From NCBI GenBank assembly GCA_033182465.1, contig CP137318.1, positions 3,224,001 through 3,288,000 on the forward strand: DNA of 64,000 bases. Direction: 5' to 3'. Below are positions 1-64,000 of this stretch, one piece after another; positions within the stretch are counted from its first letter, which is position 1; each line of letters opens with the position of its first letter. Under the pieces are notes generated by a model. The model was not told the origin of the DNA. It made no database searches and saw nothing but the letters and a program-made list of their open reading frames with translations. Origin of the DNA: Sanghuangporus weigelae. Its lineage: Eukaryota > Basidiomycota > Agaricomycetes > Hymenochaetales > Hymenochaetaceae. The position numbers and the translations under genes are program-made.

Positions 1-1440
1 GAATGGGACGGAAGTACGGGATCTACAAGGATCATGCACGTCAGCGAGCTCGGTCGGCTCCGTGAACTAACCTCCGTGTTTGTGGCTGCGCATCATAAAG
101 TCCGGACGCGTCGTTTACATTTGTTTACACTCCGGAGCGCAGTTTAGCTTGTGATCGCAGCGCATTAATAGAGTGTGGGCAGGAGAGACGATCGTACATA
201 CAACCCAAGCGTCGTCAATCAGGAACGGAGCTGTCTTCTAAACATCCGCAAGATCCGTCAGTGGACGGACCGGACAAAAGTGCGAGTGCTTGGCATAGAA
301 GGATAAAAGAAGTGAAACGAACGAGGCGCGAGCTGCGCTTTTTCGAGTTTCGTAACTTTTCTCCCTACGAGTCTGACGCGCAGTCGTTGGAAGTAAGTAG
401 TTCTCGCTGGAAGATTTGGAAATGTAAGCGGGCTCTGAAGTCGGAGCGCCCGGTGCCATGCTTCCGAAGTGGGCCCTTGGTGCGTACCATATGTGAGCGC
501 AAAAGTGCTGCGCAACTCTCTGAAACTCTGAATAATTGTCCTGTCCCCTTGAATGAAGTAACACTTTGCTTCTTCAATGAACAAGGCATACAAAATACAT
601 AGTTCGCCAACATTGTCCACTCGGATCGTAATTTGATCATCAGCGCACACATCGACATCGTCGACAACCCATGTGGACAATCATCATTACTGCGCAGAGC
701 AGCGTGATTCATTCAGGGTAGCAGACCTGACCTGACTGAAAAACAGTAAATTCAAATTCCCTGCCCTGTACAGTGACTTGATTCTCAAACTCGAAGATTA
801 AAATTTCCTCTTTAAGACTGCTCTTTATTCATGTCCACAATAGAATAGAATAAAAGAAGAACTGCTATAAGAGTGAGTGAGTTGGTCATGACTGTCGCCG
901 AACTTGAACCCATAAAGGACAGAATGTTGTCTAGGAATGCAAGAAGGTGCTAAGTGTCGTCATCGAATTTTTACTTTGAAGATCAGAAATGAAACTTTTA
1001 CGGAAATTGCATAGGCAGTGCGGGCCTGGCCGGAAAAGTCTGGAGCGCTGACGTGGTTACCATTACTCTACGACAATCGTCATGAGCTCTGCCCTTGAAA
1101 GCATCGACGTATAGTGAGATTCTTTTTTCCTGCTTTACGAAGACCCAAGTAATAGTTGGGGAAGGTAATGGTAGGTAGGGATCAAGGCGCAGCACCTGAA
1201 TGACGAAATAAATTCAGTGATATCTATACTAAACTAAAAGGATGTGACTGTGTGACAGCGCAGCCACCGGTAAAACGGTAAGTGCCGTGGGAGAATGCAA
1301 CGAGCAGCGCCGCAGTCGTGCCCCTGTGTCCTCTCCTCTCACTCTCACTCTCACTCTCATTCCTACTACTGCGATCAGCCTCTCTTCGTCGACTACTAAG
1401 TCATCTTCCAGCGTAACTCACCCTCCTAAATATCCTAGAA
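1..1440. other. Upstream region without a supportable gene
   Basis: No conserved protein or RNA was recognised. Between about 240 and 710 both strands carry overlapping open frames of 108-140 codons, none of which resembles a known family or has a clear intron structure, so I do not call a gene. The last few hundred bases are probably promoter and leader of the zinc finger gene at 1441; they include a CTCACT-type simple repeat at about 1336-1361. Confidence 0.5.
1336..1361 (+). repeat. CTCACT simple repeat in leader
   Basis: A short pyrimidine-rich tandem repeat (units close to CTCACT, about four copies) lies 80 bases before the start codon of the zinc finger gene. CT-rich tracts are common in fungal promoters and leaders, so it may mark the transcription start zone. 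Confidence 0.6.
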
Positions 1441-2700
1441 ATGGAACAGTATATCTCTCCAGAGCTGCTCACAAGCAGCAATACGAAGCAGTCGCAGCAC
1501 GCGCAGCAACAGCAACACCAGCAACAGTTGCAGTTGCAGCAGCTCCAGCAGACAGCGGCCAATCTCGACTTCCTGTCCTTCACGAATCCGACCGACATCT
1601 TAGCGCCGCATCCTGACCTGTTCGAGTCAGAATTAGACTCGTCTCTTGCGGGTTTCGATCCTCTCCAGCTGCAGTCGCTCATCATCGAACAGCCGGACGC
1701 GTTCAATTTCCTACGCTCCGACACGCCGACTTGTGGCCCTCCCTCAACGATTACTGTTAGTTCTGAGTCTGCATCGGCGTATGAGACTCTCTCGTCGTAC
1801 TCAGAGTCATTCTACAATCAAGCATCGTCGAACTACTCGTTCCCTTTCGACCTTGATATGGATTTCGCACGTGCATCTCTCAGCGCCCATAGTGATTACG
1901 GATCGGCATCTGCCGCTCGGAACACCGCCTCCGGCTTGGCTGCCGACGCCACGTCGGACTATTCATACGAAGTGTCAAGGCACTCGCCCGCCAGTAGTGG
2001 TTCTGGGTCGGGCAGCATCTCGCTCGACGAGTTTGCTCAACCATCGCCGAGGCCTGTGAATCAGAATTCTACCGTCTACTCAGGCTACGATACACGGTCG
2101 GACTACTACCCAATTAGCTCCAGCCATCCGTCATTGGCAATCACCCCCTCTGCGATTTCAGCTCGCGCGCAGACTGCCCAAGTGCAACCTCCTCAGGCAC
2201 GCGCACCGAGTCCAGTGGGTGCGAATCTCGCAATGTCGTTGTTACCTCGAATTTCGTCTCGTAATGACAATCACTCGGTGTCGCGCCTTCATCCGGTAGC
2301 GCAGATGCCAGCACATCAGAATAGCTCGCGGCATCTTGGGAATGAATCTTTTGAAGATCCACGCAAGAAGTATCAGTGCAATCAATGCTCACGCGCTTTT
2401 GCCAGAGCGTATAATCTCAAGACCCACATGGCGACGCATGATCCTTTGCGCCCCAAACCATTCGTCTGTTCTCACGTTGGGTGCGGTCGTTCATTCTCCC
2501 GCAAGCATGATTTGGGCCGTCACTTAGTGTCAATTCATCGAGATGAGTCCGCTGCGAGTGGCTCCATGTATGATTATGGTAGCGATAGTGGTAGCTCTAA
2601 TGGAGAGCCGCGCATCGGTGTCAAGGACGGCATGCATAGATGTGATGTCTGCGGTAAGAGCGGTCCAAAGAAGTGCTCCTGCAAGCATGACGGCAAATAA
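1441..2700 (+). CDS. C2H2 zinc finger transcription factor, Crz1-like
   Basis: Single-exon frame of 419 codons. The first 300 residues are low complexity: a Gln-rich stretch near residues 15-40, then Ser/Pro/Tyr-rich sequence. Two adjacent C2H2 fingers follow near residues 312-365: CNQC...H-x3-H (with FARAYNLKTHMATH) and a second finger with C-x4-C spacing (CSHVGCGRSFSRKHDLGRH-x4-H). The pair, with the RKHDLGRH helix, resembles the calcineurin-responsive Crz1 family, whose members enter the nucleus after dephosphorylation and activate stress and calcium genes. A compact Cys cluster near the C terminus (CDVCGKSGPKKCSCKHD) may bind another zinc ion. The ATG at 1441 is chosen because the Gln-rich N terminus follows directly. 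I do not see an obvious PxIxIT calcineurin docking motif, so the Crz1 assignment rests on the fingers. Another C2H2 factor of this architecture is possible. Confidence 0.8.
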   Translation: MEQYISPELLTSSNTKQSQHAQQQQHQQQLQLQQLQQTAANLDFLSFTNPTDILAPHPDLFESELDSSLAGFDPLQLQSLIIEQPDAFNFLRSDTPTCGPPSTITVSSESASAYETLSSYSESFYNQASSNYSFPFDLDMDFARASLSAHSDYGSASAARNTASGLAADATSDYSYEVSRHSPASSGSGSGSISLDEFAQPSPRPVNQNSTVYSGYDTRSDYYPISSSHPSLAITPSAISARAQTAQVQPPQARAPSPVGANLAMSLLPRISSRNDNHSVSRLHPVAQMPAHQNSSRHLGNESFEDPRKKYQCNQCSRAFARAYNLKTHMATHDPLRPKPFVCSHVGCGRSFSRKHDLGRHLVSIHRDESAASGSMYDYGSDSGSSNGEPRIGVKDGMHRCDVCGKSGPKKCSCKHDGK

Positions 2701-3628
2701 TTGTTTGGTCAAGTGTCGCTTCGCTAAACTACTTGTGAGTCTCATTCTCTCAAATATAATTTTATTTTTCTAATTGAGCATCGCAATAGGATGATTGTCC
2801 CAATTCTGTCCGTCGTTAGAAGAACGACGTCGGACGACGGGTCGTGATTCGATCTGTACCCTTATTCCAGGCTTCCGCTTTTGTGTCACGTATCGTACCG
2901 TTCAGACACCAGGCTGGGCCCAGCGACGAACGTGATCAAACGGCCCTGGAGAAGGCGGCCTTATTCCCGCCTTCATTCGCGTTTGTCATCTGCGAAACAA
3001 TATGCGTCTTTCCTTTCCTTGTTCTCAATCACCTCGGTTACTATTCTTCGTTTTCGTTCCTTTTAAACGAGTTGCTTTGTTTTCTTGGTTACTGCTAATA
3101 TTTTCACTCCTTCTCATTTATGGTATCTCAACTCTCAACTCTCTTGATTAATTATACCTGCTTTGTGACCTTCGAAGCGAAGCTATTGTGGATCTTCGTA
3201 ACTAAACAAAACCTACCAACAATAACAAGAAATATTTTATTTATGTAAATTGTACTGATCGCCAAAATTTGACCGCTGTGAAAGAGATTAAGTACAAAAG
3301 GAAATAAGCATAATTGTCGAGTGACGTGTATGTCGAGTTTACCTCCGAGGTCTCAGATACGTTACTTCTCTTCAAGACAGCGTTTTCTCAGTTATAATCT
3401 GTTGATGGAACAAATGAAACTCGTACTCGTATAAGGGCGCGGTCATCTCAGGTTCAGGGGGGCCTAGGACCAGTAAGAAAAACCTGTACATTGATCTGCA
3501 TTGCTACATTGAAACTCATATGATATGTATATACATGGGAAAGAAAACAAAAAGGCGAGACAACTAAACGCCGACCCTGAATAAAAACAAATCAATACAC
3601 TGATTTCAAAGGATGTACTGTGCTATGC
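2701..3628. other. Convergent 3' region, zinc finger gene and MCM5
   Basis: This 0.9 kb gap lies between two convergent genes and should hold both 3' untranslated regions and terminators. It is T-rich on the plus strand near 2750-2770 and has AT-rich tracts near 3180-3250. Short open frames at 2844-3098 show no family resemblance. No RNA gene or repeat was seen. Confidence 0.5.
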
Positions 3629-6462
<2,834 letters not shown>

Positions 6463-6986
6463 TGTAATGAGGATGAAGTACGCGGAGTGTAAGTAGGAAG
6501 AGATGAAAGAGAAAAGCGCGTCGTTTGCTACTGGCACGAAACGCCATCTGACCTACCCTGAACACTCGTGTCTGACTTTCCCACGATCAGTAACAATTCT
6601 CTCTTACTATTGTGTCACACTTATACTCTAAGATTAATGATTACTACATAGTAAACCCTAGGATGATCACGCAAGCCTCTAGCTAGCGTACTTGGGTCCA
6701 GCGGCTACCTGTCCTAGGGACTGCGCTCGGAGTCAGGGGCCTGGCGCAGCTTCCATACCTTCTATTCACGCTTCCTGTGTAGTTGCAAGAGTTCACATCA
6801 TGTAGAACAAGCGCTGTTTCAGGGCTCTTCTGCTTATATTCGCGCTTGACTCATACCTCCTGGCAAGTTATAAAGATCGGCTACTCTGCTATCTTGCTTG
6901 TACAGTCGACTACAGGACACTAGACTTGTAAGTAATCTACCGGTGTCACTTTGAAATCAGCGCGCTGATCAAATCCAGACACTCGT
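6463..6986. other. Upstream region of MCM5 and of the RT element
   Basis: About 0.5 kb with no gene. It should contain the MCM5 promoter at its left side. The right part, from about 6650, looks different and GC-richer and may belong to the 5' end of the retroelement, but I could not find terminal repeats that would set a border. Confidence 0.4.
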
Positions 6987-9287
6987 ATGCGGATATCTAC
7001 TGGGGGCGACAGACTAGATTATCAGCCAACATGGGCTCGAGAATGTGCGGAAGACCCAGAAGTTGACGTTAACCTGGCTGAAATAAGCGTCTTGCACTTC
7101 TCCGATGTCGAGGGACCAACCGAGCTACGGCCCCCATGCGCGAAATTCAACCAGAGCACCTGTCTATCCCAAGCTACCTGTCGTAGCCCCCATGTTTGTA
7201 ATAAATGCTTCTCGGCAGAACATCCCGCCTTCCTCTGCGCCGACAAATCCGTTCGTACGCGTTCCCGCACAAGAAAGAGTAAAATGTGGAGTGAAAATGT
7301 ATCGTATACTCCTTGTGCAAAAATCTCGCTCGATGCGCAACCACTTCCTAGACCACCACCCCGCAACAAGCTCCCGCCTGATCTTGTTCGAGTCGTAGAT
7401 GAGCATCCGGAGCTTTTCAAGATCGTCACTTCGATAGATGTGGATACCCTCGAGGCCCTTTTATCAACTCATCCAAATCGGCCGCACGTCGAATCGGTCA
7501 TTATCTCATTGAGAGAAGGATTTTGGCCATATGCAGGCATTCCAGAACAGTTGCCGGATGAATCCCGGAGACAAAGGCGATATCATGGACCGAAGCAGGA
7601 CTTTCTGGCAAAATACGTCGAAAAGGAGGTTGGATCGCAGAGATTCTCTCATCCTTTCGGAAGGAGGCTTTTGAAAGGTATGGCGGCCATGCCGATTCAC
7701 GTAGCACGAGGGCAAAGCGGAAAGCTCCGTTTAATTTACGACCACAGTGCTGGCGAGAACTCGTTGAATTCGCTTATCCCGAAATCCGAAAGGAGCGCTG
7801 CGACAGACAGGATTGATGCTCTTATTCGCATTTTGCGTAATCGCGAACTCGACCCGACCAAGGTGACGCTCTTCAAGTCCGACGTATCACACGCCTTCCG
7901 TATCCTACCCATGTCGCCATACTGGCAAGCATTGCAAGCAGTCAAAATCAATGGCCAGTATTACATAGATAGGTGCAACACTTTTGGAAATGCAGCTTCT
8001 CAACGACTTTTTTGTGCATTCTATTCACTCGTCCTATGGATTGCTGAGAACATCTGGCGGCTGCCCGACATCTGCTGCTACGTAGATGACAATTTTTCCT
8101 GGGACTTTGCCTCTCGTATGAAGGATTACAAGGGAAAACGATATCCGAAAAGGTTACCGGAAAAACAGGCCCGTTTGCTCGAGCTTTGGGATTTGCTTGG
8201 TATTCCACATGCTCCGAAGAAGCAGGAGTACGGTTCAGTTCTGTCTATTATTGGGTTTCGAGTGGACCTAAAGCGTATGCGCGTCGCTGCATCCGAGGAT
8301 CGTCTGAAAAGAATCATCGGGACCATATCTGAATTCCGTTCCTCATCGGCCATGACATTACACGAGTGTCAAAAGCTTGCAGGCTCTATAAATTGGATTA
8401 TCGAGGTCAATCCACTCCTCCGTCCGGGAATTGATTCGTTGCATAGGGAGATGGCGAAGGTCGATCAGTCGAATAGCAGTGCACAGGTAGCGATGACGAA
8501 GCGGATTGTCTCCGACTTACAGTGGCTCTCGGATTTACTCCAGGAATCGAAAGGGATACATTTCACCAGTACCATCTCTTGGGGACCAGATCAAGCTTTC
8601 CAGACTGCTTACGTTTGCGCATCCAGTGAAGGTTTTGGCATTTGGTTTCCTTCCAGCAAGCAAGCCTTTTATCATAGGTATCAACGTCCAGTGTCAGCAT
8701 CCTTCGTTTCAGACATACATATATTCGCTATTGCCTGCGCAATTGATAGGGCCGTGAAGATGTGGAATAGAAATTTGGAAGGGCGACCAGGAAGGCTCTC
8801 CATTTTAACTCTCGACAAACCAACCGTCGCTGTGTTTGGTCAGCTACGTGCACGGGATGAACTGCGGGACACTCTGCTTCTCGCTTTGGAGTTGTTGGTC
8901 GGAGCAGACATCGACTTCCTCGTATCGCAGACAGGGAAGCAAGGCGACTTTGCTTTCGTTTCCCGCCTTTCACACGAGTCCAAGGATGTCATCGACACTC
9001 TGTATTCAGACATGAGCATCACCATTAGAGAACTCAATCTCCCCACGGAACTTGCGAGACGAGCTGGATGGAAGACAGACCCACCCAAACGCCGCATTTC
9101 ATCCCGCTGCAAGTCAATTAGCGCTGTCTCGCGTGAGCCGGACATTTTACGCAGTAAGGAGTCCAGAGCACGCGCATCTGAACACGGAGGAATGATTTCG
9201 GAGAAGGGGGAGTCTGGATTTATCAAGACGAATCTACGGGCTATAGGCGAAGATTTAGCTAGACGGCTCACATACAGTTTCAGATGA
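6987..9287 (+). mobile_element. DIRS-like retrotransposon fossil, reverse transcriptase frame
   Basis: A single frame of 766 codons with the layout of the Gag/RT/RNase H part of DIRS or Ngaro type tyrosine-recombinase retroelements. Near residues 50-80 there is a Cys/His cluster of the kind found in their Gag-like leaders. From about residue 130 a conserved stretch leads into the reverse transcriptase, with LRLIYDHSAGENSLN, FKSDVSHAFRILPMSP and the catalytic-type CYVDDNFSWD. The later part (ECQKLAGSINWIIEVNPLLRP) is the thumb/connection region typical of DIRS elements, followed by a weakly conserved RNase H-like end. The frame looks whole. No tyrosine recombinase frame and no inverted or split direct repeats were seen in the flanks, so the element seems incomplete as a mobile unit. 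The uninterrupted frame suggests a fairly recent insertion or a retained host role. Confidence 0.75.
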
Positions 9288-9410
9288 ACGTAATATTGCC
9301 TTGTATTCTTTACCCATATCCGAGCATGATCGACATAGCTATTTTTGGGCGCCGTCAATCCTTGTTCGTTGCAGACACATATATAATATTGTTTTCTTGG
9401 TTCCCGACAA

Positions 9411-10356
9411 ATGCCACTGAACGTGCCAGGCCTTCTTGCTCCCTTCCAGCTTCTCTTTCGCCCTTACCTTCTACTGCCATCTTTGGTGATAAAAGGTGTG
9501 GAAAGCATCTCGTAGAGTTTTGCCATATACTGAATATGCATCCTTGAAGTCAAGACTTACGATGTCTAGATTTCCACGTACTTTACAAGGCTGGGTACCG
9601 TGGAGCGGTGATTGACAAAGATAACTGTCTAGTGCGTATGCTACTTCTGGCTGTCGGTCCTAGCTGAAAAGTGACCGTACATTAGACTATACCATACGAA
9701 GATTCTCTTGTGCCGGAGCTCAAGGTGCGCAAAGACTTGCTGTATCACCTATCTTTTACGATCCAGAGCCTCTAGGATGCTTGGGAGGAATGTAAGACCG
9801 TCTTTGGTGCTGAGAACATACTCGTTGTAAGCAACTCTGCTGGCACTCATCTGGATCCTGGGGGTATCGAGGTGAGATATGCAACTACAATGTCAAATTG
9901 ACGTTTCTGACGGAGAAAAACCAGGCCGAATCCGTGTCGCACCATTTAGGTGTCCCTGTTTTGCGCCACGGTACCATGAAGCCAGGCTACGCCTGTATCA
10001 GCGCCATAAGAGCATACTTCGCCTCGCTCCCACAACCCATCCCCGATTCTGCTTTATTCATTGTTGGTGACCGAATATTTACAGACGTTATACTCGCAAA
10101 TCGAATGTGCCGTTACACGCGATATTTTCCTCGGAGACCCGCTGTAGGTTCGATACAACAGGACAAAATGACCGGAGCTTCTTGGGAAACGCTATCTGAA
10201 AATGGCCGCAGAGGCCCTTTATCCATACATGTAGAGCGGATCTGGCAGAAGGACTCGACTGCGATGCGGTACTTGGAAAACAAACTTGTTGGTCTGGTCC
10301 GCCGGTGGAATAAAGTGGAAGTCGAGGACGCTCATAAATTATTCGTCCGAAGTTGA
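9411..10356 (+). CDS. GEP4: Mitochondrial phosphatidylglycerophosphatase Gep4
   Basis: Gep4 is a HAD-family phosphatase of the mitochondrial inner membrane that dephosphorylates phosphatidylglycerophosphate in cardiolipin synthesis. Read across introns, the product starts MPLNVPGLLAPFQLLFRPYL at 9411. It continues with the exon around 9570-9632 holding the nucleophile motif DKDNCLV, then TIPYEDSLVPELK (from about 9687), DAWEECKTVFGAENILVVSN (from about 9776), and SVSHHLGVPVLRH-x5-PGY and VGDRIFTDVILANRM (from 9926). The end GPLSIHVERIW...RYLENKLVGLVRRW also fits the family. About 25 residues after NRM are not typical and may be an insertion or an unrecognised intron. Exons are short and bounded by GT/AG sites. 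The stop lies 174 bases from the convergent Spt21-like gene. Confidence 0.88.
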
Positions 10357-10530
10357 TTGTATTATGCTGTGTATGCCTATATACAGAAGTTTGCAGATGC
10401 AGATAGAAATGAAAGTTTGCGTGGTCTACGGTCTACATTCTGGGATCCACATCCGGATAGCAATACCGCTCTTTTGGGAGACGGAGAAAATGCAGGAAAT
10501 ACAAGAAATGAATAAATACGAGGAGTTATT

Positions 10531-13500
10531 TTATACTAAACATCCCTGCAATAAGTCCTGAAGGTTGGTTGCCGCTAAACTCGCGGGATCTTGATCATCG
10601 CATGTTTCAGGAGATGGTTCGGCTGTTTCAGCCTTCGAACCGATGACAAGGTCTGCGTCGTAGTTCAAGTCGAGAGCTTGGTCAGAGGTCACTGAAAGCC
10701 AGCTCTGATGCTGGTCTTCGGGCATCCTGTTGTTCGTCGAATTCTCATCCACGCGCAGATCCGGAGGGATGTTATTGAAGAGAGAATTTAAGAAGTTCCA
10801 TCCTTCGGAAAAGTCCTCTTGCCCAAGTCCATTCTGTAGCGCCTCGAATGCTGCGATTTGTGATGAACCTTCCTCCCCGGTAATATTGAACAAAGGGGCG
10901 AACGGATCGTTTAGATCTGGGACATTCATATACTCAGAGTTGTCGACCATATTCATTCCAAACTGTACGGTGTTGTCGAAGGTGGTCAGGAAGTTCGACT
11001 GCCCATCATTTTCGGCAGGTGAAGGGTGATTCGAGTTCTCGAGTTCCGAAGCAACCGCCGGCGAATCAACTTCCGATATATCGGACGACGGTATATCTGA
11101 GCAAGGCAGATCGTTCCCATCCACGGGAACAATGGATGGACTGGAAGGAGGTGGAGGCGACGACGGCGGTAGATCAAGAGACGACCAATCATGTATCTTG
11201 CCAAAGTTCATTACCGAAGAATCCGACCGTACCGAGGGCGTCTGAATGGAAATACTGCTGTCCAGAACACCATCGCTACTTGCGATTGGAAGTGAACTAG
11301 GAAGTTCGTTTTCTGAAGTTTTGGTATTTCTCCTTGTTGGAGTGGGTGACGGAGGCATATCCTCTTCCTCATCTTCTGCGAATAGTTGCCGTGGTTTGAT
11401 ACCAGATGCCGTCCTTGTATTGGATGGCGTTGGTGTGAATAAAGACGAGAAATTCGCAGAATCATTCGGAGTTCTCTTTGCTGACTTCAGCGGAGTCGAT
11501 GGCGGAGTCCTGCGAACAGAAGGTCGAAGAGGTGAAGTTTGAAAGGCCTGAAATAAGGTCGCTAGTCGGGACTTTCCTATAGGTGATGTATACGCGAAAA
11601 TTGGAGCTTTTCCGGGAGAGCTGCGAGAGCAAGTGTGCATATTCTCTGGAATCGATGATGCATTACTCGAGCTGGATACAGGCAAGGTTGACTGATCCAG
11701 CGGACGACCATCGTTGGGCATGCTGACAGTACGTCTCATTGTGCCTTTCCCTCCAAGCCGACTCAAACTTTTCGATTTGCTCTGCTTTTTTGACCGCGTT
11801 CTGTTTCCACCACCGTTGCTTTCATCCAGAATATCGGGTTTGAGAGGTGGCGCCGGAGGTGGTACACCTTTAGCCCAGTCGGGAAGGACATAAGGGCCCT
11901 TTCGAACACTGTCAACTGAAGTATCTTGTCGTAAAGAACGGAAGACAAATGGCTGTTCATTACGCTTGATGAAAGAAGATGAAGCCGCTTCTGAGGAAGC
12001 AATGGGCGGTTTTTCACCCCAGAGCGTACCATCAGAACGTACGCGAAGACCACCCCAGCCCCTATTGAGACGTATACCACTGAGATCTTCGGCTGAAGGT
12101 TTCGTTTGAGACACACTCGTTGCGACCCTTCTGTTCTGAGAAGTTTGCTCGGCATGAGTCGCGTTACTGAGTTTTCTCTTTCTCGTGTGGTTGCCAGATG
12201 CAGAGGCTCTTTTCGTATCTCCCTGATCCGAAATTGTTTTCAATTGGTCACCAGGAGCTCCTACGTTGATTCGAGCTGATCCTAACGGCGACAAGCGTCC
12301 GGCCGACTTCGATTTCGAGTCCTTTGCATTTGTTATAGGAGGCTCAGGCCGTGGTCTCTGGTTCTCCTTGTCTTCTAGACGGTCTGATTCATTATCGGGT
12401 TTTACGGTGTTTACTATAGCTCGCTCTGTGCACTCGGTGAGAGGAGGGTCCGTGTCTGATACGGGATTCGGGGCGGGACTGGGCTGCTTTTGTTGAGCCT
12501 CTGCATACGCCAGATACGCTCGAAGAAAGGAGACCAATTCGGGGCTAGGTGCCAAGCTTCCCTGAGAGGAAGAGTTGCCTGTGTTGGTCGGATCAGAGGA
12601 TACAGAAGACAATGCCGCCAACATGACAGCGGATTCCGGAATATCAGGTGCCTCAGTCGTACCGTATGGTCGAATTGTACTTGAAGAAGCGATGCTCTCA
12701 ACATCGGAGCTTGGCAGTGTATCAGAGCTGATAGGCTCCGAAGATCCATCATAGTTAATATCCTCGGAGCTCTGACTAGATGGTAGTTCCGATGGCTCAG
12801 CCGTAGAATCCCGGCTCGAAATATTTTCCTTCTCCACACCTTTGCTTCTCTCTGGAGCTCGCGAGTATCTGCGCTTTGGTGGTCCGATGTATGGTGTTGG
12901 CAGCTGGTGCGCTCGCGTTGCATGGGTGGGATTCGGTTTTCGCGATTCTTTCGTGGCCCTAGGAACCTCATGAGGGTGTGGCTGAGCATGAGAAACGGAT
13001 AAACGTTCGTTGAACGACGGCAAAGGCAATGGATTAAAGGTAAGATATGGTTGATTTCCCGTGGTACGCTTTGAGTTGATTTTCGTCCTTTCTGAACACG
13101 AAACGTTATGAGGCGTGTCAGACACCGCATGCATGGCTGCCGGAGCCACCTTCGTTATCGATTAGTGCTAGTTCATTTATTTCACTGCAAAGCTAGCGCA
13201 CCTGTCGCAAAGACACGACAACTTCGAGAGCGTCTTCATTCTGACCACAGTCAACTAAAGTGCCCGTGACCATGATTGTATCCTGTGCGTAAGGCGAGAG
13301 AATATTAGAAAGCAGCCCCATGCCCACTGCCACTCCCCCTGATTGGCCATGTCGATTCTTTGACATGAGATCTTCTAATGGATCGAGAATATAGAATGAG
13401 AAGTCTCTCGTCGCATCGGGGCTAAGTTCGGGACTGGCAAGGACAGAGAATCAGATCAGGTAGTTCAGTGAAGAACATCACAAAAGATCACAACTCACCT

Positions 13501-13719
13501 TGAGCGACATATTGCAAGAGCACATGCTTTGAGTGAGGCGCGGCCATGCGTCACGGGCAGGCTGGATGATGACGAACTATCTACAGGAAGAAGTGGTACT
13601 TTCTGAGGTGCCTTGGCAAGGATGTACTGAGGGGATGTATTGACTGTATACAAAACCCGCACTGCCCCGTAGTATTCATGATTAGCATGGTCGACATAGG
13701 CATACCATAATCTGGACAT
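10531..13719 (-). CDS. Ams2/Spt21-like histone gene regulator
   Basis: Three exons: 13719 to about 13500, about 13440-13201 and about 13149-10531. The spliced N-terminal 150 residues read VRVLYTVN...QYILAKAP, then ACALAICRSSPEL, DFSFYILDP, GVAVGMGLLSNIL and MVTGTLVDC...LEVVVSLRQV. This order matches, as I recall it, the conserved N-terminal domain of Spt21 (yeast) and Ams2 (fission yeast), nuclear proteins that drive S-phase histone gene transcription. The remaining 870 residues are disordered and Ser/Pro-rich. They include a motif TLWGEKPP, a proline patch PDWAKGVPPPAPPLKP and an acidic C-terminal part. I see no GATA-type zinc finger, which fission yeast Ams2 has, so the protein is closer to Spt21 in layout. 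The ATG at 13719 begins the conserved domain almost at once. Family assignment is from memory of the domain and is moderately sure. Confidence 0.65.
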
Positions 13720-14149
13720 AACTCACACGAGACTTCAGGCATCTCTCAGCACGCGTTGGCTGGTGGTGTGTGGTTGCATTCAAAGCCGAGAACACCGTGC
13801 GGCACACGAATAACATGACGCGCACGTGATATACAAGACGCGTGTCCCGTGAGCGCGACAACTTACACAGACAGACACAGACAGACACAGACACAATTTA
13901 TATCTCATATACTCAACTTGCTCAGTATCCTGAAAAAAAAAGGTATCCATTCGTACGTCATAACCTAATTTACATGACATGATCGTCTCGAACAAAGGCA
14001 TGAATGAATATCTACATCGGCGAAGTAAAAAGTGAATAGGGACTCGTCCAGTTCCCGAAAGATGAGTAGTACAACATGAACCAAGTGACCATTGCGTATA
14101 AGTTTAATAGATAAGATGATAGAAGGAATGGAGAACGTGGATAAAAACT
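13720..14149. other. Gap between Spt21-like gene start and OPT gene end
   Basis: Holds the promoter and leader of the Spt21-like gene (right to left) and the 3' end of the OPT transporter gene. The only structure seen is a CAGACA-type simple repeat at 13865-13894. Confidence 0.5.
13865..13894 (+). repeat. ACACAGACAG simple repeat
   Basis: About three copies of a ten-base unit, ACACAGACAG, in the upstream region of the Spt21-like gene. It is likely a microsatellite that varies in length between strains. Confidence 0.7.
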
Positions 14150-16938
14150 TTAAGACCAGCTACTGGGGCCGAATGTCTGCCCTTCCGCTAGTGTCACTAA
14201 CGCCGTCCCGTTGGTATCAGCAGTGTTCTGCCAAACCGTGTTTCCCCACCAATTCAACTCGATGCCATTTTTCGGGTACTGCAGACAGAAGAATATGAGA
14301 ATGAGCGCGAATGCAACTCCTGCATCAAGTGCAGCGGAAAGAATATAGTTGAAACGCGACCACCACTAGAAACCAATTCAGTACGGTGCAGATAATCTAA
14401 CCAAGATGACAGACTTACACGGAGATGGCGGCGCCGCATGAAGTATTGGAAGAATGCGCCAAACATGAACCATGACGAGAAGTTGATGCCACTTGCTGGC
14501 GGCATCATTCCTAGTCCGGACAGCATGACAGGTACGTTGACATATCGCCAAAGGGAGAGGGGATATCGTTTCGCGAGGTAATAGGCTGGGATAGGGAGGA
14601 TGGCTCCGATCAAGAAGAAGTACACAATGGGATAATAAAGAGCACCAGGGCTGAACGTGCGAGCAGGCCCAACCAAACCCCAGATCAGCGCATTAGATCC
14701 AAATGTTCTTGTGCTTGGACAAATGAACATGTGCTTCTGCGTAGGACTACACATGTCGGTGATATTGGAGAACATCCACTCCTGCACAAAGATGACGACG
14801 ACAACGCATTCTATGGTCGCTACCAACTGAGCGACGAACATCATGCGGGGAGGAACTTTCATGTAATGCCCAAGTTTGAGATCCGAGATGAAATTAATAG
14901 CCTGATACATAGTCATCAAGGAGAAAGTCTTGAAGATCATCATTGCGACAGGTCGACCGGGAAGGATATAGCCCACGACAAGCTCCCCGAGAACTTGTAG
15001 TGCTATCGTCTGATTTGTCATTGCGCGAATGATTCCGGCCGGAACGATAAATACCAGTGCCAGAAGGATGGCAACAATTAGAGCCCATACAGGCAATTTA
15101 GTGTCCCATGCTCGGACTGATGCAACTGCCATGCCAAATGCGCCGAGCCCGAGAAGTGCGTACCAATAATGTGGGACCTCAGGGTAAATTGCCATGAGGC
15201 GGCTGTGAACGTCGCGGTTGTCTCTCAAAGAACTGCGTGTTTGAACGACAATGTCACGACGATACCAGACTGAGAAGCATATTTAATCGATACATTTCGA
15301 CCAACAAGCTAGCAGAGTACTTACGATACGTGTGCACAATAACGGAAGTGAACGAGGCGAATGTCACCGCATACGAAAGAACGTAAGTGATCGGCATGAA
15401 CAAGGGTGAGTACGCCTTGTAAAGTTCTTCGTTGAATACACCGTCTTGGAGCACCGCAGCCACATCGTACGGCATACCCGTGTTGTCGAATGTCGATCGG
15501 GACGACATCGGTAGATACTTGGCGTAGAACGTGTTCGTGTCTGGAGGCAAATAAGAAAGACAGCACGTTTTCGAGAACGGAAAACGTACAATACAGAATT
15601 GGTGCAATCAACCACACAAACACAAGGAAGACGCCGAATATGTTGACTTGAGCCCACCACTACTCGATACATCAACAAGTTGAATCTGAAACACGAGTAA
15701 GATGAACGTACCGGAACGACAAGCGGACTGCCAATGTACGAAACCATTGCCCAGTCAAAAGTCAAGAAGCCCATGCCCAACCCACTCGAATAGCCAAATA
15801 ATTGATTGACGATGACATTATTCGGCGCAATCCAACACACCCAATTGAAAATGGATAAGGCGGTAAAAATGTATCCAGGGAACCAATACCAGATGAAACT
15901 CGCAATCATGGCATATAAGAAGAAGCGTTGCCGAGACATGTGCGAACCATCCCTTTTTCCGTAGCTGCCGTGAAGTGTGTTGAACAGAGCGCAATTTACA
16001 AGCACACCAGGATAAATCATGGCAGCTGGCCAGACCAGGAACTGTCGAACGACGCCAGCGCAAGCATACCCAAGGAGCTGCGACGAGAAGCAAAGTAGCA
16101 ACTGGTACCCTACATCCCAGTTCTGGTTAAAGTATAAGCGTTGAGCGGCGACAACGTCCGTTGCATATACACCGTTCGCGATAACACTGGCCATGACTGT
16201 TATCAACGTGTGCTCTTTGATGTTAAATGGCCCAGGGTTGAATGACCAGACATATCCAAAAGTCCTGAATCTGGTCGAAGGAAGTACACGCTCAAGGAAT
16301 TTGCCACAGGGAAGGGCAACAAGCTGTGCTACGATCCCTGAAACGTATACAGTCGGATCTGTTGAAATCCATGGTAAGCATGCCAAGAAAGCAGTAAAAG
16401 TGGAGGAGCCAACGTACATCGCATCGAGAAGAATTGGTTGACACCCGACACAACCAACGTGATGAGGATACCGAGGAACCACATTCGGAATGTATTCACA
16501 GGCATATTTGGGTCGTCTGTGTTTGAAACCGCTGCTCGCACTTCCGCGTATGGTGACTCACTATAAATGCGATTAGTTATCATCGACAAATTAATAGGCA
16601 TGTACGCACTCTTCATAGTCGACCGCTTCCGTCGACTGGAAACGCAGTTTCGAAGTCGTCTGCGATTCCGTATCGTAGTCGGATGACGCTCCTTTGGAGA
16701 TCCGAGGCATATCGAAGCTGCTTGAAAACTTCGGTGGAGGGCCAGACCTCTCATCGTCGAAGACGAAGCTACTCGTCTCGAACGACGCTGCATCTGAGGC
16801 ATCAAAGCCCCAGTTGGGGTCGTTCAAGTGCAGCAACGCTACTGCTACGTCCTCTGGTACATCGGCGTGCAGGCGTCCATGATGCCTTTGTCTGAGGTGA
16901 GGGGCATGGTAGTCTGGCGCCGCTTCTTTGTTCTCCAT
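14150..16938 (-). CDS. OPT family oligopeptide transporter
   Basis: A proton-coupled oligopeptide transporter of the plasma membrane. The start at 16938 gives a hydrophilic acidic N terminus of about 110 residues, then [10 protein letters not shown] and a long series of hydrophobic segments (around 14-16). Family signatures are visible: [22 protein letters not shown]-like [47 protein letters not shown] and the C-terminal [13 protein letters not shown]. The last exon ends [10 protein letters not shown] with the stop at 14150-14152. The gene is split by several introns of about 50-60 bases, for example near 14370-14420, 15260-15320, 15540-15590 and 16560-16610. Such transporters import tetra- and pentapeptides or glutathione-like substrates and are often induced by nitrogen source, but nothing here fixes the substrate. 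Confidence 0.93.
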
Positions 16939-18578
16939 TGTACAGCCCCAAGGACCAATATCAAGTGGACGGAGGGAACTGGGCGGACAGCGGGGACGAG
17001 GGAATGGATGGACAGCAAACAATCAGCTCAGACTGTTCTTTACATAGTGTGCGGAAGTCAGGTCCAGTTAAGTGCAGAGACAATACGCTGTATGGAATCA
17101 TAGGCCTTCGCTGGGCGATGGAATGGAGAGGCTTCGAACGAACTTCGCGAAACACGATAAGACAAAGAACAATAAGACACGAGATCACTCACACCAAATC
17201 CGATGATGGGACCGGATCAAGAGCCGGAAGAAATTCTCGACTCCATCAATCATCCATGGTGTCTCAGACACACAAACTTAGCATACAGATACTGTACAGA
17301 ACAGGAATTGTGTCGCATTTCAGCTGGCAGAAAGGTGGTGAATCGTTCCAGATTGAAGCATCCGGAAGGCAATGATTTAGAGACAAAAGCACGTCTATAC
17401 CAGAAGCAGAACCAATGGACATTCGTCGGCGAACGGAAATGAATTGTGTGCCTAATTCGTCAGTCCGTGTCGTCTTTATTGTCGTCGCTCAAAGTAGAAA
17501 GAAGGCAACTGCTGTGTTCTTCCGTGTGAACTGTGATCGACACTTCCTCTTTTGTCAATCTACCTTTTCACTATCTACTCACTATCAGTCATCCAACGCA
17601 TAGTATACCATGGTTTTTGTTTGCGTTTCTGAGTGTCCCCTTAGCAACGAATTACTGTTCTAAGCGCAATAACCATTCTTCAATATTGCGAGTTGGTTGA
17701 AGTCTCCGAACAATAGATGGCCGGTTTACCTTGTGCGTTGACATAAACTTCACTTGAGGACGAGCAAGTTATCGCTGCAAATTGTTTAGGATAGAACGAA
17801 CCATCCGCTCTACCCTTATTCATGGTAAACAAGGTTAGTATGCCAACTGAGAGATACTGGTAATCATTGTGCTGAGTTCTGATCAATAGGGTTCATCAGC
17901 TTGGCCGACGTCGTCCATTTAATAGAACTTCAATTGATCGAATCTATTTTGTTTTGACTTGAGCGCTTGCGTGCGATTAATGCCTCTATTGTCATGATCT
18001 TTGGCTATGGAAACAAAAGATTGATCGCGAGTTGGATGCGTGGCAAATAGTGCGGGTCCTCAGAACTATTCCAAAGTTTGCACGCATCGGGCCTTTCACG
18101 GGTGGATTTGATGCTTCTCGACTGGCATGAAGAGCGGGTTGAAGAGCCATTGTTCTCGAAGACATGTTTTCAGACACGATGTTTCCGATATCTCTACGAG
18201 GCGTGGTAAATGAAACGATTTATCTGTCACTATCTCTGGATTCGATTGCTCATCCTGTCGTGGACTGTCGTGGACTTTGGTTCCGCAACATGTATTGATT
18301 ATATCTGCAACAAAATCATACCTGTTAAGTCAAATATTACATAACGCGGACTTATGTATCTCTACATATTAGGACGTCTGTCTATTCGTGAGAACTTCCG
18401 AGCAAAACTGTGCAGTATATATCACATGACTCAATCTGTTCCTTACCTCGCACACTTGAACGACCTCAACCCTCGACTTTGACGCTGTTTGTCAATACAA
18501 TACTGGTAGGCGTCTTCCTAGTTGTTTAGAGGGATATTCTTTGACGCTGTCCTCTCATTGTTGAGCAGAAAATTAAAA
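16939..18578. other. Long intergenic region between OPT and RPS29
   Basis: About 1.6 kb between divergent genes, holding both promoters. Short open frames (for example 16938-17375 plus and 17680-17886 minus) overlap each other, lack conserved motifs and are not called. No RNA gene, transposon end or repeat was recognised. The stretch just before 18579 is pyrimidine-rich, as is usual for ribosomal protein genes. Confidence 0.5.
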
Positions 18579-18909
18579 ATGACGCACGACGCTGTATGGT
18601 TCTCTCGTCCTCGCAAATATGGTAAGGGTAGTCGCCAATGGTGAGTTTCTCGAATCAGTTATAAAGTTTCTGGGATTACTCTGGTGGCGACGCATCCTAT
18701 GAAACTAAAAGCTCTGACACCGTTTTGTTTCTTGTAGCCGTCTCTGCGCCCATCAGGCGGGTCTCATCCGCAAGTACGGCCTTGATCTGTGCCGTCAGTG
18801 CTTTCGCGAGAAGGCAAACGCCATTGGTTTCGTCAAGGCACGTTTATTATCCATCTGCCATTCATCGTCCAACTTGCCTAACCATCTTCTTCGTTGCCAG
18901 AACCGATGA
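18579..18909 (+). CDS. RPS29: 40S ribosomal protein S29 (uS14)
   Basis: A small zinc-binding protein of the 40S subunit. Three exons are inferred: 18579-18640, 18738-18837 and 18901-18909. They give exactly 56 residues, the standard length of S29. The start [14 protein letters not shown] and the zinc motif C-R-L-C...[10 protein letters not shown] are unmistakable. The first intron has a normal GTGAGT donor. The second would start with GCACGT and end CCAG. Only this splice gives the family end GFVKNR-stop; reading through, or using the GT four bases later, gives ends unlike any S29. The last coding exon is then only two codons plus the stop. Expected to be strongly expressed. Confidence 0.93.
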
Positions 18910-19304
18910 AGACATCGTGACTTCTGCATCCGCCTCGTTCTAGTCTAGTCTATTCTCGCATTCCATTCCCTTATACTCAAAGGACAGAGGCAATATGCGA
19001 CTCTTCCTCACTCAACTTATCGCTGGGTATCGGCGTATCTTATGTGAAATTATGATGTCGCCATCGACATGCTCCTATACGATTATGTCCTCCCATATGC
19101 ATGAGGTGTTATTCAATCGTGACTGCTGATTCTACGAGATGGAGAGCTTTGTGATTGTTGTGAGCTGGCACAAAAAGACTAAGCTAAACAAAAACATCCT
19201 GTTCACGACTTCCGGCCTTTGGTATCCCTTTCGTAAATTAAACCCTTTGATATCACCGATTGCTAGTATACAGTGTCTTCGATACTCAGGGGAAAAACTC
19301 TACT
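18910..19304. other. 3' region of RPS29
   Basis: About 0.4 kb between the RPS29 stop and the 3' end of the tRNA on the other strand. It should hold the RPS29 3' untranslated region. No further gene or repeat seen. Confidence 0.5.
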
Positions 19305-19400
19305 AGCCCACGGCGAGGGTCGAACTCGCAGCCTTCAGATTTTTGCGCACCGCACAAACTCATAAGAGTCTGACGCTCTATCCGATTGAGCTACGCGGGC
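19305..19400 (-). tRNA. tRNA-Lys(CTT) with a 22-base intron
   Basis: Read on the minus strand the sequence folds as a complete cloverleaf. The acceptor stem GCCCGCG pairs with CGTGGGC (one G-T pair). The D arm is GCTC/GAGC and the anticodon stem TCAGA/TCTGA has loop CTCTTA+A with anticodon CTT. The T arm is GCGAG-TTCGACC-CTCGC. The intron (19341-19362, 22 bases) sits one base after the anticodon, the canonical place for nuclear tRNA introns. The base in discriminator position reads T, which is unusual for a lysine tRNA, where A or G is expected. A degenerate copy with a similar intron lies at 37660-37760. Confidence 0.92.
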
Positions 19401-19440
19401 CGCGATTAATGACTATTACCACTTCTTCATACGTAAAATC

Positions 19441-19506
19441 CATCCTTGTTACGCGGGCTTTTTACATAAAACCCTTTCATCCTTGGGACGCGGGCTCGCT
19501 CAAAAC
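19441..19506 (-). repeat. Two tandem units carrying the tRNA 5' arm sequence
   Basis: Just upstream of the tRNA (minus strand) the heptamer GCCCGCG, identical to the tRNA acceptor 5' arm, occurs twice more, at 19452-19458 and 19489-19495. Each is embedded in a related unit of about 37 bases that includes AAGGATG. The units look like small tandem duplications next to the tRNA 5' end. Confidence 0.6.
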
Positions 19507-19714
19507 TTTCCCTCTGCAAGATAGAAAGGCAACGGGAGCTACATCATAGTCGACTATATATGCTGTATATTCATACGCATAGTTTTACTGGAAGACATGT
19601 GCATCAGCCACGATACACTTTGTGGGTAAAGATAAGTAAGATATGCCGGCAGCAAGTATCTCGAGTCCGGCTATAAGGCACGACATTGAGTATTCCACTA
19701 CTTACTATTCCTGA

Positions 19715-20215
19715 TGATAAAGAATAGCTCATGCCTTTGTGTAGAGGTGCAATCTACGAACTACAAATGCAACCAAAACCGGCTCAAGAAAATAGGATAG
19801 CACGGGACATAGCAGACAGACGTTTGCAGCACGACGAGATCAAGGAGTAGATATATGAGGGTCTGTGGCCAGTTCTCAATCACTAGCAAGACCAATGTAG
19901 GACATCTGCTTAGCCAGTGCGCGGACTTCATCATCGCCCTTGCTTGCATCAGGTTGAGGATTCTTGTGCTGGACAGTCACCAAAGTGCTGCTCTTCAACT
20001 TATGATGTTAGCAGGACTGCAGGAGTCCGTATCTGCACCAGAGAGCGATTCTCTATCCGAATTGGAGGACGGCATGATGAGGATAGCGCCATCGTCTATC
20101 TTGGGCATGATACGTGAAGGAAATAACAGCGATGTTCTGGCTAGCCGAGGAGATCCTGTAACAGGCGAATCCTAGGTCACAATAGCACCGAGGAAATCTA
20201 CCTATAGTACGTGCC
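19715..20215 (-). pseudogene. Broken copy of the SprT-like gene tail
   Basis: The minus strand here matches the last intron, last exon and 3' flank of the SprT-like gene at 34180-36440. The acceptor CCTGTTACAG, the segment encoding KIDDGAILI (KIDDGVILI in the intact gene) and SDRESLSGA, the end SYI-L-SD and the following 3' sequence (near CCCGTGCTATCC) are all recognisable, at roughly 75-80% identity by eye. The copy has no 5' part of the gene. A one-base loss brings a stop in frame near 19995-19997, so it cannot code. The homology begins near 20215, close to the 3' end of the potassium channel gene. It continues past 19715 in patches to about 19565 and then to the tRNA. It keeps the intron, so it arose by DNA duplication, not by retrocopying. 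Confidence 0.85.
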
Positions 20216-20263
20216 AAGAGCATTAATTAATTACGGGCACGGGAATAGATTACAATAAACGTA

Positions 20264-22562
20264 TTATTCTTTGCTGACTCTCCAGTAGCGCCTTTCAAAA
20301 AGAAATTTCTCCTCGTCCTTCAATCGTAAGAGCCTGCTCCCTGCTGCAAGTAGCCCAGCGAAAGCTTCTCTATAACGAGAAACTTCTTGCAGAGTCTCTT
20401 GTTCGTCCATATCTGCGGCAAAAGGAACGAGATCCGCCTCTTCCTCATAATACTTCTGCATCAGCGTGTTCATTTTGCTTCGTTTGTTCGCTTCTTGTGA
20501 TGAAGTGGACGAGGCTTGTACGCCAGAAGAATTACCCGCCTGCTGGGAATCGTCCTGATCCGATCGTTGCTGTGCTGCTAGTGCTTTGATGTTGCGGAGT
20601 TGAACGATACGGTCGGCTTTCAGCAGCATGCGCGCGTTAGTCCCTTCCTTCATGTGCCCCAAGAGCAATCTACGTGCATGCTTCTCCAGTTCAACTGCAA
20701 GTTCAAGGATGTACTCAGTCAGAATCCTATCTTCTTCCCGCTCTCTCTCCCTCTCACGTTCCGCAGCTCCTTCCTCGGCCTCTCTAACGCTATCCTCATT
20801 TTCTATGTCCTCCCTTGGGACGCCATTCAGCAGCTTTGTGTCGATCCACTTTTGTTTGGCCGTAACGAAATCTGTGTGGGTCTTTCCTATCCCTTTTCGG
20901 GTATCATTCTTAGAAAGTCGCTCCTGCACATCTCGAGGCAGGCTTTTTTCTTCGTCCGTATCGTCTAACCCTTTGGTAACTCCCTGGCCCTGCTCCTCGA
21001 AGTTTGCTTCTCCAATGCCTGCCTTTGCTTCGTGTCGAAGGAGCAGATTTGTCGAGAACTTTTGAAAAATACTCTGAATGGTCTGGATTGCGAAGGAGGC
21101 CATGATTGGTACGGCCATGATGGAGTACAAAATGAACACCACTAACCCCTTCGTTAGCATTTTCACGGAACACATTATATGAGATATACCTCGACCAGCA
21201 GGTGTTACGGGTACATAGTCCCCAAACCCGATTGTCAGAAAGAAGACGTAACAGAAGTACAATCCTTGACCATACGTCCAGCTCTACGGAATAGTCAGTA
21301 AGTCATATCGCCACAAACGAGATCTTTCAACACTCACCTCAATTTGAGAGAAGATCAAGGCACCTAGAACCCAGAAGAGTAGGAATCCAGTGCAGTTTGT
21401 CAATAAATCTTGTGCCATCCTCCCTCTGTCAGCTTCATTATAGAGCTTTCGTAAGAATTCTAGCTCTCTCTCCAGACTCGGCTCTTTTTCGAGTTCATCC
21501 TCCTTCTCCTGTCTTCGCCTTTCAAACTCCCTTCGCCTCTGAATGCGCCGTGAAGCGAGACGTCCACGTAGAAACCGAACGAGCAGCTCGATTATAGAAG
21601 CGAGCTGCACAATACCGACGAGGACGAATGGAAATAATACGATCTGCGAGACAGGTTTGGTAGGATAGAAATCTCCAAAACCGATTGTCAGGATTGATAC
21701 TATTGAGAAATAAATGGCCTGCAGGTAAGTCCAGTCTTCCTACAAGTAGTTGGTCAGTTTATTTTTCGCAAGACTATGATACTGACGATAAGGGAGTCTA
21801 TCTTACCACTTGAGACATAAATAGTGCCAGAAGCCCAATGGTCAAAACAAAAAGGGTGTTCTCCAGCATGAAATGTCTACCCGCTATACGGACCCTGACT
21901 TGATTCTCGGATGTTGACTGATGTGATTTGCCGCGTACATGGAGCAAATAGTGGGACAGGAGCAAGGCAAAGATAACAAGCGCAAGGACTAAAGAAAACA
22001 ACCTAGAATTAAGCAGAACTGAGCTGGAAAGCGGGGCTAGGAATGGAAATACACATACGCGCACCAAAAGCCTTCCCCGTAACTGATTCCGGGAATGTTC
22101 CGCGATAGTATACCGTAGCCGAGTACATTACCAAAAGCAATGCCAAGCTGAAGCTCGTCGGACGCGTCAGTCTTCCGCTTCGAGTTTCTCATAGAGACTT
22201 AAACTCGCCTTTACTACCCAGCATCCCAGACTCACACGAGTTGAATATCTCCACAGCCCGTCGCTTACAGAGAAACGGAGGAGGAGAAGCCAATTCGCAA
22301 GAACGTTGAATGCCAGACCAACGGTACTCAACACGATATTCGTGTGTGGATCCGGTAGTTTTATGAGACCGTTTCCGTCCGAATTGTGTTGGAAGAACCA
22401 TGGTTCACTAACGTCAGTCAGGTCAACGGAGGTAGCAAATTACGATGTTTCTGCTTACGTCAGCGCGGGAATATCCAATAATGTGCTTAACGGCGCGATC
22501 ACTGCTGCTATGAGAGGCGCAAAGGTGGGCAGTGACTTGAGATCATCTTTTGTGGGCAGCAT
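20264..22562 (-). CDS. TOK1: TOK-type outward-rectifier potassium channel
   Basis: A plasma membrane potassium channel with two pore loops in one chain and eight membrane segments, as in yeast Tok1. The N terminus at 22562 starts MLPTKDDLKSLPTF. Several hydrophobic segments follow, then pore 1 with the filter TIGFGDFYP (near 21680) and pore 2 with TIGFGDYVP (near 21215). After the second pore come a last membrane segment and a cytoplasmic tail of about 270 residues. The tail has a highly charged Glu/Arg run (EREREREREED) that is likely coiled coil. Introns are short, the first at about 22410-22460 (GTAAGC donor). TOK channels release potassium on depolarisation and help set the membrane potential. 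The stop at 20264 is only about 50 bases from the broken SprT copy. Confidence 0.92.
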
Positions 22563-23329
22563 CAAAGTGGCAAAAGACAAGTATAGTAGCGTATGCGGAG
22601 CTGGTGACGGAGAATGCTCCTATATATACTACACCACAAGATCCGTCAGCCTTGCCGCGTCATTAACATTCTATATAAGGCCTTGGATCCGTAAAAGAAA
22701 GGCAGACGACTAGATGTATATTTTGACCAATTTAGTTTCTTTCCACAACATGAGCTAATGAAAAAGTTACTGAAAGCAAGCCAAGTAAATAACAATGCGA
22801 AGAAAGAAAGGGGCAATAGTGGTAAATACAGACAGACGAGCGTGCGAGCTATGAGACAATGGGTGGACCGATGATGATGCAGAACCGAGCACTGTGCTAT
22901 ACACGCAACAATCAAGAACGGAGTCAGAATGGAAGAACAATCAAACAGTCCAACACTTGAAGGAAAGAGAACTTGAAGAGCAATGGGAGAAGCAAGGGTT
23001 AATGCGGAGAAATACAGTATGTGATGGCAGTTAGGTGTGCGGGTTTAAGTAGGTGCCGTGGCACGGGTGTATGATGACAGACTAGCGAAGCAATGAGACC
23101 GGAAGAAATGATCAACACAGTAAACAAACATTAAAGGACCAGACTCTGAGTGGTTACGATAGCAAGGTTAGATAGAATCTTGGTGAATAATTTTGATGGG
23201 GAATTGTATACTCAGAGCGAAGAACAGGAACGATGCGCGATTTCAGCTCCTCGAAGTGCTCACCATGCATGCGTTTTGAACCTATGCTCGAGATAATGTT
23301 ATACGTTCTTGAGTGGGCGTAGCAAAGAT
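22563..23329. other. Gap between TOK1 start and PUF gene end
   Basis: About 0.77 kb holding the TOK1 promoter and the 3' untranslated region of the PUF gene. No gene, RNA or repeat recognised; a weak open frame at 22646-22915 has no family features. Confidence 0.5.
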
Positions 23330-26300
23330 TTACATGCTGTAACCATATGTTGCGCGCTGGTAGGGGTCATTGATGCCGTTCGCGATTCCGACTGATCCAC
23401 CGTAAGACGCTACGCCAGGAAGTTGGATATTGCCATTGAAGTTGCCAACGCCAAACCCATTCGTGCCGGAACTGAGCGCATGAGTATGTCCAGATCCGCC
23501 TTGGAGAACATATCCATCAATCGCCTGTGGCTGAAGAGAATGAATTGGTTGTTGTAAATGCAAAGATGCCTGTTGACCATGCAGACCGGTGGCTGCAGCA
23601 TTGCTTTGACCGAGGCCGTACATAGGCGAACGAGCACCATACACATCCGCCAGCTGATTGGAAGGGTGAATGGACCCTGCAAGAGGTCCACGAGGTCCGA
23701 TACCAGGGTGTCCCACGACGCCTTGATTCGCAAGAGCAATACCCATTCCTTGTTGACCGTAAGGATCGCCGTAATGGGAGATTCCGTTCGTATTTGCCAG
23801 TTCCATCTGCTCACGCTGAAGCTTAGACTGAATACGCTTCCCATAGGGCGTGTTACGGATGAGTGGGAGTATAGGACGGATGCCCTCGACAAGCAGTACA
23901 CGTTGCCCGGGATCAGCATAATCGAGAGCAGTCTGAACGCAGTAGTTTCCGAAAGAGTCGCGAAGGAGCTTCTCAAGGCGCGTCCGGTTAAGGATCTCGT
24001 CAATAAGCATCTTGCGTGTGTTCGTCTCTGCCACGCGAATGCATTTCTCGATGACATTCGAACTGAACTTTTGCACTGAGAGAGCGCAAACGTTACCCGT
24101 AAACTGGCGTATGACAGCGTCACTGAAGCGACTATCGTTCAAATCCAGAATGTATTGCACAACCTAGAGGAATATAATTCAGATGGATGCCATCTTCAGC
24201 AAGTCACCGAGCTTACGTAGTTACCGTAAGGGTCTTGCACTAGCGTGAGGGCGTTATACGTGATCTCGTTGACGAGCTGCACCCTTTGGTGATCTGACGC
24301 ATGGTCAATGCACCGTTGAAGTACACAGCATCCGTGACGGTGAGTTGCAACTTCGACACAGTTCGCGGCGACCGCATTGTAGATGAACTAGACATATAAC
24401 GTAAAAATCATACAAAAACAATGCTTCTCATACAAAGTACATACCTGATTGTCTTCAGGTGACAACTTGTTGAGGCACTTCTGAATAACGTGGTTGCCGT
24501 TCAAGTCCTTGATGAGGACCACTACGTGCAGACTCAATGCGACGATGATAGAATGAATCTGAGCATTGTATCTAAGATCAGTCTGCTTCCGCCTACGCGT
24601 AAGCATATAAAGAAAGAGGCAGCACAATAGATACTTGCCTGTCGCTGTGTCGACAGAAAGTCGATCATCTTCTGCACCGCACGCGTACCATGCATATTCA
24701 GCGAAATGTTTACCAGATCTTGTGCAACAGATTCGCAAATCAGGTTACGCTGTTCGTCCGTCGAGTACTCGAGAAGCTTTTGGCAAAGATAATTTCCGAA
24801 GGGATCTACATTATTCAGTCAGTCGAAACTTCTGATAGAAAACTAGACGTAAAAATCCTCACCCGTCATCAATTCTGCAAAGTGCCCAAACGTTTCACGG
24901 AAAATTAGATCCCGGTACTCCGGATTACCCTCCTCGAGCTTCTTCTGGAGAAAACGGCAGCCGTGTTGATCCTTGCACAAAGCAGCAATCTCGCCTTGAA
25001 GATCTTCCAGACGGGTACCAGTGAAACGATTGACTGTGAGTGAGAAAACAGTGAACCGTTGCTCGTTACCATAGATAATATGCCACTTACGATCAATGTC
25101 ACCACGTTTATGTTTAGGGCCATGGAGACCATTCATCTTATTATCAGACCCAATACGTGCTCCCATAGACAGACCGTAACGAGAACCATGGTGGTGGTAA
25201 AGGGCGGTCGAACCACCAGTAGTACCAGATCCATTAAGCCGTGCATTCGACTCTAAGCCGTATCCATTAAAGCGATTGTCTTGGTCCAAATAGATTGAAT
25301 CAACATCATAGCGATTCTGAGCTGAATCATTTGAACTGAAAGTCAAAGGACTTTCATATTGAGACGGAGAAATCCTGCTGAGTGATGCGGTAGATGCCAG
25401 TTCACCAGCGCTTGCAGGAGCATCGAGCGCACTTGCTGAAAGGCGAGAGCCAAGCATGTGAGCCTCTGAGCTCGACTGAGGAGTGCCAGGTCCCCCAGGT
25501 GCCCTTCCAAACTGTCCAACGTCTGTACGCAATGAAAGCGGACCTGGACTGACGTTCAAAGGCGATGTACGACGTGATATACCAGACGTATTTTGAAGCA
25601 GTGGAGTGCCACTCGCAGATACGGTTGCACCAAGCTTGGATTGTAAGTCGTTCAGGCTGGAATTCAGCGCTCCCGCTCCAAGTTGCGGTGTACCCGTGTG
25701 CCGATCACTACGTACCGTAGCGCCTTCTTGGCTCCGCGCGAACTGCGGCCATTCCGAAGACTTCTGCGACAGCGGGGCAAGATCTAAAGCGGCCGATGAC
25801 GAAGACAACTGATAGGAAAGTTTTAGGTAACATCACAAACTTGAGTGAGCAAATTCATTGTACCTTATTGCCGAACTCTCCTTTTGAGGCGACATGCTTA
25901 TCATCGTCGGGAAGAGGCAAGTGCCTCATGGCATCTAAGAAGAGACAAGGATGAGCCCTTTTCGACGCATACAGACAGTAAGGACAGAGGAAAGGACGTC
26001 TGATACATACTCTGCACTTCCTTATCGAGCTGCTCATCCAAGAGTATTCCGGCATTGTAGCCATTTCCAGGACCGCTGAATTGAGCACCTTCATGACCTA
26101 CTGCATATCCTGCCCCGTTGACGCCGATCCTATTCATCGACTGGGAGCCTGTCCGACTTAATGGCGACGTATTACCATTGGAAATGGGATCTTGAACTGA
26201 CAAGCCCTGCAGTTGGTTTGCGAGATCGTCGTCGTGCTCGCTCGCAGAGGTCCGACGGCTCGCCGGCATTGATTTTGCACCTGCGCGAGCAAAGGCTGAG

Positions 26301-26924
26301 CCATTCGATTCCACACCGAGCCCATAGCCGATCTGCGGGGTATCCGCATACGCAACAGACTTCCTTTTGTCAACATTGACTCCCGCGCCAACCGTGTTCG
26401 ACAGTGCCGCAGGGTCCATCAAACGACCATGCATAACGGGAATCGGCGAGTGCTCGCCGCCGACAAGGGTCGAGTTGACACGCGGCGGTGTGGTGGGTGC
26501 TGAGGCAGCGAGATGCTGAAGGTTCTGCGAGCCGTCTATGGGCAGACTGAGAAGCTCCTGTTGCTGTTGGTGTTCTAAAGCGCGCATTTGCTCTTCAAAA
26601 ATTTTCCGCTGTATGGCACGCTGGCGCTCGTGTTCCATGCGTTTCAGCTCGACACGCTTTAGTTTTACGAATGTCATTTCTCAGGTACTATTACAGCGGT
26701 CAAGATGACTGGGGACTCACTGCTGAAATGTCTGGCATATTAGTACCCAGTCTGGCCGCCTGGACAAGAGAGAAAACGGGAGACGTGTCAGATGGGTAGT
26801 GCACTTTAAGGCCGACGCGACCCACCGAGTCTGCGAGGTCGAGAAAAGCAGGTGGGCTCTGCTTGCGCTCCTCGCTCGTGCGAGAGTCGATCGGAGATGC
26901 TGAGTGGTCGGTAGGGGCGTTCAT
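23330..26924 (-). CDS. Pumilio-family (PUF) RNA-binding protein, Puf4/Mpt5-like
   Basis: A cytoplasmic post-transcriptional regulator that binds UGUA-type elements in mRNA 3' ends. The start at 26924 leads a long disordered N-terminal part (Ser/Gly/Gln-rich, with EQMRALEHQQQQ near 26580). The PUF domain follows with eight repeats whose RNA-contact helices can be read in order: HGCRFLQ, GNYLCQ, GTRAVQ, GNHVIQ, GCCVLQ, GNYVVQ, SSNVIE and GNYCVQ. This series is that of classic PUF proteins with full base-recognition triplets. The domain ends in YGKRIQSKL, and a Gly/Gln/Ser-rich tail of about 150 residues follows. About six short introns cut the gene. The GCCVLQ repeat fits Puf4 and Mpt5 rather than Puf3, but the exact orthologue is not settled. 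Confidence 0.92.
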
Positions 26925-27978
26925 AATGGATAAATTTGAGGTATATGAATCAATGAAAAAAGTCTTTTTCCGGGTGAACGACAGAAGGGCAAAAAAGGGC
27001 GGTAAAAGAGAAAACTAGCGAATATAGAGAGATAACCTAGTCGCACAAGCGTTATCCTAGGCTTGCATGTGAGCTGAGCGAGCCCGGGGTGGAGGTGGAT
27101 GTCGTAACGAGGGGGCGCTCACCAGAAAACGGGAAACTTTTTCAGCCAGTCTAATAAGAATTGGTGATACAACGGCGTTCTCTACGTGTAAGACGAGAGT
27201 TTTAGAGGAGATACGAGGGATTAAGGGAAGACGACGAGGAGCAGAACGCACCGAGCAATATGAGATTGAGAGGAAGGTAAGTAGAGGAGCTAAAGATGCG
27301 TCCGGTGTAGCGGTCGGGTTATAAGGGACCACCAGTCGTCGGCTAGCGCGGCAGGCAAATCAAGCGGGCTTTCTTTTCACATTTATTTCCATTTTACTCT
27401 TCCTTTTTTTTTTATTCCCTCTTTTCCTCGTCTCACTTCGCCGTCCGTTCGCGGTTAGACAGCTCAGCACGTACCACAACCATCAGAAGCAAGGTGTCTA
27501 TACCCAATCTCTCGACCGAATATTAGTTTCTAGTCCTTGCACTCAAAATCTTATTTTTCTCTCTCTTCTCATCATATTCCTGGCCCCTTTTACACATGCG
27601 GATATATTCCATAAGCATCATCAGTAGATTAGTAATTCCTTGCAAAATTGCATCGTGTGTGGCCATCAGAGAAATCAGAAAGGTACTGTTGCAACGCGAC
27701 ACCCGAGCCGCACGCGTGAAGTTTCTCAGCGTACGAGTGTGGTTCAATTGTGCAGATCATTTATTCCCCAACCAAATAATCATATTCTTCCGTTTCTTCC
27801 AGATAGGAAGCAGTAATTCGGCCAGGGCCACTCATGGGGAAATATTTACTGCCATGCGCTGCGATCTCGTTCCTAAACTTTAGGTCACCGATGAATACCT
27901 CACCAGGTTCAAGAATTTGACTGCGCTCCTTTCGACTCCATATCCATATAGTTCTATTCCACTCCTCAGTGCATTAAC
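26925..27978. other. Long upstream region of the PUF gene
   Basis: About 1.05 kb between the PUF start codon and the stop of the Vps38-like gene, both on the minus strand. It must hold the PUF promoter and leader. It includes a T-rich tract at about 27390-27420. Short open frames such as 27057-27332 (minus) are probably leader frames or chance. No other gene seen. Confidence 0.5.
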
Positions 27979-30900
27979 TCAACGTGTTGGATCGACTACT
28001 GAGTCCGAATCTTCAGCTGAATCTAGACACTTCTCTATCTCGGAGCTCATAGCGCTCGGAATCGCGCCTCGTAAATGCACACGCGCTTTCAGATTGTCCA
28101 ACAAGCTTTCTGGCGCAATACTCCCGCGTCTTGAACGAGTTTCTGGCACAGGCGTTGTCGGTACAGATGGTCCACGGACGGTGCATCGGTCATCATCTTC
28201 ATACTCGTCACTGCTCTCCGAGGTTTCTTCAGTGCCGTCCTCAGGATCCTCTTTAGGAGCAGGAGGAGACACAGCCGGTTCTGACGTTTGCTCTCGAAGG
28301 CTGGCGTCTTCTGTCTCTACGTCTTTGCTTGACGAAGCGACAGAAGATGAAGACGCACCCCGTCCTCTCCACATCGAAGAGAGAGGTAAACCCAAGTATG
28401 ACTGGATCTGGATTCGTGGTAGGCGAGGACGTAACGCGTTGGTGCCGATCGTGGTGCCCGATCTATCTTCGTTCCCAGAAGACAGAGACATGTCGCTGGC
28501 ACCCTGCGCTGCATTAGAGCTTGTGACCAAACTGCCGTTCGGATCACTCTCGGCTAGATTAACAGCGTCTGCGCTTTCATCGACAGTAGGTAGAACAACG
28601 ACTCTCCCCTTTGGCGTCGTGCCAGAATTAACCTCGTCATCCTTCAGACTCAAAGGCGGAGGCTCAGAGTTTCCAGACTCCGCCGCTTCTGCCACATAGG
28701 GACTCGGAGACTGCAAACCAGGCGTGATAGATACGACCGAGGGCGAAGGCCTTCACGCGATGTTCCGACATTTTTTTCGAGGATTTTTTCGGGCCGTCCA
28801 GGCGAAAGCGTCAGGGCACATCGGCATAAGCGAGACGCGGGAGTAATTTCAGAAAATCGCATGTACGTAATCGAATAAATGAGAGAACCGGCGCATAGGT
28901 ATATGTCAGCATAATGCAAGTAGAAAACCAATTTAAAAAACAGGCATATAGGAAAGAAGAAATTGATAGAAGAACAGTCGTCAACAAAGCGAGTTCAAGT
29001 GTTTGAACCCAGAAGAACAACGGATACGTACGCCAGGGACGGCAAATATGGAGTAAAGATGACGCGGACATGGGACTCACCTTGGTAATGCTCCCTCTCC
29101 GCTAGTAAGCGTTAAGAGGAGATTCTTAAGGTTCGGCAACGTGTGGCGAAGATCTAGTGCGCGGAGATTACGCTCTGCCATAAGCTATCAAGGTTGAAAA
29201 GTCAGAGGGCAAGGATACTCTTCAGGAACATTCGGAATTATATTGTATACTCGAGAGTGTGTGCAAAAATGGCCAAACCACCGAAATGAGACTCACCATC
29301 TCAATATCTTTGTTGAGAAGGAATACAGCGTACTCAAATCGATACGTATCGACGCCCTTCGAATACAACGGGAACCTGGTAGAGGGTAAATACACTCTAA
29401 CACGTATCCGTAAAGACGGAGGAAAGCAGATATAACTCACATCCGCGGCCCCATCATTGCGGAAATAGGGTCCTTCACAAGACTACGGCTTCCCACGTAC
29501 GTGATTGGGTATACGAGTCGTTGACATAGATAGGCTGCCATTAGATGCACGAGGAGAGCTGCATACCCTAACGAAGTGGCAACGTTGTCTTCGGTTACTG
29601 CAGGCTCATGAGGGAGCGATAGTGGAGGTGCGGGATCGTTCCCTTGCAGTGGAATCGGTAAAGGAACGCCAAGGATAGTGTATAGCAGGTCAGGAGGAGA
29701 AAGAAGCTCTATAGGGAAGATGAATGCGAGTGTGGAAAGGAGTGATGTCTGGACAGGTTTGATACGATTTCGGAGGCCCTGCACTCGTTTTCTTGAGAGT
29801 TACCGAGACAAGGAAAATCAGAAATCACTTAGCGGAAATCAAGTATAAGGCCCACCTTTCGTCTGCTAAGCGGACGCCGGCATCGAATTCAGTAAGTAGA
29901 TCATCCTCATGCAGAGCGCGAGCCTCAGCCAGTCGCATTCGCCTTTGGCTGAGTTGCTGCCTGTGCGATGAAATGCTGTCACGGGCTTCATGACAACTCA
30001 CGCGTCAGAACGTTGTTAGTCAAGGCTGAGAGGTGCTTCTTACCCGATCTTATATGATCATCAAGCAAATCCCGCTGCTCTTGTAAACAACGAAGCCGGT
30101 ACTCGCGCTCTGATGATTCTCGGCGCTAAAGCACGTTTGGCCTCAGTGAAGAGTATTACAAACTGAGAAACTTACAAGCACAGTTCCAGGATCACTTTCC
30201 ATGAGACGGTTGCAATTTTCCAAAACATCTTGCAATAGATTCCGTGCATCCAACAAGGATGCTTGTAGAGAAGCGAGCCTATGAGAATTCCTTAGGATTA
30301 AAGGGGAAAAGGTCAGGAAAACTTGAATACACACTTTACTAGCTCATTGAGGTTCGCACTTTTTAGCTGTCGCCGTGGTTTGCGTTGACGACCACGATCA
30401 AGGGAGAAAATCGTTTTAGAAGGCGGGCGTCTACGCGAGATTTCAGTATCTGAGTTATAGTTCGGTGATTCTGGGCGACTAGGCAGAGGTGTGACTCCGA
30501 GCAATGAGGAAGGAATATAATGTGGCTTATTTGACGTGGAAAGAGTAACGACAAGCGTATTCGAAGGGAGCTTCCAAGGATGTTCGACAAGCTGCAGCAG
30601 TTGACTGTTAGCAAAGGCATACCATACAGCTGCTTCAAGTACTCACATCATCTGGCAGAGGAACCAGGCCAGACAAAGAAATGTCCCATTCGCAGAGAAT
30701 CTTCCAGTCGTTTCCGAACAGGTCGGTATATTTCTTCTCATCTAGTGATTCTACTTTCTCTTTCCCTTTGCTTCCTGCACAGATATCCGATTCTGCGCCA
30801 ATTCTTGCCCACAAGCGAATGATAACTTTGTCCGCAGACAGGTCCGTCCATCGCGCGAAGGCCGGATCCTGAGAATCTAGCATAAACTTCGGATTCGTCG

Positions 30901-31908
30901 ACGGCCTGTGGAATGGAGACATAAAAATAGGTACAAGAATCGGTGTCGGCGTAGCAGGAGGTGGAGGCGTAAGCGGAGGGGACTGTGGAAACGTCCCCAT
31001 CAGCGGAGAGTCGGATGTTTTGGAAGTTGTGTCAGTATTGATAGAACTAAAAGATGAGACGGAAGGAGATAAAGTACTGTGGCACGACCTGTTGGCGGAG
31101 GTGGTCGAAATGGATGCAGTTCGCCGAGAACGTTGAGTAGGAGAAGACGAAGGGAGAAGGTGCTTGAAATCGACCGAGCCACTGAGGCGTTTTAGCGGTG
31201 TACTCTTCGTGCCTCGACTCTTTCCTGGTATAGGCGAAACGGGTGAATTCGTATTATCAGGTGGAGGATGAATTGTCAGAAAAGTATCCACAAGTCGACT
31301 CCATATCACATCTTCGAGCTGCTTCTGAGAGTTCAATGTATCGGATGTCCACGACGAAGAAGATTGTGAAGGCATCTGCCACGATGGTACTGAATCTTCC
31401 GGAAGGGACGCCCCAGTTCCAATTTGTCGAATCTCCACTGAGCTCGTGTGTATCTGTCTTATCGTTGACGGACTCAAGGACTGCTTACTACTCGCATGTA
31501 AACTGGCTCTTGAGCTCGTACGCTTTCGCGTGTGCTTGTCAGGCTCATACGATGCAACACCGTCATAATCGTGTTCAGAATGGACACTCCTAAAAGTGTG
31601 TGTTGACGCAGAGGAAATCCGTCTCTTCCTTCTTTGTCCCAGAAGTACGTCTGCATCATCTGACGCTGATACGGACCCGTTTCCTGGGCCACTAGGCAAA
31701 ATAGACGATCTCTGCGTTAATGCTGAAGCAAGAGAATCACGCGCGGGGAAGGGCGAAAGGTTACGTATTTGAATGGATGTGATATGTCGAAGACAGGGCT
31801 ATCGGCGCATTGATGAGACACGGTCATAATAAGAAGCTCGTTACAGCATACCTGAGGCAATGACAAGTCAAATGCATCTTTGTCTCTAGGTGAGCCGTCT
31901 GCATCCAT
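27979..31908 (-). CDS. UVRAG/Vps38/Atg14-like subunit of PI3-kinase complex
   Basis: Subunit of the class III phosphatidylinositol 3-kinase (Vps34) complex acting in endosome sorting or autophagy. The start at 31908 encodes a short exon MDADGSPRDKDAFDLSLPQ. After an intron, CLRHITSIQIRNLSPFPARD follows, a family-type start. Then come a long Ser-rich insert, a C2-like stretch (KILCEWDISLSGLVPLP), a coiled coil region (30000-30300, with LREEQRDLL-like heptads) and the C-terminal domain. The C-terminal domain has YPITYVGSRSLVKDPIS, FPLYSKGVDTYRFEYAVFLL and LRHTLPNLKNLL, the hallmark motifs of the UVRAG/Vps38/Atg14 family. A disordered acidic tail of about 240 residues ends at 27979. Vps38/UVRAG is favoured over Atg14 because no N-terminal Cys repeats are seen. 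Confidence 0.85.
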
Positions 31909-32238
31909 GGTCGTTCCCTCCCTATCGCTAACGTTTTTACGACACTTTCAGCAATTTCAGAAGGAGGGCGAGGTAGACGCAAACGGATAGATCCAGCTTC
32001 GAGCCAGAATGCGCACACAGGTGCAGTCAGGTTCAGAAAGTGCGAAGATAAGAGGCCATACATATGCTGTACGTTTGTCGCTGAGAATTCCCGTTGTTCG
32101 TTCCAAATGAGTGCGATTTCCAAATGAGGTAAATAGCTTCGATCACCGTCACGGTTGGCTCACCGTCAGACATCAATTGCCTCATATCACTCGCTTGCTT
32201 ACAATTTGTAACCGAGTCTCGCGATAACTTCTCGCTCA
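31909..32238. promoter_or_regulatory. Divergent promoter, Vps38-like and acidic protein genes
   Basis: The 330 bases between two start codons on opposite strands must hold both promoters. No specific site was recognised. An open frame on the minus strand (31824-32123) runs through part of it but lacks family features and is likely chance. Confidence 0.45.
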
Positions 32239-33930
32239 ATGCCACCGAAAGGCGCGTCAACCACGGCGAGATCCCAGCACGTTCGTAAGCCGTCTGCGGT
32301 AGCCAAACCGTCCACGAAAGAGAAGGGTAAGGGCAAGGAGAAAGAGATGGACACGGAGAAGGGCAAGAAAGACGACAGTGCTATTATGCCTCCACCTCCA
32401 CCACCTTGTAAACCACCTGCAGTCCTTGAACCGGAGATAAATGCTTTGGAAGATAGTCTAAAGGTTCAGTGCACCAGTTTTCTGGCTCGAATCGTCAATC
32501 TAACAAATACAACGTCCAGAATGTAACCGTCACTGCAGCTCAGATATTCAGGTTCTATGCAGACACCAAGAAACTGTGTGTGAAAACTTATCGTGGTCGG
32601 CCCCATTTTCTGACAATACACTATAGTGGCGTACAGAATCGGGCCCCTCGCCCCCCACGGTCCATGACCTCCGACCTTGAGCACGAGCTTGGGCGATACG
32701 ACCAGATTTGCGATGCCATTGAGATTCATTTGGCAAGTCAGACCTTCTGGGTTCTTACGCGTCACTAATCGATGCCGTAGGCTCGCTCTATCGCTATTCT
32801 TCAACGAGACCTGGCGAGAGAAGAAAACCGAATTCGTGAAGAAGAAGCCGAGAAAGCACGGGAGAAGGCAGCGGAAGCCTCAGCCAGGGACGGAGACATA
32901 GAAATGGACACTGGAACAGAGAGCTCTAATGAAGTTGCAGGGAAACAGCAGCAGGTTCAGCCATCCGGTGCGCTGGTAGGAACAGGAAAGATTCCGCTGC
33001 GCCGACCGTCGAAGATCTCACTCTCTACATTACATCGAAGTCCCTTCCCTTTGAAACTGGACCTATCGTCCACTTCTTTGCGTCTTGGCTCTGAAGAGGG
33101 AGGTTTGAACATGTCAGCCTTGGATAACCTGGATGCCTTAACCACATTGGGCTCAATGGGTGTGGATGGTATCTCTGGACTCGCCTCGCCAGGTGATTAC
33201 GCACATATTGTTCTGTTTGTGTTTAAGCTCATTGAATTCCAAAGTCACACTCGCTCCAAAATCCGCGCGTCCTATGGGTCCTGGAGAGCTGCCGCCTGAA
33301 GTCCTCGCTGCTCTTGCGTCCGCTTCGGGGGTTGGCAATCAGAATATGCAATTGCCAGACCCGAGCCATCATGTCGACATTGATTTAACCTTAGATGACG
33401 TATCTGTGGACTTGCTAAACTCTGGTGACTCTGCGGACAAGCCCATAGAGCTTGATATTGAATCGGACGTGATGATGTCCGACCTTCATGTTTCTTCTGA
33501 CATTTTCGGTGAGCAGGGGGCAAACGGAGAACATTCATCCGGATCACCTGTGGACTCCGAAATTGAGAAACTCTTTGGCCCGGAAACTGCCGCTATGGCG
33601 ACTACAAGCAATGCTGATGATGGGAACGGAGTGGACATGAGCATGTTACTCTCAGAGAATCACGGAGACGAATTCTTCGCGTCACTTGATCCCAAGAACA
33701 ACGGTTCTCACGATGACTCAATAGAGAGACGGACCGAGACGGGTGCTGGACAAGGCGATGGAAGTGGAGATAATGCAGGATTTGATTACTCATTGTTCTT
33801 TAATGAGTCCACGAACCAAGAACAGATTGACATGATGGCGCATTTCCTAAAGATGGAGAACACGGTAACCGATGCTGGGGCTTCAGAGTCCGAAAAAAAC
33901 TCAGCCCTCGGTCCTTCAGTAGCTACATGA
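32239..33930 (+). CDS. Acidic uncharacterised protein with a GC-AG intron
   Basis: I do not recognise the family. The ATG at 32239 starts a Lys-rich, Pro-rich leader (KEKGKGKEKE, then PPPPPP). A helical stretch follows (VLEPEINALEDSLK, then DLEHELGRYDQICDAIEIHL, ARSIAILQRDLAREENR), and then a long acidic Ser/Asp-rich part (DIDLTLDDVSVDLL, KPIELDIESDVMMSDL) ends at 33930. The acidic part could be an activation-type region; the leading helices recall Mediator-type subunits, but this is speculation. One intron lies somewhere between 32465 and about 32650 (borders unsure). The next, 32733-32780, starts GCAAGT and ends GTAG; only this GC donor keeps the frame. A third lies near 33192-33247. The gene is tandem with the SprT-like gene. 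Confidence 0.6.
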
Positions 33931-34179
33931 TGATCTTTTTGGCATGTATTATTTGGCATAGCTCCTTTCAGTCGAATACCTACTACACGTAGTCACCGAA
34001 TAGACGTGACAAGCATCACGAGACGCGTGACACACGCGTTAAAGGAATCTCAAATAAGGTTCATCAGAGCATCTAGCCCTGTGCGAAACGAAACAATATT
34101 ACTGTAACGCCTTCTGTGAATAAAGCGTCACGTACTTCTTTGCTTCCTACCACTTCTGGATTGTTCTGTAGGGTCCACC

Positions 34180-36440
34180 ATGACTCTCAGTGGCTCTAGT
34201 GGTCTCCGAAAGACATCGTCGCTCGTTATTAGTTCCCCGACTAAGAGTAGCGTACCGGATAAGAAGCCTAACAAAGTCGCTGTTGGCCGTGATACAGTGC
34301 CGGATGGCGAAGAGGAAAGTGGAGGGAAAATCACGTACGCCCAGACGCTCGCCTTTGCCCGTTTTCACTAATTTATGCAGTAGTGCGTACAAAGGAGATA
34401 TTGTTGAATTATCTTCGGAATCAGATGATGACAAGTTTAAAGAAACGTGCGTCCGGGCTTGCCGAGTTGAACTTACGACCATCACTGAGTTCTACTCTTG
34501 CTTATACTCAACCTATTAGCTCAACTAGGAAGAAGATATCGCTCGTCGGCTCTGATCCGTTCTTGAGTTCTTCAGGAAGGCCTGCGGGCTCGTCAAGCAA
34601 ACGAACTACGGCAGTTGTCGAAGAGAGCGAGACTGAGGATGATTTTGAAGAACAGCCACACTAGTAAGGCGCCGTAGGGAATGCGAAGTTCAATACGAAC
34701 TTATATCTCGAATGTAGCTTTCCGAAAGCCAGTAAGATGTGGCGCACGGTCGTTTCAGACTCTGAAGACGAACTAGAAGAGAACGAAGAGTGTGATGACA
34801 TACATCGAGGACTTGCCGCGGATGTCGATGGAGCAGTACTCATCTTGAGCGATCCCACATCTTCTCGCAGACCTGTAGCTCGTAATTCTGATTCTCAAGC
34901 CAAACAGAAACAAAAGAATCCAGTGCTTGCCTCCTGCGCTGATGGTATTCCGAGTATTCCGGGCGCAGAGCACGTTGAAGTGGAAGATCCCTCCCTAGCT
35001 CGAACTCCTATCTCTCCTCGACCCCGTGCTACACCGGGAACGCAAACCGAATTACCGAGCTTTTTTCTAAGCGAAGATCAGCCGAAGAAAGCTTCAGGAC
35101 GCGCGACAGAGACAAACCCAACCAAGGAATCATCTTCCGCAACCGCACCTACATCACCCACAACGACGAAGTCAAAGACTAAGCGCAAGACTAAGAAGGT
35201 TCTGCAGCAGGAGAAGCAGGCGCAATTGGCCGCGTATGCGCAAGCTTTGTTTGACGAGTTGAACACATCCGTGTTTATGAACCGACTTCCGAAAGACACA
35301 CCACTGATATGGAACAATAGGCTTTTGGCCACTGCAGGGCGGGCGAAATGGCACAGGTAGGTTTGTTTGTTTTTCCATAAGTTTTGATAGGTGGATTATG
35401 GTGTCGCACGCCCATAGAGATAGCAGAGGAGTTGTGACAACATACATTGAGCTTGCTACGAAGGTTCTTGACTGCGAAGGTGCTTTGATTTTTCTTTGCT
35501 ATCTCGTCATATACCGATCTTTATCTGCTTTTAGAACGCATCCGGAATACGCTCTCGCACGAAATGTGTCATCTCGCATGCTGGGTCATCAATTGCAATC
35601 CAAAGGAAAACCATGGCGGAGTTTGGAGAGGCTGGTGCGTATAGAAACTTCTTGTCGCATATTAAACTTAGTTATAAATACAGGGTAGAGGAAGTCATGC
35701 TGAAGAGACCCGACATCTTTATAACGGTGAGTAATGACTATTTGCTCTCAATCCCTTGCTCTTATACAGCTCGAAATACTTGTAGACGAAGCATTCCTAT
35801 GATATCTCATACAAGTACGAATGGCAATGCCAAACTCCCACTTGCAAGAAGATGTAAGCAAAGCTTAGCAGGCCCAGGAATAGACGCTTAAATCTGTTTC
35901 CATAGATATGGTCGTTTCAGCAAGTCCATTAATCCGGCCGAGAGTAGTATGTTGAATATTAATCACTTATGAACCAACTTGATGAAATCATGATTTAGTC
36001 TGTGGCGCGTGTAAAGTGGGAGAGCTTATCCCGCTCTTCCAAGTTAGGACGAGGAAAACAAACGTTGTCAGCAAATTGGCTGCAAGTAAATCACGGGGTA
36101 CGTGTCGTTTAGTGTGCAAGTCTCCGCGATACTCATGTAATCTGCAAATTCCCCTGTTACAGAATCTCCTCGGCCGGCCAGTAAATTGCGATTCACTCCT
36201 TCACGCGTCAAGAACAAGATAGACGATGGCGTTATCCTCATTACGTCGTCCTCCGACTCGGATAGAGAATCGCTCTCCGGTGCAGAGATCGACATCGGTT
36301 GTCCTGCTGACGTCTCTGAGCCGAAGAGCACGTTGCTGACTATTCAACCTGAGAATCCTCAACTTGACGCAGGTAAGGGCAAAGATGAACTCCGCACGCT
36401 GATCACGCATATGTCCTACATTGATCTCACGAGTGATTGA
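34180..36440 (+). CDS. SprT-like metalloprotease, GCNA family
   Basis: A nuclear zinc protease of the SprT/Spartan type that digests proteins crosslinked to DNA. The acidic, disordered N-terminal third (34180 to about 35170) is followed by the SprT domain. Across introns the domain reads LFDELNTSVFMNRLP, LIWNNRLLATAGRAKWHR, TTYIELATKVLDCEERIRNT and LSHEMCHLACWVINCNP, with the active-site HEMCH and then NHGGVWRGW. A zinc ribbon follows (WQCQTPTC, then CGACKVGELIPL). The C-terminal 85 residues are acidic again. Four hydrophobic-acidic motifs look like SUMO-interaction motifs: DIVELSSESDDD and VLILSD before the protease, VILITSSSDSD and YIDLTSD after it. This layout fits GCNA more than Spartan. 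About nine short introns. A dead copy of its tail lies at 19715-20215. Confidence 0.88.
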
Positions 36441-37043
36441 GAGTCGGTCATAAACACTCACATTGATGTGATGCTCCGCAATTAATCGTATCTCTAGTTC
36501 TTGATCATGTCATGTCACTAATGCCTGCTATGTCCTGTGCTATCATGTTTTCTCGAGCTGATTTTGGTTGCGCTTATTGTTCCTAGATATAACTATATAT
36601 ATAGGCACGAGTTATGCTTTCTTCCAATGTATCATCATCGCAAGAATACACCGCGGTAATCGAATGCTTAATGCAGCGTCTTTTATTCGTAACGACGCAT
36701 TAATATTGCTGTTTAACACGAGATGCATGCTGACGGAGTATCTTAATTAGATATAAGTGAATCCTGATTCTGACAATGATGCTAATTTATAACGATGTTT
36801 CCAGTAAAACTATGCATACACACATAGTCCAGAGCGCATTCTCCATTTTGCATAGAATGTATAGGAGTGATTGTACAAATAGCAGTATACGACCGTTATT
36901 ATCAAAGAAACCATCTTCCATGATCCAATGAGCTAAAGATTTGGCTGAAAACAAGACAAAATATAGCCTTTGTATCCATTATAGTATGTAAAGAAGAAAC
37001 TCAAAATGTTCAGGGTGTCCGCCTAACAACAATACTATTGTCT

Positions 37044-37086
37044 GCCTGTAACAATGTGTATTAGAGGATATGTATGATGCTTTGCT
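37044..37086 (+). repeat. Direct repeat, first copy
   Basis: About 43 bases starting GCCTGTAACAATGTGTATTA and ending GCTTTGCT, repeated with small differences at 37307-37358, 263 bases further on. It may mark the ends of a small inserted element. Confidence 0.7.
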
Positions 37087-37306
37087 GTCGCGTATCCGGT
37101 ACCCGGTATGTAGATTGGCGTGTAGGTGAGTTCTGCCGCTGTCCTTGCCTCAGCGACGACCCGAAGGATGGCCTCGCGTATCGCGGGGTCATCTTTGTCT
37201 AACTAAGGACACGACCCCCTTCGCTCTCGCTGCTTTGCTGAGACCTGCCGTGTTAAGTAAAAATTTCACACAAATGTGGCGGTGATTTAAAGCTCAGAGT
37301 CGGCCC

Positions 37307-37358
37307 GCCTGTAACAATGTATATTAGAGGATATGGATGAAATAGTACATGCTTTGCT
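37307..37358 (+). repeat. Direct repeat, second copy
   Basis: Second copy of the repeat at 37044-37086. It shares GCCTGTAACAATGT-TATTAG and AGGATATG and ends GCTTTGCT, with about nine extra bases (AAATAGTAC) inside. Confidence 0.7.
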
Positions 37359-37659
37359 ATATAGCTAAAGTGACGGCGTAAGAGGGGCATCAAGCAAACC
37401 CTAAGGTGGTCTATACAAATCAAAAAAGAATTGAGCATTATTAACCGCGTGATCAAAAGACAAGGAACAGTCCGGAGCCGGAGATTCCAAATTTCGACGG
37501 TAGAAATACTGATAGCGTAGCGCCGCATAGCGCACGCACGTCCACGTCGAGAGGCGGTGGTCTACGGTATCCCGTTGACGGTCCGCCGGGCAGAGAGGTG
37601 AGTGGTTACGTATAAATCGGGAGAGGGTTGTGTCCGTGTTGGACACATTCGCGACGGTC

Positions 37660-37760
37660 TTGAGGTATAGCTCAATCGCATAGAGAGCGTCAGACTCTTA
37701 TGAGCACATGCGGTGTGAAAACAAATTTGAAGGCTGCGAGTTTCGACCTTCGCGGTGGGC
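37660..37760 (+). pseudogene. Degenerate tRNA-Lys copy
   Basis: Clearly related to the tRNA-Lys(CTT) at 19305-19400. TAGCTCAATCG-ATAGAG, GCGTCAGACTCTTATGAG and GAAGGCTGCGAGTT-CGACC are shared, including the start of the intron (TGAG...GCGGTG). The 5' acceptor arm no longer matches the 3' arm, and there are extra bases in the D arm and T loop, so it should not fold into a working tRNA. It lies downstream of the SprT-like gene in the same order and relative orientation as the working tRNA lies downstream of the dead SprT tail. Confidence 0.85.
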
Positions 37761-38561
37761 CATCGGAAAATTTTATACTTTGCAGCCAGCTCAAAGCAAG
37801 GCTTTTTTTTCAAAAAAATACATGTAGTACTGTACACGAGTAACGACGATGACCTGATCAATCGCGAGGTCGCCAATGCCCAACTGCTCTGCGTGCAACC
37901 GGTAAGATTTGCCGTCGTTGGAATTGCAAATACAATAGAATTACAATGAGATGCACGCCTACTTCGACTATGAGTTCCTGCCTCCACATTTCGTGTATTA
38001 CTCTGAAACTTTGTAGGACATATGTTATGATATACAAAAACAATATGGGCTCAAATTTTTGAGAATTGCAAAATTATGGAAAACAAAAGAAAGACCTTGC
38101 CTTGGGAGATAGTGAACAAAACATCTAGCTCCATAGACCTATTACTAGTACTTACATCGAAAGATCCATAAAACGAAAAAAAACGACGGTCTTTGGTTGT
38201 ATGAGTTGCAATTTACTAATTTGATGACTGAGAGAAGCGGCAGAGATTCTTACTCAGGTATTCGGATGGGTGTGTAGAACGGACTTCGAAGCCCGAGTCG
38301 GAGGCAACGAGCAGCACTGGACTGGAAGCCAGTGAAGAAATTCTTTGAAATCATCCAACCACACTAGCATACAGTAGATAGGACAATATTTACGCAAGTC
38401 TGACAAAACAAATAAAGAGCGAAGACGAAGTCAGCACATTCCACGATAGATAGCGAGAATACACGAATTAGTTTACTAAATGATAGATTAGCCAATAAGT
38501 TATATGCCGCAAATGCCAAGACAGCATGGCAAACGCATACAAAGGCTACGGCACATGTATG

Positions 38562-40617
38562 TCAAGCGTTGTACCTGGAAACCCTCAGAGGAAGCGCAGA
38601 GCCACTCTCAAGCCTATCCTTGACGTAAGGACGAGTGACAATAGTGTTGTATTTGCGGATTTCTGCGGCAGGTGCAAACACGAAATGTGGTAGTAGCGCC
38701 ACGAGGAAGACTTTCATCTCGAGGAGAGAAAAGCGCCATCCGATACATGCGTGTGGCCCGAATGTGAAGGACATGACGTTTGCTAACCCTGGATGATGTG
38801 TAGCACTTGCCGGTAATGAGAACCATCGGTCAGGCCTATACGTCGTGAAGTGAGTCGATTGGTATGAGGAATCTAATACATAAACCAACTTGAAGACCAA
38901 TGCGTCTTCTCCCCATATGTCCTTGCTGTAATTCAGGCCTTCGATAGGTATATGAACATAGCTCCCTTTCCGAATATGCACCTCTCTCACGAACTCGTTC
39001 GTGCGAAGCATGATGGGCTCGCTGAGCGGGATAACTTCGTCTTTCATAGCCACGCGTATCGTTCCGTGGGCAGGCGGTGCGAACCGCAGCGTTTCGCGGA
39101 CAACAGCATCTAAGAAGGGGAGGCTATCGAGAGCATCGACGTAACTTGCTCTGCTAGGTGCATCAGCATGGCATGTAGCGAGTTCTTCGCGCAATCGAGT
39201 TTGGACCTCGGGATTCAGAGCTAGACAGTACAGAGCCCAAGAGATGGCGACATTTGTCGTATCTGAGCCAGCAAACTAGACGGCGACAATCTATTTCAGC
39301 TGTGATTAGTTGCTGTACAACGAACAACGTACCAAGAATGACGAAATTTGGTCTAGGAGCTCCGAGTCGGAAAGCCTTGTCGAAGGATCTTCCGAAAGGT
39401 TCGCCTTAACTGTCATGTTTGAGAGTAAGTTGCATGAACCGAACCCTGCAAGCTCAGACTTACTCAGTAGAGAAAGAATGTCTTTGTCCCAAATGTCCTT
39501 TGGAGTCGCGATCTGCGCCATTATGGCTTGCTTTTTGCTCTTGATGATTTCTTCACCTTTCGTTTTAATTATCTTAAGTGCGGCTTTTCGTCTTCTTAGA
39601 CCTTCGTCTGGGAAGAGTTTCTCGATAATGGGGAAGAACAGTTCTGCGATTCGTTTGAAGTCGGGTCCATTTTCAACTGAGTGAAAGAGAATGCGATATG
39701 CAAGATAGACCTCCTCCGTCTCGGTCTCGAGTGCTCGAAAAGCGTAATCGAAACCGGCAAGCCCGATGACATCAAGAGTTGCACGCAGCACCCAATGGGT
39801 GATATCGATAATCGCTCCTTTTTTTGCAGACTTTTCCGAACACTCGATGCCAGCCTCGTCTTTCGGTGGTTGCTGCTCCTGGAGTTCTGCGATGATGAAA
39901 TCCCATTTACTTCTTTGTCCATCATCTACCAACGAGAGCCATCTGTCTCTTAGTTCTTCTGCCTGCAGTTAAGTCAGTATTGTGTTTAATAAAATACCAT
40001 ATTGCTAACGACCTTCTGGAACATAACTGGTGCAAGATCCTTCAAAGCATTGGATGTGAATGCAGGAGTCATGATCCTCCGTTGTATCCTATGCTTCTCG
40101 CCTTCCATAGCGAAGACGCCTTGAATGGAGAATTGACATCACGAATAACGATCTCAAGGAGAAATCATACCTTGACCGAGTAATTGGCTAAGAAGTCTGC
40201 GCGTTTGCCACGGTCTCTCGAATGTCTGGGAATTGAGCACGTACGAAAGCGCTCGAAGATCCAGTGTCATGAGCCGGTAGTCGTGCTATTTCATAGTGAG
40301 CTTCCTGTGAAGCTCGAGCAGATGAAAACACGCACTGCTCCGAAACCATGGTAGCGGAATGTCTTGCCAAATCGCTTAACCCAATCTTCATGAGTTTGAG
40401 GAGTTCGTTCAGGATCCATGACCTCATTAAAATGATTGGATAACCGAGGAGCATCAGGACCAGGTAGATGCCTCAAGGGATCGAAAGGTGGAGCGATCAA
40501 GTACAGATTGATTATCCACCAGAGACCGCGGAATAGCTGCACGAGCACGCATAGAGCAATGGCCTTTACACCATATTCAAGCCCACGGATCAACATCTCA
40601 ACCAGGTCGACCGCCAT
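38562..40617 (-). CDS. Cytochrome P450 monooxygenase
   Basis: A membrane-anchored heme monooxygenase. The start at 40617 gives an N-terminal hydrophobic anchor (IALCVLVQLFRGLWWIINLYL), then the proline hinge region HLPGPDAPRL. The I helix reads FAGSDTTN across an intron near 39265-39330. The K-helix motif ETLRF, the PERF-like RPDRWF and the heme loop FGPHACIGWRF with the ligand Cys all follow in order. The end RYNA-stop is at 38562. All key residues are present, so the enzyme should be active. The leader and GFDYAF motif resemble agaricomycete P450 families of xenobiotic or secondary metabolism, but I cannot name the CYP family or substrate. No biosynthetic cluster surrounds it; the neighbours are a transporter for acetyl-CoA and intergenic sequence. 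Confidence 0.93.
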
Positions 40618-41075
40618 CTTACACAGCAACCAAAGCCGAAACCCGACCAGTAGCGAAACGGATGATCAGAGGAAGCGAAGAGGCGAAGTAGAAGGCCGCT
40701 TGCTGTCCATGGCCATGGTATATAACAGGCTGCAGACGACAGATCCGCCAACCTTAACCTTAGTTGCCCCTTTTTCGAATCAAATTACTTATAACGTTGC
40801 CGCAATTTCTTTCCTTCCTTCCAATTTCGACTGTATATGAGCAGGATACAGTTTCCAGAACGAAGGAATATTAATATTTATAGCGAGTTCTGCTGCCGCT
40901 GCCTAGCCGCGGGTGCGCAGCAACAAAGGCTCAACTCGGGTTGCTATTGGTGGACGGATACATATCAGATCAGCAACGGGGACTTTCCAAAAACGCGTAG
41001 GACACGTACACGTACGCGATTCTGGTCTGGCCGCCGTTTGTAGACAAAGCTCACCCTAATCCCCTCTCGCCGCTC
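40618..41075. promoter_or_regulatory. Divergent promoter, P450 and AT-1 genes
   Basis: Between two start codons on opposite strands, 458 bases that must carry both promoters. No clear TATA box or known operator was identified. Confidence 0.4.
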
Positions 41076-43500
41076 ATGTCAGTCCCTGACAACAACTCTG
41101 TCAAGCTCTCTTCATCAAATAAATCTTCGAGACAGCGTCGCAAGAACAAGAACAAGCCTTCGCCCTCTCCAGAACCAAATTCGAAGCCTATGCCAAAAAA
41201 TCACAAATACCCCGCCTTGTCATCCTCCTTGGAACTAGAAGGCATTCAGATTCCGCCACGAACTCCGAGAGGAGGCTATGGTTCCGACGATGCGGATGCC
41301 ACAGATGAGGTAGAGCTGAGCCTGTTGAACGAGGATGAGCGTAGGGCGGCAGCGGCGGGCGGGATGGATTCGCCTTCCTCAATATCTAAGCACGGCGTAT
41401 CAGCCAAGGACAAGCGTGGTATGGCATTACTTGTCGTTCTATGTGAGTCCATGTCGTCTTATACCTTCCGCTGGACACTAAACGAACTTCTGAAGATCTC
41501 ATTCAAGGGGTTCCTGTAGGCTTAGTCGTTTCTTCTTTTGCGAGGATTTTGTTGCTAACTTCTCCGTTGCTCAGCTTGGCCTCGCCCTAGGCTCTGTTCC
41601 ATTCCTTCTACGAGAACACTTGTCATATTCCCAGCTTGGGACGTTCGCTCTCGCTCAATATCCTTACTCACTCAAATTGCTATGGTCGCCTATAGTAGAT
41701 TCTTGTTTCTTCTCGGGTGTAGGCAGGAGGAAATCATGGATTATACCCATGCAACTAATCATTGGCACTCTTATGCTCTGGATTGCGAACAATGTAGAGG
41801 TGCTTCTGGAGACTGTACGTAAATTTGTTGATATGCTTTAGAGTTTTCTCACCAAGTTTGTTACAGCCGGCAGAGAACATCAATAAGCTCACATTCATTT
41901 TCACTTCGCTCGTTTTTCTATCTGCGACGCAAGGTGTGTGCTTTCAGTATTGAAACAGATGACAGAAAGCTGAATGAGAGCATCAGACATCGCGGTTGAT
42001 GGCTGGGCCCTCACGCTTCTGTCTCATGAAAACCTATCGTATGCTTCCACCTGTCAAACAATCGGTCTTAATACTGGATACTTTGCATCGTTCACCGTGT
42101 TTCTTGCCTTCAATAGTGAGGCCTTCGCGTTCGTTCTTCCCCCGATCGTGTTTCGCGTTTACTCAACTCTTCCACAGATCAAAGTATGGGTTCCCGGTAC
42201 TCTCACTTTCATCTTACTTGAAGTTCTGGACTGTCGTCTGTTATTCTGTCACTGTGTGGCTTTTGTTTGCAAAGAAGGAAGATAAACCATCCGCAGACGA
42301 TGAAGACATGGACCTCGTAAAAGTGTACAGAGTCATTTGGCGCATATGCAAACTTCCGCGTGAGCATCATACATTTTACATCAACATCGTCACGTTTATT
42401 TACTGATTCGTTCCAGATGTTCAATCTCTCCTACTGCTGCACTTCGTCGCTAAAGTCGGATTCCAGGCGAACGAGGGCGTAACCTCCCTCAAGCTAGTCG
42501 AAAAGGGACTCGGGCGAGAGGATCTCAGTATTGCGGTGCTCATTGATTTCCCGTGTCAGATTCTTGCAGGATATCTTACCGCACGCTGGTCTATGGGTGA
42601 CAAGCCCTTACGTCCGTGGCTCGCCGCAGGCTGGGTACGTTTAGGATTTGCGGCAATATGGACAATCATAGTTGCGAAATTTCCGGGGCCGCATATCGGC
42701 TACTCGTATTTCGCATTCCTTGTGGCAATGACAGTCCTGCAGGGCTTCTCGAAGTGCGTCTTCTTTCAGGTAACCCTGAATTAGGGGTACTTACTCTTCT
42801 TCCTTCGATCGCCGTAGCACGATCCAGTTTGTGGGCATCAGCGCATTCCATACTCGCATATCAGACCCGCTCATTGGAGGAACGTATATGACGGTCCGTT
42901 TCGATCCCGAGATCTTCAATTCCATAATCTTGCTACATTTCGTCTATTCGAAATACTTACCTGTTTCTGCGAACCCATAGCTTCTTAACACGTTCACGAA
43001 TCTTGGTGGAACATGGCCACGATACTTCGTTCTGAAGGGCGTCGATTTCTTTACTGTTGCCACCTGTAAGATATCCGAGGGAGGAAGTGAAACGATCTTA
43101 GAAGGTATGTGCAACTACTCGTGTTCTCCAAGCAGGTCTCCGTCTAGGACTCGTGGCAAACTCGAGATTGACTCACTTGTCTGACGGTTTCCTTCCTTGT
43201 GCTTGGTCCCGCCACATAATCAGCGAGCGAATGCGTGTCAGACCTGGGCAAGGCACACTGCGCGGATCTAGGCGGGACGTGCGTAACGGAGCGAGACGGA
43301 TATTACATCGTTTCAGTGGTATGCGTTGTACTTGGAGTGATAATCCTGTCAAGCTTTGCTGCACCTACGGCCCGGCGTTTACAAAGTGAGTGTGACCTAG
43401 CCCCGAGTCGGAACTGGGAACTATTGCTTACGAGCGATCGGATTTCTTCGCAGCTTTGCCTACGAGTAAGTGGCGTGTGGCTTCTGCGGGAGGGTTGTGA
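41076..43500 (+). CDS. Acetyl-CoA transporter AT-1 (SLC33A1 family)
   Basis: A multi-pass major-facilitator-type carrier that moves acetyl-CoA into the endoplasmic reticulum lumen. A hydrophilic N terminus of about 110 residues (Ser/Lys-rich, then EVELSLLNEDERR) precedes the first membrane segment (MALLVVL...GLALGSVPFLL). Family motifs follow: REHLSYSQLGTFALAQYPYS, KLLWSPIVDS, GRRKSWIIPMQL, TQDIAVDGWALTLL and CQTIGLNTGYF. The last exons give SECVSDLGKAHCADLGGTC, a Cys-rich lumenal loop, then SFAAPTARRLQ joined by an intron to TLPTSKWRVASAGGL-stop at 43500. Many introns of about 50-60 bases. Membership of the SLC33A1 family is firm; transport of acetyl-CoA is inferred from the family. Confidence 0.9.
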
Positions 43501-44974
43501 TCGGAGCAGACTTCTTGGAAATTCAAATTTTGCTATTTGCTATCGGATCGATATTCTATTTATACATCAATAATTGCAAGCAAAACGCACTTAAAGATCA
43601 TATTACCACTTGTACGATGTTGGAAGTGAGGCAAGCTATGCATTTGCGTGACGTTTCCGCTGCTCATTCCTTCTAGTTGTAAGTCAAAAACTTAAAACGA
43701 GTTCTGGCCGATTCTATCGGATACACATTGAGGTTTTAAGCGACTTTCGTTGACCGTTAACTTTATTCTTGTCTAATGATATTATGGAGCAGAAGAAAAA
43801 GCTTTTGACGGCCTGAACATTGCGGTTGTTCGCTTCACAGACAGAACCATTGTGGGCACGCACGAGACGGAGATTTAATTCGTTGAAGCTTACCGAATCG
43901 AATCGTAAGAGGTAAGAAATGAACCGGGCAGAATGAAGGTGCTGACTGGACGAGCGCTCTTTTGATGCGTGATCCTTCGGCTCGGCTCGGTTAAGTTTCG
44001 GCACGAGCCGCGCGCTCACGGCAACTTACAGTCATCTCACCGTGAGTCATCCCTTCTCGTAGTCAACTTCCACAAAAACATACGTAAAGAAAGCCGAATT
44101 TGTGTGGATTCTTCAGCGTGGTCTCCATTCGCGGTCGCGGCGGAAAGTGAAGAATCACGCAGGAGAATTGCTACGGTTTTACGCCAAGATTCCGTGTTTC
44201 CTACCTGGCAGTGTCAGCGCGGACCTGCGTTCCCTGACCAGGCAGGATGGTTCTGAAGGTTCAGAATGACCCTGCAGGTGCTTGTCAGCGACCGACTGCA
44301 TTGTTATTTTCCAATCATCGCCTGCAAAGCTCTGAGTCATGTTCACTCTGGACTTCCGATACGTCGCACCCATGCCCGCCCGGATCGACATTTTATTCAC
44401 ATTCACAATCCCCTATTCACTTGGCTTTGTCATGCGTTCGGTGCGTTCTCCCTCGCCTTCGTCAGCGTATCTGCCGTCTGACTTGCGTATGCGCTCCCTA
44501 TCAAAATCGTTCCAGTAGTGATTCATCACTGTTGATCTCGATCAAACATTGGTGAGCCATGGGGAGAACTATGATCTAATCAGTGCATCTTACAAGTACA
44601 GATTGGTGCGGTGCGGTGCGATGCGCGGATTAGCCAATATGCACTACGCAGCGTCGCAGCTTCGTTTCATTCTCGGCATGCCCAAATTCGGCTAGATAAC
44701 CGTAACACGCCCTCCGGCGTCTCTACCAATAATCAAGATGTGTCCTGATCCCGCTGCGCATTTCTCTGTGCGGATATATAGTCGGACTTCTTTCCGCAAG
44801 TGCCTTGGTACCTTACCCCCCGAATGAGATAACCTTCTCTCACTTTGTCGACCCGTTCCCCACCTTAACATACGGAGCTCACACTAACCTACCCCTGATT
44901 CGTTGTCTAGACGCGCCTGCCTCGCGCCTGTCTGCAAGTTAACACCTTCGCCACAACGTGCAACTTCGGTACAT
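43501..44974. other. Long intergenic region
   Basis: About 1.5 kb between AT-1 and a small unknown gene on the same strand. The right half is CT-rich and likely the promoter of the latter. Overlapping open frames at 43714-44555 carry no recognisable motif. Nothing else was seen. Confidence 0.5.
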
Positions 44975-45678
44975 ATGCGCTCCTCAAAACCCTCGAAACC
45001 GGCGTCACCTCCGCCACCAGGCTTTCCGCGTATATATGAATTCATGCGTGTCTTCCTTCGCCGACGCGATGCCCCATGGGAGGTAGTCGACCACAAACAC
45101 GTCCAACCTGTACCAACGTTCTTCGATGATGAAGGTTAGTTACTGCCTTTCCTTCACGCCACATACATCCCAGCATCACGCATCGTTCTATGATCATCAC
45201 GCCTTTCTATTTCTATGTCATGATCTAACATCAAGCAATTTGTTCTACAGATGTTGATATTCTCCACGTATCCGCGGGCGAAACGCGCGGAACTTATGTG
45301 TTTGAAGTGCACACTGGTTCCGCGAGCAAGCGACCAGAAAGGACAACCATGTTATTTGATACGGTAGTCGATAGTGAGCATAGACGCAAAGCCCTCATTT
45401 TTGCTCGTAAGCAACTTCTCGCGGAAGTTGCGAAGAAAGACTGCAATGTGCTATTACTTGAAGGGTGCGTACATGACTCATTTCTAATATAACTTGTGCA
45501 TTTTACTGACTCTGCATCTTCGCTTGTGACTTGAATTAGATGGCGTCTAACAGTCCTCCGGAAAGGCAAACGCATTCGAATTGAGGTGCAATACAACGGC
45601 CGCGGCGCTTTAGCGGTTTTGAAACCAGACCTTACGGAACGGCATCCGCCTTTCATCGAACTGTTGGGACGTGTGTAG
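44975..45678 (+). CDS. Uncharacterised small basidiomycete protein
   Basis: Not recognised. Three exons (44975-45134, 45251-45464, 45540-45678) with clean GT/AG borders give a protein of 170 residues. It starts MRSSKPSKPASPPPPGFPRI, continues with RIYEFMRVFLRRRDAPWEVV, and ends LTERHPPFIELLGRV. It is basic, with no signal peptide, membrane segment or known motif; predicted strands such as YVFEVHTGS and RIRIEVQYNGR suggest a small beta-rich fold. The agreement of reading frame over two introns and the biased codon positions support a real gene. The first in-frame ATG was chosen. Confidence 0.65.
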
Positions 45679-46962
45679 GTGGCGAAGGAACTGAAGAAAT
45701 TAAGAACGTCTAACTGCGACAATGTGTCAACTGCGTTTCAACGTAGCTTCCCTGCCGTCGGCGATGCATCTCGTTACATCACGGATTCCACTTTCGGAAC
45801 ATCACACAGATAACGATATATGCCGGGTTAAGAGGCATCTTCGAGATGGTTCCGCCATCTGCTTCTGCGAGATCGCAGTAGAGTCCTAAGCCAGAGGTAC
45901 TCTGCCCGCAGTGCTATTCCCATCGACTACGGGATCGTGCAGTGCCAGAATTGGCCCGCGCGCATCAGGAAATTACCTGTGGGCGCTATCAAGCTGCATA
46001 CATCATGGTCCAACGCTGCGCAATCGTGGGAATTGCCGAGATTCGACATCACATTATCCTCCTTTTCCACACATCTATCGGCCTACGCTTTCAACAGAGT
46101 ATCGATCGGTACAACCTGGCGCAATTTCTTTTTCTTGGACTTGCACCGTTTCTTCGCTGCCTAATTTATCCGTTCCATCCCATCTCTAACGTCGTTTCTC
46201 CCGACGTGTTTACCCGCAAGTATCTTCTGTGTAACCCTTGGTTGGACCTTCACCCCCTGTCATCCTTCACCCACCGGCTTTGATAACGTGTGCAATTATT
46301 TGTAATCCTAAGAAAGTACCCAATGTTTTGTTGTAACACACACTGCAGAAGTCTAACCGATTTCGTAACAAAATCTCTTGTGTATGTAAGTAGAATAGCG
46401 TCAACATCGCTCTGTAATAAACTAGAGATTAGAGATTCAGTTTCGGAACCATAGTCCGATGTGCACGTTTGCGTTTGCTCAGGTTTTTCTAGGGGCTGGA
46501 TGGAAGGACAAATTGACCTGGCTAGCCGTATATTTCCTCCGATCGATTGAAATCCCCAGTCCCAGAGTTCTTTGCGGGAGAAGCGCTGCCAAAGTGCACA
46601 AGGTGCACTCAAAGGCCGATAACCCTGATGCATGACAAGCAGACATCATTCATTTTCAGTAATTTTTGAATAAAGTCAACGTAAAAAGATTGAAGTGCTG
46701 TTGTTGAAAGCAATCAGGTGGTCCAGCTGGGTAGGCCAGTGGGCCATCACCTACTTTGTTTTCAATTCATTGGTAGTAAATACAGATGATGGGCGTATGA
46801 CGCTATGAACCTTCGGACATCTCTTCGGATAACAGTTAGACGGAAACAATTACGAGGTCATAATCCATGGTAAGTCATAATACAATCAAGATCTGCGAGA
46901 CTTCGCAGTTGAACTTCAATGCGCTCCGTATTGATTTTTCGTACTGGCTTTTTGTTCAGCCT
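45679..46962. other. Convergent intergenic region
   Basis: About 1.3 kb between the small unknown gene and the sulfurtransferase gene, which point toward each other. Open frames at 45911-46283 (plus, in three frames) and 46250-46633 (minus, 127 codons from an ATG) show no family resemblance. I see no RNA gene or repeat. The 46633 frame remains a weak candidate for a lineage-specific small gene. Confidence 0.45.
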
Positions 46963-48274
46963 TCAAACGTCCTTGACAATGCTACTCTCCTTGCGAAGAG
47001 CGTAACCAGTCCAAGACTGAAAGAAAGGCTGTCAGCACGGACATGCGATAGAAGACGCTTTCAGATTCCTACCTCGTCATACAGTGTAGGTTTCTCAGCC
47101 CCCAGGATCCTCAGTCCGAGCCACAGGACTCCTGCAGTCATACCGCTCCCACAGCTCGCGATAATCGGTCTTCTACCTTCCAACACATCTTTCGCGTTTT
47201 TCTCTCCAATTGCGTCTACGAGCGCCTTCCGCAATCCATCAGGAGGAAGGAAGGTCGTATAGGCTACTCCCGAAGGAGCAGTATGTTGCTGCAGGAACGC
47301 ACTGAAAGGAAGTGAGAAAGCGTTCGGTATATGCCCAGAAGACAGTCCCGGTCGAGGTTCAGGATCCTGGCCTATAAATCTACGCCAGAAGGTCAAATGC
47401 TCTGAAAATGCTGCTGTGACGAATTTAAGCTAACCTTCCCTTCGGTCGAGCATCAACGACCAGAGAAGCAGAGCTGTCAACAGAGGGATCAAGCTCGGCG
47501 TTTGAGACGATTTGTTCGTAGCCTATGAGTATCCGAAGCAGGTGAGATTATGCTGGACGTAATCATGCTTTTGTCAAATTGCATACTCTTCACGACCGAA
47601 GCGTCGTAGGCCGGAGGTGGATACTTCACTTCATCAGTCTGGTTAACTTCCGTCTCGACCATTCCAACCGGCAGTCCTTCTGCTTCCCAGCGGGGCAATC
47701 CACCATCAAGTACACTTGAATTGGTATGTCCAAAAGCACGGAACATGAAGAGTGCGCGCGGAGCACTGAAGATTCCGTGGGAATCATATCTGCAAGCTCC
47801 GTTAGAAGTGACCTGTCTACTCTTGAGAAGGCATACATCACAACATGCGTATCCGGCGTGATACCGAAGCCCTCTACAATGCACAATATTTCAACACCCG
47901 TACGTAACTCAACTTCTTTTGATGATGGTATAATAACACTCACGACAAGCTTTTGCAAATTGCTCTGGGCTGGGCATCATATGCTTAAGACCCAGCTCGT
48001 GCGGACTTGCAACAGCATCCAGGTCTAGAAAGTGTGCTCCTGGCAGATGTTTCGTCCTGAATTCCTCGTTGCCACGACGCGGAGAGTTCGGCATATGCCA
48101 ACTCGCATCTAACGTTACGACTTTCTTTCCTGCACCTGCGGAAGCAACAGCAGACTTGAGCTCACTGGGTGTCAGGAGAAACGGTGCTATGACTTTAGTA
48201 GACATTCTGCGCGAGAAGAGAGATGCTGAACGATCAAGACAGAATCGAGAGGATATATGGAGAAGGAAAGCCAT
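46963..48274 (-). CDS. TUM1: 3-mercaptopyruvate/thiosulfate sulfurtransferase
   Basis: A two-domain rhodanese that transfers sulfur from mercaptopyruvate or thiosulfate. The first domain reads VVTLDASWHMPNSPRRGNEE, FRTKHLPGAHFLDLDAVASP and HVVMYDSHGIFSAPRALFMF. The second has RFIGQDPEPRPGL, SGHIPNAFSLPF and the active loop CGSGMTAGV with the catalytic Cys. The last exon gives SWTGYALRKESSIVKDV-stop at 46963. The ATG at 48274 adds a 23-residue leader (AFLLHISSRFCL...LFSRRMSTK), Arg- and Ser-rich without acids apart from one Asp, that looks like a mitochondrial presequence. Starting at the internal Met would make a cytosolic form. CGSG rather than CRKG points to mercaptopyruvate as substrate. 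The yeast homologue Tum1 feeds sulfur to tRNA thiolation. Confidence 0.93.
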
Positions 48275-49057
48275 ATTCCCGATGCAAAGATTGCAGCCAT
48301 GCTGACTTAGAGAGACAGAGGGCACATGAACTCACGTGCAGTGGCTGGCATTCTATGACGCGTACACAGATATAAACAACGCGTCGACCATTCCTACTAC
48401 TACTATAAGAGCCCTTTGGGTTTGAAAGCAAGGATTCCAGGCGAAACATAGATGTTGCACCATGTCATCATATTGTTCAAGCTAATGTCGGGTTTATGGA
48501 CGTGGCTTCTCAACCATTGTCTCTAAGTCGCTTCAGATCCATTCTCGAGGTTCACAAGAGAACCGATTACTTTCATCATCTTTGTTGATCGGGATAAATC
48601 AGCGATGGATACGGGATGGAAGAGCGTGATGCAAGAATATTTAGTCTTGATTACAATATTAATGCCTTTCGGGAAGACATTTATGAAATCATAACGCGAC
48701 TAGGATGCATCAGGACGAAGCCGGAATGTGTGTGGATACCTGCTTTGCAGAGATTAATCAAGACTTGAAAAAAGGGTATCTGGAATGTGTATCACGTCAA
48801 AATCTCTGGACGGAGATATGTCACACTAATAATAATAATACATAAAGACCGAAATTGCAAAACCACAGGAAATCTCTAATAAACGAAAATGTTTCCCACG
48901 TTTTGACGTAAACGAACACGTGTCACTTAAAAATTCGTGTGCAAGCTTTTCAAGCCGGCCGAGTCAGTACGGACGTTTATTCGTGTTCACACCGTCGTTT
49001 CTCCTTTTCGTGCTCAGTTTTGTTTCTAGCTGCTCTTCTTCTGTGCAGTTGTATAAC
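48275..49057. promoter_or_regulatory. Divergent promoter region
   Basis: About 0.78 kb between the sulfurtransferase start and the micro-protein start on the other strand. It includes a TAA trinucleotide run at about 48827-48842. No gene seen. Confidence 0.45.
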
Positions 49058-49441
49058 ATGGGAAACGTGAGTAAGTTCTTCAGGAAGTTCGAACGGTTCC
49101 TTATACTAATAATCCTTTACTTCGAAGGGGGCCAAAGCAGCTCAACGACGAGAGCGCTCTGAGAAGGGTGGATCAAAGGCTGCGAGGAGTCAGCTGAAAG
49201 TGAACGAAACAGCAAAGACTATCCAATGCAAGGTTTGCAGGCAGCCTTTCGTAAGTTCTTGGCTACTGTTATATGAACACGGCTAACATCCATAAAAGAT
49301 GCTGACAACGCGACCGCCGCAGTAAGTGGATCATTCTCTTTGAGATGCAGGAGGCGAACGCAGTACTGATTGCGATGGCTAAGGCTCCTCGAGCACGCTC
49401 AAAATAAGCATAAAAAGACGAGAGAGGAGTGCTTCGACTAA
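49058..49441 (+). CDS. 4F5/SERF-like small zinc finger protein
   Basis: A small basic protein of about 70 residues assembled from four exons. The first exon is only three codons (MGN, 49058-49066). Exon 2, from 49128, gives GAKAAQRRERSEKGGSKAAR, the 4F5-type basic start, then the zinc motif CKVCRQPF. Exon 3 gives MLTTRPPQ, and the last exon LLEHAQNKHKKTREECFD with the zinc-binding His residues and the stop at 49439-49441. This matches the conserved eukaryotic 4F5/zf-met2 proteins (the At2g23090 type). Their role is unclear; they have been linked to RNA binding and protein aggregation. The short exons explain why it could be overlooked. Confidence 0.85.
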
Positions 49442-49624
49442 AGGTCACGTTCGGCTTGGTTCTTTTCTTTCGTTCAATCTTGGGATTTCCTTATGCATGG
49501 CGCAAGCAATGATTAATATTATAGAGGGCGTACATGTATGTTTGTCCTTTTGTGTCGAACGCCATGATAGTCGGAATACCGTGGAAGACGAGGAATGTGC
49601 TACAAGCATCAGTGTAGCGACGTA

Positions 49625-50038
49625 TCATAGTGACGTGAACGAGCCACCAGCGCCTCCAGCCTGTGCATTGGCACCCATTTGTTGCATCCTCTCCCCAACC
49701 TTCTTGTTGACCTCGAAAAATTTCGCAACGCAGCGATCTACACAGACGCTCTCTCCTTTGTTAAGATCCGCCTCAGTGAAACGCTGGTTGATGCATTTCG
49801 TGTGACATGACCTGAAGACATATTAATGAGCAGGAAAACAAGACGACAACCACCAGAAAGTGCTGACGAGACCAGACGATTAAACATGTCTGTAATCATA
49901 TCTAGTCTGGCAGCTCGTCAGCCGACAAATCAGATATCCGCAAAATGAAAAGACGAACTCAGCAGTAGCGAGCTCAATTCGCTCCGGATTAACATTACCG
50001 GTTGGAGGAGCCGACGGTGAGCCTCGAAGGAACGACAT
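49625..50038 (-). CDS. TIM10: Mitochondrial import chaperone Tim10
   Basis: A small Tim protein of the intermembrane space that works with Tim9 to escort hydrophobic precursors. Three exons on the minus strand give [20 protein letters not shown], then [40 protein letters not shown] and [20 protein letters not shown]. Both CX3C motifs (CHTKC, CVDRC) are present, and NKGES is the Tim10-type loop. The Gly-rich tail ends FTSL-stop at 49625. Splice sites are normal GT/AG. The start codon is 223 bases from that of UTP4 on the other strand, so they share a promoter region. Confidence 0.95.
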
Positions 50039-50261
50039 AGTGACAGAGGCAGCGTTTGACGGCAGAAGTGACTATAAGAAAGTGAGCGAATCCAAATGCC
50101 AAATGGTCAAGACGAGAGAGACCAGTCAGGCACGTGATGTTTTGTATCGTCGTCTACGATGATCTTTCTCTCTCAAAATTTCGAACAGCTGCAGCTTCCC
50201 TGAGTGCACGATGCTCTACTAGAGTGCTTGCATCGCTCTTCTCGTTTTCCCGCTTCCTGCG
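50039..50261. promoter_or_regulatory. Short divergent promoter, TIM10 and UTP4
   Basis: Only 223 bases separate the two start codons on opposite strands, so both promoters must be packed here. No specific transcription factor site was recognised. Confidence 0.5.
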
Positions 50262-53200
50262 ATGCTTGTTCCAACGAATTTCAACTCTCAAGCACTTTCG
50301 AAATCGGACAATGCGATCGCTTTTGCTGTACATCGCTGCAGATTTGTAGACTACTCTCCCTCTGCAATAACTTCTGTCGCGTTTCCTCCCCTGGCGCTTC
50401 CGACATCGTCTAACTCGAAATCTGGGAAGTCACGAAGAAAAAGAAAAGGACGTTTTGGTCCTCTTGCCATTGGCCGTTCGAATGGAAATATTGAATTATA
50501 TGAGTGGGCAATTCCACCAGACCAACAGGAACATTCACCTAAGGCTCCCCAGGCATGGGTGCTGTCCAAGGTGAGATGATTGAAAGGTCGTGCCCTATTG
50601 CTCATAATACAACCCAATAACAAGGTTTTGTATGGCCCGAATCCATCTAAAGTCGACTCAATAGTATTCATATTACGATATCCGCATCTCCTTGCGTATA
50701 ACGAAGTTCCTACGCTTGCCGATCTGCGATTATTTAGTGCAGGAGGTGGGAGCGAACTTGTAGAGTGGAATATTGTGTCTGGGACAATACTCGTCAGTTA
50801 GCTTACTCCTGGACGTCGTGTCACTTTTCTTACGGATATCTCCAGCGCACGCTCAATTCGCAAGGTGGAGCAATATGGTGTATGGCGGCCAACCCTACAA
50901 GTACTCAGCTTGCACTTGGCTGCGAGGACGGCCGTGTGCGTTTAGTAGACGTGTCTAATGGCGAAATGTCACATTTACGGCGATTTGATCGAGCAAAGTG
51001 CAGGATACTCAGTATTGCCTGGGGCCCTCCAGTACCACCTACACCATCGAGATCGGGGGATAACGAAGAAGACGAAACCAGCAGTGAGGACGAGGATGAC
51101 GAATGGATCGATTCTTGGCTTGTAACAGGCGGATCCGACAGCAGTCTCAGGAAATGGGACGTGAAGACAGGGAGAATTTTGGATAGAATGAGTACCGACA
51201 AAGCTCGGGGCGAAAGGACATTAGTCTGGGCCGTTGGTGTTCTTGCGTATGCTTTCCTGCATTTATGCCGTTTTTTTTCTAGGCTGAAAGAATACACAGA
51301 GATGGAACCATTGTTTCGGGTGATTCTTTAGGCATCGTGAAATTCTGGGATTCACGGACATGTACTCAGCTTCACAGCTTCCCGGCTCATGGTGCAGATG
51401 TATTATGTATTGCCATCAATCCAGTAAGCATTACTCCCAAATTATCAGCTTCCTTCACTCATGTCGGTATAGGATGGGCAGTCCGTCTTTACGTCCGGCG
51501 TGGACCAGAAAGTGTGCCTTTTTACTCATGTTAAAGTATCCGATACCGATAAGGCAGGGAAGAATTTTTCTGGACATAAATCGAAGGCCCGATGGGTACA
51601 ATCCACCTCAAAACGCATGCATTCACATGATGTCCGAGCGCTTGCAGTTTGGCCACCCTACTTGCCTATCTCTTCGTCAGCTCGGCCATCACATCCTAGT
51701 CCCTTTTCTGGAATTTCTCCTATTTTAGCTTCTGGCGGTCTGGATGCTTCACTTGTTCTTGCACCCTGTGCTACCGCAGGCACCTCAGGTCAGCAGCTGA
51801 TCAATCCTCTGGCGACGAGCGCAATCTCGACGTTTGAGGATTCGTATCACCGTAGACTTGCCTACCCTACAGGACTTCAACCTGCAGTGACAGTTGCACG
51901 GACTGCTCGACTATTGCTATGTAGACGAGATACTAGTCTGAGCATTTGGCGAATAATCGGGCGCGCATGTATTCACAGTGCTCTAGAAGTCGACCTTCGT
52001 GCCGCTGAGGCCATGGATGTGGATATACCTCATGACATCGTCGTAGGAAATAATCAACAGAACGAAGATGAATCAGGATATGAGAAGCTGCTCGATATGG
52101 AGCTGGACGCCATGACAAACCTGTGCTCGAGCGCTATATCAGATGACGGGCGTTGGCTGGCGGTATCAGACGCGTACGAGGTAAAGCTATTTGAACTGCT
52201 CGCAGATACAGAAGGCGGTAGGATAAAACCGAGACGCGTAAAACCCTTCATGGCGGTACTCTCAGCCTACATTTCATTAAATGCACCATCGAGCAAAGAG
52301 CCTGAAGGCGCCAGTGCCTTGGGCTTTACTCCAGATGAAGGCAGGCTGGTGATTGCACTATCACGGAGTGCACATGTGCTAGTCGTTGACCTTACGGGAC
52401 GTTCTGCGGATGGACGACCTGAGCCTCGTGTCCTGAGGAGGTTCGAACATCATGCTCGCCGCAAGGCATTGTTCGTAGGCGGGCGTATTGTGAAGGACAT
52501 TCCGGAACGTGCCAACGGAATCGCTCATGTAAATGGCACCGCGGACTCAGATAATTCTGATGATACTACTGATATATCTAATGCCGAAATGGATAATTGG
52601 GGATCTGTTGACAAGAACGGAAAATCGGAAGAGGATGATGAAGACGAGGAAGAGCACGCGTCTATTATACGCATGGCGTTCAGTCCTGACGGACAGTGGT
52701 TTGCCACGACGGACGATCACTACCGCGCACATATCTTCAACCTTGATGCCGTGCAGGTAAGAGCCTTCTAGCTCATCGCAATCTTTCATTAACTGTTTAC
52801 ATTTTGTAGCATCATGCCGTCCTTCCAACATCTCCGGCCCTCGTTACCGCACTGGCATTTTCGCCTTCTCCTTCCTCAGTATCCTCTACCTCGGCATCTT
52901 CAGGTTCCACACTGTTGATCTTAGCACACGCAGACTCGACTATTGGCGTATTCGACGTAGAAGCGCGCCGGTTCGCACCTTGGGCTTCTCATCTTGCACA
53001 ACTCGAACATCTTCCGCGTCGCTGGACAAGTTTACATGATAGCGTGCTTGGGATCGCGATTGAACCCCGAGGTTCTTCTTCCTCGACTACTTCCTCTGTA
53101 GGGAGCTCAGAAGATGATGCAAGGCACGCTTTGTTTTGGGGCGCTACATGGCTATGTCGCGTTTCCCTTGATGCGCCAGTTGGCTGGGGTGACTTCGCTA

Positions 53201-53508
53201 AGAAGCGACGGCGGGATGGTTCTTCCCAAGAGTTATCGTCAAAATCAAAGGGCAAATCCAAAACAAAGACTGGTTCGAGTGCCGGGGCAAACCGGGCGCC
53301 AGTCGTGGTCGCAGAAGGCGGGGAAGTGGACGCAGGGTCGGAAAGTGAAGAAGAATCAATGAGCAACTTTAAGCTCGTGACGCGATACCGTCCGATTCTG
53401 CGAGTAGATTTTCTAGACGCTGGTGAGCTGCTGGTCGTGGAACGCCCTCTTCTTGACGTGTTGCGCAATCTGCCACCGGCGTTCTTCAAGCCTAAATACG
53501 GAACCTGA
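50262..53508 (+). CDS. UTP4: U3 snoRNP component Utp4 (Cirhin)
   Basis: A nucleolar WD40 protein of the t-UTP (UtpA) subcomplex that starts 90S pre-ribosome assembly. The N terminus reads VHRCRFVDYSPSAITSVAFP, the typical Utp4 start. It continues with GRSNGNIELYEWAIP, ELVEWNIVSGTIL, GGAIWCMAANP, LALGCEDGRVRLVDV, WLVTGGSDSSLRKWDVKTGR, GTIVSGDSLGIVKFWDSRT and VFTSGVDQKVCLFTHV, successive WD repeats. The C-terminal half holds a second propeller, with acidic inserts (NEEDETSSEDEDDE; DNSDDTTDIS) and ends DVLRNLPPAFFKPKYGT, as in the family. About six short introns. The ATG at 50262 gives a leader about 24 residues longer than usual; a start further in cannot be excluded. Confidence 0.93.
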
Positions 53509-53683
53509 CGAGTTTCCACCGTGCCAGACCTTCAGAAAAGTATCATATCATTTCCTTGCAGATCTGTTTCTTGTCGTCATCGTTCCTTTGCATTACAGTC
53601 CAATGTCCTTAGTGCATTTCGCGTGCATTCAAATACAAAAATACATTTACTAGAGCCTGATAGGAGGCAGCATCACCGCGTGA

Positions 53684-54503
53684 TTACAGCCTAGCTTGCA
53701 TCTTTTCCAAAGTACTTGCAAGCTCCTGCTTCGAGACTTTCTTGATAGGCCAATTCTCCTCGATATTTACAACAAGCCCTTCCTTCGTGCTTGGTTTCGG
53801 GATGACGTGAAAGTGGACATGGCCAATGTGCTAATAGCAGTAAATTATTAAGCAACGCCGTATAAAGGTAGACTATTTGGGCGGTGCGACTCGCCTGGAA
53901 GGCCAACTTGCCATTGTTCTGGGCCGGCGGAAAAGAGTAAGATTAGCAGGTCGGAATGCACGGTGGTGACAGACCTGTAAAATGTTGTATTGCTCAACTC
54001 CGGTTGCAAGTGCGATCTTCTTCACCATGGGTCCGATTTCAGACAGATATTCATCAGGCAGAGTTCCGATTGTCACAGAATGATCTACCATCGATTAAGA
54101 ATACAGTATTCGTCTGATCCCTGGCAACACGATTGAAGGAAACGCTTACATTTGGGAATGACTAGTGTATGCCCTTCTGCAACTGGACTGATATCAAGGA
54201 ACGCTAATCTGATTTCTATTGTTCAGCCATCTCGCCAGTACCTCGATGACGTTATGTTAGTAAGGACAAGAATAGGGAGACTTACGTTCGTTCCGTTTCG
54301 GCAACTTTGAAACTAGGAATAGACCCTGTGTGGGGTGAAAAGACGTCTCAGTTAATGATTTAACTGCGCATGCAAACAGTCTCGGCCACCTTCGATTATT
54401 TTGCAGAAGAGACAACTTTGTCAACGAGTTGAATATAAACTCAATGAAGGCACCGATAAAGATGGGAGATACATACATACTTTTCGTCCTTATTCGCAGC
54501 CAT
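53684..54503 (-). CDS. HNT1: HIT-family nucleotide hydrolase, Hnt1-like
   Basis: A small histidine triad protein that hydrolyses nucleoside phosphoramidates. Six or more short exons on the minus strand give MAANKDE, CLFCKIIEGSIPSFKVAETE, RTLAFLDISPVAEGHTLVIP, KYHSVTIGTLPDEYLSEIG, then NNGKLAFQ and the HIT motif HIGHVHFHVIPKP with the catalytic His. The end KKVSKQELASTLEKMQARL is a family-type tail. The stop is at 53684-53686. The first Cys pair (CLFC) is the zinc site found in Hint proteins. Divergent from the Mpv17-like gene. Confidence 0.92.
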
Positions 54504-55217
54504 GATCAGAGATATCACGGGAAGTTGAAGAATCGCGCGGGTGCTCTTTGAAGTGTGATTCAAAGAGTCCGCTTATAGCCGGTGTACTCTGTTACATCTG
54601 CTCACACGCTCGGTATCTTTGGTGAGTGAATAATAGAAAACTGACTCTAGATTGAAGGAAGTAGACTTGGATTTCCGTTCTTTTTGTCACTTTCTAGGCC
54701 TGGGACTCATTGTTCTACAGTAAGTAGTAGCTCCGACCTCGAGAATGAAGGAAAGACCTAGAATAAAGTAAGTTGTGGACATAGTCATATTCCAGGCGTT
54801 CCCTGAACCCGAAGATGAACAGGAGAAGAATCAAGAAGCTTCCGTGACTCGACGATCCTCCTGATAGGCTGAGCCGAGGCCAAAATTAATAAAAATAAGC
54901 GAGCCGCATAAATATTCCATTTGGAATGCTGACGTATTTGACATTGCTACAATCCGAGTAGTGACAAAATAATATCGGTGACGACTGTAAGTATCGCAGG
55001 CAGAAGAAAACACCATGTTAAAGCTGGCACGGAGGAAATCGAGAGAGAAGGCCATTCGCGCCGATCCTTGATTCCCACGGCGGCGCGTCGCTAAATTTAA
55101 GCGTGGTCTCGTCATGGCTGACCGTGTTCTTGGAGCAGGGAGTGATGCATTTTCGGTTTAGAGCGCGTCCCAGTTAAAGGCCCTTCTGCTCTTTCTCTTC
55201 ACTTTCATCAGCGTCTC
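54504..55217. promoter_or_regulatory. Divergent promoter region, HNT1 and Mpv17-like genes
   Basis: About 0.7 kb between two start codons on opposite strands. No gene, repeat or recognisable site was found. Confidence 0.45.
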
Positions 55218-56063
55218 ATGACTTCCATTGCACTCGCAGCTCGTGCTTATCAGCAAAGTTTTGATGCTCGCCCGTATACGACTCTCGCATTCACTAATGC
55301 CGCACTCAATGCAATCGGCGACGCCGCAGCACAGATTGTGCAAATAGCGGTGAGCATCATCGATACCTGGATATGATTCATCTTGGAATTGATAGTAATC
55401 GTTGGCAGACTGCAAAGCGCGTAGAACATGAAGACTCGCTACGATACGATGTTCAACGTACACTGCGATTTTTCACTTTTGGCTTTGCGATGGGTATGTT
55501 TTCAGTCTGCCGCTCTTCACGTTCTTGTTTGCTTACGCATTTTCCTAACAGGTCCCGTTCTTTGTCGCTGGAATAAGTTCTTAGAAATGCGTTTTCCATT
55601 GCGCGCGCCACCTCCAAAACCCGGCATTGGTACTTTCTCTCCCCTTTCGGCAGGAATTCAGATTGGAACCACCTCGCCTCATATGCTTGCTCCACTCAAC
55701 GTGCCTATAGGACAAGTGCCACGCGTCAGTGGTCTTGCTGTCGCAAAACGTGTTGCGGCAGACCAGCTCTTCATGGCGCCTATCGGCCTCGCACTATTCA
55801 TCGTCTCAATGGGCGTCATGGAAAGCCTTGATGGTTCACAGATCAAGAAGAAGTTCATCGACCTTTATCCCAGTGCCCTCTCTGCAAACTGGCAAGTATG
55901 GCCTTTGGCACAGGTTGTGAACTTTCGATACATGCCTCTCTCCGCACGCGTACCCTTCCAGTCGACCTGCGGAATCTTCTGGAACTTGTACCTTTCCTTG
56001 CTGAACTCCAGCGAAAGCCGCAAAGAACGCAAGCAAGAGGTGATGCGTAATACCGTCGGGTGA
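55218..56063 (+). CDS. Mpv17/PMP22 family membrane protein (Sym1-like)
   Basis: An integral protein of the mitochondrial inner or peroxisomal membrane. It starts MTSIALAARAYQQSFDARPY at 55218 and continues with NAALNAIGDAAAQ, DVQRTLRFFTFGFAMGPVLC and RWNKFLEMRFPL. The domain end carries the family signature NWQVWPLAQVVNFRYMPLS, RVPFQSTCGIFWNLYLSLLN. Four hydrophobic segments are visible. A loop of about 50 residues rich in Pro/Gly/Ser (SPLSAGIQIGTTSPHML) between segments two and three is longer than in yeast Sym1. Two introns, near 55350-55410 and 55494-55552. Members are linked to mitochondrial DNA upkeep and stress, but their transported species are debated. Confidence 0.92.
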
Positions 56064-56547
56064 CCGTCTGGCGCATCGCGTTTCTTTATTGTTCCGACAC
56101 CTTTTTATTCCTAATCAATACACTTTAGAGAGCATCCTCCAATTTTTGTTGTCCGCGCGTCTCGGTCTTGCTTTGGACGCATACCCATCTGTATCTCTAG
56201 CATCATTGACCATCTCTTCCAGTTTCAGGTCTCTTTTTTCTTTGTTATATACACGACGCAACTTTGTCTTCATCCATCCAAACAATAATGCGCCAACCCC
56301 TCACATAGACTAGGAAAGTACCAATAGTTTTTGGTAGATAATCATAAGAATGTGCAAATTCTGCAGTTCTGAAGCTATACGACGTCCTCGGGAAGAGCCA
56401 TCCATCAATAAGATATCTCAAGCGAGGTTTAAGTGAGTCTAGTTCGGTCGCTTCCGTACTCTATGAAATTTTGAACAGAAAGAGATGAAACAGTATTTGA
56501 TACTAAGCACATACCTACTCTCAGCTAGCAATTATGCAGTTACATAA
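56064..56547. other. Convergent 3' region, Mpv17-like gene and URB2
   Basis: About 0.5 kb between two convergent stop codons; it should hold both 3' ends. No gene or repeat recognised. Confidence 0.5.
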
Positions 56548-59500
56548 TTAGCCCTTGCCAACATATCGCTGCTTGTCGTAATCCTTCCAGAGTGCTTTGA
56601 ACACCGTCTTTCCTGCCGCATCGCACCCACTAACCATAAGTGCGTCTCTTCCATGTTCACCCATCGCCTCGCAAAGTGCATATAGCCCAGGAGCGAGTGC
56701 CTCACGGATCGAGCTATCAATGATGACGAGTGGGTCGACCAACATATTGATATATGTACCGAGGACGGGTGCAGCGTGTTTGGAGAAGGCGCCGAGCAGG
56801 GACTCTGCAAACCGCTCTTTTTCTTTACCTTTGTCACGGGACGTGAAAGTCCGAGGGATCGTCTTCGCTTGCAACGTCGTAAGGAGGCGTGCTACGGCGC
56901 GTCCTTCGGCAACGCCGAGCGGTGCACTCGGTGAGACCCACCACGGGAGGGTACCGGAGACTTGAGTACGCTGACGCGCTCCGAGTTGCGCTCGCGGAGC
57001 ACGCAAGGACCGAATGAGTGAGCTCAAGACCATGCCGAGATGCGGAAGTGTTGATGTGATGAGGTCTCGTCGAAGGCGGATGAGGGAACCTGCGATCGAG
57101 GTTATGCTATTCACAATCCCAGGACAAGTTTCCTGCACGTGTGTTGTGGAACCAGTCAAAATTTTCGCGAGTAGCAACCAGATGGGTCCTAGTGCCGAAT
57201 GTCGAAGATATGCGTGCTGTTATATACCGAAGATTAACTACGAAATTTCGAGAGTAGGGCAGTAGGAACAGCCTACTCACCTTCTCCGAGCACATCTTTC
57301 CGATGAAGCCAAGGACCTCCATCATGAGCTCTGCATCGCCGCCTGCACACTTGGAATCGCCACAGAAGATACTCAGACAGGCTTCGAAATGCTCTTGCGT
57401 GACTTTCATTGTGCCTTAGTATGTTCAGAAATCAGTATTCGTCTCGGCCTCAGCCAAGGAACTCCGCACCTTCAGGCGCATCACCTATGAGAGTGCTGAA
57501 CAGATGCACGGTAGCCCGCGTCTCAGCATTCGTGGCAAGCCCCTTTTCCAGCGCCTCGCGGAGAAGTGAGAGCACATGGCCAAACTCATCCGCAGACAAC
57601 GTTTTGAAAGTGCGCCCTAAAGCTGCATCGCACTCAAATTGGTCTATTATCCAGTCAGAGTTTGTCCTGTGAACTTAAGGAGATGCGTAGCTGACCAATA
57701 AGCTGCAGTCTTCCAACAAACAGTATGTATGCGGCTATCGTGGATGATACATGTTTTTCTCGTTCCTCCGTGTTCAAACTGTCGAGCTCCTCCAGTAGCA
57801 ACAGTAAGATCTGCGTGCAATACGATTTGACTTCTTCGTTTGATGATGGATATCGATCAGCTGGCACGATCCTCTGCACCAGTTGAAATCCGAAAGTGCT
57901 TGAGCCTGATTCGCAGCATTCTCAGAAATCAGCAAGGACATTTCTGCGGTGAAATCCCCAGTTATTTACCTTTCTTATTTAGCCATTTTTGCAGCATAAC
58001 ACAATTCCTCCACAAATGGACTACAAGCACATGTGCATAACTTATCTCCGGCATCGATACTACTGTTGTTGATAAAATGCCTGAATATTTGGTCTGCATG
58101 TCGGAGCATAATTCATTGACTGCGTTGATGCATGAAGTAGAGAGTCTCCTATTGCGCATGGTGAGCATGCGATGGTCGTACGCATTGCAAAGAACACAAG
58201 TAAAGAACGACTGACTTGGCATCGGGACATTCAGTGACCAATATCTCAATGAACCGCAATCGCGCTTGTTCTGACATGTTGTAAGTTTGTCCTTGGATCA
58301 GTGTACATAGAGATATGAACTGATCGGATTTATTTTGCGCGGCGGAACGGACGGCTTGCCTGAAAGAGCACCGTAAGACTTCGATGCATTGCGGTAGCAC
58401 ACGCAATTCACCTGAATATAACCGACAGTAAATCCAGCGTCACTGTCCTGATATCGTTCTCTAGATTATCTGATTCGATTATCAAGTACTCAACGTAAGC
58501 CAGCAAATGGATCTAGACGGCGGTTTATTCAGGTATGATCAAGTGGGATATACCCATGCTCACAGAGATGATATCCGTAATGTCACATGAGTCAGAAACA
58601 GATGTAATCCACGAACGAATTGAGGCCTTGGTTATTCGAGGTAGGACTGACGAGTCCTTAGCGGATTCGCGCTCGTGACGAGAAATAGCAAGATCAGAAA
58701 CAAGCGCACGCCGGACGAAAACGAGCCTCGCGTCGCGCGGAAGATACTCCCGTGGAGCTCGGAGTAGTAGCCTGAAGGCCGCGAGTACTGATTGGACTTG
58801 CTCCGTCATCCAAGCTTCCAGAGAATCCACTGAAGAGGATTTTGTCTCGTTCGGCGCACGGACTTGCTTCAGAAGATCAGAGAATACGTCCCACTTAGCA
58901 AATTGCGTGACGGAGTCGATATTCGAGATCACAGCATCTGGGATGGACTACATTCAGCACGGTCCCAGACACTTACGAGAGATTCTTACCTCGGATATTT
59001 GGCAACTCCCAAAAGGCCGCTGACTGTAGAACTCGGTTCAAGAGCCACATGAAGCAAATTTGATTCGGTTCTGTATAGCTCCCGTCAGATGGATCAGCCC
59101 TCACAAGCAAAAGCCTGGAGATCTGTTCCAATTGCTTTTGTGACGCTATTTCGCTGATACAGACCATTAATTTTCACAACAAAGCGCAATTCACGAAATA
59201 CGAACTCAATTATAGGAAGCCATCTATCGAACAGGAGATGGCAGACCGCCAATGCACCTCTTTTCCGGCTTTCAGAATCTACTGGGTTCAACGAACTAGA
59301 AGAACCATTCCAAGCCAGCTCGGCTCCGAGATGTTCATGTCCGGATACAACCAGATTGTTGTCTAAGTAGGCGATTAAAGAATTGATGACCGTTTCTCGT
59401 TCTTCTGGGCTAGCGCCCACAAAGTCCGCGTCAAAGAATGCCCGAAGCTAGGATGAGAAGTTGAATGAAGCGATACGTTCGAGGCGCTGAAATCACATAC

Positions 59501-61791
59501 CAATTCGATGATAAACTCAGGTATTGTCGCGATAGATTGGATACACTCAGCTGTATCTTTGCCAGTCACGATAGACGGTGAAGACAAGCCCGATGCACAT
59601 AAAGCAGGACACATCAGGACCGCATGACGGACGCGCAGAGTCGCAGCAGAAACACATTGCGCTGCCCAACCATTGCTTGAAGGACTCGATCCAGAGAAGG
59701 CAGCCCGAGCCGCTTCTGATAACGCTATGCTCCAAGTACTGGAGACGCTCTCTAGGACAGATGCCAAAGCCGGTTCCGAGAGTGAAGAGAAGGGTAGCGA
59801 AGGAAGAATGACTGCTACAGCACGAGCAACCAGAGAGTATCGAAGAGCCTCGTATTCCACTGAAATAGGGAAAAATTATGGTCATTCCTTGGACTAGATC
59901 TTTTCGGCTCACCTTTTTCCGGCTCCATTGCAAAACACCCAGTATCAGCTCGTTCAGAATAATCTGTCCAAGCGTTTCTCAACGCTGAAAGGGAAGAGTC
60001 AACGGCAGCTTCCGTCTGTCCTGGAGTAAGGAAACTTCTGATACTTCGGGAAAGTTCCTCCAGATGCGCGAGGCTAAGAAGTGCTCCAGACGTACAGAGT
60101 CGATGTGTTTGTGGTACGGTTGATGCCATTCGTGGAGTATTATAGTCAGAGAGTGCCTTCAAAACTAGGGTTAAGTAGGATGGCATTGTCCGAGTGTTCG
60201 AATGGAAGTCGAGAACTATGTGAAGCAACGTCTGCGTTGAGGGATAGACAGATGGATTCATCTAAATTGTGTGGGATAAGTGGGCAGAAGCGGATTCGCT
60301 TAGGCTGATATACTGACTGTAAGCAGAACAGCCAAGACATCAGGTAACAATGGGCTGAGGAAATCAAAGTCGATGCGTGACACAGCGCAAAGGATCCGAA
60401 GGGCTGTTTCCAAACGGTCTATTCGTTCATCTACGACAAAGTCAGAATTTGCAAGACGCAAGACAGTAAACATCAATTACCTTGGATCTCAAGTAAACTT
60501 GTAATAGCAGAACCAGCAATATCATTTAAGACATCCGTTTTCTCCGTGAGCCCATATCCAACGAGATTTGCTTCCTCTAAGGCTTCAACCAAAGCCAATA
60601 TGTTTTTCCACACCTCCAGAACATCCCCGCGTTCTCTCAAAGCTCTGTAACAGACACCGAACGCCCTCATTCCGGCGTCACGCAGCTTATTATGTACCGT
60701 ATGTTCCTGAGTTTGGCTCGAACCCGAGCCGAATACAATATATCTGTGTTTCCGCAACTCCTGCACATACGCCCGAAACAGCATTGGCACAATTCTATAC
60801 TGCGAGGTTTGCATATTCGACAAAGAGTATTTTGGATCGGTAAAGATTGTGTCAAGCGGATCACTCGAATTCTTCAAGGAGTCAAGGCAGAAAAAGACGT
60901 CGGTGCCAGCTTGATAGATTTCCGATATGAGAAGCTTCGTCTCCCGACTCATAGCAATCGGAATCAAGGAATCAAGGCACACGACACGAGTCCAGCGCAA
61001 GAAGCTCTGGTCCATGAACCAGGAGAATGCCTGTACCAAATTGTAAATAGTCATACAGGATGATCTGATGCAAAAACGAATTACAAACCTTCTTTTTACC
61101 TGTCGTATTTCCAACCGCCTGTTTGAATGTCCTTGTGATTAAAAGACAAACCGGCGCAAGGTGATTGATCAGAGCGGATTCGGAAGCAACATACTGTAAC
61201 ATTGAGCCAAGGCAATCCGTCAGTGCGTCAAGACTCATTCGGGTGGCGGCTTGAGGCCAAATGACTTGTATCGACCGAGCGAATGGTTCAAGTGCATTCT
61301 GAAGATGGGCTGGCTCCGCGAGTGAAGCGCATTTGAAGAATAATATCACAATATTCAAAATAGAAACACGGGTACACAGGCCCGATAACCACGTCCTGCT
61401 TTGGCGAGCACTCTGCGATGGCGAATTCATGTTCAGAATGTCACCGAGGAGTGTCCAGTAATCCGGGTTGAGAATGATTGCCCTGGAGCTGGTCGTCATT
61501 AGGATAGTCCCATATTATAAGAATAAGATATGCTAACCCGGAAGCACCAGCATCTTTACCGTGCTTGATAAAGGAAGTCAAAATCCACTCCGCAAGTACT
61601 TCATCTTTACTCGGAAAGTGAATGTTGTTCGATTCCCATGCTTTCCTAGCAATTTCGATCTTCAAAGGCCCTCCAGATGCAGGAGGATCCTCAGGTCCCT
61701 TCAGGGCCTTGATTACAGAATACGAAGATGTGGCATTTTCCATGGCACACACCAGCTCGCGGCTGCGAGAGATGGTCCGAATGTGAAGCAT
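56548..61791 (-). CDS. URB2: Nucleolar pre-ribosome factor Urb2/Npa2
   Basis: A large nucleolar protein for early assembly of 60S subunits, partner of the Npa1 complex. The start at 61791 gives MLHIRTISRSRELVCAMENA. The body is alpha-helical, without known enzymatic motifs, over some 1400 residues split by about 15 introns. The C-terminal domain is diagnostic: LGTYINMLVDPLVIIDSSIR, REALAPGLYALCEAMGEHGR, GKTVFKALWKDYDKQRYVGK (stop at 56548), which matches the conserved Urb2/Npa2 end. The rest of the protein is poorly conserved, as is usual in the family, so exon borders in the middle are uncertain. The start codon lies 113 bases from that of the RBR ligase on the other strand. Confidence 0.85.
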
Positions 61792-61904
61792 GGCAGGAAA
61801 TTTAGCAAACGATCGGCACAGATCGACGTAGATCTACACTCTTTTATGGTCACGCGGCGTGGACTTTTGTATTACTAATTAATATTCTTTGACCTTTTGC
61901 CTGC
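61792..61904. promoter_or_regulatory. Short divergent promoter, URB2 and RBR ligase
   Basis: Only 113 bases lie between the start codons on opposite strands, so the two genes must share one promoter region. It is AT-rich near 61870-61890. Confidence 0.5.
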
Positions 61905-63477
61905 ATGACAGACAACCAGCTTCTGGTCGAAGAAGAGCTTCAGGTCTTAAAATCCATCTATCCGGACTACATATTAGAATCTAACCCGAAATCTGTCCAA
62001 CTGGAGATCCCCGTTGAACTTGATACGCCCCGTGCCATCTCAGTCCTGACGAACAACCTGCTTGTCAACTCACCGGGCAATGACTCATCGATTTCTTTGT
62101 CATACTTGCCTCATATCATACTCGGCCTGCAGCTACCTAATGGATATCCTACGGATTGTCCACCCATCGTAGCATCTCTGCGCGCAACTCATTCCTGGCT
62201 TCCTAGTGAAGCACAACTCGCGTCACTTCTTACGGGAGCATGGACAGAAGGAGAGAGTGTGTTGTGTTACTGGGTCGAGCTCGTGCGTAGCGGAGAATTC
62301 CTGGATCGATTACACTTAGTCGATCACTCTGGTCACATACGGTAGGTATGCATCTTCCGAATATCCAGACCAGTATCCCAATCATCTAAGGTCAGGCTCC
62401 CACACACAGGATCGCATTCGCTGTTACCACAGCGTCTCATAGAACATGACGCCAGAGTAGCGGCAAGAAAGTTCGCGCAGACCTCCTATCCTTGTTCGAT
62501 ATGCTTCACTTCCTTGAAGGGTGCCCGATGCATCCAACTGGAATGTTCGCATGTCTTCTGCCGTGATTGCTTACGGGACTTTTGGAGTTTGTGTATCACA
62601 GAAGGCTCCGTAGAACGAGTAGGCTGCGCAGATCCAGCCTGTGTGAAAAGGGGAAGAGCAGCTTCTGAAGAGGAAGTAAGACGTGTCGTGAGTGACAGAG
62701 AGATCATAAGATGGAAATGGTTACGAACCAAGAAGGAGATCGAGAAAGGTGAGGACCTTGCTAGTATGTCAAAGTGCAGAACTTGAAGGCAATCAGACCC
62801 GACCATTGTGCATTGTCCAATACCAACATGTCAGGCAGCGGTTCCGAAACCAAGTGTGGACCCCAATGCTTCAGCTGCATGGGACAGATTTCGGAGCTGT
62901 CCTGCGTGTGGTTTCAACTTCTGTTCCTTTTGCAATCACACTTGGTGAGCGTCTATTATCAATCTTTTCTTCAGTCGCATCGTACTCAATTGTTGATAGG
63001 CACGGCCCTATATCGGCGTGCCCGAAGTCCGTGACGCTCACTGCAGTTATGGAATATCTAGATCTGCCTGAGGGCTCGCCAGAGCGCGCGGCACTAGAGA
63101 GACAGTTTGGGAGAAGCACTTTATTGAAGCTCGTCAAGGAGTATGAGGAGGAGAAATCGACTGCGGAGTGGTTACAGATCTCGACGACAGCATGCCCGGG
63201 ATGTAGCGTCCCGGTAGAGAAATCAGTGGGTTGCAATCATGTATGTAATTGTTTCAATCTCTTTCGAATTACTGAATCGGAACTGCCATTCTTATAGATG
63301 ATGTGTGCTAAATGCAATCAGCATTTCTGTTATCGGTGTGGAGCCAAACTAAGTGCGAGCAATCCTTATGCACATTTCTCCGCTAGGGGCGCAAAGTGCT
63401 ATGGGAAGCTATTTGACTTCAACAATAACTCAGAAGAAGATGGATGGCAACGTGTTGAATGGTTTGAGGCGTTGTAA
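61905..63477 (+). CDS. RBR E3 ubiquitin ligase, RNF14/Itt1-like
   Basis: Ubiquitin ligase of the RING-between-RING type. An N-terminal RWD domain (ELQVLKSIYPDYILE, with SLSYLPHIILGLQLPNGYP) ends at about 62341. After an intron comes RING1 (CSICFTSLKG...CSHVFCRDCLRDF), then the IBR region (near 62780-62950, CPACGFNFCSFCNHTWHGP). RING2 reads CPGCSVPVEKSVGCNHMMCA, where the Cys before NHM is the catalytic residue, and continues KCNQHFCYRCG. The end ...RVEWFEAL-stop lies at 63477. RWD plus RBR is the layout of RNF14, yeast Itt1 and relatives; RNF14 acts on stalled ribosomes and crosslinks, and Itt1 affects translation termination. Introns near 62342-62400, 62750-62800, 62945-63000 and 63241-63297. 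Confidence 0.9.
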
Positions 63478-63957
63478 AGATCATAGAAGTCGTATGCTAT
63501 GTAACTTGCTTTGAATATATTAACACTAGAATTGACCTCGCTGCGATGACTTTCGCGTTGCCTATATTGACAGACTGTTTCATGGGTTCTCGTTAAAACT
63601 TTGGATGCTAGTGTCTCGGTTTCTAATGTCACGTGATGCTGTACTTGACTTGAAGTGAAGTGAGACCGGGTTGAAGTAGAGACAGACTCATTGCAACTTG
63701 TTCCTTTCCCTCATCGTCGACAGTTGCTGCATGCCCGCACTTGTGCACTGAGCGGTGCTGAGTGTACTTTTTTGTCGTTGTTCTTGCTTTTCTTTCTTTC
63801 TTGTTGCTAGCGCTTTCCTTCACATCGTCGGTATTTTTCAAGCTTTGAGGCGTTAGCACTATATCCTCTTTGCTATACCCCTTGTCTTCCATACCCGCTC
63901 AGCAAGGCAACTGGCGATTAGTAGGCGCAGCGACCTTCCTTATCCGCGTTCACCGAT
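63478..63957. other. Right-end intergenic region
   Basis: About 0.5 kb after the RBR ligase. An open frame at 63629-63892 (minus, 87 codons) is Lys-rich and without family features; I do not call it. Confidence 0.4.
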
Positions 63958-64000
63958 ATGGATATCTACACGACTTCGTTCACTTATCCTCGTATTCCCC
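63958..64000 (+). CDS. Possible start of a gene cut by the window end
   Basis: An ATG at 63958 in the context CCGATATGG opens a frame MDIYTTSFTYPRIP that stays open to the window end. The Tyr/Pro-rich start is protein-like, but 14 codons cannot support a function, and the call is weak. Confidence 0.25.
   Translation, partial: MDIYTTSFTYPRIP

Follow-up and report, generated by a model that had tools for sequence, protein, structure and literature searches.

Diverged inverted copies of a SprT-like gene tail and a tRNA-Lys gene at the ends of a 16-kb segment in Sanghuangporus weigelae: a possible footprint of an old inversion

The window, by which we mean the whole 64-kb stretch of Sanghuangporus weigelae DNA that was analysed, contains two blocks that lie in opposite orientation at the ends of a segment of about 16 kb. 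The blocks, their parts and the neighboring genes are as follows.

18580..18840, plus strand: ribosomal protein S29 gene (RPS29), approximate limits, beyond the outer end of the left block (Pfam)
19305..20215, minus strand: left block, with the relic SprT last exon, a spacer and the intact tRNA-Lys
19305..19400, minus strand: left tRNA gene, intact, interrupted by an intron of roughly 22-24 nt (Rfam RF00005)
19876..20155, minus strand: relic of the SprT last exon (alignment to the right exon)
20264..22440, minus strand: TOK1-type potassium channel gene, rough limits from open frames (Pfam Ion_trans_2 on two exons)
34180..36440, plus strand: SprT-like metalloprotease gene of 11 exons encoding 559 aa, start of exon 5 uncertain (open spliced model; Pfam)
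about 36100..37760, plus strand: right block, with the last exon of the open SprT gene, a longer spacer and the decayed tRNA-Lys
36163..36440, plus strand: last exon of the SprT-like gene (spliced model, alignment)
37661..37761, plus strand: right tRNA-Lys, decayed (alignment to the left copy, stem pairing, negative Rfam search)
38565..39275, minus strand: partial cytochrome P450 gene, beyond the outer end of the right block (Pfam p450, 1.8e-32)

RPS29 was identified by a Pfam Ribosomal_S14 match (1.5e-9) for 18718-18906; the first-exon piece at 18522-18641 had no Pfam match. The TOK1-type gene encodes two TIGFGD motifs, and about 50 bp separate its stop codon from the left block. The right SprT-like gene matched the complete Pfam SprT-like profile (PF10263, 1.4e-21, profile positions 1-108 of 108), and the HExxH motif of its model reads HEMCH. 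Its last exon presumably contains SUMO-interaction-like motifs. The gene shares with GCNA and other SprT-like proteins the protease domain, two cysteine pairs after this domain and, as judged by eye, acidic stretches before it (PMC5098910). With regard to the C2C2 zinc finger of GCNA, two Cys pairs are visible in the sequence, and the Zn_ribbon_SprT score of 16 bits is below the curated cut-off of 28.1. The two-helix HMG box had no counterpart among Pfam matches at E ≤ 1; primate GCNAs likewise lack it, through a stop codon (PMC5098910). A search of solved structures by sequence gave no match at E ≤ 1. Among viral contigs, an 18-base tRNA pattern had no exact match, and none of the four SprT and five TOK1 pattern matches was confirmed as a relative.

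Self-comparison of the window at a cut-off of E ≤ 0.01 reported three pairs. Positions 19719-20170 matched 36148-36620 in inverted orientation (70.9% over 481 columns, E 7e-66), as did 19306-19393 and 37668-37760 (83.9% over 93 columns, E 1e-18), while the third pair was a 34-bp direct repeat within the right block. A weaker collinear match lies between the two strong ones (19574-19666 versus 36716-36818, 66%, E 2e-5; shuffle p 0.0005). The local alignment score of block against block was 215, and 200 random window pairs reached at most 24. These results bear out the inverted SprT-tail and tRNA-Lys blocks described in the first-pass annotation, at coordinates that agree with the self-comparison matches. 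The left and right blocks are diverged inverted copies of one segment, which in both places holds the SprT-like last exon, the end of the last intron, 3′ noncoding DNA and a tRNA-Lys gene, and self-comparison and local alignment thus place inverted duplicated DNA at both ends of the 16-kb segment.

Similarity ends at both sides of the blocks: the outer flanks showed no match at E ≤ 1, and the inner flanks gave a single weak match (E 0.008). The intron and flank had been proposed to be shared as well. The 3′ noncoding flank is indeed shared, but the intron match becomes marginal once its last 12 bp are left out (shuffle p 0.03), and for part of the left spacer, 19402-19573, nothing in the right spacer matched significantly (p 0.19). 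By coordinates, the spacer is 1224 bases in the right block and 474 in the left, so that the right one is about 750 bp longer. Three short tandem repeats were detected in 18000-39000, none of them inside either block. A duplication at the level of DNA is supported: both copies have the 3′ noncoding flank and the end of the intron, and the similarity stops at both ends. A retrocopy of an mRNA is rejected since the intron end, the 3′ noncoding DNA and the tRNA are present in both blocks. With divergences of 16% and 29% in the two strong matches, we likewise reject an assembly artefact. It is improbable, in our estimation, that the blocks belong to a larger or multi-copy set, such as tRNA-linked duplications elsewhere or a trimmed larger SprT duplicate, and are not mutual closest relatives. 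tRNA genes are usually multicopy, and the right spacer contains additional repeat DNA (37044-37077 and 37307-37340), both of which would fit such a set; however, the 64-kb window yields only two copies of the block, and the unit includes an exon and an intron end of a protein gene.

The two copies of the SprT exon have met different fates. In agreement with the earlier description, the right gene gives an open 11-exon model, and the left relic has an in-frame stop (19997-19995) and a net +2 frameshift. Differences between the exon copies are spread equally over the codon positions (21/91, 19/93 and 23/93; p 0.78), and hence no protein constraint is visible between them. This evenness does not single out the left copy, because the tail of the intact copy shows no constraint either. 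The stop, the frameshift and the even changes over codon positions together lead us to reject a left exon under selection. Divergence in the exon is lower than in the intron end (63/277 versus 23/59, p 0.013), though not lower than in the flank (p 0.55). As an indication of which copy had changed, CpG changes were counted: 7 versus 3 in the exon, which is not significant (p 0.34), 4 versus 4 in the flank and 0 versus 1 in the tRNA. We rejected them as a guide for lack of significance.

The left tRNA gene matched Rfam RF00005 with 56.5 bits (E 7.1e-10; gathering score 29), and its stems as placed have 7/7, 4/4, 5/5 and 5/5 pairs. From its anticodon loop it is read as a probable tRNA-Lys(CTT). 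ARAGORN detects the gene and gives it no name, and the minimum-energy fold of the tRNA with its intron differs from the cloverleaf. The right copy is broken, as had been claimed: a Rfam search of 37600-37850 gave no match at E ≤ 10, the acceptor stem is lost, with 2 of its 7 pairs kept, the D loop is longer by 2 and the T loop by 1, and the fold is not better than that of shuffles (z 0.27). The other three stems (D, anticodon and T), which were positioned manually, are still able to pair. The tRNA pair differs at 13/92 aligned sites and the 3′ flank at 39/152, so that the tRNA has about half the flank rate; this comparison leaves out 11 gap columns, including the first four acceptor bases, and the apparent tRNA divergence is lowered by their omission. 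The counts disfavor a decay of both tRNAs at the rate of the flank (p 0.005) or of the exon (p 0.028). A tRNA rate near half of the flank rate fits, but the value assumed for it, 0.137, was itself close to the observed one.

The opposite gene fates proposed for the DNA-level inverted duplication are thus observed. The picture of reciprocal survival is accurate in that sense and lopsided in another: the right tRNA is a real loss, but the left block holds the last SprT exon only, and gene survival is not symmetric because the left piece is a single exon. On its own, that piece could never have functioned as a gene; for this, a larger copy would have had to exist and be deleted afterwards.

The suggestion that the arms could promote inversion of the segment is unsupported for the present sequence. 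Exact runs this short and arms this diverged are expected to be poor recombination substrates: the three matches are 70.9%, 66% and 83.9% identical, and the longest exact runs are 21, 20, 17 and 17 bp. The long, near-identical arms of a recombination-prone inverted repeat are not present, and we rejected a present-day hotspot on arm identity and exact-run length. The inverted orientation around a 16-kb spacer would suit copies that actively flip the block in the population, and in Cryptococcus, a basidiomycete, an inverted gene pair at the breakpoints is said to have possibly facilitated an inversion (PMC6561019). That pair is 98% identical, however, whereas the arms here are 66-84% identical and share no exact run longer than 21 bp, and we consider active flipping very improbable.

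We tentatively prefer, at slightly less than an even chance, the reading that an old inversion of the TOK1-PUF-Vps38-SprT segment of about 16 kb left the blocks behind as its inverted duplication. Causality would then be reversed with respect to the earlier reading, and the duplication may be the footprint of the inversion. The ancestor would have carried a complete SprT-like gene on the minus strand, directly followed by tRNA-Lys and then RPS29, with TOK1 on the P450-facing side. The strip could have been copied into both new junctions through staggered breaks, one in SprT intron 10 and the other immediately beyond the tRNA, or alternatively through fork stalling and template switching at the tRNA gene. 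The SprT body and one copy of its tail would have moved to the right end and remained intact, the tRNA would have remained intact beside RPS29 at the left end, and the redundant left tail and right tRNA would have decayed afterwards. Inverted copies stand at both ends of the segment and similarity stops beyond them, in line with an inversion. Under this model, each surviving gene would lie on the copy that keeps its ancestral flank. The lack of visible protein constraint between the exon copies and a tRNA divergence of about half that of the flank also appear consistent with it.

The same anatomy would result from a simple inverted insertion, the close rival of the inversion, to which we give a substantial chance that stays well short of even. 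Here the SprT-tRNA-Lys strip would have been copied, via break repair or template switching, and pasted inverted between RPS29 and TOK1; the SprT piece would have been dead on arrival, and the new tRNA would have been kept and the old one lost by chance. One local event would explain the same alignments and limits and leave the 16-kb block unrearranged. However, the surviving tRNA must then be the inserted copy, which an insertion allows but does not predict.

The inversion reading has partial counterparts elsewhere. Helicobacter pylori reportedly shows duplication associated with inversion, with gene copies arising and being lost at the inversion ends as here, in a bacterium. Yeast inversions are said to have oppositely oriented tRNA genes at the segment ends, from which recombination between existing tRNA genes was inferred; the tRNA here differs in being part of a longer copied strip that includes an exon. 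Reports on Drosophila describe non-repetitive inverted DNA at both segment ends in D. mojavensis 2h and 2q and D. subobscura O7, in strips of about 1 to 7 kb (PMC3355041, PMC7584159). In 2h one arm was shortened by deletions, and in 2q a gene was copied without its first exon; the anatomy at our locus matches the one described for these two inversions, in favor of the inversion reading (PMC3355041). The inverted segment there, unlike the one proposed here, was identified against a relative; the present segment spans about 16 kb, and one strip end lies at a tRNA gene. The Cryptococcus case is a fungal inversion with two related, oppositely oriented genes at its breakpoints, but those genes are the proposed cause of the inversion, and the copies here are old and may be its product (PMC6561019). 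The accessible parts of the open-licence literature on inversions and duplications yielded no fungal inversion with staggered-break duplications. A fuller scenario is possible but rather unlikely: an ancient fungal inversion begun at tRNA-Lys by replication-fork stalling, which left a copy of a 1-1.7 kb strip at either end, after which the two genes of the strip were divided between the copies, each surviving beside its ancestral neighbor.

If the strip was inserted, the locus is a small duplication of an ordinary sort, in which each copy has one dead gene piece. If the inversion took place, it would provide a fungal example of inversion-coupled duplication in which both copies can still be read, one of the breaks would be attributable to a tRNA gene, and the locus would illustrate how two linked genes can be copied by an inversion and then divided.

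Comparison of the window with itself returned two strong inverted matches, 19719-20170 against 36148-36620 (70.9% identity, E 7e-66) and 19306-19393 against 37668-37760 (83.9%, E 1e-18), plus one 34-bp direct repeat within the right block. A weaker match (19574-19666 against 36716-36818; 66%, E 2e-5; shuffle p 0.0005) sits between the two strong ones, with the order kept. Local alignment of the left block to the right block scored 215; 200 size-matched pairs drawn at random from the window reached at most 24. These results bear out the inverted duplication proposed in the first-pass annotation: the two blocks are genuine, old inverted copies whose genes have met opposite fates. Its intron-rich genes give the window a eukaryotic look, and a fungal source is suggested by the first-pass annotation and by the TOK1-type gene. 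The features concerned are:

Beyond the left block: RPS29, second exon matching Ribosomal_S14 (1.5e-9)
19305-20215, minus: left block, with a relic SprT last exon, spacer and tRNA-Lys
Between the blocks: TOK1, Pfam Ion_trans_2 on two exons
Between the blocks: PUF gene, Pfam match
Between the blocks: Vps38/ATG14-like gene, PF10186 at 2.9e-7, under its curated cut-off
About 32212-33927, between the blocks: acidic gene, upstream of the SprT-like gene
34180-36440, plus: SprT-like gene, 11 exons splicing into an open frame of 559 residues
About 36100-37760, plus: right block, with the SprT-like last exon, spacer and decayed tRNA-Lys
Beyond the right block: P450, 38565-39275 covered by a Pfam match

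No Pfam match was obtained for the piece bearing the first exon of RPS29 or for the tested pieces of the acidic gene (33142-33927 and 32212-32523). A DIDLTLDD stretch in the acidic gene resembles YIDLTSD, the sequence with which the SprT-like protein ends.

In the right copy, the SprT-like protein covers the whole Pfam SprT-like profile (1.4e-21); its zinc ribbon scored under the Pfam cut-off, and Pfam gave no HMG box at E<=1. Three acceptor sites preserve the frame at exon 5 of this model, and the first was taken. The last exon carries what we take to be SUMO-interaction motifs. The right tRNA retains 2 of 7 acceptor-stem pairs and, when aligned to the left copy, has a D loop and a T loop that are both longer. 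It had no Rfam match at E values up to 10 and folded no better than shuffled sequence; pairing is still possible in the D, anticodon and T stems, as placed by hand.

The left tRNA scored 56.5 bits against the Rfam tRNA model, and its four stems are all complete as placed. ARAGORN gives it no name, and with its intron the minimum-energy fold differs from a cloverleaf; we read it as an intron-containing tRNA-Lys(CTT). Its own start is GCCCGCGT, and GCCCGCGT words are repeated immediately upstream. The left SprT piece is the last exon alone, with an in-frame stop (19997-19995) and a net +2 frameshift. Barring later trimming of a once larger copy, this piece never worked as a gene. The reciprocal survival suggested earlier thus reduces to one real loss, that of the right tRNA, and one fragment, the left exon. 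The relic starts about 50 bp past the TOK1 stop codon (20215-20264), and therefore it may now serve as the TOK1 3' untranslated region. CpG observed/expected is 0.69 in the relic exon (19876-20155), compared with 1.28 for its intact counterpart and 1.04 for the window as a whole; the CpG changes do not indicate which copy changed, and the paired count is not significant.

The copies differ at 63/277 sites in the last exon, 39/152 in the 3' flank and 23/59 in the intron end. Exon divergence is lower than that of the intron end (p 0.013) and not lower than that of the flank (p 0.55). Exon differences fall evenly on the three codon positions (21/91, 19/93 and 23/93; p 0.78), and therefore no constraint is visible on the tail of either copy. 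The tRNA and its intron differ at 13 of 92 sites, roughly half the 3' flank divergence, a count that omits 11 gap columns including the first four acceptor bases. It is unlikely that the two tRNAs both decayed as fast as the flank (p 0.005; at the exon rate, p 0.028), and tRNA decay at about half the flank rate fits (0.137 assumed, near the observed 0.141).

On the SprT side, similarity ends inside the right gene's intron 10 (36098-36162). The final 10 bp of this intron are identical in both copies; once the final 12 bp are set aside, the intron similarity becomes marginal (p 0.03). The exon before it has no match in the left copy (p 0.24 and 0.90). On the other side, similarity ends at the tRNA 3' end; immediately past it, 55 bp of left and 89 bp of right flanking sequence show no significant likeness (p 0.10). 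The wider outer flanks gave zero matches at E<=1 and the inner flanks a single weak one (E 0.008). The right spacer, from the SprT stop to the tRNA (36441-37664), exceeds the left by about 750 bp, a difference that either a gain in the right copy or a loss from the left one could explain, and left spacer 19402-19573 has no significant counterpart in it (p 0.19). The right spacer also holds the 34-bp direct repeats (37044-37077 and 37307-37340; 94% identical, 263 bp apart), which about 19459-19417 in the left spacer resembles, not significantly (p 0.19).

The suggestion that the arms could promote inversion of the roughly 16-kb block finds no support in the present sequence. The longest exact runs common to both arms are 21, 20, 17 and 17 bp, probably too short for recombination, and the arms appear too diverged for it to be expected. 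In Cryptococcus, two oppositely oriented genes at the breakpoints of an inversion share 98% identity (PMC6561019), whereas the strong matches here reach 70.9% and 83.9%.

The reverse causality accounts for the arrangement no less well: there is nearly an even chance that the duplicates are the footprint of an old inversion. Staggered breaks during such an inversion would leave inverted duplicates at both ends. Flipping the 16-kb block back would give RPS29, tRNA-Lys, the complete SprT gene ... TOK1, P450, an order in which each surviving gene would retain its ancestral neighbour. Somewhat less probably, a copied strip was inserted, inverted, between RPS29 and TOK1, which would account for the same alignments. 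No relatives were found in viral contigs. The old inversion proposed here would resemble D. mojavensis inversions 2h and 2q, for which inverted duplicates at both segment ends are reported to arise through staggered breaks (PMC3355041); for D. subobscura O7, staggered breaks are considered alongside template switching as the other possible route (PMC7584159).
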